A stretch of 64,000 nucleotides of DNA from Candidatus Mycolicibacterium alkanivorans (GTDB lineage: Bacteria > Actinomycetota > Actinomycetes > Mycobacteriales > Mycobacteriaceae), in NCBI RefSeq assembly GCF_022760805.1, contig NZ_JAIVFL010000001.1:1-64000 (forward strand), in the 5' to 3' direction. The notes under the pieces are model-generated. The model was not told the origin of the DNA. It searched no databases and worked only from the letters and a program-made list of their open reading frames with translations. Positions 1 through 64,000 of the stretch are shown in pieces; the stretch's first letter is position 1; each line of letters starts with the position of its first letter. The position numbers and the translations under genes were made by a program.

Positions 1-872
<872 letters not shown>

Positions 873-984
873 CGTCCACCACACCCCCGTAATCGCGCGA
901 AATAGCTATTTCTATTATTAATCATCGAAGCCAAAGTCGTGCGCCGACACACCGAGAAATCCGCAGATCAGAGCACTAAATTAC

Positions 985-2370
985 GGCTCTCCTGACGTTC
1001 ATGTGGATCGGGGAGCGTGTGGTATGGGCCGGGGATGGTGAGTGGGGACGCACGGACGGTGATCTAGGTTCGAAGGCTCTGACCCCAATCGATCCTGGAG
1101 CCGTCCGTGCGCGCATCAACCCTACTCAATTCCCTCCTCGGACTGTCTGGGGTGCGGGCCGGCAAGACCGCTGTGTGCGACGGCGAGCTGCGGGTGACGG
1201 TTAGCTTGCGCCGTCGGCGGCTGTGCTGCCCGCAGTGTTCGTTTAGCACCGGGCACCGCTATGACACCCGTGAGGTGGACTCATCGTGGCGGCATCTGGA
1301 CATGGGTGGGCGGATATGTCGGATCCTGTTGCGGCGCAGACGGCTGCGCTGCCCGGACCACGGTGTGCTGGCCGAGGGCGTGCCGTTTGCGCGCCCCGAT
1401 TCCCGGCACACCCGCGACTTCGAGGACCTGGTGGCGTGGCTGGTCACCAAGGCCGACAAGACCACCGTCAGCAGCTTTGCCCGTGTCGCCTGGCGCACCG
1501 TGGGCGCGATCTGTGAGCGGGTCGCCGCCGAGGTGTTAGACCCCGACCGGCTGTGCGGGCTGGTCGACATCGGCGTCGATGAGATCTCCTGGCGCAAACA
1601 CCACCGGTATTTGACGCTGGTCTCCGACCACGACAGCGGCACCATCGTGTGGGGCAAACCCGGTAAGGACACCGACACCTTGGGCGCATTCTTCGACGAG
1701 CTGCCCGACGGCGGCGCATCCCTGGAGGCGGTGTCGATGGACATGGGACCGGCCTACGCCAAAGCCGTGCGCGAGCGGGCACCAGCGGCGGTCATCTGCT
1801 TTGATCCCTTCCACGTTGTCAAAGTCGTCACCGATGCGCTTGAGGCGGTGCGCCGCCAGGTCTGGCAGGCCGCCCGCACACTGCCCGATCAGCGCATCGC
1901 CAAGACGTTCAAGGGCGCTCGCTGGGCGCTGCTGAAGAATCCTGCCGACCTCACCGACACCCAAGCCCAAACCCTACGGGAGATGAAACGCAACGGTGGA
2001 ATACTTTGGCGCGCCTACCAACTCAAGGAAGCACTTCGCGAGGTATTCGCCGGCGACCTCGACACGGCCACCGTCGCCGAACTGCTCAATCGCTGGTGCG
2101 CACGAGCCCAACGCAGCCGCATCCCCGAGTTCATTAAGGCCGGACGCACCATCCGTAAACACCGCGCCGGCATCGACGCCGCCCTCGAGCGCGGACTCTC
2201 CAACGGACGCCATGAAGGGCTCAACACCAAGGTGCGGCTTCTCATCCGACGCGCCTACGGCTTCCACAGTGCCAAGGCCGCCCTCGCGCTCATCCTCCTA
2301 GCCTGCGGACCCGTCACCCTGAAGCTCCCATACCACACAGGAGGTCATCCACATTCATGTCAGTAGAGCC
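985..2370 (+). mobile_element. ISL3-family insertion sequence, copy 1 (complete, 1386 bp)
   Basis: The terminal inverted repeats are ggctctcctgacgttcatg at the left and the complement of tgtcagtagagcc at the right, about 28 bp with mismatches. The element is bounded by an 8-bp direct repeat taaattac at 977-984 and 2371-2378, the duplication size known for ISL3 elements, so the insertion is unrearranged. Its length equals that of copy 3 (26358-27743) exactly. It sits in the short spacer between two head-to-head HTH transposase-like genes. Confidence 0.95.
1107..2366 (+). CDS. ISL3-family transposase (IS204/IS1001/IS1096/IS1165 type)
   Basis: A complete 419-residue transposase. The N-terminus has the ISL3 zinc-finger pattern (CCPQC at ~38-42 followed by RHLDMGG and a CPDHG motif). 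The DDE domain begins at VDIGVDEISW, with the second Asp in VSMDMGPAYAKAV, and the C-terminal region shows SNGRHEGLNTKVRLLIRRAYGFHSA, typical of the family. It differs at scattered positions from copy 3 (for example GLSGVRAGK versus FHLPGVRVGK), so the two copies are not recent duplicates. No frameshift or internal stop is seen; likely functional. Confidence 0.95.
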   Translation: MRASTLLNSLLGLSGVRAGKTAVCDGELRVTVSLRRRRLCCPQCSFSTGHRYDTREVDSSWRHLDMGGRICRILLRRRRLRCPDHGVLAEGVPFARPDSRHTRDFEDLVAWLVTKADKTTVSSFARVAWRTVGAICERVAAEVLDPDRLCGLVDIGVDEISWRKHHRYLTLVSDHDSGTIVWGKPGKDTDTLGAFFDELPDGGASLEAVSMDMGPAYAKAVRERAPAAVICFDPFHVVKVVTDALEAVRRQVWQAARTLPDQRIAKTFKGARWALLKNPADLTDTQAQTLREMKRNGGILWRAYQLKEALREVFAGDLDTATVAELLNRWCARAQRSRIPEFIKAGRTIRKHRAGIDAALERGLSNGRHEGLNTKVRLLIRRAYGFHSAKAALALILLACGPVTLKLPYHTGGHPHSCQ

Positions 2371-2372
2371 TA

Positions 2373-2440
2373 AATTACCGACCGGACACAGGCCCTATGT
2401 CCAGGACTCCGGACATGGAGTCCGTGTCCGGTCGGTAATT
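2373..2440. repeat. Nested palindrome between head-to-head HTH transposase genes
   Basis: A perfect 17-bp inverted repeat (aattaccgaccggacac at 2373-2389, complement at 2424-2440) encloses a second inverted repeat (ggactcc at 2404-2410, ggagtcc at 2417-2423). The outer arms also continue, less perfectly, into the upstream regions of both HTH genes, so these are probably the facing terminal repeats of two head-to-head copies of one element. The left copy of the ISL3 target duplication overlaps this motif. Confidence 0.8.
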
Positions 2441-2540
2441 CTGTGTTGTGAGCTGTGGATTTGGCGGTGTGTCGGGGTCGATTCCCGACCTAGTCGCGAT
2501 ATAATACATGAAGTGTTTCCGGTGGATTTGGGGTGCGGCG

Positions 2541-2851
2541 ATGACGGTGATGACCACCCAGCCGCCGTTGCCGCTGATCCCGGCCGGCGCCATCGAGATC
2601 AGTGCCGCGGCCGCGATGATCGAGGACGAGCACGGGGGCCGGGTCTTCGTGCACGGACACCTGGTCTTCGCCTGGGATGGCGGGGACACCGCCGGGCGGC
2701 GGTTCGCGGCGGTGTCGTTGATGCGGATCAAGGCGGCCACCCAGGTGCAGGTCGCGGCTGCGTTCGACACCTCCCCGTTGACCCTGTGGCGTTGGGCGCA
2801 GGCGCTGTCGGCGGCGGGGGTCAGCGCACTGGTCCCGCACCGCAAGGGGCC
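2541..2851 (+). pseudogene. HTH transposase-like protein, second copy, truncated after ~103 codons
   Basis: Homology to the left-edge gene starts at ATG 2541 (MTVMTTQPPLPLIPAG) and continues through GRRFAAVSLMRIKAATQVQVAAAFDTSPLTLWRWAQAL to RKG. It breaks at 2851, where another IS-end sequence (2852-2898) begins. Only the N-terminal domain and the first HTH remain. The same frame stays open to 3374, but that extension is antisense to the methyltransferase gene and is not homologous protein. Confidence 0.8.
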
Positions 2852-2898
2852 GTGTCCAGCGAGAACTTTAATGAGCGGGTTTGCGGAGACATGCGTAA
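2852..2898. repeat. IS-end-like repeat, copy 1 (second copy at 19894-19940)
   Basis: About 47 bp starting gtgtcc(a/g)gcgagaacttta is shared, with a few mismatches, with 19894-19940. In both places one side abuts unrelated DNA, and a methyltransferase gene lies nearby. It looks like the terminal segment of an otherwise deleted IS. Confidence 0.7.
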
Positions 2899-3641
2899 AT
2901 GTTGACAGTGAAGTATTTCTCCAGTGGAGCCAGTCTACTGAGCGCCCTCATAACTCGCATCGCCGGGCGGCTACCCTTGTTTGTTTCGCAACTAATGACA
3001 TTCCATCCTTGCTCGGCAATTATCGAGCGGAATTGAGCTGGCGTCAGCTTGTTCAGCCCGACGTCACTGGCAGTCTGTATCCGCTCGTGCCGCCGACGAG
3101 AAGCGAGCTGGCAAAGTGCCGATTCGGGCAATATTGCTGGCAGCCAAGGGATCCTGCGAGAGCCTTTCCAGTACCGACCGTGATCACCAAACGGGCTGAA
3201 ATACAGCGGACTGAAGCCGGTTGCAAGCACGCCGTCGTCGTTGAGCCGCTTCGCGATACTGCGCATCATGCCTGGCAGGTCATCTATGTGTTCAAACGAA
3301 TCCTTGGACAGCGCAACGTCAAATGCTTCGGTGACTTCTTCAAGCCCACCGTTGTGAAAGGAAATAATCGATGAAAATTCTGGATAATTGACCTCCAAAT
3401 TTCTACACGCAAAGTCAACACGCATGCTGTCAATATCAATGCCCAGCACCCGTTTCGCACCCTGCTGTGCCGCGTACACCGAAAGAGCACCGTGGCCACA
3501 TCCGATGTCGAGGACACTCTTGCCTCGAAAGTCCAGGTGCCCCAGACGCCGCCAATACTCGAGGTTGCTGCTGTAGAGTTGTTGGTTGAAGTACTGAACT
3601 TCTTCCTCGGCCAAACTGCTGTCACCAATACCGTCCGTCAT
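2868..3641 (-). CDS. Class I SAM-dependent methyltransferase
   Basis: 257 residues with the Rossmann-fold SAM-binding motif I VLDIGCGHGALSVYAA (~41-56), the acidic motif II residue in GIDIDSMRV, and the post-I segment SKDSFEHIDDLPGMMRSIAKRLNDDGVL typical of Methyltransf_11-type O/N-methyltransferases. The last ~10 residues (YACLRKPAH) are encoded by the IS-end repeat at 2852-2898, so the native C-terminus may have been replaced. The local composition is less GC-rich than the surrounding IS genes. An inferred role is modification of a surface sugar or lipid; the substrate is not determinable. Confidence 0.85.
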   Translation of the reverse strand: MTDGIGDSSLAEEEVQYFNQQLYSSNLEYWRRLGHLDFRGKSVLDIGCGHGALSVYAAQQGAKRVLGIDIDSMRVDFACRNLEVNYPEFSSIISFHNGGLEEVTEAFDVALSKDSFEHIDDLPGMMRSIAKRLNDDGVLATGFSPLYFSPFGDHGRYWKGSRRIPWLPAILPESALCQLASRRRHERIQTASDVGLNKLTPAQFRSIIAEQGWNVISCETNKGSRPAMRVMRALSRLAPLEKYFTVNIYACLRKPAH

Positions 3642-3684
3642 ATCTTAGCCTGAACTCCGTTCTGAAGTTGCTTCCGTCAGCTAG

Positions 3685-3820
3685 CCCGGATTTTTCGTAG
3701 ATATTCGCTGGTCGGAGTGTGTTGATAGGCGAAAGTGTCTGTCCCGCAAGGCATGATGGGACTTGTCGAGAGTCCATGATGCGAGCTGGAAGGCACTTCG
3801 CACGTGAAGAATAGCGCAAC
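3685..3820 (+). mobile_element. IS1380-family left-end remnant
   Basis: This ~136-bp stretch matches the left terminus and transposase start region of the complete IS1380 element at 30529 (…gatttttcg…tgtgttgata…cgaaagtg…aaggcacttcgca…gtgaagaatagcgcaacg) with many substitutions. It is preceded by ctag, like the CTAR target sites of the intact copies, and ends abruptly at an IS3 fragment. Confidence 0.75.
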
Positions 3821-3821
3821 G

Positions 3822-4262
3822 TTGGGTCGGGTGAGTGTCGGTCGACGATGGTGGTGCGGACCTTCTTGCGCCGCCGCACCCCTTCCCACCCGTTGGCAGC
3901 CATCAGTCGCTCCACGGTGCAACGGGCCACCTCAATGCCCTGCCGTTGCAGATGAGCCCACATCTTGGTGGCCCCGTACAACGACTCTGGCTTGCGCCGG
4001 CCCTGCTCGTCGGGTTCGTAGAAGCTCGCCAGTATCTCCACGATCACCAAGTCCCACAACGCCCGGTTCGACGGTGGCCGGGACAGCCAGGCGTAGAACG
4101 TCCTCGGGGCGATCTGACATCCGTGCTCGGAGAGCACGCGGCAGATCGGAACGACCCCGAACCGAGCGCGATGCTCGGCGATGAACGCACAGATCAACGA
4201 TGTAGCGGGTCGCTCTCCCGCGCGAAGAAACTTGCTGCCGCCTTGAGGATTTCGATGGTTAT
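3822..4262 (-). pseudogene. IS3-family transposase fragment (end of OrfA, start of OrfB)
   Basis: Reading on the minus strand, the end of an IS3 OrfA is visible (EILKAAASFFARESDPLHR then stop). A shifted frame follows with the OrfB start FIAEHRARFGVVPICRVLSEHG, then YGATKMWAHLQRQGIEVARCTVERLM. The overlap of the two frames is the normal IS3 frameshift arrangement. The DDE catalytic half is missing because the fragment joins the IS1380 remnant near 3821. Confidence 0.8.
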
Positions 4263-4353
4263 CTACGGTTCCTTGGCGGCGTGTCCTTGATGTAGGCGAC
4301 ACACCCTTTGAGGCTCAGGGTGTTTCGTCGTGGACCGTTTATCTTTAGTGTCT

Positions 4354-5448
4354 ATGACATCATCGCCGGGTTACGTGGTCCAGCGGGTGGTGATGCCGTT
4401 CGGCGATCCGGAGTCGTGGACTGTGGTTGGTGCCGATGCATGCGCTGTGGAACCGGTTGAGGCGTTCTTGGCTCATCTGCATGCGGTGGAACGATCTGCC
4501 AATACCGTCCGCGCGTATGCCCATGACCTTCGGGACTGGTTCACGTTTTGCACTCGGTCAGGTCTGGGGTGGTCGAATGTACGCCTGGAGGATGTGGGCC
4601 GGTTCGTCGCTTGGCTGAGGCTGGGGCCAGAATCTAGGGATGCGCCCAATGTGGTGGCGTTTCCGAGCGCACCGCCTGCGGGGTGCTCAGAGGCGACGGT
4701 GAACCGGAAACTGTCGGCGGTGTCGGCGTTCTATGAATTCCATCAGCGCCACGGTGTAGATCTGGGTGATCTGCTGGTGACTTGGCAGCGACGCGGATCC
4801 GGCGGTAGGTCGTGGCGACCTTTGTTGGCGCACTTAGGTTCTCGACCGGAACGGACGCGCAGGATACGGTTGCGTGCCGATAAGCGGCTGCCGTCAACTC
4901 TGGATGAGCAGCAGGTCGCGGCGGTACTGGGATCGTGCGAGCGGTTGCGGGACCGGTTGTTGTTCACCCTTCTGGCCGAGACGGGACTACGTATTGGCGA
5001 GGCCCTGGGACTGCGCCATGAGGACATCGACGCCGCTGCGTGCGTTGTGTCGGTGGTGGGCCGGGTGAATACCAATGGGGCGCGCGCCAAGTCCGGATCG
5101 CGTCAGGTTCCGGTACCGGGCCGGCTGATCCGAATGTACTGCGATTACCTGCATGCCGAGTACGGCGACCTGGATAGCGATTACGTCTTCATCAATCTGT
5201 GGGCTGATCCGGTGGGGGCGCCGATGACTTATCGCAGCGTTTACGATTTGGTGCTGCGTCTTCGTGTCAGGACGGGAATCCTCTTCTCCCCACATGTGTT
5301 TCGCCACACTTACGCAACGAGCCTGCAAGTGCGCGGTATTGCATCTGATGCATCATTGGGCATGGATGGTGATTGGGAGTCGGTAAGGGATTTCGGTTTT
5401 GGAGCGGCCGCCGGCCCGGCCTGGCGGTATGGGCGACACGCTATCTGA
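4354..5448 (+). pseudogene. Tn554 TnpA-like tyrosine recombinase, C-terminally truncated
   Basis: An N-terminal SAM-like DNA-binding domain (VEPVEAFLAHLHAVERSANTVRAYAHDLRDWF) is followed by the catalytic domain with Arg box I (ETGLRIGEALGLRHEDID), the AKSGSRQVPVP segment and box II HVFRHTYATSL. The protein diverges directly after box II (…LQVRGIASDAS) and continues in frame through the left end of recombinase module A to a stop at 5448. The second catalytic His/Trp region and the nucleophilic Tyr are absent. ATG 4354 is the preferred start; an in-frame GTG exists at 4330. It is inactive as a stand-alone recombinase. Confidence 0.8.
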
Positions 5449-5539
5449 CCTGGGATGTGATCGCGGGGGTGGCATCTGATGGCACGATGAGGCATGTGTT
5501 TCGGTTGCGTTTGATGCCTGATTGTGGCGTCTGATGGCA
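5340..5539. promoter_or_regulatory. Repeated palindromic sites, candidate recombinase-binding/att region of module A
   Basis: Three related near-palindromes centred on TCTGA occur in 200 bp: tgcatctgatgca (5340-5352, perfect 6-bp arms), tggcatctgatggca (5470-5484) and tggcgtctgatggca (5525-5539). The first is also present at the equivalent end of module B (18129-18141). Their position at the module end just ahead of the recombinase gene suggests recombinase or HTH-protein binding sites (inference). Confidence 0.5.
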
Positions 5540-5540
5540 G

Positions 5541-6653
5541 GTGTGGTCGGGGGGTTTGGTGTCGGGTGCTCGGGTGGCTGGTTCGGCTGCGTTGACGGTG
5601 GTGACGGGTTGCACCCCGGTGCGTCCGGAGCCGGCGTTGTTCGACGCGATGCTGGACGGGTGGCGGTCGCAGCAGCTGGCCCGGCGGTTGGGCGAGTCGA
5701 TTATCGGTGCGCGGGAACGCACGGTCCGCCGGTTCGGCGAGTTCACCGGTGGCTGGCCGTGGTCCTGGACGGCGGGACAGTTGGAGTCGTGGATCGCGAC
5801 CGGCGGGTGGGCGCATTCCACGGTCCGCAGCTACCAGGGCGCGGTAGCGGTGTTCCTGGAGTATGTGTGCGACAGCAGGTACGGCTGGGTCGTCGAGTGT
5901 GAGCAGCGGGTCGGTGCGCGGCCGGCGCAGATCTGTCACGAGTGGAACACCGCCCGGCACGTGTGCGAATACGAGGGGCGTCCGGCCCGGCGGCCGTTGA
6001 CCCGGGCGGAGCTGCAGGCGTTCTTCGACGCTGCCGACGACCGGGCCGAACAGGCCATCACCTCGGGCCGCAAGGGATGGCTGGCCGCGTTCCGGGACGC
6101 CGCGCTGTTCAAGGTCTGCTATGCGTTCGGGTTACGGCGGCGGGAGGTCGCGATGCTGGATGTGACCGACTTCACGGCGAACCCGGCTGCCCCCGAGTTG
6201 GGTGGGCTGGGCGTGTGCCAGGTGCGGTTCGGCAAGGCGATGCGCGGCTCCCCGCCGCGACGCCGGTCGGTCGCCGCGGTGATGCCGTGGGCACTCGAGG
6301 CGTTGGAGCAGTACCTGACCCTGGTGCGGCCGCGGTACGCCGCGGCGGCGCATCCGGCGCTGTGGTTGACCGAACGGGGCGGCCGGATCTCGCCGCGGCA
6401 GGTCGATGACCGGTTCGCCCGGTGGCGGGCGGCGGCCGGCCTGCCGGCCGAGTTGTCGGTCCACTGCCTGCGTCATTCCTATGTCTCCCACCTGATCGAG
6501 GACGGGGTCGACCCGTTGTTCGTGCAGCAGCAGGTCGGGCATTCCTGGGCGTCCACGACGGCGGTGTACACGCAGGTCGGCGCGGACGCCAAGAACCGGA
6601 TGTTGCGGGCCGCGTTGGATGCCGCGTTCGGTGCGGAATCATCACCGGGGTGA
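5541..6653 (+). CDS. Module A tyrosine recombinase/integrase
   Basis: Up to 370 residues from a GTG at 5541; a later GTG near 5559 is an equally plausible start. The catalytic set looks complete: Arg in FGLRRREVAMLD (~199-201), H-x-x-R in HCLRHSYVSHL (~308-311), and the GHSWASTTAVY block with His ~334 and nucleophilic Tyr ~343. The N-terminal half (RTVRRFGEF…STVRSYQGAVAVFLEYV) is the core-binding domain. The stop overlaps the start of the XRE gene (GTGA), indicating translational coupling. It is strongly similar, but clearly not identical, to the module B recombinase at 16817-17953. Probably the active integrase of the module. Confidence 0.9.
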   Translation: MWSGGLVSGARVAGSAALTVVTGCTPVRPEPALFDAMLDGWRSQQLARRLGESIIGARERTVRRFGEFTGGWPWSWTAGQLESWIATGGWAHSTVRSYQGAVAVFLEYVCDSRYGWVVECEQRVGARPAQICHEWNTARHVCEYEGRPARRPLTRAELQAFFDAADDRAEQAITSGRKGWLAAFRDAALFKVCYAFGLRRREVAMLDVTDFTANPAAPELGGLGVCQVRFGKAMRGSPPRRRSVAAVMPWALEALEQYLTLVRPRYAAAAHPALWLTERGGRISPRQVDDRFARWRAAAGLPAELSVHCLRHSYVSHLIEDGVDPLFVQQQVGHSWASTTAVYTQVGADAKNRMLRAALDAAFGAESSPG

Positions 6654-6976
6654 GCGTTCAGGTGGGGTATCACTGGCATCTGCGAGCCCGGATGGCGGCG
6701 GCCGGGATGTTCGCGACCACGGACCTGGTGCCGCTGCTGGCCGAACGGGGGGTCGTGCTGTCCCGGGAGCAGGTCTACCGGCTGGTGGCCCGGGTCCCGG
6801 AACGTTTGTCGCTGACCACGTTGGCGGCGTTGTGCGACATCCTGTCTTGCACCCCGGCCGATCTCATCGAGCCCTACCGGCCCACCCGTTCCCGCCCGAC
6901 CCGACGTGACCAGGCCGGGCCGGCCGCGCCGCAACGCCCGACCCGGGCCCGGGTGCTGCCCGACACCGGACGCTGA
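6650..6976 (+). CDS. Module A XRE-type helix-turn-helix protein
   Basis: 108 residues from GTG 6650, overlapping the recombinase stop by four bases. The HTH is FATTDLVPLLAERGVVLSREQVYRLV, followed by LTTLAALCDILSCTPADLIEP, the Cro/C1 (HTH_26) pattern. The basic, Pro-rich C-terminal tail (TRSRPTRRDQAG…) has no recognised fold. In this setting it could be the module's transcriptional repressor or a recombination directionality factor; the sequence does not say which. The module B homologue is at 15736-16086. Confidence 0.85.
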   Translation: MSVQVGYHWHLRARMAAAGMFATTDLVPLLAERGVVLSREQVYRLVARVPERLSLTTLAALCDILSCTPADLIEPYRPTRSRPTRRDQAGPAAPQRPTRARVLPDTGR

Positions 6977-6982
6977 AAGCCC

Positions 6983-9082
6983 ATGCCGGCCAACGAGACT
7001 GGATGCCCGGCCTGCGCCAACGGGCGGTTGTGCACCGGTTGCGGGCGCACGCGGATCATCACCGCGGTCGCGGCGAGGACACCGGATATCCCGATGGGCG
7101 TGCTGACCGCTGCGCTGGACGCGGTGGCCGGCCACGCGGCAGTCATCCGGTCATTGGCCGCCGCCCTGGCCGCCGATCCCGATGCGCTCACGGTCGGCGC
7201 ACCGCCGGTGGTGGGCCGCCTCGTCGGGGAACTGCAGGCCCGCGGGGTGGACCTGCCGGACCCGGTCTGCAGCCGGTGCGGTCGCACCGGCAAGCCGCTG
7301 ACCCGTTCGCCGGCCGGGGGTGTGTGCGCCCGCTGCCGACGCCGGCAACTCGCGACCGCGTGCCTGCGGTGCGGCGTGGTCAAACCCGTCGCCGGCCGAG
7401 ACGGGCAGGGCCAGCCGGTCTGCGCGCGGTGCGCCGACCGGCCGCAGCGGGTCTGCGGCAAGTGCGGACGGACCCGACGGATCGCCCGCCGCGCCCGCGA
7501 CGGCCAACCCGACATCTGCGATTCCTGCTTCCGAGGGCCCGAGGCCGTCTGCAGCCGCTGCGGGCGGCGGCGGCCCTGTTCGTTCGCCTCCGGCCCGAGC
7601 CCGGTCTGCGCCCGATGCGCGCCCCGGGCGACCGCGACGTGCGCACACTGCGGCGCCGACCGCCCACCGACCGCCCGGTGGCCCGAGGGACCGGTCTGCG
7701 ACCCCTGCTACATCGCGGCACTGCGCCGCCGCGGCACCTGCGCGACCTGCCGGACCGGGCGGCGGCTCGTCCACCCGCCCGGCCCGAACGCCACCATCTG
7801 CGCCGACTGCGCCGGTGTCCCGGTCAGCCACACCTGCACCGACTGCGGGATCGAGGACAGAGCCTACGAACGCGGCAGGTGCGCATCGTGCGCACTCAAC
7901 CGCAGAACCGCGGCCGCGTTGTCCGGCCCCGACGGGCAGAACCGGCCCGACCTGGAACCGGTCTACCAGGCGATCACTGCCACCGACGCTCCACGCACCG
8001 CGCTGAACTGGCTGCGCAACAGTGCCGGCGCGGCCCTGCTGACCCAGATGGCGTCCGGCGCTGTGGATCTGACCCACCAGGCACTCGACGAGTACCCACG
8101 CCCGGGTGTCGCCGGATACCTGCGGGCCGTGCTGGTCGCCAACAACGTCCTGCCGCAACGCGACGAACAACTCACCGCCACCGAACAATTCCTCACCCGC
8201 ACCCTGGCCGGCGTCACCCGCGACAGCGACCGCCGCCTCGTCCACTCCTACGCCACCTGGCAGGTCCTACGCCGCCTGCGGGTGACCGCGGCACAAGGCG
8301 ACCGGCCACGCACCTACACCCATCACGCCCGCACCAACATCAACGCCGCAATCGACCTGCTGAACTGGCTCGCCGACCACGAAACCACCCTGGCCGACAC
8401 CGGCCAAGCCGACATCGACACCTACCTGGCCGGACAACCGCCGTCCCGCTACCGCGTCCGCGACTTCCTCCAATGGGCCGCCGCAACCGGTCACACCGGC
8501 CCGGTCACCATCGCCACCCCGGGCCGCAACGCCGGCCCGGCCACCGACCACGACCAACGGTGGGCCCAGATCGCCCGGCTCCTGCACGACGACACCATCG
8601 AACTCACCGACAGGGTCGCCGGAGCACTACTGCTGCTCTACGGCCAGCACCTGACCCGGATCGTGGCGATCACCCACGACCAGATCAAAACTCAAGGCCC
8701 GCAAGTCTTTCTCCGACTCGGAACCGACGACCTGCACATCCCCGAACCGCTCGCCGAGCTCATCACAGCCCTCGCCCGCGACGGCCGCCCCTACACCGGA
8801 GTCGGCACCCCAAGCACCACCCGCTGGCTGTTCCCCGGACTGCAACCCGGCAGACCCCTCACCGCCGCCCGACTCGGCGACCGCCTCCGCAAACTCGGGA
8901 TCCGAGCCCAACCCGGCCGCCGCGCCGCGCTCACCCACCTCGCCGCCCAACTACCCGCCGCCGTCATCGCCGACCTACTCGGCATCCACCCCACCACCGC
9001 CGTCCACTGGGTCCACGACGCCGGCGGCGACTGGAACCGCTACGCCGCCCAACTCACCCACGACGCCAGTCACCAACCATGA
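6983..9082 (+). CDS. Multi-zinc-ribbon protein with degenerate tyrosine-recombinase C-terminus
   Basis: 699 residues. The N-terminal ~320 contain 16 CxxC motifs (CPAC, CTGC, CSRC, CARC, CLRC and so on), enough for eight zinc ribbons. The C-terminal ~370 resemble a recombinase core-binding plus catalytic fold (NAAIDLLNWLADHETTLADTGQADIDTYL…RVAGALLLLYGQHLTRIVAITHDQI). At the box II position it reads GRRAALTHLAAQLPAAVIADLLGIHPTTAVHWVH, so the HxxR motif is lost and Trp stands where the catalytic Tyr is expected. It is probably a non-catalytic DNA-binding partner of the upstream recombinase (inference). ATG 6983 lies 6 bp after the XRE stop. The module B homologue lacks ~145 N-terminal residues and is broken. 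Confidence 0.85.
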   Translation: MPANETGCPACANGRLCTGCGRTRIITAVAARTPDIPMGVLTAALDAVAGHAAVIRSLAAALAADPDALTVGAPPVVGRLVGELQARGVDLPDPVCSRCGRTGKPLTRSPAGGVCARCRRRQLATACLRCGVVKPVAGRDGQGQPVCARCADRPQRVCGKCGRTRRIARRARDGQPDICDSCFRGPEAVCSRCGRRRPCSFASGPSPVCARCAPRATATCAHCGADRPPTARWPEGPVCDPCYIAALRRRGTCATCRTGRRLVHPPGPNATICADCAGVPVSHTCTDCGIEDRAYERGRCASCALNRRTAAALSGPDGQNRPDLEPVYQAITATDAPRTALNWLRNSAGAALLTQMASGAVDLTHQALDEYPRPGVAGYLRAVLVANNVLPQRDEQLTATEQFLTRTLAGVTRDSDRRLVHSYATWQVLRRLRVTAAQGDRPRTYTHHARTNINAAIDLLNWLADHETTLADTGQADIDTYLAGQPPSRYRVRDFLQWAAATGHTGPVTIATPGRNAGPATDHDQRWAQIARLLHDDTIELTDRVAGALLLLYGQHLTRIVAITHDQIKTQGPQVFLRLGTDDLHIPEPLAELITALARDGRPYTGVGTPSTTRWLFPGLQPGRPLTAARLGDRLRKLGIRAQPGRRAALTHLAAQLPAAVIADLLGIHPTTAVHWVHDAGGDWNRYAAQLTHDASHQP

Positions 9083-9085
9083 CGA

Positions 9086-9637
9086 ATGCCTCGCGTGAGC
9101 GGCAGCCCGCGGCTGGGCATTCGCAGGGTTCGAACATTGCTGGTTACCAGTTTCAACAACGACGTTTCCCAGGAAGTCGTGCGGCGACTGCTCGACCACA
9201 CCAGCCACACTATGACCGCCCGATACGCCCGCCTGGCTGACACCACCATCCGTGCCCAGTGGGAACGCGCCCGCAAGATCGACATCCACGGCCATCCCGT
9301 CGACACCAGCGCCGACACGCTGATCGGCGACGCAGAGTGGATGAACCATAACCTCGCCCGCGCGAAAATGGCGCTGCCCAACGGCTATTGCGGACTGCCA
9401 CTGCAGAAGTCGTGCCCGCACGCCAACGCCTGTCTGACGTGCCCTGTATTCATTACCACTCCCGATTTCTTGCCCCAACACCACACTCAGCGCACCCAGA
9501 CCCTGCAGTTGATCACCGCCGCCGAAGCCCGCGGCCAACAACGCCTGGCTGAATCCAACCGCACCGTGCTGGCCAATCTCGACACCATCATCACCACACT
9601 CGAAGCCGACCCGGAGGACGCAGAACATGCGCGCTGA
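9086..9637 (+). CDS. Stand-alone C-terminal catalytic piece of a Tn554 TnpB-like recombinase
   Basis: 183 residues. After ~20 unrelated residues it enters TSFNNDVSQEVVRRLLDHTSHTMTARYARLADTTIRAQWERARKI, the final part of a TnpB-type tyrosine recombinase with the last His and the nucleophilic Tyr. A Cys-containing tail typical of TnpB (LQKSCPHANACLTCPVFIT) follows. The Arg-I and HxxR boxes are missing. Its start lies 3 bp after the zinc-ribbon gene stop and its end overlaps the DUF6262 gene by 11 bp. Module B has the same arrangement, so this may be a retained split recombinase subunit rather than debris. Confidence 0.75.
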   Translation: MPRVSGSPRLGIRRVRTLLVTSFNNDVSQEVVRRLLDHTSHTMTARYARLADTTIRAQWERARKIDIHGHPVDTSADTLIGDAEWMNHNLARAKMALPNGYCGLPLQKSCPHANACLTCPVFITTPDFLPQHHTQRTQTLQLITAAEARGQQRLAESNRTVLANLDTIITTLEADPEDAEHAR

Positions 9638-10046
9638 CAACAGCTCTCACCTTGCTGCCGCGGCCAAACAGCGCCACGAACAGACCCGCGCCAAAGCGAT
9701 CGCCGCCCTACACGACCTCGACCAGGCCGGAGCCGCGATCAGCTTCCAAGCCGTAGCCGACCGCGCCGATGTTTCACGCTCCTGGCTCTACACCCAAACC
9801 GACCTCAAAGACGAAATCCGCAGGATCCGTGCTCGGCGCCAACCCACGCCCGGCCGCCTCACGCGCTCACCCCAACCCGCCAGCGACGCATCACTGCGGC
9901 AACGACTTACCCTCGCTCACCAACGGATCCGCGAACTCGATGAGGATAACCATCGACTCCGCAGTCAAATAGCCCATCTCCACGGCCAAATCCGCACCAG
10001 CCGCACCACTCCGTCGAAGACACTGTCCACGACACAAACACCGTAG
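9627..10046 (+). CDS. DUF6262 / Tn554 TnpC-like protein
   Basis: 139 residues with an N-terminal HTH-like segment (AISFQAVADRADVSRSWLYTQTDLKDEIRRIR) and a C-terminal coiled coil (RLTLAHQRIRELDEDNHRLRSQIAHLHGQI). This is the architecture of the third gene of Tn554-type transposons, which influences the orientation and frequency of transposition. The ATG overlaps the 3' end of the TnpB piece. Confidence 0.8.
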   Translation: MRADNSSHLAAAAKQRHEQTRAKAIAALHDLDQAGAAISFQAVADRADVSRSWLYTQTDLKDEIRRIRARRQPTPGRLTRSPQPASDASLRQRLTLAHQRIRELDEDNHRLRSQIAHLHGQIRTSRTTPSKTLSTTQTP

Positions 10047-10084
10047 TCACACCGCAATCCGCTGGCACCGGCTGAAGATAAAGC

Positions 10085-10334
10085 GCGTTTCCTCAAGCTC
10101 ACGGTTCTTGCGTTTGAGTTCACGCAATTCTCGCGCGGTATCGGTAGGGATCCCATCACGCTGGCCGGCGTCCACCCGAGCCTGGGCCACCCAGCGGCGC
10201 AGCGTCTCGGTGGACACGCTCAACCGCTTGGCCACCGCGGTGATGCAGGCCCATTCCGAGGTGTACTCATCGACATGGTCAATAACCAGTCGGACCGCCT
10301 TGACCTTGAACTTCTCGTCGTACTTCTTCGCCAT
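10085..10334 (-). pseudogene. IS3-family OrfA fragment
   Basis: Starting at ATG 10334 (MAKKYDEKFKVKAVRLVIDH) it shows the IS3 OrfA HTH (ACITAVAKRLSVSTETLRRWVAQARVDAG) and the leucine-zipper start (ELRELKRKNRELEE). It breaks near 10085 and continues in unrelated sequence to a stop at 10047. It could be the missing 5' part of the IS3 element seen at 3822-4262 or of another copy. Confidence 0.8.
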
Positions 10335-10405
10335 GATGTGAACAACCTTCCCTCGAAAGAAGGTGTGCACGAAACCCGGGGTGATTCACGCAGGGTATTC
10401 AGCCA

Positions 10406-10921
10406 TCAGAGGCTGGCCAGATATTTCACAAGGTCGTCAGAACACATTCCAGAGCTGTCGCAAATTTGTTGGCACCTCCGAGCGTTGGCCTCACACCAAG
10501 GTGCCTTGCCGTTTTTTGTTGCTTTCGCGAAATCGTCGCTGATAGACGTCGACTTGATATCGATAGCCTTTGCCTTTTGTCCCTCAGGCGTCATTACCGA
10601 GTTGCCCGGTTTGCCCGCTTGCGCTACCGCACGGTTGCAGTTGAGGTCCAACATCCACGTGCCCCGATGCGCAGTACGGCCCGAAGAGTCGAGAGTGAAC
10701 GATTTATAAGCGTTTGTCACGACGCAGTCGTCAGTCGGCAGTTGGCTACCGATTACTGTCGCGATAGCCGGCGTTTGACCCTTGCTCTGCATAATCCCGA
10801 CGGCTTTCGCGTAGGTCATACCATAATAAGGCGGCGACGCGGCGGCTGCGCCCGTGCCGAAAACACCCGCGACCAGTACTCCGGCCACCCCGACGCCCAC
10901 ACCGATGACGGACTGCCTCAT
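10406..10921 (-). CDS. Secreted mycobacterial hypothetical protein
   Basis: 171 residues starting with a signal peptide (MRQSVIGVGVGVAGVLVAGVFGTGAAAA, predicted cleavage after AAA-S). The mature part (YYGMTYAKAVGIMQSKGQTPAIATVIGSQLPTDDCVV) resembles the PASTA-like repeats of small exported mycobacterial proteins, and there are paired cysteines (DDCVV, DLNCN, WCEANARRCQQICDSSGMCSDD) that could form disulfides. It lies between the convergent recombinase modules and is one of the few non-mobile genes in this stretch. Function unknown. Confidence 0.75.
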   Translation of the reverse strand: MRQSVIGVGVGVAGVLVAGVFGTGAAAASPPYYGMTYAKAVGIMQSKGQTPAIATVIGSQLPTDDCVVTNAYKSFTLDSSGRTAHRGTWMLDLNCNRAVAQAGKPGNSVMTPEGQKAKAIDIKSTSISDDFAKATKNGKAPWCEANARRCQQICDSSGMCSDDLVKYLASL

Positions 10922-11404
10922 GGTCCCCCTTGCCCGATGACTTACTGCCGGTTCGAACCGACTCGCTCCGGAGCCTACCTGGCCTACCTCGCTTAGTCGA
11001 CGCGCCAGACGACATGCCTGCGCGGGGGAACTTGAATGTCACCGGTATACACAGATATATCGATATGTTGATATATTGCGGTTCTCCCGTCGGTCGGCGG
11101 TCGGATGACAGCGTGCCGCACCACGTTTCCGGGTAGGCGTGACTCGCGACGCTGCTCGCCGAGCTGGTGCACAGGATCCGACCCAAAACTGGCTCTTCGC
11201 GGTTGAGGGTGTAGAGGTGGTCGGCGCGTCGTTACCGGGGTAGGGGTCGAGGTCTCCCGATGATGAAGGTTCCTACACGCCTCATCTGGGAGACCTCGAC
11301 GTGCCTGACGCTACCTTCGCTTGCCCTGATCGAGGTGCCTCACATAAATGTGAGCGCGAAGCGGTTGTTGGTGCCTCACGCTTTGTGAGCGCGTGGGGCT
11401 TGCG
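10922..11404. other. Intergenic region with short palindromes and IS-end debris
   Basis: No convincing gene. It contains an AT-rich palindromic patch (about 11054-11076, repeated gatat) upstream of the secreted-protein gene, a pair of gaggtctcc/ggagacctc inverted segments near 11250-11300, and two tandem hairpins with ctcac/gtgag arms near 11338-11390. The latter two look like termini of deleted IS elements. Confidence 0.4.
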
Positions 11405-11548
11405 TTACTTCGCTTTGGCCAATCGGTTGATTGACGGTTGCAATGCTTCCAGGTCGAGGTGACGGGCGGCGGCGAGGGTTTCGGTCTTGGCTTTGGCCAG
11501 GTCGAGTAGTTGCATCTGGATGGCGGTGATCTGCCGGGTTAGGTCCAA
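11405..11548 (-). CDS. Small ORF downstream of IS3 transposase remnant (hypothetical)
   Basis: A 47-codon frame from a TTG (or 34 codons from an internal ATG) reads LDLTRQITAIQMQLLDLAKAKTETLAAARHLDLEALQPSINRLAKAK and looks helical/coiled-coil. It directly follows the IS3 OrfB remnant and may be an accessory ORF or non-coding end of that IS. Weak evidence. Confidence 0.25.
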   Translation of the reverse strand: MDLTRQITAIQMQLLDLAKAKTETLAAARHLDLEALQPSINRLAKAK

Positions 11549-11578
11549 TGTGGTTCCCCCGAAATCGTGGAGGGTTTC

Positions 11579-11808
11579 CTATGCCGCTTCCGGCTTGGTC
11601 TTGGATTCCCTGATCTCGTAGTTGACGGGCGATAGCCCGTCTGCGGCGCTGTGCCGGCGTTGGTGGTTGTAGAAGGTGTAGCACCAGTCGATAACCACGG
11701 CCTGCGCATGGATTGTATCACGGAACCGATTGCGGGACAGCACTTCCCATTCTAGCGAGGCGAAAAACGCCTCCGCGGCAGCATTGTCGAAGCATTGACC
11801 AGCTAATC
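11579..11808 (-). pseudogene. IS3-family OrfB, C-terminal fragment
   Basis: The fragment AGQCFDNAAAEAFFASLEWEVLSRNRF…VVIDWCYTFYNHQRRHSAADGLSPVNYE is the last ~75 residues of an IS3-type integrase, with the catalytic Glu in the FFASLEWE segment. It joins the end of the DUF6262 gene of module B near 11810. Confidence 0.8.
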
Positions 11809-11955
11809 GGGGCCGATGGATCGCCGCTGCCGGGTGGGATGGTTCATCGTCGGTGTGGTGATTGGGTGATCTTGCGGATTTGTTCTTCGTGGCGTTTGAC
11901 GACTTCGGCGAGGGCTTCGACGGCGGTGCGAAGGTGAACGAGTTCGGTGGCGAGG

Positions 11956-13330
11956 CAGGGCTCCGGCGTTGTTGATTAGCATGCCTGTGAGCTGGGGATA
12001 TGTGGATTCGTGAAGAGTTGCAGGGCGTTGTTGCTGCTGAATGCCGTTGTGCGGCAGGCTTCGGCAATGTTGGTGGCTCCGGCGAGGCGGTGCAGATTCA
12101 TGGCGGTGTTACGTAGAGCGGCCATGGTTTGGGGCGCGGTGCCGGTGCGCACGGTCGAGCGGTCCTCGTCGTAACTGACATCACGTACCCAGTGCACCGA
12201 ATTCTCGATGCCCCAGTGCCGGCGCAGCCAGGAGGCGATCAGCTTGGGTGGGGCCTGTTCGAACGCAACACTGCAGATGGCATAGACAGTCTCGATCGAG
12301 CGAACACCGGTGGCAGTCACGACCCGTTCACGGGTGACCTCGGCGATCTGCTTGGCGTAGGGAAACCCGATTCCGCGGGATGCGGTCAGTGTCTTGAGTG
12401 TTCGTGTTTCAATGCGGCCGTGACCGCGTTCGGACGGCTCGGCGAAGGTAACTGGCACCTGCGCCCACGGCATGGCCTTGATGCGGGCCAGCAGGCTGGG
12501 CTGATTCGACTTCACCGTCATCAGGTAGTGGGATTTCAGGGTGCTGCAGATCAGCTTGGCGGTCTTGGTCTGGGTATGCATTGCGTCGATGGTCACCAGG
12601 AGCCGGACGTGCCCAAACAGTCTGAGTAGCGCACGGACGCAGGGTATTTCGTTGCTCTTGTCCGCGACGGCGAGCTGCCCGAGCACCAGCCGGGCGTGAT
12701 GGGCGAACACCGACACCACATGGACCGCCGCCGCTCCGGCGCGGCGTGCTCCTCGCAACGTCTTGCCATCCAGCGCCACCACCAACAGCGCGTCGCCGGC
12801 GGCGGACTGCGCGACAGCCAGCGCGGTGAAGTATGCACCGAGGCGGCGGTCCAGGTCGGCGGCATCCAGACGCGACAGTACGGTCCGAAACGTCTTCTCG
12901 CTCGGGCGTCGATACCGAATACCCAACTGCGCGAGAACATCCTGCGGTGCACTCGCTGCCCACGTGGCGAACCCCGCGTAGGAGCGCATGCCGGCCGCCG
13001 TAGCCAGGATCGCCACCGCCAACAGCGCCATCAATGAGTACCTCACGCCACGTGCATCACGTGGATCAGGAACCTGCGCCAGCACGTCCAACAGCTCGGT
13101 GCGCAGCACACGGACGCGTTCGCCGGATTGCCAGCGAGCCAACGCCTCGGTGATCGAGTCCACGGGTGATACTGACAGGGCAGGCACGGGCAACTCCGAG
13201 TGATCGATGAGGTCTGAGCAACTCCATCGTCCTCGGACCGCCCGTGCCTGCCCACCAGCCTCGACGGCGTGTCACCGAATAACCATCAGCCCAGGTCACG
13301 GACCCGTAAATCAACAACGCCGGAGCCCTG
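11956..13330 (-). mobile_element. ISAs1-family insertion sequence, complete copy (1375 bp)
   Basis: Inverted repeats cagggctccggcgttgttga bound the element at 11956 and, complemented, at 13330. A 10-bp direct repeat ggtggcgagg lies on both sides (11946-11955 and 13331-13340), so the insertion is clean. The target is the module B DUF6262 gene. Confidence 0.95.
11976..13193 (-). CDS. ISAs1-family transposase
   Basis: 405 residues. The N-terminal DDE_Tnp_1-associated region reads VPDPRDARGVRYSLMALLAVAILATAAGMRSYAGFATWA. The catalytic segments are VVALDGKTLRGARRAG (first Asp), LLVTIDAMHTQTKTA (second Asp) and LRRHWGIENSVHWVRDVSYDEDRS (Glu), the hallmark motifs of ISAs1/IS4-superfamily enzymes. 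No disruption seen; a 3' fragment of a second copy lies at 37909-38512. Confidence 0.95.
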   Translation of the reverse strand: MPVPALSVSPVDSITEALARWQSGERVRVLRTELLDVLAQVPDPRDARGVRYSLMALLAVAILATAAGMRSYAGFATWAASAPQDVLAQLGIRYRRPSEKTFRTVLSRLDAADLDRRLGAYFTALAVAQSAAGDALLVVALDGKTLRGARRAGAAAVHVVSVFAHHARLVLGQLAVADKSNEIPCVRALLRLFGHVRLLVTIDAMHTQTKTAKLICSTLKSHYLMTVKSNQPSLLARIKAMPWAQVPVTFAEPSERGHGRIETRTLKTLTASRGIGFPYAKQIAEVTRERVVTATGVRSIETVYAICSVAFEQAPPKLIASWLRRHWGIENSVHWVRDVSYDEDRSTVRTGTAPQTMAALRNTAMNLHRLAGATNIAEACRTTAFSSNNALQLFTNPHIPSSQAC

Positions 13331-13527
13331 GGTGGCGAGGCCGGTCAAGGTCCGGGCGTCTGTTTGCCGGGTCCGGTGTTCGTCGACGATGGCACGTCGT
13401 TGCTGGTCGCGGTAGAGCGTTGCACGACCGATCTGGGCCTGTTCGGCGACGGCGGTGAAGGTGATCGGATAGCCCTTGGTGACGAACTCGGCGCAGACCC
13501 GCTCGACCCTGGCCAGGGTGCTTTCGT

Positions 13528-14055
13528 TCATGCGGTCTCCGTCTGGGCGATGAGCGCATCGAGTCTGGAGACGAGTTTGCGATGCCGTTCTGCTTCGTCA
13601 ATCCAGCCGCGTTGTTCTGCGTCCGCGGCCAGATCCTGTGCATCGATGCGTTGGGCTGCAAGGACTCCCAGGTGGGTGGAGTCGGTGTGAAAACTGGGGC
13701 AGTTCTCGCAGATGTTGGCATAGGGGCATGAACCTTGCGCAGGTGCGCGCAGGCAGTAGCCACCGGCGAGCCGTGATTTGACCGCCGGCGCGTCCTTCCA
13801 TCGGGCGCCGGTGACATCGGTGATCGGCAGCTGGGGCCCGGTGGTGGGCAACGGTCCGATGTGGCTTTTCGCCAGGTCCGGGGCGCGTTCGTATTCGGTG
13901 CGCACGGTGTGGTCGAAGAGGTGGGCGTAGCGCAGGCTCATCTGGGTGGAGACGTGTCCGAGCAGGGCCATCAACGCCTGCAGCGACACTCCGGCGTTGA
14001 AACTGGTGAACGGCGTTGATCGTCTATGTCGAATACCGGTGAGGGAGCGTCTCAT
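13528..14055 (-). CDS. Module B TnpB C-terminal catalytic piece
   Basis: 175 residues starting MRRSLTGIRHRRSTPF, then TSFNAGVSLQALMALLGHVSTQMSLRYAHLFDHTVRTEYERA with the final His and Tyr of a tyrosine recombinase, and the Cys-rich TnpB tail (APAQGSCPYANICENCPSF). As in module A, its ATG overlaps the stop of the zinc-ribbon gene (ATGA at 14052-14055) and its own end overlaps the DUF6262 start. Similarity to the module A counterpart is low outside the motifs. Confidence 0.75.
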   Translation of the reverse strand: MRRSLTGIRHRRSTPFTSFNAGVSLQALMALLGHVSTQMSLRYAHLFDHTVRTEYERAPDLAKSHIGPLPTTGPQLPITDVTGARWKDAPAVKSRLAGGYCLRAPAQGSCPYANICENCPSFHTDSTHLGVLAAQRIDAQDLAADAEQRGWIDEAERHRKLVSRLDALIAQTETA

Positions 14056-15739
14056 CGCACCTTCTCGAAGGAGTTGGGCGCGGTCTGGGCGCGCGTTCGG
14101 GCGATCTCGGCGGAATAGTGGGACCAGTCGCCCCCGGCTGCGTGTGCCCAGTCGGCGGCGGTGGTGGTGTGGATGCCGAGCAGGTCGGCCAGCACTGCCG
14201 CGGGGACGGTGCTGGCGAGTTACAACATTGCGGCGCGCCGGCCAGTTTGGCAGTCAATTCCAAGTTGGGCGAGGCGTTGACCCAGTCGTGCCGGGGTGAT
14301 CGGTCGACTAGGGAGGTGTCCGGGGAACAGCCAGTTGCTGTCGGGGGGCGCGGCGATGCTGGTGTGTCGGCGGGGTGCATCGAGGTGGGCGCGCACGAAT
14401 CCGGCTAGAGGCTCGGCGACTTCGACGTCGCCGGTTCCGAATCGGATCGATAGGTTGTCGCCGCGGTCGTGCACCTGGCTGCGTGTCATTGCCGCGATAC
14501 GGGATAGCTGTTGGCCGTAGAGCAGCACGAAGCTGCCGGCGACCCGATCGACGGTGACGATGTCGGGGTCATGCAGCAGCCGCTGGGCGAGCCTCCAATA
14601 GTCCTGCTCGCTGAGGGCAGGTCCTTCGCGGTGGGCGGCATCCGCCAGGGTCAATGGTGGGGCGAGCTTGCGGGCAGCAGTCCAGCCGAGGAAGTCGGCG
14701 ATTTCACGGCGCAGCGTAGGTGGGCCGGTCAGCAGCCACTGGTCGATGTCGGCTTGTCGGAGCTGGCTGAGCTGGACGGCGTTGTCGCGCAACCACTCCA
14801 GCAGCGCGATCGCAGCCCGCAGGCGCAGGGCCGCATGTCCGGTGGCCGCGGTCGAGGTGGGTCGGGTACGGGCGCGTCGACGGGCACGGTGCAGGATCCG
14901 CCAAGTGGCATAGGCGGTCAGCGTGCGCCGGTCCTCTCCGACGGGGACCCGCTCGAGCAGGTCCGCAACTTTCCGCTCGAGCCTGGCCAGCGGTTCGTCG
15001 CGCGGTGGTGTGGTAGGACGTCGTGAGCAACGAGTACGGCGCGCAGATAGTCGGCGGCTCGTCGGGTCGGGTGCGCATCGAGGGCTTCGTGGGTCAGCGC
15101 GACGTCGCCGCGCGCGAGCGCGGCTAGGATCGCAGCCCCCGCTCCCTTACGCAGCCAGTTCAGCGCGGTCCGTGGGGCGCTGGTCGCCACGATGGCGTCG
15201 CGCACCGCGGCGAGCGTGCTGGGCACGATGCCGCTGGAGTCGGCGAGCAGCTCGTCGGTGCGCCGCTCCAGCGTGCATCGGGCGCAGTAGCCGCGGATGT
15301 AGAGCTTGTCTTCCACACCGCAGCCGGTGCAGACGTGCCCGGCGGGTCCGGCGCCCGAACACGCGGCGCAGGTATTTGCGCCCGGCCCGGGCGGGGCGAC
15401 CAGACGCCGGTGGCGCCCGCAGAGGGTGCACGTGCCGGCCCGACGCAGCGCGGCGGTGTAGCACGGGTCGCAGATCGGGCCCTCGGGCCAGCGCGCGGCT
15501 GCGGGCCGAGTACCGCCGCAGTGGGCGCACTGGCTGGTCCGGCGTGGCCGGCAGCGACTACATATCGGCCGCCCGGCTGCGACTCCGCTGCAAGGGCGTT
15601 CGTCGCCGCAGACCGAGCAGGCCGCGGTCGGCGGCCGCCAGCAGGTCGAGCAGATGTCGGGCCCATCTGGGCCGGCGCGCCGGGAGATTGGTCGCACCCG
15701 CCCGCACCGGCCACAGAGCCGGGCGGCGCCCGCGTTCAC
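14052..15739 (-). pseudogene. Module B zinc-ribbon/pseudo-recombinase, frameshifted with a premature stop
   Basis: The GTG start at 15739 overlaps the XRE stop (GTGA). It has ten CxxC motifs against sixteen in module A and lacks the first ~145 residues of that homologue. The frame is lost at ~15010 (after VAHDVLPH) and resumes in another frame as RDEPLARLERKVADLLERV. A TAA near 14225 interrupts GRRAAML/LASTVPAAVLADLLGIH. The remaining C-terminus reads through to TGA 14052. As in module A, the HxxR and catalytic Tyr are not conserved. Confidence 0.8.
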
Positions 15740-16086
15740 CGCGGGTCCTCAGGGTCAGAGATGATGCGGGCGCGTTTGGGTCGCAACTCACGCGGAACCG
15801 ACTGTGCCGTAGTCGTTTTCGCTCCGGCAGCGCGTTTGGCACCAGACTTGGATTCGACCACCGGCTCGATCAGATCCGACGGCGTGCACTCGAGGATGTC
15901 ACACAACGCGGCCAACGTGTGCAGCGACAACCGTTCCGGCGTGCCCGCCGCCAGCCGGTAGACCTGCTCGCGCGAGATCACGACGCCCCGTTCAGCCAGC
16001 AGCGGGCCCAACTCCGTAGTGGCGAACATGCCCCGCTCGGCCATCCGCAGCCGTAGATGCCAGCGATAGCCCACGACCCTGCTCAT
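15736..16086 (-). CDS. Module B XRE-type helix-turn-helix protein
   Basis: 116 residues, MSRVVGYRWHLRLRMAERGMFATTELGPLLAERGVVISREQVYRLAAGTPERLSLHTLAALCDILECTPSDLIEP, then a basic tail. It is closely related to the module A protein. Its start region is duplicated on the far side of the HEPN gene (see repeat at 16072). Confidence 0.85.
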   Translation of the reverse strand: MSRVVGYRWHLRLRMAERGMFATTELGPLLAERGVVISREQVYRLAAGTPERLSLHTLAALCDILECTPSDLIEPVVESKSGAKRAAGAKTTTAQSVPRELRPKRARIISDPEDPR

Positions 16087-16835
16087 CGCGAGTCCCTCTG
16101 CGGTACAGAATCTTTCACCATGGATTCGCCCCAGTGCTGGTGGTAATCACCTCAGCAACTCGCGTCTCGGTGCGGGTAGTGAGCCGCTTGACGTGGTTGT
16201 AGTATTCGTTGACCTTCAGCTTCGTCACGCTGGTAGCTGCTGATCCCCGATGAGCTATTTCGCCTCGGAGTGTCACGAACGCGTCGAGCTTCTTTGCGGC
16301 AGCGTCAGCCCTCATGCCCGGCCAGTACCAAGCCTTCGCGACGTTCTCAACGCCGACCGCGCTCTTGAAGAGATCGTTGATCTGGGCGGTCTTCGGTGTG
16401 TTCAGCTTTCTGTTCCGCTCCGCCTGCAGCTTTGCGAGTCGGGACGACAAGACTGTGCGCCAGCCGTTTTCAGCCAGTCGCCATACGGCCAACTCATGCG
16501 GGTCGGTCTTGAGTTCTTGAGCAACCAGTTTCCGAAGCTCCGATGGCAGACCGTTTGCCGTTGTCGAATGCTTGACGAGATGGTCGAGCGCCTCCGCAGC
16601 GAGATCTTCGCAAAAGGCCTCCCAGAACGCCGTGAGCAGCACGAAAGCGGACTTGTGGAGCGCCTCGACCTGCCACTTCCGACCGCGACCTTCAGGGGTG
16701 ATATCGCCGTGGATCTCAAGGAGACGGTCGATGTCCCCGCAGTTCTCTATGAACGCCGTTTGGGCCTGGCTGGTCATCTCACCGTCCCTCTACTCTCGCC
16801 TGTATCACGACCCGGCTCATGGCAAGTTCCCTTGC
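16072..16835. repeat. Imperfect 30-bp direct repeat flanking the HEPN cargo gene
   Basis: 16072-16101 (spanning the XRE start codon) and 16806-16835 (spanning the recombinase stop) agree at 24 of 30 positions. The second copy preserves an ATGA in which the recombinase TGA overlaps a vestigial XRE ATG (16817-16820). The 734-bp spacing contains exactly the cargo gene, as expected if cargo was inserted at the original overlapping junction. Confidence 0.7.
16115..16777 (-). CDS. HEPN-domain protein (RiboL-PSP-HEPN-like), cargo of module B
   Basis: 220 residues, all-helical in appearance. An N-terminal segment (VEALHKSAFVLLTAFWEAFCEDLAAEALDHLV) is followed by a C-terminal LRGEIAHRG containing the R-x4-H signature (R171, H176) of catalytically active HEPN ribonucleases. 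Such proteins occur as toxins and in anti-phage systems. No obvious antitoxin gene sits beside it; the adjacent XRE protein might take that role, but its module A homologue exists without any HEPN partner. It has no counterpart in module A, where the recombinase and XRE genes overlap directly. Confidence 0.75.
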   Translation of the reverse strand: MTSQAQTAFIENCGDIDRLLEIHGDITPEGRGRKWQVEALHKSAFVLLTAFWEAFCEDLAAEALDHLVKHSTTANGLPSELRKLVAQELKTDPHELAVWRLAENGWRTVLSSRLAKLQAERNRKLNTPKTAQINDLFKSAVGVENVAKAWYWPGMRADAAAKKLDAFVTLRGEIAHRGSAATSVTKLKVNEYYNHVKRLTTRTETRVAEVITTSTGANPW

Positions 16836-17953
16836 GGTGCAGCAACAAAGGCCCGGTCCACGGCCGCGCGCAGCATCCGATTGGCGTGATCGGCGCCGAC
16901 CGTGGTGTAGCCGGCCGTCGTCGACGCCCACGAATGCCCCGCCTGGCGCTGCACAAATGTCGGGTCGACACCGTCCTCTATGAGGTGGGAAATGTAAGAG
17001 TGACGCAGGCAGTGTGGGGTGAGATTCTCCGGCAGATCAGCGCCGGCCCGATAGACGGCGAACCGGTCGTCGACCTGACGCACCGAGATCCGCTCGCCCC
17101 TTTCGGTGAGAAACAGCCCCGGATGGTCAGCCGCGGGATAGCAGGACCGGACCTCGGTCACGTACTCTTCGACCACCTCGGCCGCCCACGGCATCACGGT
17201 CGCCACTTGGCGCCGCCGCGGTGGCGACCCGCGCATCGCCTTGCCGTAGCGCACTGCCAACGTGCCGAATCGGCCCAACTCCGGAACCGCCGGATTCGTC
17301 GTGAAGTCGGCGACATCGAGCATCGCCGCCTCCCGCCGGCGTAGCCCCCAGGCGTAAGTCACTTTGAAAAGTGTCGCGTCGCGAAACGCCGCCAGCCAGC
17401 CCTTGCGACCGGTCGCGCGGACCTCGCCCACCCGGGCATCGGCATAATCGAACAACGCCTGCAACTCCGCGCGAGTGAACGGCCGCCGTCCCGGCCTACC
17501 TTCGTAGTCGGCGACGTGCACCGCGGTGTTCCACTCGTGACAGATCTGCACCGGATGCGTCCCGAACCGCGCCTCACATTCGGCCACCCAGCCATAGCGG
17601 GCGTCGACCACGTAATCCAGGAAGCACGCCACCGCACCCTGATAGGAGCGGATCGTGGTGTGCACGTGGCCGTTACGCGATAGCAGGCTACTGGTCCAGT
17701 CCTCGACATCACTCGCCGTCCAGGTCCACGGGACCCCGTCGGTGAACTCGGCGAATCGGCGCATGATCCGCTCTCGCCACAGCACCGTTGCGTCCGCGAG
17801 CAGCCTGCTGCGCTGCTGCGCCCGCCACCCGGCCAGCATCGCATCGAACACTGTCCGCTCGGGGTGCAAAACGCCGGTCCCTGCACCAGCACTAGCCGTG
17901 CCGAACCAGCCAGATGGCCATGCTGTTGGGCTTGTTCCGACATCCCCACGCAC
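16817..17953 (-). CDS. Module B tyrosine recombinase/integrase
   Basis: 378 residues with an intact catalytic set: YAWGLRRREAAMLDVADF (Arg I), HCLRHSYISHLIEDGVDP (HxxR) and VQRQAGHSWASTTAGYT (His and nucleophilic Tyr). The core-binding region (RRFAEFTDGVPWTWTASDVEDW…TTIRSYQGAVACFLDYVVDARYGW) aligns throughout with the module A enzyme. Start ATG 17953; the precise N-terminus is uncertain because the first ~30 residues differ between modules. Confidence 0.9.
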   Translation of the reverse strand: MRGDVGTSPTAWPSGWFGTASAGAGTGVLHPERTVFDAMLAGWRAQQRSRLLADATVLWRERIMRRFAEFTDGVPWTWTASDVEDWTSSLLSRNGHVHTTIRSYQGAVACFLDYVVDARYGWVAECEARFGTHPVQICHEWNTAVHVADYEGRPGRRPFTRAELQALFDYADARVGEVRATGRKGWLAAFRDATLFKVTYAWGLRRREAAMLDVADFTTNPAVPELGRFGTLAVRYGKAMRGSPPRRRQVATVMPWAAEVVEEYVTEVRSCYPAADHPGLFLTERGERISVRQVDDRFAVYRAGADLPENLTPHCLRHSYISHLIEDGVDPTFVQRQAGHSWASTTAGYTTVGADHANRMLRAAVDRAFVAAPQGNLP

Positions 17954-18128
17954 CCTTCCTCAGTCGCGAACGGATGCCTCAGTGTTGCACCAAATGCATC
18001 CTGGCAGCGGGATGTCGAGCATCAACGCAGCTCAGGAGGCGTGTCGAGTGACAGCCCGACCGACATCTGCGTCGCCAGCGAATACCCAGATCGACGCTGT
18101 CACAACGTTCTGCCGGGCTGCTGAATGA

Positions 18129-18141
18129 TGCATCTGATGCA
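18129..18141. promoter_or_regulatory. Palindromic site at module B left end
   Basis: tgcatctgatgca has perfect 6-bp arms around one base and is shared with 5340-5352 of module A. Read on the minus strand it lies within a conserved coding segment HTYATALKMRGIASDAS. Upstream of HTYAT the recombinase reading frame is lost. Confidence 0.55.
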
Positions 18142-18358
18142 ATTCCGCGCATTTTCAGGGCGGTGGCGTAGGTGTGACTTGTCTCCGCAGTGACCGTATG
18201 CGGTCGGGTTCATGTTGCGATTGAACTCGGCAGATTCTGATGCCTGGTTCGCAATGCGATTCGCCGAGTGTGTAGCGATAAGGACGGCTCGCCTGTGACG
18301 GATGTCACTGTGGTGAGTTCGGGTCATAAGGCGACATAGGACTCCGGTCGGCAAGTCG

Positions 18359-18613
18359 CTATCCCGATTGGTGTGACTTCCTCGCAGGGTCATGCGTTTC
18401 GAGCCACGTGTGGATTCGTTCGGCTGCGGCTGCCCATCCGGGCTCGAGCATCATGTCGTGCGCCATGTCGGGAAACAGTTCTGCCTCGGTGCGGTATGCG
18501 CGCGCCGTTGCGCGCACTTCCCTTTGAAGAAACGGCATGCTCTCCGGAATCACCGGCCGGTGCTCGACACCCCAGGACTGCCAGCCCTGCGACGAGAAGA
18601 AGCTCAAGATCAC
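18359..18613 (-). pseudogene. Alpha/beta-hydrolase C-terminal remnant
   Basis: The 84-codon frame ends in VRATARAYRTEAELFPDMAHDMMLEPGWAAAAERIHTWLETH, the typical C-terminus of lysophospholipase-type alpha/beta hydrolases with the catalytic His in MAHDMM. The nucleophile elbow and most of the fold are missing. Confidence 0.65.
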
Positions 18614-18767
18614 GAGCGGTCACATTAGAAACGCCACACGCCGTCATGCAACAACCAAACGCGCATGCCGCCTGACCCTTTCGAGCTAATCGCAACACGG
18701 GAACTAAGCAGGGATAATGGGGTCTGTAAGTTGAACGGTGTAACTCCTGAGGAAGAAGGAGAGCACT

Positions 18768-19217
18768 GTGACTGATGTGATTGTGGAGGAGAAGGTCCTC
18801 GAGGCACCCGATGGGCAGGGCGTGGTCGGGCTGGACGACCTCGACGAGCAGCTGATCGGGCAGCTGGTGGATCGGGCCCGTTCGGAAGGGCTGCGGCTAA
18901 CCGGCGAGGACGGCCTGCTGGGCCTGCTTGACCACGCGGTCGACGCCGGCGGGACGCTGCGCCGCGCCTGCCACGAGCTGGGGCTGGGCGAGGTGCGTGC
19001 GCACCGCTGAATCGCGCGGCGCGCCGTGGGGCAGTTGGTCGACAAGGCGCCGGGCGGGTCGCCGATGCATGGGCTGCTCGACGCCGAGGCGGCCGAGATC
19101 CTGGCCCTGTTCGACGAGTGGGGCGAGATCGACCGCTCGCATCGCAAGCTTGCTCACCGCGGCTCCTACCTGCACCGGGCGCGGGTGTCAAAGGCCTTAC
19201 GTGCGCGGTGCGGATGA
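18768..19217 (+). pseudogene. Chimeric IS256/IS3-type transposase remnant with internal stop
   Basis: The first ~50 codons (MTDVIVEEKVLEAPDG…LVDRARSEGLRLTGEDGLL) look like an IS256-type N-terminus. In the same frame this passes into an integrase-like N-terminus (VDAGGTLRRACHELGLGEVRAHR, stop TGA 19008, then ARRAVGQLVDKAPGGSPMHG…EIDRSHRKLAHRGSYL). The stop replaces a likely Trp codon. The frame is cut off near 19200. Two IS types were apparently fused by recombination, then decayed. Confidence 0.6.
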
Positions 19218-19236
19218 CGCGACTAGTGTTAAGCGG

Positions 19237-19881
19237 GTGGACAAGCTAACCAGCCTCGCTGTCGATGCGACCAGCCACACCTCGTTCTCGGCGCGCGCAC
19301 GCCATCGGCGGTGGATCAAATTCGTCGAGACATTCCCTGCAATCGCCGACATGGAGGTCCTTGATCTAGGTGGAACGCCGGACTACTGGGAGTCGGCTCC
19401 GTTGAAGCCTAAGCATGTGACACTTGTCAACTTGCGTTCGCTTCCTAATACAGATTCGGTCAACGCGGTCTGCGGGGACGCTTGTGCCCCTCCGGATAAC
19501 GTCATCGGCCGCAACTACGACTTAGTCGTTTCGAATAGCTTGATCGAGCATGTCGGGGGACATGCGCAACGAGTTCGATTGGCGGATGTGATCCACGGAG
19601 CAGCGCGGCATCATTGGGTTCAAACTCCTTACAGATACTTTCCAATTGAGCCGCATTGGTTATTTCCAGGACTTCAATTTCTGCCGTTCAGCGCCCGTGT
19701 AGGGATTACGACACGATGGAAGTCCGGACATCGCTTCACGAGGAACCGCCAGCAGGCAATAGATTCAGTTCACGAGGTAGATCTCATCGGTATTACTCAA
19801 ATGGCTGACTACTTCCCCGACTCGGCAATATGGCGAGAGAAGTTCGGCGGTCTTGTGAAATCGATCGTCGCGATACGGTAG
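19237..19881 (+). CDS. SAM-dependent methyltransferase-like protein
   Basis: 214 residues from GTG 19237 (the upstream frame is open but belongs to IS debris). It contains a motif I-like MEVLDLGGTPDYWES, then VTLVNLRSLPNTDSVNAVCGDA and YDLVVSNSLIEHVGGHAQRVRLADVI, the pattern of small class I methyltransferases encoded in surface-polysaccharide loci. GC content is lower than in the neighbouring IS genes. It is an isolated gene between IS remnants; its 3' end lies ~12 bp from an IS-end repeat. Confidence 0.75.
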   Translation: MDKLTSLAVDATSHTSFSARARHRRWIKFVETFPAIADMEVLDLGGTPDYWESAPLKPKHVTLVNLRSLPNTDSVNAVCGDACAPPDNVIGRNYDLVVSNSLIEHVGGHAQRVRLADVIHGAARHHWVQTPYRYFPIEPHWLFPGLQFLPFSARVGITTRWKSGHRFTRNRQQAIDSVHEVDLIGITQMADYFPDSAIWREKFGGLVKSIVAIR

Positions 19882-19893
19882 TCGCCGTATGAC

Positions 19894-19940
19894 GTGTCCG
19901 GCGAGAACTTTAATGTGCGGGTTTGCGGAGGCGTGCGTAA
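19894..19940. repeat. IS-end-like repeat, copy 2 (see 2852-2898)
   Basis: Matches 2852-2898 with a few substitutions. On the minus strand it encodes YARLRKPAH-stop, nearly the same tail found fused to the methyltransferase at 2868-3641. Confidence 0.7.
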
Positions 19941-20003
19941 GTGAGGTTTTCTCAGTAGTTTCCCCTCTGGAGAGTTGATAGGACGATTGCGGCAGCAACA
20001 ATG
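19941..20003. repeat. Unassigned IS segment repeated at 33882-33942
   Basis: A core starting ctcagtagtttcccctctgg and extending ~60 bp is shared with 33882-33942. Here the segment is also framed by two copies of tgaggttttctca. It is probably a terminal part of one IS family. Confidence 0.6.
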
Positions 20004-20067
20004 AGGTTTTCTCACTTGGGGCGTGTGAGGTCGGTGTGACTGGAGTCTCCGGCGTGTCGTGAGACCC

Positions 20068-20094
20068 GACTTAGGACACTGACGCTGGATTTCT
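20068..20094. mobile_element. IS1634-family left-end remnant
   Basis: cgacttaggacactgacgct and the following bases equal the first ~28 bp of the intact IS1634 elements (20717, 33973). An ISL3 copy begins directly after it, so the remnant was an ISL3 target. Confidence 0.75.
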
Positions 20095-20716
20095 GGCTCT
20101 CCTGACGTCGATGTGGATCGCCGAGCGTGTGGTATGGGGCAGCGATGGTGAGTGGGGGCGCACGGACGGTGATCTAGGTTCGAAGGCTCTGACCCCAATC
20201 GATCCAGGAGCCGTCCGTGCGCGCATCAACCCTACTCAATTCCCTGTTCCATCTGCCCGGTGTGCGGGTCGGCAAGGCTGCCGTGGTGGACGGTGAGCTG
20301 CAGGTCACAGTCAGCCTGCGCCGGCGGCGGCTGTGCTGCCCGCAGTGTTCGTTTACCACCCGGCACCGCTATGACACCCGTGAGGTGGACTCATCGTGGC
20401 GACATCTGGACATGGGTGGGCGGGTATGCCGGATCGTGTTGCGACGCAGACGGCTGCGCTGCTGCGAGCATGGTGTGTTGGCCGAAGCGGTGCCGTTCGC
20501 GCGTCCTGATTCCCGCCACACCCGCGACTTCGAGGATCTGGTGGCGTGGCTGGTCACCAAGGCCGACAAGACCACCGTGAGCACCTTCGCCCGCATCGCC
20601 TGGCGCACCGTGGGCGCGATCTGTGAGCGGGTCGCCGCCGAGGTGTTAGACCCCGACCGGCTGTGCGGGCTGGTCGACATCGGCGTCGATGAGATCTCCT
20701 GGCGCAAACACCACCG
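20095..20716 (+). mobile_element. ISL3-family element, copy 2, 5' fragment
   Basis: It begins with the same inverted repeat as copies 1 and 3 and stops inside the transposase gene where IS1634 starts. It is the duplicated 5' portion of copy 3. Confidence 0.9.
20217..20716 (+). pseudogene. ISL3 transposase, truncated duplicate
   Basis: The first ~167 codons are identical in protein to the intact transposase at 26480, up to DEISWRKHHR, followed by two codons and a stop contributed by the IS1634 end. It contains the zinc finger and the first catalytic Asp only. Confidence 0.9.
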
Positions 20717-20793
20717 CCTGACTTAGGACACTGACGCTGGATTTCTGAACCGCGTTCGTTTGACCTGGTGTTTTCCTGGTTCGGGGGCACTAG

Positions 20794-22477
20794 CCTCGAT
20801 TTTGCGTGCGAATTGGTCGGAGTGCGGTTCGGGGTCGGCTGGGGCTGTTCGGGCGCGGTTTCGGTGGGTGGGTGTGACGGTTTGGCCGGTGTCGCTCGGT
20901 GTGGCGGGCTTTCCAGGGCCGGTGGGTCTTTCGGGTCGTGGTGGACGGGTGGTGCGGTGGTCAACCGAAGGCGGTGCGCAGGCGCTGCCATGCGGTGGCG
21001 ATGGCGTGGGCCCAGCGCCATGTGGCGTCGATGCGCAGGTGGGTGCGTCGGGCGGCGCGGGTGATGCGGGCGGCGACGTGCAGGACGCGGTAGCGGAAGG
21101 TGTCGATCTCGCAGCCGGCGATGTCGGGCTGGTCGGCGAAGCCGATGAGTTTGGTCCAGGCCACGAGATCGGTTGCGGTGAGGATGATTTCGAGCCAGGC
21201 AGCGTTGGCATCGAAGCCGTGGCAGGGCAGGTTGCGCAGCCCGGTGGTTTTGGCCTCGCGGATGCGGTCCTCGACGCGGGCGTGTTGGCGATGCCGCAGC
21301 TCCAGGCCGGCGAGTTGCCCGTCGACGACGCCGTTGGGTGTGTCGGTGATGAAGGCGGTGACCCGCATCCCGTCGGCGTCGGTGAACCGCAGCTGCGCGC
21401 CGGGGTGGGGGCGTTCCCTGCGCAGGATCAGCCGGGTGCCCTCGGGCCAGCTGCTCATCTCGACCAGGCCGGTGGCCTCGGCGACCCAGGCGCCGTCGCG
21501 GATCGCGCCGCTGGAGTCGATCGCCGGATACCAGGCCTCGGCGAGGTTGAGGGTGTCGACCGCGTCGCGCACGCGGGCGTCGACGGCGAACCCGAACGAG
21601 AACCCCACCCCTTGCCTGCGGCATTCGGCGGCGAACTTGTGCGTGGCACCGGCGGAATCCGACCGCACCAGGATCTTGTGGGCGGTGGGATCGTGCGGGT
21701 CGGGTCGGTAGGCGGCCGGCAGCGATTCCAGCGCCCAGCCCAACACGGTGATGTGATCGGCGGCGGTGTTGCTGCCGGCGTTGCCCGCTCGCAGCAGCCC
21801 GGCCAGCGCTTCGCCGCCGGCGACCTCGGGGCGGTCCAGGAACGCCAGCAGCGGGTGGTGACCGTAGGTCTTCTTCCAGGTCGCGGCCGCGTTCTCCTTG
21901 TTGTCGGAATGGTCGATGGTGATGGTGGCGTCGAGGTCGATGTGCAGCCACCTGCCAGCGGCCGGCGCAGCCCCGGCAGCCCACGCCGCCGCCCGCGCAT
22001 CGCAGCGCGCCGCCCGGATCGCCGGCAGGTGCGCGGCGTCGATCCGCTCGTCGACCAGCCGCCACATCGTGGTCGTCGAGGCGGCCGGACCGAACACGTG
22101 CTCACGGTCCCCGCACAACTGCCCGACCCCGTCGATGCAGGTCGCGCCGTCAGCGACCGCCGCGGCGAGATCGGCGAACACCGCCCCCGGCGGGTAGATC
22201 CACGGGCCCCGATAGGTGTCGGCCAACGCCGCGGTGACCCCCGCCGACAGCCCGGACAGATCCGCCAGTTCCCGCAGCATCCCCACCCCGGCGTGAGACA
22301 CGACGCCATGACCATCCGCGGACACTTTCACTCGGGAAACCGCTGCGCTACTCTTCACCTGCGAAGTGCCTTCCAGCCAGGCTAATGGAACCGTTAAGAA
22401 GTCCTATTATTCCTTGCAGGACAGGCACTTTCGCGTATCAACACACTCCACCCGGGGCATTGCGCGAAAAATCGAGG
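20794..22477 (-). mobile_element. IS1380-family element, copy 1 (1684 bp)
   Basis: The ends are cctcgattttgcgtgcg and the complement of cctcgatttttcgcgca. The flanks are ctag (20790-20793) and ctaa (22478-22481), a 4-bp target duplication with one change. The uninterrupted target is visible in IS1634 copy 2 near 34045-34056 (gggcactaattgg). Confidence 0.93.
20961..22358 (-). CDS. IS1380-family transposase (copy 1)
   Basis: 465 residues. IS1380 motifs: HIDLDATITIDHSDNKENAAATWKKTYG (first Asp), VRSDSAGATHKFAAECRR (second Asp), and the C-terminal RHRQHARVEDRIREAKTTGLRNLPC with the Glu, followed by FDANAAWLEIILTATDLVAW. The frame is intact. It differs from the copy at 30648 at very few positions (one Arg/Lys change seen). 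Confidence 0.95.
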   Translation of the reverse strand: MKSSAAVSRVKVSADGHGVVSHAGVGMLRELADLSGLSAGVTAALADTYRGPWIYPPGAVFADLAAAVADGATCIDGVGQLCGDREHVFGPAASTTTMWRLVDERIDAAHLPAIRAARCDARAAAWAAGAAPAAGRWLHIDLDATITIDHSDNKENAAATWKKTYGHHPLLAFLDRPEVAGGEALAGLLRAGNAGSNTAADHITVLGWALESLPAAYRPDPHDPTAHKILVRSDSAGATHKFAAECRRQGVGFSFGFAVDARVRDAVDTLNLAEAWYPAIDSSGAIRDGAWVAEATGLVEMSSWPEGTRLILRRERPHPGAQLRFTDADGMRVTAFITDTPNGVVDGQLAGLELRHRQHARVEDRIREAKTTGLRNLPCHGFDANAAWLEIILTATDLVAWTKLIGFADQPDIAGCEIDTFRYRVLHVAARITRAARRTHLRIDATWRWAHAIATAWQRLRTAFG

Positions 22478-22510
22478 CTAATTGGGGCACTAAACGGGTA
22501 GGTTCGGGCG

Positions 22511-25500
22511 GTGGCGTACGTGCGGAAGGTGCGCACCGCCTCGGGAGCAGTCGCGGTGCAGGTGGTGGCGAAATTGCGGGGCCGCCGCGAGATCGTGGCC
22601 CATGTCGGATCGGCCCACACCGATGCTGAGCTGGGAATTCTGTTGGAGAAGGCCCGAGTGATAGCCCTCGGCGATCAGGGCCAGCTCGAGTTCGAGGTGC
22701 CCGCGCGCACCGAGTCGGTCCAGGAGGTGGCCAATGGGAGCGCCGCGACGCTGTTCGGGCCGCCGGCCAAGCCCAAGGGACTGCCGGTCGGGCCGGGGCG
22801 GACGGCGGCGACCAGTTCGCGGCTGCTCTATGAGGCGATCGGCAAAACCTACGACGGGTTGGGCTTTGATGCCGTCGCCGATGAGGTGTTCCGGGACTTG
22901 GTGATCGCCCGGGTCGTTGAGCCGACCAGCAAGCTCGATTCTCTTCGGGTCTTGACCGATCTGGGCGCAAACACTGTGTCCTACAGGACTATTCAACGGC
23001 ACCTGCGTTCTGTCGTCACGGGCAAATACCGGGATGTGATCAGCAAGAAATGTTTCGCGCACTCACGTGAGCGGGGCACGTTGAGTCTGCTGCTCTACGA
23101 CGTGACCGTGCGCCGTGAGGCGCTTGTTGTTCGAATGGAGGTGAAAGACCTGCATCGAAAGCTCCTGCCGTAGCGGGGGTTTGGAAGCTGGGGGCAGCCT
23201 GGCCGGGGAGACGCCCGGTATGGGTGGGAGCAGCCCTGACAAAGCCGTGTTGCGTCAGCACCGCTGGATGGCGTGAGCGCGGCGAGCAATGCCGAAGAGG
23301 TATACGTGAGGAACCGGTGTCATCACCTGTCTTGACGTATAACCGCCTCCAACCTGGCGGATATGGGGCGGGCGCGGACGGTTGGCTGTCGGAGTGACGG
23401 GCAGTCAGACCGCTCGGGGAACGAGTTACTTTCCTCGGGTGGGGCCGGCGGTGAAGGACTACGGAGTAGCTGCTGGCGGGTGCCGCAGGCAGATAGCCGG
23501 GTGCCTCCTTCGGTGAGCGAACAGCAAGTGAACACGGGAAGGTCTCCGGCTTTGCCCGCATGAAATGCGCAGCCAGCGTGTGGATGTCGGGCTGGGTTCG
23601 TCGTCGACTGATCGGGTCGGGGGCTGGCGGAGCCGCCGTAGTACTGCGAGTCCGGGAGAGCCGGACACATCGGGAAGGGCGGCAGCGACAATGGATAGGA
23701 GGTACTGCGATGGCGCAAGATGCGTCGGTGAACTCCGGCGCCGGGCCTCGGGCAGACACTGCACCGGACCGGGTAGCGCGGACGCAGATCAAGTATCACC
23801 GGTGGGCCAAGACCGACCGCACCGCGCGGTTCGGGGACTTGTTCAACCTGGTGTCACACCCGGACTACCTATGGATGGCATGGACGGTGGTGGCACGCAA
23901 CAAGGGGGCTCGCACCGCTGGGATCGATGGTGTGACTGTGCATCAGATCGAACAGCGTGGCGAGGTCCTGGCGTTCTTGTCTGAGATCGCTGCGACTATC
24001 GAAGACGGCTCGTATCGGCCCGCGCCGGTGCGGCGGGTGTTCATTCCCAAGCCGGGTGGCAAGTCTCGCCCGTTGGGGATCCCGACCGTGACCGACCGGG
24101 TGGTGCAACAGTCGTTGAAGATGGTGCTGGAACCGATCTTCGAGGCCGACTTCTTGCCGGTCTCTTACGGTTTCCGGCCCAAGCGGCGGGCTCATGACGC
24201 GGTCGCCGAGATCCATTACTACGCTTCGCGCGGGTACCGGTGGGTGTTGGACGCCGACATCGAAGGATGTTTCGACCACATCGACCACCGGGTGTTGCTC
24301 GCGCGGGTGCGGGCACGGATCGCGGACAAGAAGATCGTGGCATTGGTACGTGCGTTCCTTAAAGCCGGTGTGCTCGATGAGCTTGGCCGTCAGGACAGTA
24401 CCGATGCAGGAACGCCTCAGGGTGGGATCATCTCGCCGCTGCTGGCCAATATCGCGTTGTCCGCCCTGGACGAGGTGGTCATGGCCCCGTGGCAGCCCGG
24501 GGGCGATCAGGCCACGCAGTGGGCTCGTCGCAAACGGGTGCGCCACGGATTGGGCAACTGGCGGATCGTGCGCTACGCCGACGATTTCGTCATCATGACC
24601 AACGGCAGCAGAGATGACGTGCTCGCCTTGAAAGAGCAGGTCGCCGAGGTGCTCGGCGGGTTGGGCCTCAGGCTTTCTGAGGCCAAGACCCGTATCACGC
24701 ACCTTGAGCAGGGGATCGACTTCCTCGGCTTTCATCTCCAATGGAAGCAACGTCGGGGAGGCGGCAAGTGGTACTGCATGACCTTCATCGCCGACAAGGC
24801 GTTCCGGTCGATCAAGCAGACCATCCGCCAACTGATCCCACGCCGGTCTCCCCGGCCTCTCACAGCAGTAATTATCGAGGTCAATGCGGCACTACGTGGT
24901 TGGACGTACTACTTCCGCCACGCGCTGGCCGGGCGACGGTTCTCCTTCCTGCGGTATTTCACCTGGCGAAGGATCGTTGCCTGGCAGCGCGAACAGCGTC
25001 GCTGGAACTGGTCGAAGGTCAAGCGCTGGCTCCGCCGTCCCGACGGTAGTTGGAGGCCCATCGCCACCCCAGACGCGGTCCTGTTCGATCCCACGACAGT
25101 GCGGGTCGAGCGTTACTGGTACCGCGGGACGAAGATCCCCAGTCCCTACGACCCGATCATGGCTGCCTGACCGGCATCATCGTCGTGGAGAGCCCGTTGC
25201 GCTGAAAGGCGCACGGCGGGTTCGGCGGGAGGCCCGGGGAAACGGAGCAGCAGCAATGCCGCCACCGCGCCCCGGGCCCACCCAACACCCTGTACTTCGA
25301 AGCGGAGAACGAAGACGACCTGCGCAAGGTCGGCTACTCCAAGGAACGCCGCGTTGATCCGCAGATCGTGGTCGGTCTGCTGGTCGACCGCACCGGGTTT
25401 CCGTTGGAGATCAGCTGCTTTGAGGGCAACACCGCTGAAACCACCACGATCGTGCCGATCCTGCAAGGGTTCCAGAACCGCCACGACCTGGCCGGGGTGC

Positions 25501-26321
25501 CGATGGTGGTCGCCGCTGATGCCGGCATGTTGTCCTGGACGAATCTGAAAGCCCTTGATGCGTCGGGCTTTTCCTTCATCGTCGGCTCCCGCACTACCAA
25601 AGCCCCCGGTGATCTGGCCAGCCACTTCCGCTGGCACGGAAACGCTTTCACTGACGGGCAGGTCATCGACACCGTCACCCCGCGCCGCGGGACGACGGTG
25701 GTCAACAACACCAAGCTCAAAGCCGAACCGGTCTGGACTGCGGCCGAGCATCCCAATGCGTGGCGGGCGATCTGGCAGTACAAGACCGCCCGGGCACGGC
25801 GTGATCAGAAAACCCTCGACGCCCAAGAAGCCCGCGCCAAAGAGGTCATCGCCGGAGAGAGGAAGGCCAAGGCCACCCGGTTCGTCACCGTCGCCGGCGA
25901 TCAACGCACCCTCGATGAAGCAAGCCTGACCCGGGCGCGCGCACTGGTCGGGTTGAAAGGCTATGTCACCAACATCGACGCCGCCCAAATGTCGGCCAGC
26001 GAAGTGATCGGCAAATACCACGAACTCTGGCACGTGGAACGGTCCTTTCGGATGTCCAAGACCGACCTACGGGCACGACCGATCTTCCACCACGTACGCG
26101 AGTCGATCGAAGCGCACCTGAGCATCGTGTTCACCGCCTTGGCGATCTCCCACGCCATCCAAGACAAGACCGGCCTGGCCATCGCCAACGTCGTCAAACA
26201 ACTCCGCCCGCTACGCAGCGCCACCATCACTATCAACGGCACCAGCCAGACCTTCCCGCCGCAGATCCCCGACGCCCAAGCCGAAATCTTGGCTCATCTC
26301 GGAATCGAAACGGGGCACTAA
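22511..26321 (+). CDS. IS1634-family transposase, split by a group II intron (copy 1)
   Basis: Exon 1 is 22511-23107 (199 codons, ending SLLLYDVT) and exon 2 is 25287-26321 (344 codons plus stop, starting TLYFEAENEDDLRKVGYSKERR). Joined they give a 543-residue IS1634/IS4-superfamily transposase with uninterrupted LYDVTTLYFE. Catalytic-type segments are LYDVTTLYFE, VVAADAGMLSWTNLKAL and YHELWHVERSFRMSKTDLRARPIFH. Without splicing, translation would end in the intron at 23173, so transposase production depends on intron removal. No frameshift is seen in either exon. Confidence 0.9.
23108..25286 (+). ncRNA. Group II intron (2179 nt) inside the IS1634 transposase gene, copy 1
   Basis: The 5' end gtgcgcc fits the GUGCG consensus and the 3' end …cccaac fits the AY rule. 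Both boundaries are fixed by restoration of the transposase frame. Domain V is recognisable at 25190-25223: 34 nt beginning GAGCCCG and ending CGGGUUC, with a GAAA tetraloop and the AGC triad position. Domain VI follows as a GC-rich stem (ggcccgggg/ccccgggcc). The encoded maturase starts at 23710. Intron and flanks are the same length in copy 2. Confidence 0.9.
23710..25170 (+). CDS. Group II intron reverse transcriptase/maturase (copy 1)
   Basis: 486 residues from ATG 23710, chosen because aggaggt precedes it by about 7 bases; the frame is open further upstream but without support. RT motifs in order: PVRRVFIPKPGGKSRPLGIPTVTDRVVQ, SYGFRPKRRAHDAV, WVLDADIEGCFDHIDH, GTPQGGIISPLLANI, the catalytic RYADDFVIM and FLGFHLQWK. 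A maturase/X domain follows (WTYYFRHALAGRRFSFLRYFTWRRIVAW…). There is no C-terminal HNH endonuclease domain. It ends 19 nt before domain V. Predicted to assist splicing and retrohoming of its own intron. Confidence 0.95.
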   Translation: MAQDASVNSGAGPRADTAPDRVARTQIKYHRWAKTDRTARFGDLFNLVSHPDYLWMAWTVVARNKGARTAGIDGVTVHQIEQRGEVLAFLSEIAATIEDGSYRPAPVRRVFIPKPGGKSRPLGIPTVTDRVVQQSLKMVLEPIFEADFLPVSYGFRPKRRAHDAVAEIHYYASRGYRWVLDADIEGCFDHIDHRVLLARVRARIADKKIVALVRAFLKAGVLDELGRQDSTDAGTPQGGIISPLLANIALSALDEVVMAPWQPGGDQATQWARRKRVRHGLGNWRIVRYADDFVIMTNGSRDDVLALKEQVAEVLGGLGLRLSEAKTRITHLEQGIDFLGFHLQWKQRRGGGKWYCMTFIADKAFRSIKQTIRQLIPRRSPRPLTAVIIEVNAALRGWTYYFRHALAGRRFSFLRYFTWRRIVAWQREQRRWNWSKVKRWLRRPDGSWRPIATPDAVLFDPTTVRVERYWYRGTKIPSPYDPIMAA

Positions 26322-26340
26322 GCAATTGTCCTAAGTCAGG

Positions 26341-26979
26341 ACTGACGCTGGATTTCTGGCTCTCCTGACGTCGATGTGGATCACCGAGCGTGTGGTATGG
26401 GGCAGCGATGGTGAGTGGGGGCGCACGGACGGTGATCTAGGTTCGAAGGCTCTGACCCCAATCGATCCAGGAGCCGTCCGTGCGCGCATCAACCCTACTC
26501 AATTCCCTGTTCCATCTGCCCGGTGTGCGGGTCGGCAAGGCTGCCGTGGTGGACGGTGAGCTGCAGGTCACAGTCAGCCTGCGCCGGCGGCGGCTGTGCT
26601 GCCCGCAGTGTTCGTTTACCACCCGGCACCGCTATGACACCCGTGAGGTGGACTCATCGTGGCGACATCTGGACATGGGTGGGCGGGTATGCCGGATCGT
26701 GTTGCGCCGCAGACGGCTGCGCTGCTGCGAGCATGGTGTGTTGGCCGAAGCGGTGCCGTTCGCGCGTCCTGATTCCCGCCACACCCGCGACTTCGAGGAT
26801 CTGGTGGCGTGGCTGGTCACCAAGGCCGACAAGACCACCGTGAGCACCTTCGCCCGCATCGCCTGGCGCACCGTGGGCGCGATCTGTGAGCGGGTCGCCG
26901 CCGAGGTGTTAGACCCCGACCGGCTGTGCGGGCTGGTCGACATCGGCGTCGATGAGATCTCCTGGCGCAAACACCACCG
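26341..26979 (+). repeat. 639-bp direct repeat, right copy
   Basis: The counterpart of 20078-20716. It starts immediately at the right end of IS1634 copy 1 and covers the last bases of an older IS1634 end plus the first 622 bp of ISL3 copy 3. Substitutions seen include the base at 26376 and one near 26707. Confidence 0.9.
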
Positions 26980-27743
26980 GTATTTGACGCTGGTCTCCGA
27001 CCACGACAGCGGCACCATCGTGTGGGGCAAACCCGGTAAGGACACCGACACCTTGGGCGCATTCTTCGACGAGCTGCCCGACGGCGGCGCATCCCTGGAG
27101 GCGGTGTCGATGGACATGGGACCGGCCTACGCCAAAGCCGTGCGCGAGCGGGCACCAGCGGCGGTCATCTGCTTTGATCCCTTCCACGTTGTCAAAGTCG
27201 TCACCGATGCGCTTGAGGCGGTGCGCCGCCAGGTCTGGCAGGCCGCCCGTGCGCTGCCCGACCAGCAGATCGCCAAAACCTTCAAAGGGGCGCGCTGGGC
27301 GCTGCTGAAAAACCCCGCCGACCTCACCGACACCCAGGCCCAAACCCTACGGGAAATGAAACGCAGCGGTGGAATGCTTTGGCGCGCCTACCAACTCAAA
27401 GAAGCGCTGCGCGAAGTCTTCGCCGGCGACCTGGATGCCGGCACTGTCGGCGAGCTCCTCGACCGCTGGTGCGCACGCGCCCAGCGCAGCCGCATCCCCG
27501 AGTTCATCAAAGCCGCACGTACCATCCGCAAACACCGCGCCGGCATCGACGCCGCTATCGACCGCGGACTGTCCAACGGCCGCCATGAAGGGCTCAACAC
27601 CAAGGTTCGACTGCTCATCCGCCGCGCCTACGGCTTCCACAGCGCCCAGGCCGCGCTAGCACTTGTTCTCCTGGCGTGCGGACCCGTCACCCTCGGACTC
27701 CCATACCACACCCAGGGTCATCCACATTCACGTCAATAGAGCC
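26358..27743 (+). mobile_element. ISL3-family element, copy 3 (complete, 1386 bp)
   Basis: Same inverted repeats and same length as copy 1. The flanks (…ggatttct / gaaagtaa…) show no target duplication, so at least one side has been rearranged since insertion. Confidence 0.92.
26480..27739 (+). CDS. ISL3-family transposase (copy 3)
   Basis: 419 residues, intact: zinc finger CCPQCSFTTRHRYDTREVDSSWRHLD, catalytic VDIGVDEISW and VSMDMGPAYA, and C-terminal SNGRHEGLNTKVRLLIRRAYGFHSAQAALALVLLACG. It is very similar to copy 1, with two clusters of differences near the N-terminus and after residue ~250. Confidence 0.95.
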   Translation: MRASTLLNSLFHLPGVRVGKAAVVDGELQVTVSLRRRRLCCPQCSFTTRHRYDTREVDSSWRHLDMGGRVCRIVLRRRRLRCCEHGVLAEAVPFARPDSRHTRDFEDLVAWLVTKADKTTVSTFARIAWRTVGAICERVAAEVLDPDRLCGLVDIGVDEISWRKHHRYLTLVSDHDSGTIVWGKPGKDTDTLGAFFDELPDGGASLEAVSMDMGPAYAKAVRERAPAAVICFDPFHVVKVVTDALEAVRRQVWQAARALPDQQIAKTFKGARWALLKNPADLTDTQAQTLREMKRSGGMLWRAYQLKEALREVFAGDLDAGTVGELLDRWCARAQRSRIPEFIKAARTIRKHRAGIDAAIDRGLSNGRHEGLNTKVRLLIRRAYGFHSAQAALALVLLACGPVTLGLPYHTQGHPHSRQ

Positions 27744-27756
27744 GAAAGTAACACTA

Positions 27757-27792
27757 CGACAACCAGTTACACCGTTAACTTGACAGTCTCTG
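27757..27792. mobile_element. Possible IS256-type terminal repeat remnant
   Basis: agttacaccgttaacttgac and the following bases read, complemented, as gtcaagttaacggtgtaact. This is close to the ggtctgtaagttgaacggtgtaact segment preceding the IS256-like remnant at 18768. No gene is attached. Confidence 0.4.
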
Positions 27793-27883
27793 GTGGGGTG
27801 TCGTGAACGCGAAAAGTGCACTCGCGCTGGGATAATGGGGTTTCTTGAGGACTCCGAACCGGCAGAACGGGTGCACTTCTCAG

Positions 27884-29285
27884 ATGCAGACTACCAACTG
27901 GTCCCGGGACCTCGGCGTCGAAGTCCGTGGCGATGACGTCGTGTCGCACACCGGCAGTGTGATCGTGCGGATGCTCGCCGATAAGACAGGCTTGACCAGC
28001 GCGTTGTCCGGTGCGTTGGCGCGTCCGGAGGTGATTTGGGATCGGGGCGCGGTCTTCCGCGATTTGGCGGTGACCATCGCCGATGGTGGGACCCACATCT
28101 GCGATCTGGCAGTTCTGGGTAACCAGCAGCGGGTCTTCGGGCCTGTCGCCTCGACGTCCACGATGTGGCGGGCACTCAACGAGATCGACACGAAAGGATT
28201 GACCGGGATCACCGCGGCCCGTAACAAGGTCCGACGCAAAGTGTGGGAGCTGATCGTGGACCGACACGGGATGATCCCGCCGGTGCAAACCTGTTATGGC
28301 GACCTCGGCGAGGTGATCGGCATCCGCATCGACGCGACCCTGGTCAATTCGTATTCGGACAAGCAGTTGGCCAGCGGGAACTTCAAGGGCGGGTACGGTT
28401 TTCACCCGTTGACATCGTGGTGCGACAACACCGGGGAGTCCCTGGCGATCATGGCACGGACCGGCAGCGCGGGCTCCAATACCGCCGCGGACCACATCGC
28501 GATCATCGACGCGTCGATCGCGGCGTTGCCGGTCAAGCATCGCCGCCGCCTGCTGATCACCATCGACGGTGCCGGCTCAACCCACGACGTCCTGGACCAC
28601 CTCACCGCGCTCAACGCCCGCCGCGGATACACCGTCGAATACTCCGTGGGTTTCGACCTCGACGCCCGGGTTCGCGGCGCGATCACCGCGATGCCCGAAG
28701 ACGTGTGGTCTGATGTCCTCGACCCCACCGGTAAGGCCCGCGACGACCACTCGGGCGTCGCGGAGATCACCGGCCTGCTGCGCCACAGCCGCGGCGGCGA
28801 CCGACTCGCCGGGTGGCCCGACGACATGCGGGTGTTCGTGCGCCGCGAACCGATCTGAGCACGGCACCCAACTGTCACTGTTCGAGCAGCACAACGGATA
28901 CCGCTACCAGCCGTTCGCGACCAACACCGGCACAGGTCAGGCCCAGCGTATCGAGGCCCGTCACCGCGTCCACGCCCGCGTCGAGGGCTACATCCGCTGC
29001 GCAAAGGACACCGGCCTGGCCTCATGGCCGTCCACCTCGTTCGACATCAACCAGGCCTGGGTCAGCGCCGTGGCGATCGCGATCGACCTGCTGTGCTGGA
29101 CCCGACTGCTGCTGCTCGAGGGCCCCCTGGCCGACGCCGAGCCCAAGACCCTGCGATACCGGCTGCTGCACACCGCGGCACGCATCATCAAACGCGCCCG
29201 CAAACAGATCCTGCGCATACCCCAAACCTGGCCCTGGGCCACCGAACTCGAAACCGCGTTCGGCCGCGTCCTGGCCATCCCCTAA
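27884..29285 (+). pseudogene. IS1380-family transposase, second type, frameshifted
   Basis: From ATG 27884 (MQTTNWSRDLGVEVRGDDVVSHTGSVIV) the protein parallels the other IS1380 enzymes: IGIRIDATLVNSYSDKQLASGNFKGGYGFHPL, LLITIDGAGSTHDVLDHL and so on. The frame ends at TGA 28856-28858 after RREPI. The rest continues one frame over as EHGTQLSLFEQHNGYRYQPF…RHRVHARVEGYIRCAKDTGLASWPS to 29285. One single-base indel explains it. Translation would need frameshifting; probably inactive. Confidence 0.85.
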
Positions 29286-29569
29286 CCAGCCGGACCTACC
29301 CGAACGGCCCAGGAAGGAGCCAAACAACCACCAAGTGAACCTGGGAAATGAGTTGCCAGCCGGAAGGGCGTCGGAGGCGGTCGTAGTACTGGTTGAGCCG
29401 AGCGGACAGCACAACCGCCGGTGAGGGAAGGACCGCTGCTTCGTCGATGCGTATCGCGTGTAGTGGAGGCCTCGATTTTTCACGGGGCTACGGCTGGCGC
29501 GTGAGCTGGGCCGGGTGATCGTTTTGGGTGTGGGTTCCGGGGGTTGCGGGTCGGCGTAGTCGCCGCATG
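29286..29569. other. IS-derived non-coding stretch
   Basis: No gene recognised. It contains a cctcgatttttcacgggg motif at 29470 resembling the IS1380 terminal repeats and GC-rich sequence without database-like signature. Confidence 0.4.
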
Positions 29570-30118
29570 TCGCGCGGGTTGCGCCGGGTTCCACTGTCCC
29601 AATGGTGATGTAGTCCTGTCCTTTCCCGGCCGCCTTCTCATCGACCCCGACACGGGCCGGTACGTTCAGCGGTTTGGCGGCCAGGCCGCGGGCCACGGCA
29701 CGGTCCATCAGGTGCCACGCCTCGTCCCAGCTGATACCCAGCAGCTTGGCGGCGGAGGCTACGTCGCAGGCGGCGAGCACGTCAATGGCCAGCCGCACGA
29801 ACAACGTCGTGAACCGCGAGTGCGGCCCGGCCCACGGCAACCCAACCTGACGCACCCCGTGTTCGGGACAGTGCACCCGCGGCGGACTTGCATGCAGGAA
29901 GGTCAATAACGCACACGAGTCCAAAGCCGCCACGCCCGCTCAGCCGAGTGGTCATAAACCGACAGCACGGCATCGCAATCCGGGCAGGAGAACCGGGTCC
30001 GGGCCGGATGCTCAACCCATACGTCGACCCGCCCGTCGGTTGCTGACAGCTCGACCCGCCCCACCTTCCACGGAGTCTCCAGTCCCAGCAGATGGCGGTA
30101 CAACTCGGTGTCGCGCAT
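29570..30118 (-). pseudogene. ISL3-family transposase (second type), 5' fragment with frameshift
   Basis: Starting at ATG 30118 it reads MRDTELYRHLLGLETPWKVGRVEL…RTRFSCPDCDAVLSVYDHSAERAWR. After a frameshift near 29932 it continues LDSCALLTFLHASPPRVHCPEHGVRQVGLPWAGPHSRFT…GISWDEAWHLMDRAV…RVGVDEKAAGKGQDYITI. Zinc finger, HTH and the first catalytic Asp are present; the remainder is gone. The C-terminal remnant at 33628-33870 could come from the same IS type. Confidence 0.8.
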
Positions 30119-30524
30119 ACGGCAAATCCTGCCGCTGACGCCCGTCAAACCAAAAACCGGACCCACGCAAAACCCGGAAGCGCCGTTATAGAGCGCCGCG
30201 CTCCAGCAACACATTTCGCAGGTCACCGGACCGGGGAGGGCCTCACCAGTTCCCGCCGCCACTATCTGAACGTTCCGAGCCCCATACGCCGGGGAGTTCT
30301 TCAGCGCCTGCACTTCCAGGTCTTCAGCGCCTTCCATGGCCTTCGCCCTGATTTCAGGGGCTCGGCACTCCCTGCACCCCACCCAACGGGCGGGACCTCT
30401 AACGACGCCGCAGGCTTCGCGTCATGCTACGGACCGCTCAGTCGCTCCCCCTGAAAGGGCTTTCGACACTGGGCTTCGACCTGATCCGTTTCCAAACCAA
30501 GCCGCCAGTCTGCTACCGGGCCTC
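30119..30524. other. GC-rich non-coding stretch, unassigned
   Basis: No supported ORF. The sequence is rich in short inverted repeats (for example gagccccatacgccggggag near 30277) and could be part of a structured RNA such as a group II intron remnant, but I find no domain V and no maturase. Confidence 0.3.
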
Positions 30525-30528
30525 CTAA

Positions 30529-32212
30529 CCTCGATTTTTCGCGCAATGCCCCGGGTGGAGTGTGTTGATACGCGAAAGTGCCTGTCCTGCAAGGAATAAT
30601 AGGACTTCTTAACGGTTCCATTAGCCTGGCTGGAAGGCACTTCGCAGGTGAAGAGTAGCGCAGCGGTTTCCCGAGTGAAAGTGTCCGCGGATGGTCATGG
30701 CGTCGTGTCTCACGCCGGGGTGGGGATGCTGCGGGAACTGGCGGATCTGTCCGGGCTGTCGGCGGGGGTCACCGCGGCGTTGGCCGACACCTATCGGGGC
30801 CCGTGGATCTACCCGCCGGGGGCGGTGTTCGCCGATCTCGCCGCGGCGGTCGCTGACGGCGCGACCTGCATCGACGGGGTCGGGCAGTTGTGCGGGGACC
30901 GTGAGCACGTGTTCGGTCCGGCCGCCTCGACGACCACGATGTGGCGGCTGGTCGACGAGCGGATCGACGCCGCGCACCTGCCGGCGATCCGGGCGGCGCG
31001 CTGCGATGCGCGGGCGGCGGCGTGGGCTGCCGGGGCTGCGCCGGCCGCTGGCAGGTGGCTGCACATCGACCTCGACGCCACCATCACCATCGACCATTCC
31101 GACAACAAGGAGAACGCGGCCGCGACCTGGAAGAAGACCTACGGTCACCACCCGCTGCTGGCGTTCCTGGACCGCCCCGAGGTCGCCGGCGGCGAAGCGC
31201 TGGCCGGGCTGCTGCGAGCGGGCAACGCCGGCAGCAACACCGCCGCCGATCACATCACCGTGTTGGGCTGGGCGCTGGAATCGCTGCCGGCCGCCTACCG
31301 ACCCGACCCGCACGATCCCACCGCCCACAAGATCCTGGTGCGGTCGGATTCCGCCGGTGCCACGCACAAGTTCGCCGCCGAATGCCGCAGGCAAGGGGTG
31401 GGGTTCTCGTTCGGGTTCGCCGTCGACGCCCGCGTGCGCGACGCGGTCGACACCCTCAACCTCGCCGAGGCCTGGTATCCGGCGATCGACTCCAGCGGCG
31501 CGATCCGCGACGGCGCCTGGGTCGCCGAGGCCACCGGCCTGGTCGAGATGAGCAGCTGGCCCGAGGGCACCCGGCTGATCCTGCGCAAGGAACGCCCCCA
31601 CCCCGGCGCGCAGCTGCGGTTCACCGACGCCGACGGGATGCGGGTCACCGCCTTCATCACCGACACACCCAACGGCGTCGTCGACGGGCAACTCGCCGGC
31701 CTGGAGCTGCGGCACCGCCAACACGCCCGCGTCGAGGACCGCATCCGCGAGGCCAAAACCACCGGGCTGCGCAACCTGCCCTGCCACGGCTTCGACGCCA
31801 ACGCTGCCTGGCTCGAAATCATCCTCACCGCAACCGATCTCGTGGCCTGGACCAAACTCATCGGCTTCGCCGACCAGCCCGACATCGCCGGCTGCGAGAT
31901 CGACACCTTCCGCTACCGCGTCCTGCACGTCGCCGCCCGCATCACCCGCGCCGCCCGACGCACCCACCTGCGCATCGACGCCACCTGGCGCTGGGCCCAC
32001 GCCATCGCCACCGCATGGCAGCGCCTGCGCACTGCCTTCGGTTGACCACCGCGCCACACGTCCACCACGACCCGAAAGACCCACCGGCCCTGGAAAGCCC
32101 GCCACACCGAGCGACACCGGCCAAACCGTCACACCCACCCACCGAAACCGCGCCCCAACAGCCCCAGCCGACCCCGAACCGCACTCCGACCAATTCGCAC
32201 GCAAAATCGAGG
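30529..32212 (+). mobile_element. IS1380-family element, copy 2 (1684 bp)
   Basis: Starts cctcgatttttcgcgca, ends with the complement of cctcgattttgcgtgcg, and has an exact 4-bp target duplication ctaa (30525-30528, 32213-32216). Same length as copy 1. Confidence 0.95.
30648..32045 (+). CDS. IS1380-family transposase (copy 2)
   Basis: 465 residues, intact, essentially identical to the copy at 20961-22358, with the same DDE motifs (HIDLDATITIDHSD, VRSDSAGATHK, RVEDRIREAKTTG). Intact ends, target duplication and frame suggest recent transposition. Confidence 0.95.
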   Translation: MKSSAAVSRVKVSADGHGVVSHAGVGMLRELADLSGLSAGVTAALADTYRGPWIYPPGAVFADLAAAVADGATCIDGVGQLCGDREHVFGPAASTTTMWRLVDERIDAAHLPAIRAARCDARAAAWAAGAAPAAGRWLHIDLDATITIDHSDNKENAAATWKKTYGHHPLLAFLDRPEVAGGEALAGLLRAGNAGSNTAADHITVLGWALESLPAAYRPDPHDPTAHKILVRSDSAGATHKFAAECRRQGVGFSFGFAVDARVRDAVDTLNLAEAWYPAIDSSGAIRDGAWVAEATGLVEMSSWPEGTRLILRKERPHPGAQLRFTDADGMRVTAFITDTPNGVVDGQLAGLELRHRQHARVEDRIREAKTTGLRNLPCHGFDANAAWLEIILTATDLVAWTKLIGFADQPDIAGCEIDTFRYRVLHVAARITRAARRTHLRIDATWRWAHAIATAWQRLRTAFG

Positions 32213-32478
32213 CTAACAGCTACCCGGACCGGACTCACACCGGCAAGGGACGACGAGCTTACGACAAAGATCACCTACACAAGGTCACCTCCAGTCTGCT
32301 GGTCGCGCGAAATTTTGAGGCTAACTTTGACTCGGATCAGGTAGTCCCCGCGAGGTCGTAGGGGTTGGGTTGGCGCATTAGATTAGCTGTCCGCGCGCTA
32401 CATGGCGTCTGCTCCGCGGGAACGGTCGAGCCCCTGTAATGTTACGATATGTGCCTGTTGCGGTTTGGGGGGAGGGTC
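32213..32478. other. Leader region upstream of glycosyltransferase
   Basis: No gene. It contains another IS1380-end-like motif (gcgcgaaattttgaggctaa, 32307-32326) and, just before the coding start, gggggagggt as ribosome-binding site for the ATG at 32479. Confidence 0.45.
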
Positions 32479-33597
32479 ATGGAACGCCGACTGATCGTAG
32501 AACAGTTTGATCCCGAATGTCCGAGGCCGAGTGGAATAGATACCTGTATTCGTGGCTTAGCGCGCTACTGCCCGCCGAACATTAAATTGCAGATTGCTGG
32601 CGTCGACGCACTTGGCAATAAACGACTGGGCGAGTGGGCGGAGTACGATATCGGCGGGCGATCTGTCGAATTCATGCCCGTCGCGCGGTTGGATCCGGGA
32701 AATATTCGCAAATCGAGGCCCCATTCCGGCTGGGTCGCATACGGACTACAGAAATATCGCCCCGCAGCTGACGCGGACGTCGTAAACACGCACAGATTGA
32801 ATTTGGCTGCAATCGTGTTGCGTTTGTATCCGCGCGCTGGCCTTGTCCAATACCTGCATGGCAGCGGTATCGACGATCTCGAGAAGGGAAGCAGATCGAT
32901 CTTCCGTCACGCGCTCTTTGCATACCGGTGGCTCGAGCGGAACGTCATTCCGCGTGCAGTTGACACAGTGGTGTTCAGCAAGGCTGGAACCGACCGTCTG
33001 ACATCGCTATATCCTCGGGTGCGGTTTTCCCCTAATTGGTATGACCCTGCGGAGTTCTATCCCTCGCAGTCGGAGGCTGTCGTCAAATCGCGGATCCTTT
33101 GGCCAGCCCGTATCGAGCCGCAAAAGAATCCAGAACTTGCCGTGGACGTCATGTCGGCCCTACCTGAGCAATATACGCTGACGGTGGCGGGGAGCGGCGC
33201 GCTCGACGCTATGATGCGGCGACGCGCCCAAGCGTCGGGTGCGGCCAAGCGAATACAATTCATCGGCGCAATCCCGAAGTCCAAAATAGGCGCAGTAATG
33301 CGTAGCCACGATCTCTTGTTGATGACATCACGCTTTGAGGGTTACCCGTACGCCGTCGTGGAAGGGCTGGCATCGGGACTGCCAGTTGTGACAACACCCG
33401 GGGGCGAGCCGAACCGACTGGTTGAGCATGGGGTGAATGGTGCGCGTGTCGACGCAGACTCACCGGAGTTATTCGTGCCTGCGGTGGAGGTCGCAGCCAA
33501 AATCTCGGCGCGCGCCGCTCGGGATTCAGTGTCCCGACTGAGCGCTGTGTCACTTGTTCCAGAAGTGCTTACCATTCCGCGGGATGGTAAGGCGTGA
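32479..33597 (+). CDS. Glycosyltransferase, GT4-type (group 1 family)
   Basis: 372 residues. ATG 32479 is preferred over the upstream ATG 32449 because of the strong ggaggg site just before it. N-terminal domain: RLIVEQFDPECPRPSGIDTCIRGLARYC (the substrate-binding PSGI loop). C-terminal GT-B nucleotide-sugar domain: ILWPARIEPQKNPELAVDVMSALPEQYTLTVAGSGAL and RFEGYPYAVVEGLASGLPVVTTPGGEPNRLVEHGVNG with the E-x7-E type motif. Moderate GC and non-IS codon use. Probably part of the polysaccharide locus at 38.7-48.6 kb, separated from it by IS insertions (inference). Confidence 0.88.
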   Translation: MERRLIVEQFDPECPRPSGIDTCIRGLARYCPPNIKLQIAGVDALGNKRLGEWAEYDIGGRSVEFMPVARLDPGNIRKSRPHSGWVAYGLQKYRPAADADVVNTHRLNLAAIVLRLYPRAGLVQYLHGSGIDDLEKGSRSIFRHALFAYRWLERNVIPRAVDTVVFSKAGTDRLTSLYPRVRFSPNWYDPAEFYPSQSEAVVKSRILWPARIEPQKNPELAVDVMSALPEQYTLTVAGSGALDAMMRRRAQASGAAKRIQFIGAIPKSKIGAVMRSHDLLLMTSRFEGYPYAVVEGLASGLPVVTTPGGEPNRLVEHGVNGARVDADSPELFVPAVEVAAKISARAARDSVSRLSAVSLVPEVLTIPRDGKA

Positions 33598-33627
33598 TTC
33601 ACGGACCTTTTTGAAAGGGAGGACGTA

Positions 33628-33870
33628 ATGAGTAGCCCTTTCCAGGCCCGCAGCATCCGCCGCTACCGCGACCTGATCTGGAACACCCTCGATCACGGAC
33701 TGTCCAACGCCGCTCCGAGGCCACCAACACCCACCTGCGGGCATTGACCAAACGCGCCTACGGATTCCACAGCCCCGACGCCCTGATCGGCATGGCGCCA
33801 TGCTCACCCGAGGCGGTCTCTGCCCAGCACTACCAGGACGGAAATGACCCACTACAACGTCAGTTCAGTA
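33628..33870 (+). pseudogene. ISL3-family transposase C-terminal remnant
   Basis: Across two frameshifts the stretch reads RSIRRYRDLIWNTLDHGLSNA, SEATNTHLRALTKRAYGFHSPDALIGMA and MLTRGG, the conserved C-terminus of ISL3 transposases. No catalytic domain remains. Confidence 0.75.
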
Positions 33871-33881
33871 GATCCGAATCA

Positions 33882-33942
33882 ATGAGGGTTTCTCAGTAGT
33901 TTCCCCTCTGGAGAGTTGATAGGACGATTGCGGCGGCAACAA
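33882..33942. repeat. Unassigned IS segment, second copy of 19941-20003
   Basis: Shares ctcagtagtttcccctctgg and the following ~35 bp with 19951-20000, then diverges before IS1634 copy 2 begins. Confidence 0.6.
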
Positions 33943-34078
33943 TCTGGCCAATTCTGGTTGGGCACAGTCTGACCTGACTTAGGACACTGACGCTGGATTT
34001 CTGAACCACGTTCGTTTGACCTGGTGTTTTCCTGGTTCGGGGGCACTAATTGGGGCACTAAACGGGTAGGTTCGGGCG

Positions 34079-37000
34079 GTGGCGTACGTGCGGAAGGTGC
34101 GCACCGCCTCGGGAGCAGTCGCGGTGCAGGTGGTGGCGAAATTGCGTGGCCGCCGCGAGATCGTGGCCCATGTCGGATCGGCCCACACCGATGCTGAGCT
34201 GGGAATTCTGTTGGAGAAGGCCCGAGTGATAGCCCTCGGCGATCAGGGCCAGCTCGAGTTCGAGGTGCCCGCGCGCACCGAGTCGGTCCAGGAGGTGGCC
34301 AATGGGAGCGCCGTAACGTTGTTCGGGCCGCCGGCCAAGCCCAAGGGACTGCCGGTCGGGCCGGGGCGGACGGCGGCGACCAGTTCGCGGCTGCTCTATG
34401 AGGCGATCGGCAAAACCTACGACGGGTTGGGCTTTGATGCCGTCGCCGATGAGGTGTTCCGGGACTTGGTGATCGCCCGGGTTGTCGAGCCGACCAGCAA
34501 GCTCGATTCTCTTCGGGTCTTGACCGATCTGGGCGCAAACACTGTGTCCTACAGGACTATTCAACGGCACCTGCGTTCTGTCGTCACGGGCAAATACCGG
34601 GATGTGATCAGCAAGAAATGTTTCGCGCACTCACGTGAGCGGGGCACGTTGAGTCTGCTGCTCTACGACGTGACCGTGCGCCGTGAGGCGCTTGTTGTTC
34701 GAATGGAGGTGAAAGACCTGCATCGAAAGCTCCTGCCGTAGCGGGGGTTTGGAAGCTGGGGGCAGCCTGGCCGGGGAGACGCCCGGTATGGGTGGGAGCA
34801 GCCCTGACAAAGCCGTGTTGCGTCAGCACCGCTGGATGGCGTGAGCGCGGCGAGCAATGCCGAAGAGGTATACGTGAGGAACCGGTGTCATCACCTGTCT
34901 TGACGTATAACCGCCTCCAACCTGGCGGATATGGGGCGGGCGCGGACGGTTGGCTGTCGGAGTGACGGGCAGTCAGACCGCTCGGGGAACGAGTTACTTT
35001 CCTCGGGTGGGGCCGGCGGTGAAGGACTACGGAGTAGCTGCTGGCGGGTGCCGCAGGCAGATAGCCGGGTGCCTCCTTCGGTGAGCGAACAGCAAGTGAA
35101 CACGGGAAGGTCTCCGGCTTTGCCCGCATGAAATGCGCAGCCAGCGTGTGGATGTCGGGCTGGGTTCGTCGTCGACTGATCGGGTCGGGGGCTGGCGGAG
35201 CCGCCGTAGTACTGCGAGTCCGGGAGAGCCGGACACATCGGGAAGGGCGGCAGCGACAATGGATAGGAGGTACTGCGATGGCGCAAGATGCGTCGGTGAA
35301 CTCCGGCGCCGGGCCTCGGGCAGACACTGCACCGGACCGGGTAGCGCGGACGCAGATCAAGTATCACCGGTGGGCCAAGACCGACCGCACCGCGCGGTTC
35401 GGGGACTTGTTCAACCTGGTGTCACACCCGGACTACCTATGGATGGCATGGACGGTGGTGGCACGCAACAAGGGGGCTCGCACCGCTGGGATCGATGGTG
35501 TGACTGTGCATCAGATCGAACAGCGTGGCGAGGTCCTGGCGTTCTTGTCTGAGATCGCTGCGACTATCGAAGACGGCTCGTATCGGCCCGCGCCGGTGCG
35601 GCGGGTGTTCATTCCCAAGCCGGGTGGCAAGTCTCGCCCGTTGGGGATCCCGACCGTGACCGACCGGGTGGTGCAACAGTCGTTGAAGATGGTGCTGGAA
35701 CCGATCTTCGAGGCCGACTTCTTGCCGGTCTCTTACGGTTTCCGGCCCAAGCGGCGGGCTCATGACGCGGTCGCCGAGATCCATTACTACGCTTCGCGCG
35801 GGTACCGGTGGGTGTTGGACGCCGACATCGAAGGATGTTTCGACCACATCGACCACCGGGTGTTGCTCGCGCGGGTGCGGGCACGGATCGCGGACAAGAA
35901 GATCGTGGCATTGGTACGTGCGTTCCTTAAAGCCGGTGTGCTCGATGAGCTTGGCCGTCAGGACAGTACCGATGCAGGAACGCCTCAGGGTGGGATCATC
36001 TCGCCGCTGCTGGCCAATATCGCGTTGTCCGCCCTGGACGAGGTGGTCATGGCCCCGTGGCAGCCCGGGGGCGATCAGGCCACGCAGTGGGCTCGTCGCA
36101 AACGGGTGCGCCACGGATTGGGCAACTGGCGGATCGTGCGCTACGCCGACGATTTCGTCATCATGACCAACGGCAGCAGAGATGACGTGCTCGCCTTGAA
36201 AGAGCAGGTCGCCGAGGTGCTCGGCGGGTTGGGCCTCAGGCTTTCTGAGGCCAAGACCCGTATCACGCACCTTGAGCAGGGGATCGACTTCCTCGGCTTT
36301 CATCTCCAATGGAAGCAACGTCGGGGAGGCGGCAAGTGGTACTGCATGACCTTCATCGCCGACAAGGCGTTCCGGTCGATCAAGCAGACCATCCGCCAAC
36401 TGATCCCACGCCGGTCTCCCCGGCCTCTCACAGCAGTAATTATCGAGGTCAATGCGGCACTACGTGGTTGGACGTACTACTTCCGCCACGCGCTGGCCGG
36501 GCGACGGTTCTCCTTCCTGCGGTATTTCACCTGGCGAAGGATCGTTGCCTGGCAGCGCGAACAGCGTCGCTGGAACTGGTCGAAGGTCAAGCGCTGGCTC
36601 CGCCGTCCCGACGGTAGTTGGAGGCCCATCGCCACCCCAGACGCGGTCCTGTTCGATCCCACGACAGTGCGGGTCGAGCGTTACTGGTACCGCGGGACGA
36701 AGATCCCCAGTCCCTACGACCCGATCATGGCTGCCTGACCGGCATCATCGTCGTGGAGAGCCCGTTGCGCTGAAAGGCGCACGGCGGGTTCGGCGGGAGG
36801 CCCGGGGAAACGGAGCAGCAGCAATGCCGCCACCGCGCCCCGGGCCCACCCAACACCCTGTACTTCGAAGCGGAGAACGAAGACGACCTGCGCAAGGTCG
36901 GCTACTCCAAGGAACGCCGCGTTGATCCGCAGATCGTGGTCGGTCTGCTGGTCGACCGCACCGGGTTTCCGTTGGAGATCAGCTGCTTTGAGGGCAACAC

Positions 37001-37889
37001 CGCTGAAACCACCACGATCGTGCCGATCCTGCAAGGGTTCCAGAACCGCCACGACCTGGCCGGGGTGCCGATGGTGGTCGCCGCTGATGCCGGCATGTTG
37101 TCCTGGACGAATCTGAAAGCCCTTGATGCGTCGGGCTTTTCCTTCATCGTCGGCTCCCGCACCACCAAAGCCCCCGGTGATCTGGCCAGCCACTTCCGCT
37201 GGCACGGAAACGCTTTCACTGACGGGCAGGTCATCGACACCGTCACCCCGCGCCGCGGGACGACGGTGGTCAACAACACCAAACTCAAAGCCGAACCGGT
37301 CTGGACTGCCGCCGAGCATCCCAATGCGTGGCGGGCGATCTGGCAGTACAAGACCGCCCGGGCACGGCGTGATCAGAAAACCCTCGACGCCCAAGAAGCC
37401 CGCGCCAAAGAGGTCATCGCCGGAGAGAGGAAGGCCAAGGCCACCCGGTTCGTCACCGTCGCCGGCGATCAACGCACCCTCGATGAAGCAAGCCTGACCC
37501 GGGCGCGCGCACTGGTCGGGTTGAAAGGCTATGTCACCAACATCGACGCCGCCCAAATGTCGGCCAGCGAAGTGATCGGCAAATACCACGAACTCTGGCA
37601 CGTGGAACGGTCCTTTCGGATGTCCAAGACCGACCTACGGGCACGACCGATCTTCCACCACGTACGCGACTCGATCGAAGCGCACCTGAGCATCGTGTTC
37701 ACCGCCCTGGCCATCTCCCACGCCATCCAAGACAAGACCGGCCTGGCCATCGCCAACGTCGTCAAACAACTCCGCCCGCTACGCAGCGCCACCATCACTA
37801 TCAACGGCACCAGCCAGACCTTCCCGCCGCAGATCCCCGACGCCCAAGCCGAAATCTTGACTCATCTCGGAATCGAAACGGGGCACTAA
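34079..37889 (+). CDS. IS1634-family transposase, split by a group II intron (copy 2)
   Basis: Exon 1 34079-34675 and exon 2 36855-37889 join to a 543-residue protein differing from copy 1 at few residues (for example GSAVTLFG versus GSAATLFG). Both exons are open and the splice junctions are the same, so it too is dependent on intron removal. Confidence 0.9.
34676..36854 (+). ncRNA. Group II intron, copy 2
   Basis: Same 2179-nt length, same gtgcgcc start, domain V (36758-36791) and cccaac end as copy 1, with no difference noticed on reading. It was probably carried by IS transposition rather than by independent homing, since the flanking IS is the same. Confidence 0.9.
35278..36738 (+). CDS. 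Group II intron reverse transcriptase/maturase (copy 2)
   Basis: 486 residues with the same sequence as copy 1 as far as compared (RYADDFVIM active site, X domain, no endonuclease domain), preceded by the same aggaggt ribosome-binding site. Confidence 0.95.
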   Translation: MAQDASVNSGAGPRADTAPDRVARTQIKYHRWAKTDRTARFGDLFNLVSHPDYLWMAWTVVARNKGARTAGIDGVTVHQIEQRGEVLAFLSEIAATIEDGSYRPAPVRRVFIPKPGGKSRPLGIPTVTDRVVQQSLKMVLEPIFEADFLPVSYGFRPKRRAHDAVAEIHYYASRGYRWVLDADIEGCFDHIDHRVLLARVRARIADKKIVALVRAFLKAGVLDELGRQDSTDAGTPQGGIISPLLANIALSALDEVVMAPWQPGGDQATQWARRKRVRHGLGNWRIVRYADDFVIMTNGSRDDVLALKEQVAEVLGGLGLRLSEAKTRITHLEQGIDFLGFHLQWKQRRGGGKWYCMTFIADKAFRSIKQTIRQLIPRRSPRPLTAVIIEVNAALRGWTYYFRHALAGRRFSFLRYFTWRRIVAWQREQRRWNWSKVKRWLRRPDGSWRPIATPDAVLFDPTTVRVERYWYRGTKIPSPYDPIMAA

Positions 37890-37908
37890 GCAATTGTCCT
37901 AAGTCAGG

Positions 37909-38512
37909 CCAAGCTGATCTGCAGCACCCTGAAATCCCACTACCTGATGACGGTGAAGTCGAATCAGCCCAGCCTGCTGGCCCGCATCAAGGCCATGCCG
38001 TGGGCGCAGGTGCCAGTTACCTTCGCCGAGCCGTCCGAACGCGGTCACGGCCGCATTGAAACACGAACACTCAAGACACTGACCGCATCCCGCGGAATCG
38101 GGTTTCCCTACGCCAAGCAGATCGCCGAGGTCACCCGTGAACGGGTCGTGACTGCCACCGGTGTTCGCTCGATCGAGACTGTCTATGCCATCTGCAGTGT
38201 TGCGTTCGAACAGGCCCCACCCAAGCTGATCGCCTCCTGGCTGCGCCGGCACTGGGGCATCGAGAATTCGGTGCACTGGGTACGTGATGTCAGTTACGAC
38301 GAGGACCGCTCGACCGTGCGCACCGGCACCGCGCCCCAAACCATGGCCGCTCTACGTAACACCGCCATGAATCTGCACCGCCTCGCCGGAGCCACCAACA
38401 TTGCCGAAGCCTGCCGCACAACGGCATTCAGCAGCAACAACGCCCTGCAACTCTTCACGAATCCACATATCCCCAGCTCACAGGCATGCTAATCAACAAC
38501 GCCGGAGCCCTG
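37909..38512 (+). pseudogene. ISAs1-family element, 3' fragment
   Basis: It begins inside the transposase gene exactly at the IS1634 right end (AKLICSTLKSHYLMTVKSNQPSLLARIKAMPW…) and runs to the transposase stop at 38492 and the right inverted repeat ending 38512. The protein part matches the intact copy at 11976-13193 as far as read. The first half, including the first catalytic Asp, is missing. Confidence 0.92.
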
Positions 38513-38707
38513 ATCCAAACCCGTTGGTCACACCCGCCACAGCAGCCACGCCGATCACACGGCGATAAATCCCAAGGTCAAAGAGCCGCGCACCAACCTT
38601 TCCGGCACCCTGATTAGGAGTCCTGGTCGCGGCCAACCCGGCCTACCGTGAATTTCGAGGCAGGTATTGTCCTGGTCGCGCCGCATCGTTCGATTCCCGT
38701 TTCGAAT
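38513..38707. other. Short non-coding boundary between IS cluster and polysaccharide locus
   Basis: No gene or repeat recognised; the GC level falls toward the Wzy gene. Confidence 0.4.
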
Positions 38708-39973
38708 TTAAGCTTGGGAAGCTCTTTCCGGTATGACTACTAAATTATGTTTCGCAGAATTTCTTGCTCGCGTTTCCGCACGGCTCGCCCACCACAACAA
38801 GAACAGCGCGCTAGCGATCAGGGGCACGTCCAATATCCCCGAGTGGATATCGAGGAGTAGGAATGTCAATACGTACGCGCTGGCCACACGAGGCGCCCAA
38901 GTCAACGACGAAGCCTGCCAAATCCATAGCGACTTTAGCACAAATCCAACCACGAACATCAAGACGAGCACTCCGCCGATACCCCAGTCTACGTACGGCT
39001 GACCCAAAATCGACGGTGTAATGGTGATGCCGGGTCGCCCCTCAATATATTCGGCGATTTTGAGGCGAGGCCCCTCTTGTTTTCCCGGGAGCATCGTGGC
39101 AAAAGCCGACATGAGCAGTTGGCCGTCCTGGTAATTCCAGGTGTGCGGAAATTTCTGGACCAGAATCGCGAACACCCCGGTCCCCTCGCGGGGCGTCACC
39201 CAGACGGGGATGAAGGGCACGTATTCCGCCGGCATGCCCAATCTGAATAGCATACGAAACATGGCTTCTTTTCCAGCGCCAAACCTGTAGAAAGCCAACC
39301 AGGACAGGCCATACATCAATAGGCAGCCAAATACCCACCATCTCATCCTCAGCCGCGCCAGACCTAAGTTCCGTGCAGTGAAGAAAAGGGCACCGAGGGG
39401 CATAAGGATAAACGTTCTGTAGCCGAGAAGGATGAGCAGCCCTGACCCCAATACACACCAGACGACGAGGTCCCATCGACGATTGGCCAGCGCATGCCCG
39501 CCGGTAATGGCGAGAGCCACAATAAAACCGAACATTAGGGTTGTGAGGTATCCCGAGGACCCGAGACGCTGGTCCCCGGCAAGTAGTGGCAGTCCGCCGA
39601 GCTGAATCACGATCAGGATCCCAGCGAACGCACCAACGGCCCCCAACAGAACTGCCGTGGGGCGCCATGCAATCACCTCCTGAATGGCAGCCGGCAACCC
39701 CGTCGTCGCATTGGATGCGCGTCCCGCTCCAATCAACGTCCGCAGCCAGACGCCCAAACCAAACGCGGCTAAGCCCACCCCAGCGATCCACAGAATGTTC
39801 GAACCGACGTGTCCTCTTAGCGGAATGAAGTTGATAGAACCTAATCCGAAGTAAAACGTGTAACCAATGCCAAATAGTGCAGGCCCGCTCAACTGTCGCT
39901 GAGGGGCTCGAGGCTCACGGTGGCGCGCTACCTGGTTGGCGTCAGTTTCCAAGAGTCGTCCGCCTTTCCTCAA
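38708..39973 (-). CDS. Wzy-like O-antigen/exopolysaccharide polymerase
   Basis: 421 residues with about ten hydrophobic segments (for example ALFGIGYTFYFGLGSINFI, TAVLLGAVGAFAGILIVIQL, LTTLMFGFIVALAITGGHALA, GVLVLMFVVGFVLKSLWIW). A large hydrophilic loop (~235-320) contains RPGITITPSILGQPYVDWGIGGV, the pattern of oligosaccharide repeat-unit polymerases. The ORF overlaps the upstream flippase gene by 32 bp. It would join lipid-linked repeat units at the outer face of the membrane. Assignment is from topology and context, as Wzy proteins share little sequence. Confidence 0.75.
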   Translation of the reverse strand: MRKGGRLLETDANQVARHREPRAPQRQLSGPALFGIGYTFYFGLGSINFIPLRGHVGSNILWIAGVGLAAFGLGVWLRTLIGAGRASNATTGLPAAIQEVIAWRPTAVLLGAVGAFAGILIVIQLGGLPLLAGDQRLGSSGYLTTLMFGFIVALAITGGHALANRRWDLVVWCVLGSGLLILLGYRTFILMPLGALFFTARNLGLARLRMRWWVFGCLLMYGLSWLAFYRFGAGKEAMFRMLFRLGMPAEYVPFIPVWVTPREGTGVFAILVQKFPHTWNYQDGQLLMSAFATMLPGKQEGPRLKIAEYIEGRPGITITPSILGQPYVDWGIGGVLVLMFVVGFVLKSLWIWQASSLTWAPRVASAYVLTFLLLDIHSGILDVPLIASALFLLWWASRAETRARNSAKHNLVVIPERASQA

Positions 39974-41174
39974 ACGTCTTTTTTGAATACAGCAGCGCGT
40001 ACAACCATGCCCAGATTGAGAGCAGCGCGGCCAGTGCAGATCCGACCCCGGCTCCGATCACGCCCCCAACGGCTGCGCCCGTGATGAGGGCGACTGCCTG
40101 GATCACCGATGCGAACGGCCGCAGTAGAATGATCAGGCCCGCTGAGTCCCGGAGTCTCATGACCTGAACGAAAACTTGCGCAATCGCGTTGAAGAGGTAC
40201 GTGGCGATCAATAGAGGTGCCACCGGCCGCCCCTCGTACCAACTCGGACCGAGTGCAAACTCTCCCCATCTGGAGGGGACAAGCGTGACTGCAAGTGCAC
40301 ACAGCCCGCAAAAGGCCGCGAAGGCGGCCGTGACAGCGGGGACTGGGCTTGGCAGCGCACGGTGCGGAGAGGATGAACGGCGGATTCGCGGGATCAGAAA
40401 CACGATCATCGCAGAGTAGGCCACATTGAGCGGGCCGACGATGACGTAGCCGGCGCGGAGTCCTCCGGCGACCGCTAGGCTTGACACCACCGGTATGAGG
40501 GCGGTGGCCGCTTGACCAATTCCGCTGGCGGCGATGAAGTCACCCGCAAACTGCGCACCTGCAACTCGGCGCTGTGCTATCCAACGACTCGCGCCGCTAA
40601 CCCTCGGTCTCAATTGGGGCAACGTTGCCAAGGCGACGCCGGCACCAAGGGCTGCGCCGAGTCCCCAACCTAGAAGTGCTGACGGTATGGAAGGGACACC
40701 CAGCGCAGCAAGCGCCGGCGATGCAAACAATGTCCCAAGCAGCCAAACCACATCTATTGTCAACGCGCCACTATTCCGTTCTTCTGTGAATGCGATGTAC
40801 CGAATCGAGTCGGCTAGAAATGCGAATGGCATGGTAACCGCGAAGCTCGCCAATATCCACGTGGCGTCTTTTGGGACGATCAGAGCGCAACTCGCGAACA
40901 AGATGGCTGAAATTGCCCCAGCGGCAAGCGAGGTTGTCGCACTAAACGAGCGCCATTGACCCGTGGGTTCTAGCTTTTCGTGTCCCAAGATCAGGTTGAG
41001 TTCTCCAACGAACGAACGGCTAATTCCGAATACAACAAAATACGCCGCATACGCGACCGCGAACACACCAAATTCGCTCACCGACGAATCGCGTGCGGCG
41101 TACATAGACAGGGCTAGGGTAATGAGACTCGCTACAGCTTGATCAGCTGCAAGTTGAATAACGTGCCGCTTCAC
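39942..41174 (-). CDS. Wzx-like polysaccharide flippase (MOP superfamily)
   Basis: 410 residues from GTG 41174, which overlaps the preceding glycosyltransferase stop as GTGA. The frame is open further upstream but that part overlaps the other gene. About twelve transmembrane segments (ASLITLALSMYAARDSSVSEFGVFAVAYAAYFVVFG, AAGAISAILFASCALIVP, PLLIATYLFNAIAQVFVQ, AVALITGAAVGGVIGAGVG) fit a MATE/RfbX-type lipid-linked oligosaccharide translocase. Between glycosyltransferase and polymerase genes it would flip the repeat unit. Confidence 0.8.
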   Translation of the reverse strand: MKRHVIQLAADQAVASLITLALSMYAARDSSVSEFGVFAVAYAAYFVVFGISRSFVGELNLILGHEKLEPTGQWRSFSATTSLAAGAISAILFASCALIVPKDATWILASFAVTMPFAFLADSIRYIAFTEERNSGALTIDVVWLLGTLFASPALAALGVPSIPSALLGWGLGAALGAGVALATLPQLRPRVSGASRWIAQRRVAGAQFAGDFIAASGIGQAATALIPVVSSLAVAGGLRAGYVIVGPLNVAYSAMIVFLIPRIRRSSSPHRALPSPVPAVTAAFAAFCGLCALAVTLVPSRWGEFALGPSWYEGRPVAPLLIATYLFNAIAQVFVQVMRLRDSAGLIILLRPFASVIQAVALITGAAVGGVIGAGVGSALAALLSIWAWLYALLYSKKTFEERRTTLGN

Positions 41175-42253
41175 CGTCTCGCACCAGGGATCAATGAACC
41201 CCAAGAGTTCAATACCGTCCCCTCGCTGAAGTACTTCTTGCGAGCACGGGCGGCTTTGGGATAATCGTATGTCTTGGAGCTGGCACGTATGATTGCTGAA
41301 GCGAATTCCGTAGGCGTTGCTTGCGAGCACTCACCGCATGCGAACGAAGGCACCATCTCATTCATCACAGGCATGTCCAGGACCACCACCGGGCGACACA
41401 TCGCCGACGCCTCGACCATCGTGTAGCCGAAAGTCTCCGCAAACGACGGGTGAACCACGACGTGTGCATTGTTTATCAGGCGGTCAGCATGTGGGACGTA
41501 GCCAAGGAGCCGTACGCGATCTCTCAGACCAAGTTCATCGATCAGCAAGCTCAGTCGCTCACGCTCCGGCCCATCGCCGGCCACTTCCAACTGATAGTTC
41601 TGCGGTAGATGTTGCATTGCACGTACGGCAAGTGCCCAATTTTTGCGTTGGGTTAGGGAACCGATGCCCACCAGGCTGATCACGTCATCAGAGTCGGGAC
41701 CCCGAATGATATCGGGCTTTTCGGTGTTGTCTACGATATCGGTTATATTGGGTATAACGGTCAATTTCTTCAGAGGCCAGGTAAGAGGTGCGATAGCTGC
41801 GCGATTCGACTCACTGACGCAGACGACACGTTCCAGGCGAAACGCCAATAGACGAACCGCAATGGCTACGACAGTGACGGCAAATTCGTTGCGAATGCGC
41901 CAGGGGAGAATGCTGTGCTCCCACAACGTTAGTTTGAATGGCGAGAATATCGACGCGGCAGCGAGCGCAGCGAAAGCCCACGAACCCACCCCGACAAGTA
42001 CGGCGCCGGCCTCAGACCGCTCCCTGGCAACTCGCCGCAACTGCCGAAACGCGCGCAACCGCCCCCGCCAGCCTCGTGGTTGCTCTAACGTTGTGACGGG
42101 ATGATCAGCATCGACTGGCGGTGGACCAGAAATGAGAACCAGCTCAATTTGATCGGTAGGAAGACGCGCCATAAGCGACTCAAGCGCCTTCGGGATACCC
42201 AACCGCGGCTCCACCCAATCTGCGATAAAAACGATCGGTCTTGATAGCGGCAT
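41171..42253 (-). CDS. Glycosyltransferase, GT4 family
   Basis: 360 residues, GT-B fold. N-terminal IVFIADWVEPRLGIPKALESLMARLP; C-terminal SLVGIGSLTQRKNWALAVRAMQHLPQNYQLEVAGDGPERERL and HVVVHPSFAETFGYTMVEASAMCRPVVVLDMPVMNEMV, with the E-x7-type donor site. Coupled by GTGA overlap to the flippase downstream. Donor and acceptor sugars unknown. Confidence 0.88.
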   Translation of the reverse strand: MPLSRPIVFIADWVEPRLGIPKALESLMARLPTDQIELVLISGPPPVDADHPVTTLEQPRGWRGRLRAFRQLRRVARERSEAGAVLVGVGSWAFAALAAASIFSPFKLTLWEHSILPWRIRNEFAVTVVAIAVRLLAFRLERVVCVSESNRAAIAPLTWPLKKLTVIPNITDIVDNTEKPDIIRGPDSDDVISLVGIGSLTQRKNWALAVRAMQHLPQNYQLEVAGDGPERERLSLLIDELGLRDRVRLLGYVPHADRLINNAHVVVHPSFAETFGYTMVEASAMCRPVVVLDMPVMNEMVPSFACGECSQATPTEFASAIIRASSKTYDYPKAARARKKYFSEGTVLNSWGSLIPGARR

Positions 42254-42369
42254 ATGCTAACCTCGCGCTTTCATGCAGTCACGGCCATGGTGCGCGGTCG
42301 ACAGAGAAGGCATCTTTCAATCGAACCACGCGGGTTGACGAGTCCGAATATCTGTTAACGATCGGGCTA

Positions 42370-43620
42370 TCAGTCTGATACATAGGTCTTACGCCCAGGC
42401 ACAGCCATAACTTCGTCATAGGCACGGAGCAATTTGGGAACTTCGTACTGCCAAGCCAGTTCATTCGCGACGCGACGCCTGCCAAACGCACCCATTTGAG
42501 CTCGCCGCTCCGGGTTATCGAGCAATTCAATGATCTTTCGCGCCATGTCCTCAGCGTCGTTTGGCGCGGCGTAAAGAGACGACTCGCCAGCTGAGAATCG
42601 TCCTTCAGTCAAGTCGAATTGCACGATCGGCTTACCAAGCGCCATGTACTCCATGATCTTGTTCATTGTCGACTTGTCGTTCATCTCGTTCGCAACATCT
42701 GGATTAACGCAAACGTCGGCAGTATTGAGCATGTCGAGTAGTTCGGCATCCGGGACACGACCCGTGAAGGTGACGTGCTCACTCACCTCGAGAACCACTG
42801 CTAATTCTTGCATCTCAGCCAAGGATGTGCCGCCGCCAACCAAGCCGAAGTGCACGTCGTGACGTTCCATTTCAAATACGATGTGGCGCACGGCACGCAG
42901 CAGTAAGTCAATCCCTTCCTGCTTGCCCATGACACCGACGTAACCGACCAGGAAACGTCGGCCTCGCTTCAACTCTGGCTTCGGGGGCACGATCTTGAGC
43001 CGATCGAGCATGGGTCCGCTCCGCACCACAAATACGCGTTGGGGATCCATGCCGCCGCGCTCGATGGCGATACGCCGGTAGGACTCGTTAGTCGCAATCG
43101 ACACATCGGCGGTCACAAAGGTCGCCCGCTCCAACCAAATCATCAGCCTCCAAAAAAAACCACGACGGCCGAACTTCGCCTCGTACAGCTCGGGGTTGAT
43201 GTCGTGGTGGTCGAACAAGAACCGTGTTCTCGCGAACAACTTGAAGAACCCACCGACAACGAACAAGAAATCTGGCGGATTACACGCATGTACCACGTCA
43301 AACCCTCGTTCACGCCAAACCCTGAAGGCCAGACGGAAGGTGTGCCAGAGGGCAGCGGAGTACTCGGCCAAGTAGCCCAGAGCCCCGTCACCTTCGGCCG
43401 GAAGGTCGTACCGGTAGATATGGATTCGATCAATGATTTCATGCGATTTTTCGTAACCCTTGCCGGTTGGGCAAATAATGCTCACTTGCCACCCATGATC
43501 CTGCAGCGTGGTCGCCTCTTGCCAAACTCGCCGATCGAAGGGCGAGGGCAAGTTTTCCACGAGGATCAATACTCGACGCCCACGGGTGGGGCTTCCTGCG
43601 CCCGAAAACGTCACCAGCAA
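42370..43620 (-). CDS. Glycosyltransferase, GT4 family (WsaF/wbuB-like)
   Basis: 416 residues. The N-terminus RVLILVENLPSPFDRRVWQEATTLQDHGWQVSIICP contains the FDRRVW signature common in GT4 enzymes of exopolysaccharide loci. Donor site segments are FLVGYVGVMGKQEGIDLLLRAVRHIV and EYMALGKPIVQFDLTEGRFSAGESSLYA. The start overlaps the 3' end of the dehydrogenase gene by 10 bp, indicating one operon. A 116-bp gap separates it from the next glycosyltransferase. Confidence 0.88.
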   Translation of the reverse strand: MLVTFSGAGSPTRGRRVLILVENLPSPFDRRVWQEATTLQDHGWQVSIICPTGKGYEKSHEIIDRIHIYRYDLPAEGDGALGYLAEYSAALWHTFRLAFRVWRERGFDVVHACNPPDFLFVVGGFFKLFARTRFLFDHHDINPELYEAKFGRRGFFWRLMIWLERATFVTADVSIATNESYRRIAIERGGMDPQRVFVVRSGPMLDRLKIVPPKPELKRGRRFLVGYVGVMGKQEGIDLLLRAVRHIVFEMERHDVHFGLVGGGTSLAEMQELAVVLEVSEHVTFTGRVPDAELLDMLNTADVCVNPDVANEMNDKSTMNKIMEYMALGKPIVQFDLTEGRFSAGESSLYAAPNDAEDMARKIIELLDNPERRAQMGAFGRRRVANELAWQYEVPKLLRAYDEVMAVPGRKTYVSD

Positions 43621-44921
43621 ACTCCGTCGTAATCTTCACTACTGGGACGGTCAGTAACGCGCGCTAAGTCGACGACAAGTTGACCAGGCCGACTATTCGC
43701 CACCGCTGACCGAAATTCGTCCGTCGCATTTCCGATCACTACGGTTTCAGCGAAATCCATCACCTCACCGACCGTCTCAACCATAAGCCGCGAAATATGC
43801 GGGATATGATTGAGAATGTAATCGCGGTTGGCACCCGCTAATACTGCGATCCTGACATTACAGTCGTACAACCGCAGATCGTGCCCTTTGCCAATTAACC
43901 GCTCGATGACGTCAACGATCGGCGACTCGCGAAGGTCGTCAGTACCCGCTTTGAACGCGAACCCCAAGACGCCGATCCTGCGGTTACCTTTTGAAGTGAT
44001 CATCTCAACCGCACGATCTACATGCCGTCGATTCGACGGCAAGATCGCATTGAGTAACGGCAGATCGAGATCCAGGTTGCGCGCCTTGTAGGTGAGGGCA
44101 CGAACATCCTTTGGCAAACACGACCCGCCGAAGGCAAATCCAGGCTTGAGGTAGCTTGCTGACAGATTGAGCTTCGCGTCCTGCGAGAAGATTCCCATCA
44201 CCTGCTGACCGTCAATACCCACCGCTTTACAGATCGTACCGATCTCATTCGCGAAATCAACTTTCAATGCATGCCAGTTGTTGTCGGCATACTTGACCAT
44301 TTCCGCAACTTCTACCGACGTTCGGACCAGCGGTGCGTCGAGCGCCCCATACAGCGTGACCAGACGCTCGCCCGCGCTTTCGTCGGACTCACCTATGACC
44401 GTCTTCGGCGGGTGATAGTAATCCCAGACGGCTGTGCCTTCGCGAAGGAATTCTGGGTTGATGCAGACACCGAAGTCGACACCGGAGGTTTTTCCGGATG
44501 AGGCCTCCAGCGTCGGTATTACAACCTCGCGTACGCTGCCCGGCAGCATCGTTGATCGGACCGCGACGACGTGGTAGCCGACCTTACCCTTCAGTGCCTC
44601 GCCGATCTCCTCACAGACCCGGCGGACGTAGCTTAGGTCGAGGTTGCCATTCAGTTGGCTCGGGGTACCCACGCAGATTAGCGATAGCTCAGTTGCGTGA
44701 ATTGCCTCGGCCGTTTCCGTGGTAGCGGACAATTTGTCGGACGCTACTGCGGCCGCGATCATCTCGCCGATGTCTGCTTCTATGATCGGTGCGCGACCCG
44801 CGTTGATCAGATCGACTTTGGTTTGATTGGGGTCGACACCGATCACGTTATGTCCATCGTTGGCCAGGCACCCAGCGGAAACCGTCCCGACGTAGCCCAA
44901 CCCCAGAATGCTTATGTCCAT
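43611..44921 (-). CDS. algD: GDP-mannose 6-dehydrogenase-like nucleotide-sugar dehydrogenase
   Basis: 436 residues, the same length as Pseudomonas AlgD from memory. NAD-binding ISILGLGYVGTVSAGCLA at the N-terminus, NPEFLREGTAVWDYYHPPKTVIGE (~155-178), EMVKYADNNWHALKVDFANEIG with the conserved Lys/Asn, the catalytic Cys in FGGSCLPKDVRALTY (C268), FKAGTDDLRESPIVDVIERLIGKG, and a C-terminal DGVCW close to the AlgD end. The family oxidises GDP-mannose to GDP-mannuronate in two NAD-dependent steps; a UDP-glucose substrate cannot be excluded. First gene of the minus-strand polysaccharide operon. Confidence 0.85.
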   Translation of the reverse strand: MDISILGLGYVGTVSAGCLANDGHNVIGVDPNQTKVDLINAGRAPIIEADIGEMIAAAVASDKLSATTETAEAIHATELSLICVGTPSQLNGNLDLSYVRRVCEEIGEALKGKVGYHVVAVRSTMLPGSVREVVIPTLEASSGKTSGVDFGVCINPEFLREGTAVWDYYHPPKTVIGESDESAGERLVTLYGALDAPLVRTSVEVAEMVKYADNNWHALKVDFANEIGTICKAVGIDGQQVMGIFSQDAKLNLSASYLKPGFAFGGSCLPKDVRALTYKARNLDLDLPLLNAILPSNRRHVDRAVEMITSKGNRRIGVLGFAFKAGTDDLRESPIVDVIERLIGKGHDLRLYDCNVRIAVLAGANRDYILNHIPHISRLMVETVGEVMDFAETVVIGNATDEFRSAVANSRPGQLVVDLARVTDRPSSEDYDGVCW

Positions 44922-44989
44922 CTACCCTCCCCCGATCGAGCCCAGAGCTTTCGGTCTCGCGCCAGCTCCCACACACACTCTAGCCAGTA

Positions 44990-46026
44990 GGCGTCGTGGT
45001 CGCGGGCCGAGCGGTCTTCGATGCGCCAGCGCTGCCCGGCCACTGCCACCAGGGTGCGCACCGGCACTGGGTGTGGGCTGTAGCAGCGTAGGTAGGCCAG
45101 TTCCCCGGTGGTGTCGTTGCGGCGGATCAGCAAATGATGCACACCGGTGTCGGTATCGTCTTCGGCCGACAGGCGAAACCAGGCCCAGGAGTACAGACGC
45201 GGGCCGTGCGCCCCGACGCCGGCTGAGTGTCTCTGCCAGGCATGTGCCGGTATCAGTGCGGGCAGCGCATCGACGCGCAGCCGGCCTACGTGGGTCGGTA
45301 ACGCGCCGGTTTGGCCGCGATCGCCAGCACATACCCCAGGTGATGGCTGCAGATAGCGGCGCGCAGCGTGGGGTCGGCGCCGTACACCTCGTCACCGGCC
45401 ACCCACGCGGCCGGGATCTCGGCTGCCACGGCGCGGTTGATCAACGCCATGGCCAGCGTCGGCTTGGTCGCAAAGCCTCTGTCGTCCTGCGGGATTCCCG
45501 CCGCCTGGCAGCGATCGGAGTCCTCGGTCCAGGACTTGGGTAGGTACAGGGCGCGGTCGATCAACGCGTGCCCACGCGGGGCGGCGTAGGTCAGGTACAC
45601 CGCGACTTGGGAGTTCTCGATGCGCCCCGCGGTCCCGGAGTATTGGCGTTGCACCCCGACGGTCGGGGTGCCTTTCTTGACGTCGCCGGTTTCGTCGACC
45701 ACCAAGATCGCGCCGGGGTCGCCGAAGGCGTCGACGACGTAGTCCCGCAGGTCATCACGCACCCCGTCAGCGTCCCAACTGGCGCGAGCCAGCAGGTGCT
45801 GCAAACCATCCGGAGTGGCCGAACCACGGTGCTCGGCGATGGTCCAGCAATTCTTGCGGTCCAGCCCTGAGATCATCCCGGCCATCAACTCCCCGGCACG
45901 CCGCAGCGGCTCGTACCGGGCGAATCGCGGCGCGATCCGATCCAGAACTGCCGAGAACTCCGTCTGCCATCGATCAGGGTCTACGCTATGAGCCGCGGTG
46001 ACCGCGGCCAATTCTGGTGTCTTCAC
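44990..46026 (-). pseudogene. IS701-family transposase, frameshifted and truncated
   Basis: From ATG 46026: TEFSAVLDRIAPRFARYEPLRRAGELMAGMISGLDRKNCWTIAEHRG…ILVVDETGDVKKGTPTVGVQRQYSGTAGRIENSQVAVYLTYA…WVAGDEVYGADPTLR, all IS701 hallmarks. The frame is lost at ~45315 and resumes as LPTHVGRLRVDALPALIP…AEDDTDTGVHHLLIRRNDTTGELAYLRCY…VAVAGQRWRIED, then ends in unrelated sequence. It separates the dehydrogenase operon from the phosphatase/transferase genes. Confidence 0.85.
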
Positions 46027-46059
46027 AAACTCTGAACAATGCCGCGGTCACCTCCCTGA

Positions 46060-46240
46060 CCTGCGCAGACACGCCGAATCCCGCCAGCCCCGATCTACGG
46101 CTGCAATACTTGACGAGCACGGCGTGCACCCGGGCCTTGAGTCCGGAGCGGATCGCCACGATCTTGGCTCAGTAGCGCACCAGTTCCCGCAACTCACGAA
46201 CCTGGCGGGGTCGCTTCATATCCGCACATCCTCACCACCA
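46060..46240 (-). pseudogene. IS110-family transposase fragment
   Basis: On the minus strand RPRQVRELRELVRY, a stop, then AKIVAIRSGLKARVHAVLVKYC matches the middle of IS110 transposases. Too short and interrupted to function. Confidence 0.6.
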
Positions 46241-46344
46241 ATGACGCCATCGTGTTCATCCTGAGTGCCGGTCAACACACATGAAGAAGGCGACCGCTTC
46301 GTTCATCCCAGAATGTCCCTTCGCCATGGTAAGTCACTGGGTTC

Positions 46345-46974
46345 GTGACGCGTTCGGCACGAAGCACGAGGGATAAGTACTATTCGGTCAGGCTGAGCCC
46401 CGCGGGGAAGCAGTCGTCAACTCGGATTGGTGAGAGTGAGGGTGTCACTCTGTACGTCCTGTTCGTCTGCACCGGAAACATCTGCCGCTCCCCCACCGCC
46501 GAACGACTAGCCACGGCGTACGCGACTCAGCTCCAGATGACCAACTTCACGGCATCCAGCGCCGGAACCCGAGCCATGATCAACCGTCCCATCCACCCGG
46601 CCGCAGCACCGGTGCTCGAGAAACTGGGCGGCGACGCATCCAATTTCGCCGCGCGCCAACTGACGCCACGAATCGCGTCCGATGCAGATCTTGTCCTGAC
46701 CATGACTCAGGCCCACCGCGACACCGTTCTGGAGCTCGCCCCTCGACAACTGCACCGGACATTCACACTCCCCGAGGCCGCCCGTCTCGCCGCTGAGTTC
46801 GGCCCAGACAAACTGTCAGACCTTCCGAGGCTGCGGGCGTATCTGCGCGCAGGCGAGGCGCCCGACATCACCGACCCAATCGGTCAGGGTCCAGAAATCT
46901 TCTCGGAGGTGGGCTCACAGATCGCCGAGCTGCTGCCCCCAGTGCTCGAGCTCTGCCAACGCTCCCAAGTCTAA
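46345..46974 (+). CDS. Low-molecular-weight protein-tyrosine phosphatase (Wzb-like)
   Basis: 209 residues from GTG 46345, but homology starts only at residue ~36 (LYVLFVCTGNICRSP), so the true start may be a non-standard codon near 46450. Active-site loop VCTGNICRS (C-x5-R), central SAGTRAMINRPIHPAA, and the acid loop DITDPIGQGPEIF with the catalytic Asp. In Wzy-dependent capsule systems such phosphatases act on a tyrosine kinase; no kinase gene is visible in this window. Confidence 0.85.
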   Translation: MTRSARSTRDKYYSVRLSPAGKQSSTRIGESEGVTLYVLFVCTGNICRSPTAERLATAYATQLQMTNFTASSAGTRAMINRPIHPAAAPVLEKLGGDASNFAARQLTPRIASDADLVLTMTQAHRDTVLELAPRQLHRTFTLPEAARLAAEFGPDKLSDLPRLRAYLRAGEAPDITDPIGQGPEIFSEVGSQIAELLPPVLELCQRSQV

Positions 46975-47120
46975 TGTTCCCAGCAGGTGAAATTTGCGCT
47001 AACAAAAGGACCAAGGGCCTCACCTTGATCTGTTCCCTCGCCGGGACACCACCACCTATGTAATGATCTCAGCGGGTCAATGACGTTCCTGCGGGGAAGC
47101 GGGCGTTTTGGGGGAGGAAC

Positions 47121-48611
47121 ATGACGGCGGTAAACGATCGGCTGGAATCACCAGCGGAAGTCGTTCCGATTCCAGAAACACTTCCGACATGGCAGCAGAG
47201 GTATTCACGCCGGCTGGGTGCAGTCGATTTAGTCGGCGTCCTCTTAGCCGTCGGTCTCGCCCATTGGCTACGTTTCGGCGCATTGCCGGGGCTCGAGTCG
47301 GTCTACAAGTATTCGAACTACCTTCCGGTGTCGATCGCCATCGCGGTCATTTGGCTGCTGACGCTCTCGATCAACCACTCCCGCTCGCAGCGGATCATCG
47401 GCTCAGGTGCCGAAGAATACCGCCGCGTGTGGGCGGGCACGGCGGCGGTTTTCGGAGGCGTCGCAATCGTCTCGATGCTGTTGAAGCTCGAGATTGCCCG
47501 TGGCTACCTGATGATCGCGCTGCCAGCCGGCATCGTCTTCCTGGGTCTGGGCCGATGGGCGGCGCGTCGGATGGTCGTGCGGGCACGGCAGAAGCACGGC
47601 CACTACATCACGCGGGTCATCGTCGTCGGGAGCGCCTCGGCCGTGCGGGACTTGACCAAATCGCTAGCACGCGAACCGTGGTCTGAATACCAGGTAGTCG
47701 GCGCCTGTATTCCCGGCCGGACCAGTCGCACCGAGCTCGAGGTCCCCGGCGTCGGAGCCATCCCAACCTTCGGTGACGAATCCAACGTCGTTGGTGCGGT
47801 CACCGCCACCAACAGCCACGCTGTGGCAATCACCGCCACCGAGCGGCTCGACGGTCGCGGAATCCGGAATCTGTCGTGGGAGCTGGAAAAGCTCAACGTC
47901 GACCTACTCGTATCGCCGGGCGTCGTCGACGTCGCCGGACCGCGCCTGCAGATGCGACCGGTCGCCGGCTTACCGCTCATCCACGTCGAAAAGCCGCAAT
48001 ATCACGGCGCCAAGCGGTTCCAGAAGCGACTGTTCGATACCGTCTTCTCCGGCATGGTTCTGCTGTGCGGACTTCCTGTCCTTGTTGCCATCGCCATCGC
48101 CATCAAGCTGACCAGCAAAGGCCCGATCTTCTATCGCCAGGAACGGATCGGGTTGGACGGCGAGCCGTTCGAGATGGTCAAGTTCCGGACGATGGTCGAC
48201 GGCGCCGACCGGATGCTCGGTCAACTCGTCGAACTGAACGAGAGTGACGGCGGGGTGCTGTTCAAGATGCGCAGCGATCCGCGGATCACGCCTGTCGGCC
48301 GGTTCCTTCGCAAGTACAGCCTCGACGAGCTGCCGCAGTTCATCAACGTATTCAAGCGGGACATGAGTGTGGTGGGACCGCGACCGCCGCTGGCCAGCGA
48401 GGTCAAGTCGTACGACGATCACGCGAAACGGCGGTTGCTCGTTCGTCCCGGCATCACCGGTCTGTGGCAGGTCAGCGGTCGCTCCGATTTGTCCTGGGAG
48501 GACTCGGTTCGCCTTGACCTGTTCTACGTGGAGAACTGGTCGATGATCTCCGACCTGCTTATCGCCCTCAAAACGGTCAGAGCCGTATTGAGCCACAGCG
48601 GCGCATACTGA
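47121..48611 (+). CDS. Polyprenyl-phosphate sugar-1-phosphate transferase (WcaJ/WbaP type)
   Basis: 496 residues. The N-terminal half has several hydrophobic helices (LVGVLLAVGLAHWLRFG, VSIAIAVIWLLTLSI, VFGGVAIVSMLLKL, LMIALPAGIVFLGLG) and a Rossmann-like middle part (RVIVVGSASAVRDLTKSL). The C-terminal catalytic domain has KRLFDTVFSGMVLLCGLPVLVAIAIAIKL, GPIFYRQERIGLDGEPFEMVKFRTM, RKYSLDELPQFINVFKRDMSVVGPRP and PGITGLWQVSGRSDLSWEDSVRLDLFYVENWS. It initiates repeat-unit synthesis by moving a sugar-1-phosphate to the lipid carrier. Start ATG 47121 with upstream gggggagga. Confidence 0.93.
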   Translation: MTAVNDRLESPAEVVPIPETLPTWQQRYSRRLGAVDLVGVLLAVGLAHWLRFGALPGLESVYKYSNYLPVSIAIAVIWLLTLSINHSRSQRIIGSGAEEYRRVWAGTAAVFGGVAIVSMLLKLEIARGYLMIALPAGIVFLGLGRWAARRMVVRARQKHGHYITRVIVVGSASAVRDLTKSLAREPWSEYQVVGACIPGRTSRTELEVPGVGAIPTFGDESNVVGAVTATNSHAVAITATERLDGRGIRNLSWELEKLNVDLLVSPGVVDVAGPRLQMRPVAGLPLIHVEKPQYHGAKRFQKRLFDTVFSGMVLLCGLPVLVAIAIAIKLTSKGPIFYRQERIGLDGEPFEMVKFRTMVDGADRMLGQLVELNESDGGVLFKMRSDPRITPVGRFLRKYSLDELPQFINVFKRDMSVVGPRPPLASEVKSYDDHAKRRLLVRPGITGLWQVSGRSDLSWEDSVRLDLFYVENWSMISDLLIALKTVRAVLSHSGAY

Positions 48612-48901
48612 GCCGCTACTGCCTGGTCAACCGTCGCCCACTGATAGCCTGCGGTCAACCACAGTCGCTCAGGGAGTTCGTACGTTCTGCTATCCAGCAG
48701 ATGCCGTGCGCTCCTGACGAGGCTGGCAGTCGCCGCACTGTTGTTCGCTGTGCTCACGCTGGTTGCGCGAGCCCAGACGGATCCGGCCGCCGCAGATCTG
48801 ACAAGTCCCGTTGCGTTCTGGTCGGCCCATGGCGTCCATGATGGTCCCCAGACTGATAGCGTCGGCCATCGAATCTGCGGTGCGCGGGGAGGACAGCACT
48901 T

Positions 48902-49888
48902 ATGTCCAAGAAAGTCCGTGTCGGCCTTCTGACCGCGCTGGCGATCGCCGCTCTCCTCTTCGCCGCTGCCGCCGTCGTAGCAAGAGCCAGGCCGATCTCC
49001 AATATTCCGGACCTTGTCCTGGCAGTCGGATCGCCGTACGTGGCGTTGGTCGCCCTGGCCGGGTTGATCGTGGCCTCCACGGCTAAGCGAACGACATTGT
49101 CCGTTTTCGCCGTGGTTGTCATCGCTGCCGCACTGGCGGTCCAAGTCTCCTGGTACTACCTCGGGCAGCGACCCACAAATGAAGGCCAGCATGTCGACAT
49201 TCGGGTGCTCTCCTCTAATCTCCGCTACGGGCAAGCCGACCCTTCATTCTTTGTCAAGCTCGCAGAGCAGAACGCCGACGTCATCACCGCCGCGGAGCTG
49301 ACCCCCGAAGCGGTACAACGATTCACGCAAACCGGCATCGACAAGACATTCCCGTATTCAAGCCTCATCCCTGCCCCGCGCGCCGGCGGCGTCGGTATGT
49401 GGAGCCGATACCCTCTGACCACGCTCTCGGTAGCTCGGCACCGGGGGATCTCGATCCCCGCCGTACGCCTCGAAGTCCCTGGCGTGGCAACTGAGCCGGT
49501 CCTTGCCAGCGTTCACGTCTACTCCCCAGTTGCCGGCGAAAACAACACCGACCCCGAGTGGCGCAACGGAATGGCCGGCGCCACGGCCCAGCTCGCCAAC
49601 TTCGCCCAGATCGCAGGCCCCGGTGCTGTCATCGTCGGTGGCGACTACAACAGCACGCCCGACATGCGCCAGTTCCGCGACCTGCTGACCGACGGCTACC
49701 GCGACGCCGTCGAGCAGCTCGGCGCCGGCTTCGCCCCGACATTCCCTTCCAACTCCTGGTACCCGCCGCTGCTTACCATCGACCACGTGCTGACCCGCAA
49801 CGCCGCCGCCTCATCGATCCGCACCATCGAAGTCCCCGGCTCCGACCACCGCGCACTGCTCGCCACCTTCGAAGTGCCAGCCGGCTAA
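48902..49888 (+). CDS. Membrane-anchored endonuclease/exonuclease/phosphatase-family protein, paralogue 1
   Basis: 328 residues. Two to three N-terminal hydrophobic helices (LLTALAIAALLFAAAAVVA, VALVALAGLIVAS, LSVFAVVVIAAALAVQV) precede an EEP catalytic domain facing outward: SSNLRYGQADPSFFVKLAEQNADVITAAELT, SVHVYSPV, VIVGGDYNSTPD (D-x-N) and PGSDHRALLATF (SDH). The fold covers phosphodiesterases and nucleases; the substrate is unknown. The TAA abuts the GTG of paralogue 2 directly. Confidence 0.85.
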   Translation: MSKKVRVGLLTALAIAALLFAAAAVVARARPISNIPDLVLAVGSPYVALVALAGLIVASTAKRTTLSVFAVVVIAAALAVQVSWYYLGQRPTNEGQHVDIRVLSSNLRYGQADPSFFVKLAEQNADVITAAELTPEAVQRFTQTGIDKTFPYSSLIPAPRAGGVGMWSRYPLTTLSVARHRGISIPAVRLEVPGVATEPVLASVHVYSPVAGENNTDPEWRNGMAGATAQLANFAQIAGPGAVIVGGDYNSTPDMRQFRDLLTDGYRDAVEQLGAGFAPTFPSNSWYPPLLTIDHVLTRNAAASSIRTIEVPGSDHRALLATFEVPAG

Positions 49889-50869
49889 GTGAGAGGCCTA
49901 CTCCTGCGCACCTCCGCGTACATCGTCGCGATCCTCGGCATGCTCCTCACGGCGACTGCCCTCATCGCACGTCTGATACCCATCACCAACCACGTCGTCC
50001 TGGGTGTCGCCGCCCTCTCCCCCTACCTGACGGCTGGCGCCGCGACCGCCGCTGTGCTACTACTCGTCACGCGCCGATGGATCACAGGAGCGGCAGCCGC
50101 CGCACTCACCGCGCTAGCAATCGCAGTGCAACTGCCGTTGTTCACCGGCGCCAACTCGTCCAACGGCGCCACCGTCCGGGTCTTCACGGCAAATGTCCGC
50201 ATGGGCGAGGCCGACCCAAAGGCCTTGCTGGACATCGCGAATCAGAACGCAGACGTCGTCGTCCTCGAGGAACTCACCGCAGAACTCGCCGACGCCCTCG
50301 ACCAGACCGGCATCAACAACGCCTTCCGCTACCAGACCCTCGAGCCCGGTGAGAACGGCTCCGGCGTTGGCATCTGGAGCCGCTTCCCCATCACGCTGTC
50401 CAAGCGCATCGGGGGCTACCGCCTCGGTATGCTCAGCGCCTACATCTCCGTTCCCGGCACACAGCGGGACGCCGTCTTCGTCGCCACGCATCTGGCTGGC
50501 CCGTGGCCGCAGGACATCGAACCCTGGCGCGAGGAAATCCACAGCCTCCCGGCCACTCTCAACACCGTCAAAGAGCAAGCCTACGGCCGGCCCGTTATCG
50601 TCGCCGGTGACTTCAACGCCACCTACGACATGGCCCCGTTCCGCGACTTGCTCACCAACGGATTCGCCGACGCCGCAGAACAATCCGGCGCCGGAATCAC
50701 CCGAACGTTCCCGGCCGACGAGAAACTACCGCCATTACTGGGGATCGATCACGTCCTGACCTACAACGCCACCGCCACCGACGTGCAGACCGTCAGAGTC
50801 CCAGGCTCAGATCACCTGGGACTGCTGGCGACGATAGGGCTTACGCCTCTTCGAGGAAGTTCCGGATGA
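49889..50869 (+). CDS. Membrane-anchored endonuclease/exonuclease/phosphatase-family protein, paralogue 2
   Basis: 326 residues from GTG 49889. Same architecture as paralogue 1: N-terminal helices ([19 protein letters not shown] and others), then [61 protein letters not shown] and [13 protein letters not shown] tandem duplication followed by divergence. Its 3' end overlaps the convergent rplA gene by 29 bp. Confidence 0.85.
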
Positions 50870-51551
50870 CGGCCGGGTCCACCGGGATACCCGGGCCCGT
50901 GGTCGTCGACACGGTGATCTTCTTCAGGTACCGGCCCTTCGACGACGACGGCTTGGCCCGCAAGACCTCGTCCAGCGCGGCGCCGTAATTCTCGGCCAGC
51001 TTCTTCTCGTCGAAGGAGGCCTTGCCGATCACGAAGTGCAGGTTGGCCTGCTTGTCGACACGGAAGTTGATCTTGCCGCCCTTGATCTCGGTCACGGCCT
51101 TGGCCACATCGGGGGTGACGGTGCCGGTCTTGGGGTTGGGCATCAGGCCACGCGGGCCCAGCACGCGGGCGATGCGACCCACCTTGGCCATCTGGTCGGG
51201 CGTGGCGATCGCGGCGTCGAAGTCGAGCATGCCGCCCTGGATCTGCTCGATCAGGTCGTCGCTGCCCACGATGTCCGCGCCGGCGGCGATGGCAGCCTCA
51301 GCCTTCTCGCCCACCGCGAACACCGCAACGCGCGCCGTCTTGCCCGTGCCGTTGGGCAGGTTCACCGTGCCGCGCACCATCTGGTCGGCCTTACGCGGGT
51401 CGACGCCCAGCCGGATCGCCACCTCGACGGTCGCGTCCTGCTTCTTCGACGAGGTCTCCTTGGCGAGCTTGGCCGCCTCGAGCGGGGTGTACAGCCGCGA
51501 CTTGTCGACCTTCTCGGCGGCTTCGCGGTATGCCTTGCTGGTCTTGCTCAT
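50841..51551 (-). CDS. rplA: 50S ribosomal protein L1
   Basis: 236 residues, normal length. [71 protein letters not shown] and [39 protein letters not shown] are diagnostic. Start ATG 51551 with aggag ahead. It follows rplK by 61 bp in the secE-nusG-rplK-rplA order. The 3' end overlaps the convergent EEP gene. Confidence 0.98.
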
Positions 51552-51612
51552 TGTTATCTCCTAGTGAGAGGTGTGGTTGACGAGCCGAAGCGGGCTCTCC
51601 CACGGAATCGAA

Positions 51613-52044
51613 TTATTCGACCGTGATGCCCATCGACCGGGCAGTGCCAGCGATAATCTTGGCGGCCTGGTCGATGTCGTTGGCGTTGAGATCTTCCTTC
51701 TTGGTCTCGGCGATCTCGCGCACCTGATCCCAGCTGACCTTCGCCACCTTGGTCTTGTGCGGTTCGGCCGAACCCTTCGGCACACCGGCGGCCTTGAGCA
51801 GCATCCGGGCAGCGGGCGGCGTCTTCAGCGCGAAGGTGAAGCTGCGGTCCTCGTAGACGGTGATCTCCACGGGGATGACGTTGCCGCGCTGGTTTTCCGT
51901 CGCGGCGTTGTACGCCTTGCAGAACTCCATGATGTTGACGCCGTGCTGGCCGAGCGCAGGGCCGACCGGCGGGGCGGGGTTGGCCTGCCCGGCCTGGATC
52001 TGCAGCTTGATCAGCCCGGTGACCTTCTTCTTCTTCGGGGCCAT
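51613..52044 (-). CDS. rplK: 50S ribosomal protein L11
   Basis: 143 residues: [79 protein letters not shown], then the RNA-binding C-domain ending ARSMGITVE. Separated from nusG by a strong hairpin. Confidence 0.98.
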
Positions 52045-52074
52045 GGGTGTTCGAATTCCTCTCTACATTTCAGT

Positions 52075-52123
52075 GATTTCGGCGCGCTTGTCGTCGCTGA
52101 GCGACCGCAAGCGCGCCGAAATC
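52075..52123 (-). terminator. Hairpin between nusG and rplK
   Basis: A perfect 15-bp stem (gatttcggcgcgctt at 52075-52089 with its complement at 52109-52123) has a 19-nt loop that contains a further 5-bp stem. It starts one base after the nusG stop codon. There is no U-tract, so it is more likely an attenuator, processing site or mRNA stabiliser than a strong Rho-independent terminator. Confidence 0.75.
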
Positions 52124-52124
52124 G

Positions 52125-52931
<807 letters not shown>

Positions 52932-52944
52932 CTAAAAATCCACG

Positions 52945-53370
52945 TCAGCCGAACACCCACAGCACCAGCTTGGCCAGGCCCAGGTCGACCCCGCCGATCA
53001 GGGCCACCATGAAGGCCAGGAACAGCAGCACCACGGTGGTGTAGCTGACCATCTGCTTGCGGTTCGGCCAGATCACCTTTCGCAGTTCGGCGACCACCTG
53101 CTTGAGGTAGTTCCACACGAACAGGATCGGGTCGCGCGACGGTCCGGCCTTGGCCGTCTTCGGCTTCTTGGCCTTCTTGGATGTCTCCTCGACGCCGAGT
53201 TCCTCGGCACTCGATTCGGCTTCCTCCGGCTCGGCCAGCGCGGTGGCACCCCGCTGCCGGGATCGCTTGCCGGTGGGACGCTGAGGGCGGCTCACGACGA
53301 CGGTCTGGCCGCCAGTGGTGTCCTCGTCGCCGTCGCCTGCGGCGTCAGCACTATCGCGCTCGTCGCTCAC
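52945..53370 (-). CDS. secE: Preprotein translocase subunit SecE
   Basis: 141 residues from GTG 53370 (aaggag upstream; the protein then starts SDERDSAD like other mycobacterial SecE). The frame also allows a start at 53427. A long charged cytoplasmic extension is followed by [58 protein letters not shown], the conserved amphipathic helix and single membrane helix. Confidence 0.96.
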
Positions 53371-53460
53371 CGCATGCTCCTTTGTGTCGAGTCCGTCAGG
53401 GTTGGGGGTTCCCAGCCCGGTGTGCACCCTCCAGTGTCCACCATTGCCTATTCAGTTGAG

Positions 53461-53533
<73 letters not shown>

Positions 53534-53653
53534 TCGCAGACGTCCCCCCACATAATTCGCGCGCTCCCCGTTCGGTCAACCCGAACCGACGGACAGCGCG
53601 CTCACGTGGGAAAACCCCGAGGTTCGAGTGTACAACGGCGCACCGGGCAGGTG

Positions 53654-54181
53654 TTAATCCGTTGCGTCGTCGAACCGGACCGGCTTGCGCAGTACCTGGC
53701 CGGTTTCCGGGTCCCATCCCGCCGAGATCGAGTTGTCGCCCTCGTGGCCCATCAGGGTGGTGAAGGCCTCCATCACCACCTCGCCGGTCTTCGCGTCGGT
53801 CAGCACGTTTCGGGAGGTGACGATGTCGGCGCCGAACCGCTCGGCGACGGAGTCGATGTACATGGTGCCGATCACCTCGTCGCCCTCCAGGATCGGCCGG
53901 TGGAACCAGAACTTCTGGTCCACCTGCACGATCTGCATGGTCTCGAAGCCCACGTCGACGTGCTGAAAGAAGTGGCGCTGGATCATGATCGCCAGGATCG
54001 ACATGTAGGTCAGCGGCGCCACCAGGCCATCGTGGCCGAGCGCGCGGGCGGCGTCGACATCGATGCTGGCCGGGTCGTGGGCCTTGATCGAGTTCGCGTA
54101 CTGCCGGATCTGTTCGCGGCCGACGGTGAAGGTCTCGGGGTACCGCCACACCATCCCGCGGATGTCAGTCTTGAGTGCCAT
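53654..54181 (-). CDS. hadC: (3R)-hydroxyacyl-ACP dehydratase subunit HadC
   Basis: 175 residues: MALKTDIRGMVWRYPETFTVGREQIRQYANSIKAHDP, MaoC/hot-dog fold, with VDQKFWFHRPILEGDEVIGTMYIDSV. The HadC subunit pairs with HadB in the FAS-II dehydratase acting on long meromycolate intermediates. ATG 54181 lies 2 bp after the hadB stop. No hydratase-2 catalytic loop, as expected for HadC. Confidence 0.96.
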   Translation of the reverse strand: MALKTDIRGMVWRYPETFTVGREQIRQYANSIKAHDPASIDVDAARALGHDGLVAPLTYMSILAIMIQRHFFQHVDVGFETMQIVQVDQKFWFHRPILEGDEVIGTMYIDSVAERFGADIVTSRNVLTDAKTGEVVMEAFTTLMGHEGDNSISAGWDPETGQVLRKPVRFDDATD

Positions 54182-54183
54182 GG

Positions 54184-54612
54184 TTATGCCAGCTTCGCGA
54201 TAGCGATGGCGCGGCCGAAGATCTTCTTCCCACCCGTGGTGGCCGTCAGCGCGATCTGCACAGTCCTGGTGTCGGCGTCGGCCGACTTGATCCTGCCGCT
54301 GAACACGATCTCGGCGCCCACGCCGTCGTTGGGCACCGGCACGATCGCGGTGAAGCGGACGTTGAACTCGGTCACCGCGCCCGGGTCGCCGATCCACTCG
54401 GTGACGTAGCCGCCGCCGAGGCCCATGGTCAGCATGCCGTGGGCGATCGCGGTGTCCAGACCGACCTGCTTGGCGATCTCGTCGTCCCAGTGGATCGGGT
54501 TGAGGTCGCCGGAGACGCCGGCGTAGTTCACCAGATCCGCACGGGTCAGGGTGATGACTCTCTCGGGCAGCTCTTCGCCGACCTCGACCGAACCGAACTC
54601 ACGCAGTGCCAT
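54184..54612 (-). CDS. hadB: (3R)-hydroxyacyl-ACP dehydratase subunit HadB
   Basis: 142 residues: MALREFGSVEVGEELPERVITLTRADLVNYAGVSGDLNPIHWDDEIAKQVGLDTAIAHGMLTMGL with the hydratase-2 motif (Asp in SGDLNPIHWD and His) carrying the catalytic residues shared by the HadAB and HadBC complexes. It overlaps hadA by 14 bp. Confidence 0.97.
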   Translation of the reverse strand: MALREFGSVEVGEELPERVITLTRADLVNYAGVSGDLNPIHWDDEIAKQVGLDTAIAHGMLTMGLGGGYVTEWIGDPGAVTEFNVRFTAIVPVPNDGVGAEIVFSGRIKSADADTRTVQIALTATTGGKKIFGRAIAIAKLA

Positions 54613-55078
54613 CGTTGAAGCCACTCTCTCCGTTTTTCTCGCTGCGTCCCGCAAGCGTCGTGTACGTCTCCTGGACTACCTTGCCGTCCTGGTTGGTGAC
54701 GACGTTCTTGGTGACGATGATGTCGGTACCGTGGGCCTGCCGAACCGAGTCCACGTACACGTCGCAGTAGAGCTTGTCTCCGGCCTGCACCGGCGCGAAG
54801 TACTTCAGCTTCTGGTCCACCCACACGATCTGGCGGTCGGTGATACCGACGCTGGCCTGGGCAAAAAACGCCGTCTGGGCCTGATAGCCGAACACGCACA
54901 TGAACGTCGGCGGCGCCGGCAGCCCGCGGTAACCCAGTTCGGCGGCTGCTTCTTCGGAGAAGAACGCCGCATCGTCGTTGTGGACGGCCCTCGCGTACTC
55001 GCGAATCTTCTCCCGCTCCACCACGTAATGGTCGGGATAGCGGTAGTGCGCCCCGACGAGGGAAGCGGATAATGCCAC
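54599..55078 (-). CDS. hadA: (3R)-hydroxyacyl-ACP dehydratase subunit HadA
   Basis: 159 residues: MALSASLVGAHYRYPDHYVVEREKIREYARAVHNDDAAFFSEEAAAELGYRGLPAPPTFMCVFGYQAQTAFF, the substrate-channel subunit of the mycolic-acid FAS-II dehydratase. The neighbours hadB and hadC follow in an overlapping operon. This trio is a marker of mycolate-producing bacteria. Confidence 0.97.
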   Translation of the reverse strand: MALSASLVGAHYRYPDHYVVEREKIREYARAVHNDDAAFFSEEAAAELGYRGLPAPPTFMCVFGYQAQTAFFAQASVGITDRQIVWVDQKLKYFAPVQAGDKLYCDVYVDSVRQAHGTDIIVTKNVVTNQDGKVVQETYTTLAGRSEKNGESGFNDGTA

Positions 55079-55093
55079 GGGCCAGAACCTAGA

Positions 55094-55261
55094 TCAGCGC
55101 GACTCTTTGTGCGGCTGATGTTTCCCGCAGTTCGGGCAGAATTTCTTCAGCTCGAGCCGGTCGGGATCGTTGCGACGGTTCTTCTTGGTGATGTAGTTGC
55201 GGTGCTTACACACCTCGCAGGCCATAGTGATCTTCGGCCGTACGTCGGTACTGGAGGCCAC
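55094..55261 (-). CDS. rpmG: 50S ribosomal protein L33
   Basis: 55 residues from GTG 55261: [54 protein letters not shown]. Contains the zinc-binding CxxC pairs (C+ form). Located 15 bp upstream of hadA, same strand. Confidence 0.96.
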
Positions 55262-55300
55262 GTCCGTTGCCCTCTTTCACGCTCTAGTAGTTCGTTCCTG

Positions 55301-55374
55301 TAGCGGTGGGGAGGCTCGATCTCCCGACCTCACGATTATGAGTCGTGCGCTCTAACCAGCTGAGCTACACCGCC
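55301..55374 (-). tRNA. tRNA-Met (CAT)
   Basis: 74 nt starting GGCGGTGTAGCTCAGCTGG; anticodon loop CTCATAA, variable loop AGGTC, TpsiC loop AGATCGA. Elongator-type by its acceptor and D-arm. Confidence 0.95.
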
Positions 55375-55411
55375 CCGATAGGCGCGGGCGGAGCCCCGCT
55401 CGCGTCCACCG

Positions 55412-55484
55412 AGCCCCCTAACGGAATCGAACCGTTGACCTTTTCCTTACCATGGAAACGCTCTACCGACTGAGCTAAGGGGGC
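55412..55484 (-). tRNA. tRNA-Thr (GGT)
   Basis: 73 nt, acceptor GCCCCCT/AGGGGGC, D-arm GCTCAGTCGGTAGAGC, anticodon GGT in the CATGGTAAGG region, TpsiC GGTTCGATTCC. Confidence 0.95.
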
Positions 55485-55562
55485 CTGACCCGCGGAAGGC
55501 GAACCGCCGCCGTGGGCCTTAAAGAGGGTACAGCCTGCGGCTGGGCTCAGCCAAACCGCTCG

Positions 55563-56027
55563 TCAGGGAACCTTGACCAACGCAAATTGGCTCGCGGCGT
55601 TGTGCGGCTTGTTGCCGTCGCATACTCCGGGGTCGAAGAAGGAGCGGTAACCGGTGTTCGCGGCGGCGTCCCAGGAAAAGCTGTACGTGACGTTGTATTT
55701 CGTTTTGTCCTTGCAGGTTCGCGTGGCATCAACGGGCTCCATGATCCACGAGCCCACAGTCCAGTAAGCGTTCTTAGTCCAGTGCGGCTTCTTTCGCGCC
55801 GTGTCCGATGCCGAAAACTCAGCGACCTTGATGCACTGGTCGGCATCGTCATCACATGGGTCGGCGGCCCAGAATACGGTGGCCGTTGATTGATTCTTGA
55901 ACAAGAAGTCATATGTCCCGACCGCGTTCCGCGTGATGTCGTCCGTTGCAGCGGCCGGCCCGGCTAGCCCAACCCCCACAACACTTGTCGCGAGAACCGA
56001 AGCCATTGCAAACCGCGTGAGTTTCAT
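55563..56027 (-). CDS. Secreted mycobacterial hypothetical protein
   Basis: 154 residues from ATG 56027 with a Sec signal peptide (MKLTRFAMASVLATSVVGVGLAGPAAA). Mature part: DDITRNAVGTYDFLFKNQSTATVFWAADPCDDDADQCIKVAEFSASDTARKKPHWTKNAYWTVGSWIMEPVDATRTCKD. It has four Cys, probably two disulfides, and many aromatic residues suggesting a beta-sandwich. I recognise it only as a small exported mycobacterial protein of unknown function. The start lies head-to-head with the MBL gene, 129 bp apart. Confidence 0.8.
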   Translation of the reverse strand: MKLTRFAMASVLATSVVGVGLAGPAAATDDITRNAVGTYDFLFKNQSTATVFWAADPCDDDADQCIKVAEFSASDTARKKPHWTKNAYWTVGSWIMEPVDATRTCKDKTKYNVTYSFSWDAAANTGYRSFFDPGVCDGNKPHNAASQFALVKVP

Positions 56028-56156
56028 CCCGCTCCTACAAAGTTGACGTACCGCAGCGAGGCGGTAGACGAGGGTTACCGACGCTGATAATAGGCGTGGA
56101 TCACAAACCCCGTGGGCCGAACCTAGCCAAGCAGGTGGGGGCCTAGTCTTAAGGCC

Positions 56157-56873
56157 ATGGCATCGAATGACCGGCTGTATTTCCGCCAGTTGCTCTCCGG
56201 CCGGGATTTCGCCGCCGGAGACATGGTGGCACAGCAGATGCGCAACTTCGCCTACCTCATCGGGGACCGCGAGACCGGCGACGCCGTGGTGGTCGACCCG
56301 GCCTATGCCGCCGACGATCTGCTGGACACCCTCGAGGCCGACGGTATGCACCTGTCCGGGGTGCTGGTCACCCACCACCACCCCGACCACGTCGGCGGCA
56401 CCATGATGGGCTTCACCCTCAAGGGTCTGGCTGACCTGCTCGAGCGCGCCGAGGTGCCCGTTCACGTCAATACCCATGAGGCGCCGTGGGTTTCACGTGT
56501 CACCGGCATCCCGATGAGCGACCTGACCACTCACGAGCACGGCGACAAGGTCGCCATCGGCGACATCGAGATCGAATTGCTGCACACCCCCGGCCACACC
56601 CCGGGCAGCCAGTGCTTCCTGCTCGACGGCCGCCTGGTCGCCGGCGACACCCTGTTCCTCGACGGCTGCGGGCGCACCGACTTTCCTGGCGGCAACGTCG
56701 ACGACATGTTCCGCAGCCTGCAGCAGCTGGCCGCGCTGGCCGGTGATCCGACCGTCTTTCCGGGGCACTGGTATTCCATCGAGCCGAGCGCCGCGCTGTC
56801 CGATGTCAAGCGGTCCAACTACGTCTACCGGGCGTCGAACCTGGATCAGTGGCGCACGCTGATGGGCGGCTAG
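56157..56873 (+). CDS. MBL-fold hydrolase, glyoxalase II-like (Rv0634c homologue)
   Basis: 238 residues with the metallo-beta-lactamase signature THHHPDHVGG (~77-86), the metal ligand in HTPGHTPGSQ, Asp in VAGDTLFLDGCGRTDFPGG and the final His in VFPGHWYS. The family hydrolyses thiol esters such as S-lactoylglutathione; mycobacteria lack glutathione, so the natural substrate may be a mycothiol or CoA-linked thioester, or a persulfide (inference). Confidence 0.9.
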   Translation: MASNDRLYFRQLLSGRDFAAGDMVAQQMRNFAYLIGDRETGDAVVVDPAYAADDLLDTLEADGMHLSGVLVTHHHPDHVGGTMMGFTLKGLADLLERAEVPVHVNTHEAPWVSRVTGIPMSDLTTHEHGDKVAIGDIEIELLHTPGHTPGSQCFLLDGRLVAGDTLFLDGCGRTDFPGGNVDDMFRSLQQLAALAGDPTVFPGHWYSIEPSAALSDVKRSNYVYRASNLDQWRTLMGG

Positions 56874-56973
56874 GCACCCTCATGCAAGCTGAATCCGTGG
56901 CCGACACTCTCTCGGCCGACGCCTTCCCCCCTCGGGGGATCCGATCCCGCGGCGCATCAATCACAAGGCGGTG

Positions 56974-57276
56974 TCATCGGGGCGATTTCAGAGGATGATT
57001 ACCAAGGAACTCAACGACCGCCTGGCGAATCAACTCTGACGGCGAAGACCCCTCATCCTCGGCTCGACGCACAAGCTCAGCACGGATTGCACCAGGCAAC
57101 CGCACACTGATCACCGGCGTCTTGCCCTTTGCCGCAACCCCCTTGGCCGGTCGCCCCATGCGGAGAAACGCCGGGTTCACCTCGAGCGACAGAATCTCTT
57201 CGACAGTCGGGGGATTGCCGGCGTAGTCCTCGGCCATGTCGGCGTAGTCGGCATCAGTAAAGCGCTTGCTGGTCAT
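56974..57276 (-). CDS. Ribbon-helix-helix antitoxin-like protein
   Basis: 100 residues: MTSKRFTDADYADMAEDYAGNPPTVEEILSLEVNPAFLRMGRPAKG, then a C-terminal RHH (TPVISVRLPGAIRAELVRRAEDEGSSPSELIRQAVVEFL). It follows the gene at 57296 by 19 bp; the order (toxin-like first, RHH second) resembles BrnTA-type pairs. Confidence 0.7.
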   Translation of the reverse strand: MTSKRFTDADYADMAEDYAGNPPTVEEILSLEVNPAFLRMGRPAKGVAAKGKTPVISVRLPGAIRAELVRRAEDEGSSPSELIRQAVVEFLGNHPLKSPR

Positions 57277-57295
57277 GTCACGCGTCCTTTCGTTG

Positions 57296-57610
57296 TCACG
57301 CCCGCTGCGGGCCATAATCGGGGTCAATGAACTCATCGAGGCCAAGCGACGCCACCAGGCCCGGGCGCAGCATCATCGCGTGGAACACCTCGGCGACAGC
57401 CGTCTCGGCGAGATCAGCAATGACTTCGATCCACGGCTGGCTGTCGGCCGCCGGGCCGATGAACAACACCGGCGCAGCGCCCTCACGCCGAGCGGCGATG
57501 ATGACGCGCAGGACCGGAAAGCTCACGACCGTGCGGATTTCGTCCTCGCTGATGAGATGGTCCAGGGCGCTGGGCCTTATCTCGATCCGCACAAAGATAG
57601 TGTACGACAC
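57296..57610 (-). CDS. Toxin-like small protein partnered with RHH antitoxin
   Basis: 104 residues: VRIEIRPSALDHLISEDEIRTVVSFPVLRVIIAARREGAAPVLFIGPAADSQPWIEVIADLAETAVAEVFHAMMLRPGLV. It is read together with the RHH protein, and the size and gene order suggest a toxin of the RelE/BrnT-like fold. I do not recognise catalytic residues, so the role is inferred from context. Confidence 0.55.
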   Translation of the reverse strand: MSYTIFVRIEIRPSALDHLISEDEIRTVVSFPVLRVIIAARREGAAPVLFIGPAADSQPWIEVIADLAETAVAEVFHAMMLRPGLVASLGLDEFIDPDYGPQRA

Positions 57611-57856
57611 TTATGGCATGCTCGACTACTTCCAGGCCGCCTGCAGGGAGACCCGCGTCGACGTGCTGCGCAGTGCGGTCGAGCGGATGCGCCGAGCGAC
57701 CGAGGAGACCCAGAACCGTTGGCGCAGAGCATAGTTCGACCCACCGACCGGGGTGGTACGGCTCCCCCGGTGGCTTGGGCTGATCGCCTCTTGGCAATCG
57801 GAACTTCGTTACGTAACGTCGGTACGAACAGTCGACCCTGCGACGAAGGAGCACCC

Positions 57857-58555
57857 ATGAGCGGGCCGGTCAGCTATCGCACGGACGACGCGATCGCCGT
57901 CATCACCCTCGACGACGGCAAGGCCAACGCACTGGGCCCGAGCATGTTGGAGGCGATCAACGCCGCCCTGGACCGCGCCGAGGGCGAGGACGCCGGGGCG
58001 GTGGTCGTCGCTGGAAACGACCGGGTGTTCAGCGGCGGCTTCGACCTCAAGGTGTTCCGCTCCGGCGACATCGAGGCCTCAATCGCCATGCTGCAGGCCG
58101 GGTTCAACCTGGCCCACCGGCTGCTGTCCTTCCCCAAGCCGGTCGTGGCGGCCGTCACCGGCCCCGCGATCGCGATGGGTTCCTTCCTGGCGTGCAGCTT
58201 CGATCACCGAGTTGCCGCCCACAGCTACCACTTTCAGGCCAACGAGGTGGCAATCGGCATGGTGCTGCCCTACCCCGCCCTCGAGGTGATGAAGCTTCGG
58301 CTGACCCCGTCGGCCTTTCAGCAGGCGGTGGGTCTGGCCAAGACATTCTTCGGCGAGACCGCGCTGGCGGCCGGCTGGGTGGACGAGATCGTTCTGCACG
58401 ACCAGGTGCTGCCGCGCGCCCTGGAGGCCGCCCGCGAGTTCACCACGCTGACCGCCGGTGCGCACCTGGCCAGCAAGATGCGGGCCCGGCAGGCCACGCT
58501 GGATGCGATGCGGACCGGCATCGACAACATTCACGCCGAGTTCGGACTGTCCTAG
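57857..58555 (+). CDS. echA3: Enoyl-CoA hydratase/isomerase family protein (EchA3-like)
   Basis: 232 residues, crotonase fold: YRTDDAIAVITLDDGKANALGPSMLEAINAALDRAE, oxyanion-hole segment DRVFSGGFDLKVFRSGD, and GPAIAMGSFLACSFDHRVAAHSYHFQANEVAIGMVLPYPALEVMKLRL. Length and order next to the glyoxalase-like gene fit Rv0632c. The canonical catalytic Glu pair is not obvious, so the exact reaction is uncertain. Start ATG 57857 after gaaggagc. Confidence 0.88.
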   Translation: MSGPVSYRTDDAIAVITLDDGKANALGPSMLEAINAALDRAEGEDAGAVVVAGNDRVFSGGFDLKVFRSGDIEASIAMLQAGFNLAHRLLSFPKPVVAAVTGPAIAMGSFLACSFDHRVAAHSYHFQANEVAIGMVLPYPALEVMKLRLTPSAFQQAVGLAKTFFGETALAAGWVDEIVLHDQVLPRALEAAREFTTLTAGAHLASKMRARQATLDAMRTGIDNIHAEFGLS

Positions 58556-58558
58556 TCC

Positions 58559-59146
58559 GTGGCAAGGGTCAAGCAGCGCACGCCGGAGCTGCGCGACCGG
58601 GTGGTCGACGTCGCGGTGAGCACACTGTGCGAGGACGGCATGTCCGGCTTCACCACCCGCAGGGTGGCCGAGCGCGCCGGTACGTCGGTGCCCGCGGTCT
58701 ACGAGCTGTTCGTCGACAAGGACGGACTGCTGAAGGCGGTGTTCTTCGAAGGGTTCCGCCGGCTCGGTGGGGAGCTGGCCGCCCTACCGGAGACCGCCGA
58801 CCCGCTGGCCGACCTGCGGGCGCTGCTCCCGGTGTTCCGCCGGTTCTGCCTGGACTATCCGCCGCTGGCCCGGGTGATGTTCGGCCGCCCGTTCCAGGAC
58901 CTCGACGCCGGGCCCGAGCTCGCGGCCGCGCCGACGGTGCGCGAGATCCTGGTCGGCAAGGTGCAGCGCTGTATCGACGCCGGAATGCTGGCCGGGGACC
59001 CGGTCGACGTCGCCCACGTATTGCTCGCTCTGGCACAGGGACTGGCCGTCCAAGAGGCGGGTCGGTGGCTGGGCACGTCGGCGGCGTCGGTCAACCGGCG
59101 CTGGGATGTCGGGGTGCAGGCCGTACTGGATGGCTTCGGCCGCTAG
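58559..59146 (+). CDS. TetR-family transcriptional regulator
   Basis: 195 residues from GTG 58559, three bases after the echA3 stop, so probably co-transcribed. N-terminal HTH: LRDRVVDVAVSTLCEDGMSGFTTRRVAERAGTSVPAVYELFVDKDGLLKAVFFEGF. The helical ligand-binding C-terminus is not assignable. Likely controls its own operon. Confidence 0.88.
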   Translation: MARVKQRTPELRDRVVDVAVSTLCEDGMSGFTTRRVAERAGTSVPAVYELFVDKDGLLKAVFFEGFRRLGGELAALPETADPLADLRALLPVFRRFCLDYPPLARVMFGRPFQDLDAGPELAAAPTVREILVGKVQRCIDAGMLAGDPVDVAHVLLALAQGLAVQEAGRWLGTSAASVNRRWDVGVQAVLDGFGR

Positions 59147-59152
59147 AGCCGC

Positions 59153-59587
59153 TCAGAGCAGAGCATCCGGGCGATCCCACTGCACACCCGCGAAGCGCCC
59201 GAAGTCGCTGTCGTAGGACACGATCCTGGCCCGGTTCTCGATCGCCAGCGCCGCCAGATGGGCGTCGTTGACCAGATTGCCACCGGCGCCCACGTCGTCG
59301 AGCAGCCGACCCAGGATGTCGTAATGCCGGACGCTCGGACTCACCAGCGCAGCGCCCGGGGCCTGACACCAGTCGGCGACCTGGCCCATGGCCTCATCGA
59401 CGCGAAGCGGGGATGGGAACAGGCCCTCCTTTGTAGTCAATCGGATGAACGCAAGGAGCACCACCCACGTCAGCCCGACGGTATCGGACCCCGACAACGC
59501 GACATCGAGCCACCGCCGCGACGCTTGGTGGTGATTGCTGGCCGAATTCACCGCATACAGAAGCACATTCGCGTCGACGATCCTCAC
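59153..59587 (-). CDS. vapC: VapC-type PIN-domain ribonuclease toxin
   Basis: 144 residues from GTG 59587, overlapping the antitoxin stop (GTGA). PIN motifs: RIVDANVLLYAVNSAS (first Asp), WVVLLAFIRLTT (Glu region), NLVNDAHLAALAIENRARIVSYDSDFGRFAGVQW (last two Asp). Mg-dependent RNase expected to cleave tRNA or rRNA. Confidence 0.92.
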   Translation of the reverse strand: MRIVDANVLLYAVNSASNHHQASRRWLDVALSGSDTVGLTWVVLLAFIRLTTKEGLFPSPLRVDEAMGQVADWCQAPGAALVSPSVRHYDILGRLLDDVGAGGNLVNDAHLAALAIENRARIVSYDSDFGRFAGVQWDRPDALL

Positions 59588-59838
59588 GCGCCGCGGCGCT
59601 GTCGACGAACCAGCTCCTCGTCTTCCAACTCGGCAGCCAACTGGAGGGCCCGGTCCAAATTAACCGCCGGCACCCCGAGGTCTGCCGTCCGAGTCCGAAA
59701 CGGCGCCGCCGCGGACGGACCTTCCGCGCCATCGCGAATGGCGTCATTGAGCGCGGTCTTGAACGACACCCCGCGCCGCTTCATGACCCGGCGCAGCAGC
59801 GCGACCACGTCGTCGTCAAGGGTGACCGTCGTGCGCAT
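59584..59838 (-). CDS. vapB: VapB-type RHH antitoxin
   Basis: 84 residues: MRTTVTLDDDVVALLRRVMKRRGVSFKTALNDAIRDG (ribbon-helix-helix) and a C-terminal toxin-binding tail (VNLDRALQLAAELEDEELVRRQRRG). Overlaps vapC. Confidence 0.92.
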   Translation of the reverse strand: MRTTVTLDDDVVALLRRVMKRRGVSFKTALNDAIRDGAEGPSAAAPFRTRTADLGVPAVNLDRALQLAAELEDEELVRRQRRGA

Positions 59839-60274
59839 GATGACATCATAGCATCAGCCATTCCGACAGCATGCTGTCAAAGACCGGCGCGGTGGGCCAG
59901 CTGCGGGCCGACCAACTCCGACGGCGGGCACAACCGGCCGGAAACCTGGTCCTAGTTGCCGGCGATCCACTGCCGCGCCTGCTCGACCTCTCCGGCCGGG
60001 AAGTGGCGGATCTGCGCGGAGACGAAGTGCGATCCCAGGTGCTCGGCGACGTCGGCGAGGTGGGAGTCGGTGACCACGGCGACCTTCTTGATGTGCTTCT
60101 CGTGGTCGCGCACGAAGCGGCGGCATGACCATCGCCCCGAAGCCGTCCCAGCCCGGGAAATGCGGTGCGTCGATGATGACGCCGGCCAGGTCTCCGGTCG
60201 ATTCGATGTGCGGGTCGATGGTCTTGGCCAGTTCGGCGAAATCGTTCTTGTCGAAGGCCGACTCCGGATGCACA

Positions 60275-60480
60275 TTGACGTCCTCCCCGCAGTGAACTGC
60301 GGGGATTCCTCGTGCCGGCCGGCTGTCTCGATAGGCGCTCATGCGGCTATCGCCGTGGGCTGGTCGGTAGTGGAGGTTTGTGCCGAGCGGCTCTGTCGCA
60401 TCTTGGCCCGCGCTGCGCGTCAGGCTTTGATGCGCGCCACTGACCTCCGCGAGGGCGGATGTCTGCGGCCTCGCCGCTTG
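60275..60480 (-). ncRNA. Probable omega/reRNA at the tnpB 3' end
   Basis: TnpB guide RNAs are known to come from the 3' end of tnpB plus the right element end. Here that segment ends in the 60285-60304 hairpin. The guide would be the adjacent flank, read from 60274 downward on the minus strand (tgtgcatccggagtcggcct). Borders are inferred. Confidence 0.45.
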
Positions 60481-62033
60481 CGTGCTGATGCACTACGGCT
60501 GGACTTCGGCGACTCGTCGACGTCGTGACGATGCCCCCAGCCCTGACGGGCTGACGGCAAGTCCAGCCGATCGACCCCATCGACCCCGGTGCGGACATGC
60601 AGTCCCAGGCAGGCCGAAAACAGGTCCCGATCCTCTGTGATGCCGCATGCGCAGCGGTGGACCCGTTGCGAAAGCGGTTTCTTCTTGCGGTTCCCGCACA
60701 GGCAGGTTTGCGACAAGGCGGTGGTGCGTGGGTTGTACTCGTAGAGCTGCTGTCCGCCGGCGCTTTCAGCCTTGCGGCGCATCACCTCCACCAGCAACCC
60801 GGGTGCCCGGTCGCGCACACTGCGCGGAAAGTTCTTCTGCCACGACAAGTAATCGAGTCGCTCACAGGCGATATCGGCGCCGTGGCCCAACAGCCGGTTG
60901 CCCAGCGCCCCATGCAAGGTTTTGCGGTGCTCGGCCAGGCGGCGATGCAACTCAGCAACCCGGCCAGCGGTCCGCTGCGCGGCGTGCGAACGCCGCCAGC
61001 CGCACCGGACCCACGTGTGGGTGCCATCGGAGCGGAAACAGTCTGGTGATCCGGCGCGGTGCTGGCGATCCAGATGCCGTTGCGCGCGGCGCAGCCTCTT
61101 GGTGTCCAACCGGATGGCATCCGCCAACGGTTCCACCCAGCCCGACCAGCTCCCGTCGGCGCGCGACACGGCGACCGCGATCTGGCTCGGGCCGAGGTCG
61201 AACGACACCCGCCCATCGCCGACCGGGTGCCGGCGGGTCGGACGCCCATCACAGACCAGTTGCATCCGGTAGGTGTCGCTGCCGTTGATCACCGTGCGCA
61301 CAATCCGGGTCGACAACACCTTCCCGGCCGCGATCAGCGCTTCGATCTCAGCGAGCTCGGCCTGCTGCTCACGGCCGCGCCGCCCCGACACCGCCGGCGC
61401 GGCGATCGGCGCCACGAACCCCGCGCCCCACTGCAACCCGACCAACCGCCCAGCATCATCGGTGTTCGGCCGCAGCGCACCATTGCCGTCCTTGGCCGCC
61501 ACCGAATGCAGACCGCGCCGGGCGTTCTTGAACCGCGGCTTGCCCTTCTTGCCGACGTGCCACTGGCGCACCGCATCAAACGCTCGCACCCCCAGATTCT
61601 GGGTCTCCTGCGCCGGCAGATGTTCACGCACCCACGACTTGCGCAGCGACGACGCGAACGACTGTGCGGCATCGGCGGTGAACCCATGCGCAGCCTGCAC
61701 CGCCCCAAAGGCGGCACCACGCCTCTTACGCTCGGCGGCCGTGCGTCGCGGCAATTCGCGCGCCGCCTGCCAGGCCGGATCGGCCTTCACCGCGCGGCTA
61801 CGCCCGATGAACTCGCCCAGCACCGCGTTATACACCCGCACCCCGGTGAAGAACCGAGTGCCGATCTGGCCGCACTGCGTTGGGGTCGGCCGCAGCGGCC
61901 ACGACCGCACATGGGTGGGCGCGCCCTTCGGGCGTTTACGCGCACGCGGCTTGCGCACCGGCTCGGCGGCCGGTGTCGGCGCCATGCGATAGGCCTTACC
62001 CACAAGCTCAACCGTAGAGGTGACCACTGACAC
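60420..62033 (-). CDS. tnpB: IS605 TnpB, RNA-guided nuclease-type protein
   Basis: Up to 537 residues from GTG 62033; ATG 61985 (MAPTPAAEPV) is an alternative start. RuvC-like catalytic residues are all present: D279 in VSFDLGPSQIAVAV, E391 in ADIACERLDYLSW and D468/470 in TEDRDLFSACLGLHV. The zinc finger is CLCG…CACG (444-463). It is longer than a typical ~400-residue TnpB because of an N-terminal Pro/Arg-rich stretch and a basic C-terminal tail. Expected to cleave DNA next to a TTGAC-like TAM under guidance of the RNA at its 3' end. Confidence 0.92.
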   Translation of the reverse strand: MSVVTSTVELVGKAYRMAPTPAAEPVRKPRARKRPKGAPTHVRSWPLRPTPTQCGQIGTRFFTGVRVYNAVLGEFIGRSRAVKADPAWQAARELPRRTAAERKRRGAAFGAVQAAHGFTADAAQSFASSLRKSWVREHLPAQETQNLGVRAFDAVRQWHVGKKGKPRFKNARRGLHSVAAKDGNGALRPNTDDAGRLVGLQWGAGFVAPIAAPAVSGRRGREQQAELAEIEALIAAGKVLSTRIVRTVINGSDTYRMQLVCDGRPTRRHPVGDGRVSFDLGPSQIAVAVSRADGSWSGWVEPLADAIRLDTKRLRRAQRHLDRQHRAGSPDCFRSDGTHTWVRCGWRRSHAAQRTAGRVAELHRRLAEHRKTLHGALGNRLLGHGADIACERLDYLSWQKNFPRSVRDRAPGLLVEVMRRKAESAGGQQLYEYNPRTTALSQTCLCGNRKKKPLSQRVHRCACGITEDRDLFSACLGLHVRTGVDGVDRLDLPSARQGWGHRHDVDESPKSSRSASARKRRGRRHPPSRRSVARIKA

Positions 62034-62062
62034 AAACGACGTATCGCCGTAAACGGCACAGC

Positions 62063-62440
62063 GTGTCGCTGCTGCACGCCCACCTCGTCTTCGTAACCAA
62101 GTTCCGACGCAAACTGTTCACCGATCCAATACTCACCTTCGCCGAAACCACCATGCGTACCGTGTGCGCCGAGCTCGATGTCGAGTTGGTCGAGTTCAAC
62201 GGCGAAACCGACCACGTGCATGTGCTGGTCGCCTATCCGCCCACGCTGGCGATTTCCGTTCTCGCGCAGCGGCTCAAGGGCCGCACCGCTTACGCGGTGC
62301 GACGCGAATTCACCGGCGCGTGTGTGCGCGCCCGCATGCGCGGACACCTGTGGTCGCCGTCCTACTTCGCCGTCTCCTGCGGAGGCGCCCCGCTGTCGAT
62401 CATCAAGCAATACATCGACGGCCAAGCCCGACCTCTCTGA
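62063..62440 (+). CDS. tnpA: IS200-type Y1 (HUH) transposase TnpA
   Basis: 125 residues from GTG 62063; homology extends upstream (TTYRRKRHS) to an in-frame CTG at 62027, so the true start may be there. HUH motif in GETDHVHVLV, catalytic Tyr in SIIKQYIDGQ, and AQRLKGRTAYAVRREF plus HLWSPSYFAVSCGGAPL typical of IS200/IS605. Divergent from tnpB with overlapping 5' ends. No disruption seen. Confidence 0.92.
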   Translation: MSLLHAHLVFVTKFRRKLFTDPILTFAETTMRTVCAELDVELVEFNGETDHVHVLVAYPPTLAISVLAQRLKGRTAYAVRREFTGACVRARMRGHLWSPSYFAVSCGGAPLSIIKQYIDGQARPL

Positions 62441-62636
62441 ACGCCGGGCTACGCCCGCCGACACACCGGATGGGCTCACCCCGCCATAAATGGCGAGGCT
62501 TGCGCCCAAGAATTCGGTCAACACCGATGTGGCCGTATCGAGGTCGTACTTGATCATGGTCACCATCGTGCACCCGAACCCAAGGCCCGGTAATGGGCCA
62601 AGGTCATCGAGTCCAAGGATGGGTTAGTCCGTGACC

Positions 62637-62696
62637 GCGAGCAGACGCAGAATCGCATCGATCGCACACTTTTCGTGCGATTGTGCGTCTGCTCGC
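62637..62696 (-). terminator. Long hairpin downstream of the IniB-like gene
   Basis: A 21-bp stem with one mismatch (62637-62657 and 62676-62696; arm gcgagcagacgca…aatcgca) and an 18-nt loop containing ttttcg. It lies 28 bp past the IniB-like stop and could serve as its terminator. Confidence 0.65.
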
Positions 62697-62724
62697 CGGG
62701 AAAGCCACCCGCTGACTCTGCGAC

Positions 62725-64000
62725 TCAGAAGCCCGTGTGCTGGTCGAACTGGTTGTGCGACGCCAAGTCGGTGGCCGCCTGGGCGTGCGAAGCCGACGGG
62801 TCGTGGCTGACGTCGAACAGCGAGTGGCTCGAGTAGTCGGTCGCCGCGTGCGACGACTGGTCGAACGCCGAGTGATCCGGCGCCGGGGCCGCCACGTGGG
62901 TCGACGACTCCAGTGCCGAGTGCTGGTCGACGTCGGCCGACGCGTGGCTGGCACCCACCGAGGTAGCACCGCTGGCTGCGCTGCTGCCCTGCGCCCCGGT
63001 GATGACCGAGGAGCCGTGCGAACCGGACGCCACCTCGCCATCGCCGACCGCCGAACCGCCGGTCTGGATGACCGCTCCTTGGCTGCCCGGCGCGTGCGTC
63101 ACGACGCCCCCACCGGAGCTGATGGTGCTGTGCCCGCCCAGCGAGGCGCTGTCCTGGCCGAGGATGTCGGTGTGGGTGCCGAAACTGTTGTGAGCGTTGG
63201 CATTTCCGCTCAATCCGGTCTGCCCGGCCGACGCGGCCGCGTTGGTGGCGCCAGCCACCTGGACGGTGCTGTGCGCGCCTAGGGTGGTCGCCTCGTGGTT
63301 GAGGAAGTCCGCGCTGCCACCGGCCCCGGCGGTTGCGCCCGCAGCCACATTGGTGTGAGCACCGAGGTTCGCGCCGGCGATCGGTGGGGCAACCTCCGCG
63401 TTGGTGTGGCCGCCGAATGCGCTTGCGATATTGGTCTGTCCGCCGAACCCGCCGCCCAAGTTGGACTGCGCGCCGAAGCCACCGGCCACGGTGGACTGGC
63501 CACCGAGTGCGGCACCCTCGTTGTGCAGGAAGCTCGCGGCCGCGTTGTTGGAGGCCGCTGCCTGGGTGCCGACAGCAGCACCACCGAGGGGGCTTACGAT
63601 CCCGGCCGAGGTGGCCGTGGTCATGGCGTTGTTGCCGGCGGCGCTCAGACCGCTCCCGCCGAGACCGATCGCCCCGCCGCCGCCAGCAGCGGTCTGGTTG
63701 GCGAAGCTCGCGCCACCGAGCGGACTGCTGACGCCGGCGCTGGAGGTGGAGCTGAAGTTCTCCTGCGTGCTGAGCCCGCTGTTGACAGAAGGCGTGCCCG
63801 CAGAGTTGGTGTTCAGCGCCGCGCGACGCTCAGCGTCGATTCCGCTGCTGGTCGAAAAGCGCGCGCGATCGACGGTTTCCGCGCTGCCACCCGCGGCAAG
63901 TCCGGTGCCGATGTTGGCCCCGGCGTTGCCGCCGACCTGCCCGCCGAGTTCACCACCCCCGCCGATCTGGGCTCCGCCACCGGCTTGTCCGCCGAGTTGT
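62725..64000 (-). CDS. IniB-like Gly/Ala/Ser/His-rich repetitive protein (partial, runs off right edge)
   Basis: The frame is open from the window edge to TGA 62725, more than 420 codons. Low complexity with short degenerate repeats of the form GA-LGG-QS/TN(V/I)AGG-FG and a Ser/His/Asp-rich C-terminus (HSAFDQSSHAATDYSSHSLFDVSHD). Some resemblance to IniB-type cell-envelope stress proteins of mycobacteria; the N-terminal domain that would decide this lies outside the window. PE_PGRS is less likely because the GGX repeat pattern differs. Confidence 0.6.
   Translation of the reverse strand, partial: QLGGQAGGGAQIGGGGELGGQVGGNAGANIGTGLAAGGSAETVDRARFSTSSGIDAERRAALNTNSAGTPSVNSGLSTQENFSSTSSAGVSSPLGGASFANQTAAGGGGAIGLGGSGLSAAGNNAMTTATSAGIVSPLGGAAVGTQAAASNNAAASFLHNEGAALGGQSTVAGGFGAQSNLGGGFGGQTNIASAFGGHTNAEVAPPIAGANLGAHTNVAAGATAGAGGSADFLNHEATTLGAHSTVQVAGATNAAASAGQTGLSGNANAHNSFGTHTDILGQDSASLGGHSTISSGGGVVTHAPGSQGAVIQTGGSAVGDGEVASGSHGSSVITGAQGSSAASGATSVGASHASADVDQHSALESSTHVAAPAPDHSAFDQSSHAATDYSSHSLFDVSHDPSASHAQAATDLASHNQFDQHTGF

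Follow-up and report, generated by a model that had tools for sequence, protein, structure and literature searches.

A predicted HEPN ribonuclease gene within the recombinase-XRE operon of a mycobacterial mobile element

Introduction

HEPN genes of the MAE_28990 type are tabulated in operons with a ParB nuclease and a DNA methylase (Anantharaman 2013, PMC3710099), and HEPN effectors are described as embedded in BREX operons in the relevant portion of PMC12839542. Among mobile elements, the section of PMC3414803 that concerns Tn554-related actinobacterial transposons presents a pair of tyrosine recombinase genes, one short and one long, and the passage of PMC5385486 on GInt islands has the cargo begin at the ginD stop and not between the recombinase genes. 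A literature search returned no paper on the gamma-mobile-trio or on Gifsy-1 HepS themselves, and a query for RiboL-PSP HEPN returned none.

Here, we analyzed a 64,000-nucleotide stretch of Candidatus Mycolicibacterium alkanivorans (contig NZ_JAIVFL010000001.1, positions 1 to 64,000; hereafter the window), in which a HEPN gene lies between the recombinase and XRE genes of a small operon. Our analyses make it reasonably probable that the element is an actinobacterial module of recombinase, XRE, and long-protein genes whose recombinase/XRE overlap captured a solitary RiboL-PSP-type HEPN gene, most likely once, and that this gene would encode an abortive-infection effector.

Results

The copy that carries the HEPN gene, module B, reads on the minus strand as recombinase (REC), HEPN, XRE, and a long, broken gene with Zn-ribbon and integrase-like parts (Table 1). 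The HEPN open reading frame (663 nt, 220 aa) occupies 663 of the 697 nt that separate two copies of the recombinase/XRE junction. Its product scores above the gathering cut-off of the Pfam RiboL-PSP-HEPN model (PF18735; 73.1 bits, cut-off 28.4) and of the MAE_28990/MAE_18760-like HEPN model (32.3 bits, cut-off 26.8), and all 41 aligned sequences, that of the window included, have the active-site motif R171-x4-H176, which bears out the original prediction of a HEPN gene with an intact R-x4-H motif at this place. The predicted structure has a mean pLDDT of 84.9; a Foldseek search with this model gave no match at E <= 0.001, comparison by sequence with solved structures gave matches at chance level only, and PADLOC and PHROGs gave no match to the protein. 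In both genomes that carry the composite (the window and a second copy, L216), the GC content of HEPN (0.59-0.60) is lower than that of REC and XRE (0.65-0.67).

The HEPN and XRE genes of module B are uninterrupted open reading frames. The conserved core of REC is also in frame; its conserved N-terminal part of about 25 residues lies in a different frame, and the third gene shows a frame change and an internal stop, so that module B, judged by these lesions, is partly decayed. Module A has no gene at the junction; its XRE gene starts with a GTG at 6650 that shares a GTGA with the recombinase stop, as had been claimed. The long third protein measures 699 aa in module A (window 6983-9082) and 848 aa in L212 (6394-8940); it has no match in NCBIfam or PHROG and weak HTH matches only in Pfam. 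The metagenomic recombinases nearest to REC are P0121 to P0125, with P0121 to P0123 at 88-94%. The recombinase-XRE pair was found across many actinobacterial genomes and plasmids, and the Rhodococcus plasmid pYLC1 (L212:2994-6394) carries two head-to-head recombinase-HTH gene pairs. Elsewhere in the window, open reading frames of equal length (536 aa) and with the same N terminus recur at 23560-25170 and 35128-36738, one among several repeated pairs in that region; they presumably resemble a group II intron reverse transcriptase.

Table 1. Features of the window and HEPN loci compared with it; positions are those of the window unless a locus is named.
Feature	Position	Strand	Basis or remark
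Left end of the module B element, palindrome-like TTGCATCAGATGCATCATT	18124..18176	-	Homology to module A and L216 starts here
Tyrosine recombinase of module B (REC)	16817..17953	-	Pfam PF00589, E 1.6e-19; alignment to P0121 among others
Left copy of the recombinase-stop/XRE-start junction, with REC stop and ATGA	16806..16842	-	37-nt direct repeat, 30/37
Candidate mini-ORF, 13 codons (MSRVVIQARVEGR, then stop), possible translational relay	16779..16820	-	Read directly from the sequence
HEPN ribonuclease gene (predicted)	16115..16777	-	Pfam PF18735, alignment A1, structure model
Right junction copy, with XRE start and relic of recombinase C-terminal codons	16072..16108	-	37-nt direct repeat, 30/37
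XRE/HTH_26 gene, module core gene	15736..16086	-	Pfam PF13443, E 1.2e-15; also in HEPN-less modules
Long third gene (Zn-ribbon-like and integrase-like part), broken	14220..15739	-	tblastn with module A protein; frames
C-terminal fragment of Tn554-like long recombinase and TnpC-like ORF	13286..14055	-	Named from its position and likeness to module A
Recombinase of module A, the HEPN-less copy used for comparison	5541..6653	+	67% identical to REC
Module A XRE	6650..6976	+	Overlaps recombinase stop (GTGA)
L041 (Mycolicibacter kumamotonensis)	1766-10258		78%-identical HEPN between pglW and pglX, BREX operon
L042			BsuBI/PstI-type endonuclease near HEPN
L043			CAP12/Pycsar TIR protein near HEPN
L046			HEPN/Toprim N-terminal protein (Pfam only) near HEPN
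L051			DNA methylase, Vsr, MzaE near HEPN
L056			HsdR, HsdM, GmrSD-like protein near HEPN
L054, L061			Relaxase or ArdC genes near HEPN
L045			Imm50 protein near HEPN
L048, L065, L070			Scanned neighbours uninformative

The junction is repeated on both sides of the HEPN gene, and the direct repeat is longer than the 24 of 30 positions first claimed for it: it spans 37 nt, of which 30 are identical, with a start-to-start spacing of 734. None of 5000 dinucleotide shuffles reached its score, nor did any of 19742 random segments of the window. The right copy, noncoding today, reads in the recombinase frame PQRDSR followed by a stop in the window and PQGNSR followed by a stop in L216, and close recombinase relatives end in PQGNSG (P0121) and PQGSSR (P0123). 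Because the right copy still spells a recombinase C terminus like the ends of these relatives, the repeat is, on its sequence, a true duplication; and because this relic has been kept and the left copy of the window agrees with the right copy of L216 at 28 of 32 positions, both copies descend from one junction. The two copies of L216 agree with each other at 18 of 21 positions, a level reached by 48 of 2000 shuffles, which makes them a weak pair when taken alone. Flanking repeats as a general signature of HEPN cassettes were considered and rejected, since comparable repeats were found at 0 of 33 other HEPN loci, with a highest z of 2.5 versus 7.0 in the window. By eye, the repeat is also unlike the presumed end of the element, an imperfect palindrome (TTGCATCNGATGCATCATT) from which, in three left ends, the recombination site is inferred. 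The repeat is better read as a requirement for harmless insertion of a gene into an overlapping gene pair: only an event that duplicates the overlap leaves both genes whole, and the repeat therefore needs no dedicated slot.

Direct repeats on either side of an intact additional gene could also point to a recurrent insertion slot that is filled site-specifically with toxin or defence genes. The original prediction proposed a cargo slot here, and variable cargo would then be expected at this position in homologous modules. We compared recombinase/XRE junctions among recombinase relatives, which are present in 94 of 401 genomes of the family (E <= 1e-60), 97 of 297 genomes of the genus (DNA search), and 31 of 394 genomes of the class (E <= 1e-90). 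The survey covered the returned loci and 80 fetched regions; 27 of the 135 places of the family search, mostly partial or repeated, were left out, and for the genus and class searches the returned loci and a few fetched regions, a part of the listed places, were read. Copies were merged only when their last 300 aligned nt were identical, close relatives being counted separately. The XRE was scored as adjacent when no more than 150 nt separated its start from the last aligned residue of the recombinase, a distance also used for recombinase frames that read through their stop. Nine recombinases with a truncated C terminus were excluded from the junction count; no XRE was found in six.

The XRE directly adjoins the recombinase in 125 of the 127 non-identical loci with an intact recombinase C terminus (window included), 57 of these 125 having it at the exact position of the 4-nt overlap. 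Only the window and L216 depart from this, both with the order REC-HEPN-XRE. Besides these two, none of the surveyed recombinase loci encodes a HEPN relative (E < 1e-4), and no second kind of cargo gene was seen. Among the 40 plasmid records common to both sets of matches listed (60 of 180 and 60 of 204 matching records), 37 show adjacency, and the other three, in which the best XRE match lies elsewhere in the record, are unreadable in this respect. Locus L104 (= L076) has a close XRE relative that has lost its 5' part together with the recombinase and is not countable; viral contigs gave one clear recombinase locus (L217, whose sequence runs out at the recombinase stop) and a second, weak one, both outside the counts. 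The empty junctions of genomes and plasmids, the derivation of the two filled ones from one lineage with the same gene, the by-eye difference between repeat and presumed element end, and the lack of comparable repeats at the 33 other HEPN loci all speak against a general cargo slot, which we reject on the junction counts and the absence of any other HEPN or cargo gene at the surveyed loci and regard as the least probable account of the locus. What stands of the cargo proposal is an added gene whose insertion left both neighbours whole, whose family often has defence genes nearby, and whose composite recurs in a second genome.

At E <= 1e-20, the HEPN gene occurs in 4 of 396 genomes of the genus, namely those of the window, of L216 (G1033), of L041, and of L043, the last two with HEPN in different surroundings. 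L216 is from a second Mycobacterium genome and carries the same REC-HEPN-XRE composite, 2614 nt of it matching window 15565-18176 at 86.5% DNA identity, with protein identities of 95% for REC, 90% for HEPN, and 91% for XRE. In L216, the recombinase N terminus is in frame and the long gene is interrupted. The flanks of the two copies differ, the adjoining C-terminal recombinase fragment of L216 being 66% identical to that of module A and 38% to that of module B; because the composite is present in two mycobacterial genomes with different flanks, it would have moved or been transferred as a unit. Between the window and L216, Nei-Gojobori estimates of dN/dS are 0.119 for HEPN (bootstrap 95% interval 0.07-0.18; dS 0.53), 0.144 for XRE (0.05-0.29; dS 0.38), and 0.057 for the REC core (0.03-0.09; dS 0.44). 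By this one pairwise comparison, HEPN is under purifying selection, and the low dN/dS indicates that the module B gene is probably functional. A neutral passenger that decays along with its element would fit the partial decay of module B and the interruption of the long gene in L216 too, but this is improbable given the dN/dS and its interval and a HEPN reading frame that is open in both copies. Because dS is similar for HEPN, XRE, and REC, the gene was most likely captured once, before the window and L216 lineages split, and has since travelled with the element; two independent captures, conceivable in the strict sense, would require an identical site and an identical gene.

Relatives of the HEPN protein number 247 at E <= 1e-3 among 982 candidates and include proteins of M. 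kansasii (P0001, 91%) and Nocardia wallacei (P0004, 80%). The recombinase/XRE arrangement was found at 0 of 33 HEPN-relative loci from named genomes, several of them short-flanked. Six of the 33 have partial and weak matches to a recombinase (25-43% identity) in their flanks, among them L049, where one match lies about 130 nt beyond HEPN on the opposite strand. A neighbourhood scan of 12 HEPN loci, with one to five neighbours each, revealed defence-type genes near HEPN in six (Table 1). Phage records gave no HEPN match, plasmids four records (37-41% identity), viral contigs two loci (42-47% identity), and a 28-genome genus of the same family none.

These contexts bear on two further explanations. 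The position of HEPN between recombinase and regulator, kept in two lineages, could mean that it serves the element, for example by keeping transposase low through cleavage of the element's own mRNA, or by giving transposition a bias; the other modules examined nevertheless manage without HEPN, and its relatives occur in defence or plasmid-like contexts without such an arrangement, making this quite unlikely, more so than neutral carriage. XRE-type proteins act as antitoxins in other systems, and the adjacency of the HEPN and XRE genes would suit a toxin-antitoxin pair with XRE as the antitoxin. However, the XRE adjoins the recombinase in 125 modules that have no HEPN and is therefore not a dedicated antitoxin, and an XRE relative (E <= 1e-4) was found at 0 of the 33 HEPN loci, some with short flanks; we therefore reject this pairing, which we consider less probable again. 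The best reading is that HEPN is a solitary, predicted defence-type RNase embedded in the operon of a site-specific element.

Module A, module B, and L216 become homologous at a common point on the left, beside the imperfect palindrome (window 5305-5360 and 18124-18176; L216 around 11353). This point falls in the codons just after the H-T of an R-H-T-like motif in the frame of an upstream recombinase; in module B the motif reads S-H-T. On the right side of all three lies a recombinase C-terminal fragment beginning with TSFN and then a TnpC-like gene, which in module B are the probable remains of the transposon that received the element. The gene interrupted in L216 has a recombinase frame of 637 residues, and a short recombinase gene precedes it. 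This suggests that the element may insert site-specifically into the catalytic region of Tn554-like recombinase genes. Among 73 loci with enough upstream sequence, however, the motif was seen only in module A, module B, and L216, and some recombinase lies upstream in 11 of the 73, these three included.

The ATGA claimed at 16817-16820 is present and is where the start of the candidate mini-ORF overlaps the REC stop; a single nucleotide separates the mini-ORF stop from the HEPN ATG. The L216 equivalent has 12 codons and likewise ends one base before the HEPN start, with a diverged spacer. The retention of the mini-ORF in two copies despite this divergence is suggestive but weak support for coupling, with an n of two sequences. 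In L041, the HEPN start codon and the pglW stop share an ATGA, like the mini-ORF start and the REC stop in the window. A stronger version of the idea, which we hold to be rather unlikely, is that HEPN is an integral, selected part of the element, the duplicated junction having turned into a translational relay (from REC stop through a leader of 12 or 13 codons to the HEPN start), so that the operon would come with an effector of its own, for abortive infection or addiction, whose output would follow the expression of the recombinase.

Discussion

Taken as a single capture, the locus probably arose as follows. Entry of HEPN into the recombinase/XRE overlap would have duplicated the junction as a direct repeat (37 nt in the window copy), by which the recombinase would have retained its stop and the XRE its ribosome-binding region and start. 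Duplications can arise when the repair of a staggered break takes up foreign DNA, and the one seen here may stem from such a repair that incorporated HEPN DNA. HEPN would thereby have become the second gene of the operon, co-transcribed with REC and probably translated by coupling to it, perhaps via the 13-codon mini-ORF. The REC-HEPN-XRE composite would later have moved or been transferred as one unit, with HEPN remaining under purifying selection. The protein would be a metal-independent RNase, silent until phage infection or other stress and acting then, presumably with an anti-phage role too, as an abortive-infection effector to the benefit of both element and host.

From an evolutionary point of view, a defence-type gene appears here to have lodged among the core operon genes of a mobile element and not in a cargo region, with an insertion footprint that is still readable and a second copy, L216, that permits tests of selection. 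The locus also indicates how an overlapping gene pair can take up a gene harmlessly, namely when the overlap is duplicated. If the HEPN protein is active, this would be a small defence gene standing alone, with no evident partner of the toxin-antitoxin kind.

With respect to mobile elements, the surrounding C-terminal fragment and TnpC (DUF6262) parts in the window resemble the Tn554-related class; unlike those transposons, however, the module includes an XRE gene and lacks its own TnpC. The module A recombinase was found in none of three tested Famint36/41 class plasmids (E <= 1e-30), in a search without a positive control; a classification of the element as a Tn554-like transposon of this class is unsupported. 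The small operon of recombinases and a small putative DNA-binding protein is reminiscent of GInt islands and of the gamma-mobile-trio, whose cargo is described as fitness- or defence-related in the pertinent parts of PMC5385486 and PMC12715929. GInt is described with a ginABCD operon (three integrases plus GinD) and with cargo that begins at the ginD stop; the HEPN gene of the window lies between recombinase and XRE. Membership in the gamma-mobile-trio was rejected, REC scoring 22.2 bits against a cut-off of 340 and 17.9 against 600 with the GmtY/GmtZ models and the long protein giving no match. With respect to HEPN systems, the window protein shares with the RiboL-PSP-HEPN and MAE_28990/MAE_18760 families both Pfam cut-offs, the R-x4-H motif, and defence-type neighbours, whereas its gene lies inside a transposition operon. 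The BREX-embedded HEPN genes offer a parallel, since the HEPN gene of L041 is likewise a guest between operon genes, pglW and pglX, but the operon that hosts the HEPN gene of the window is a recombinase module.
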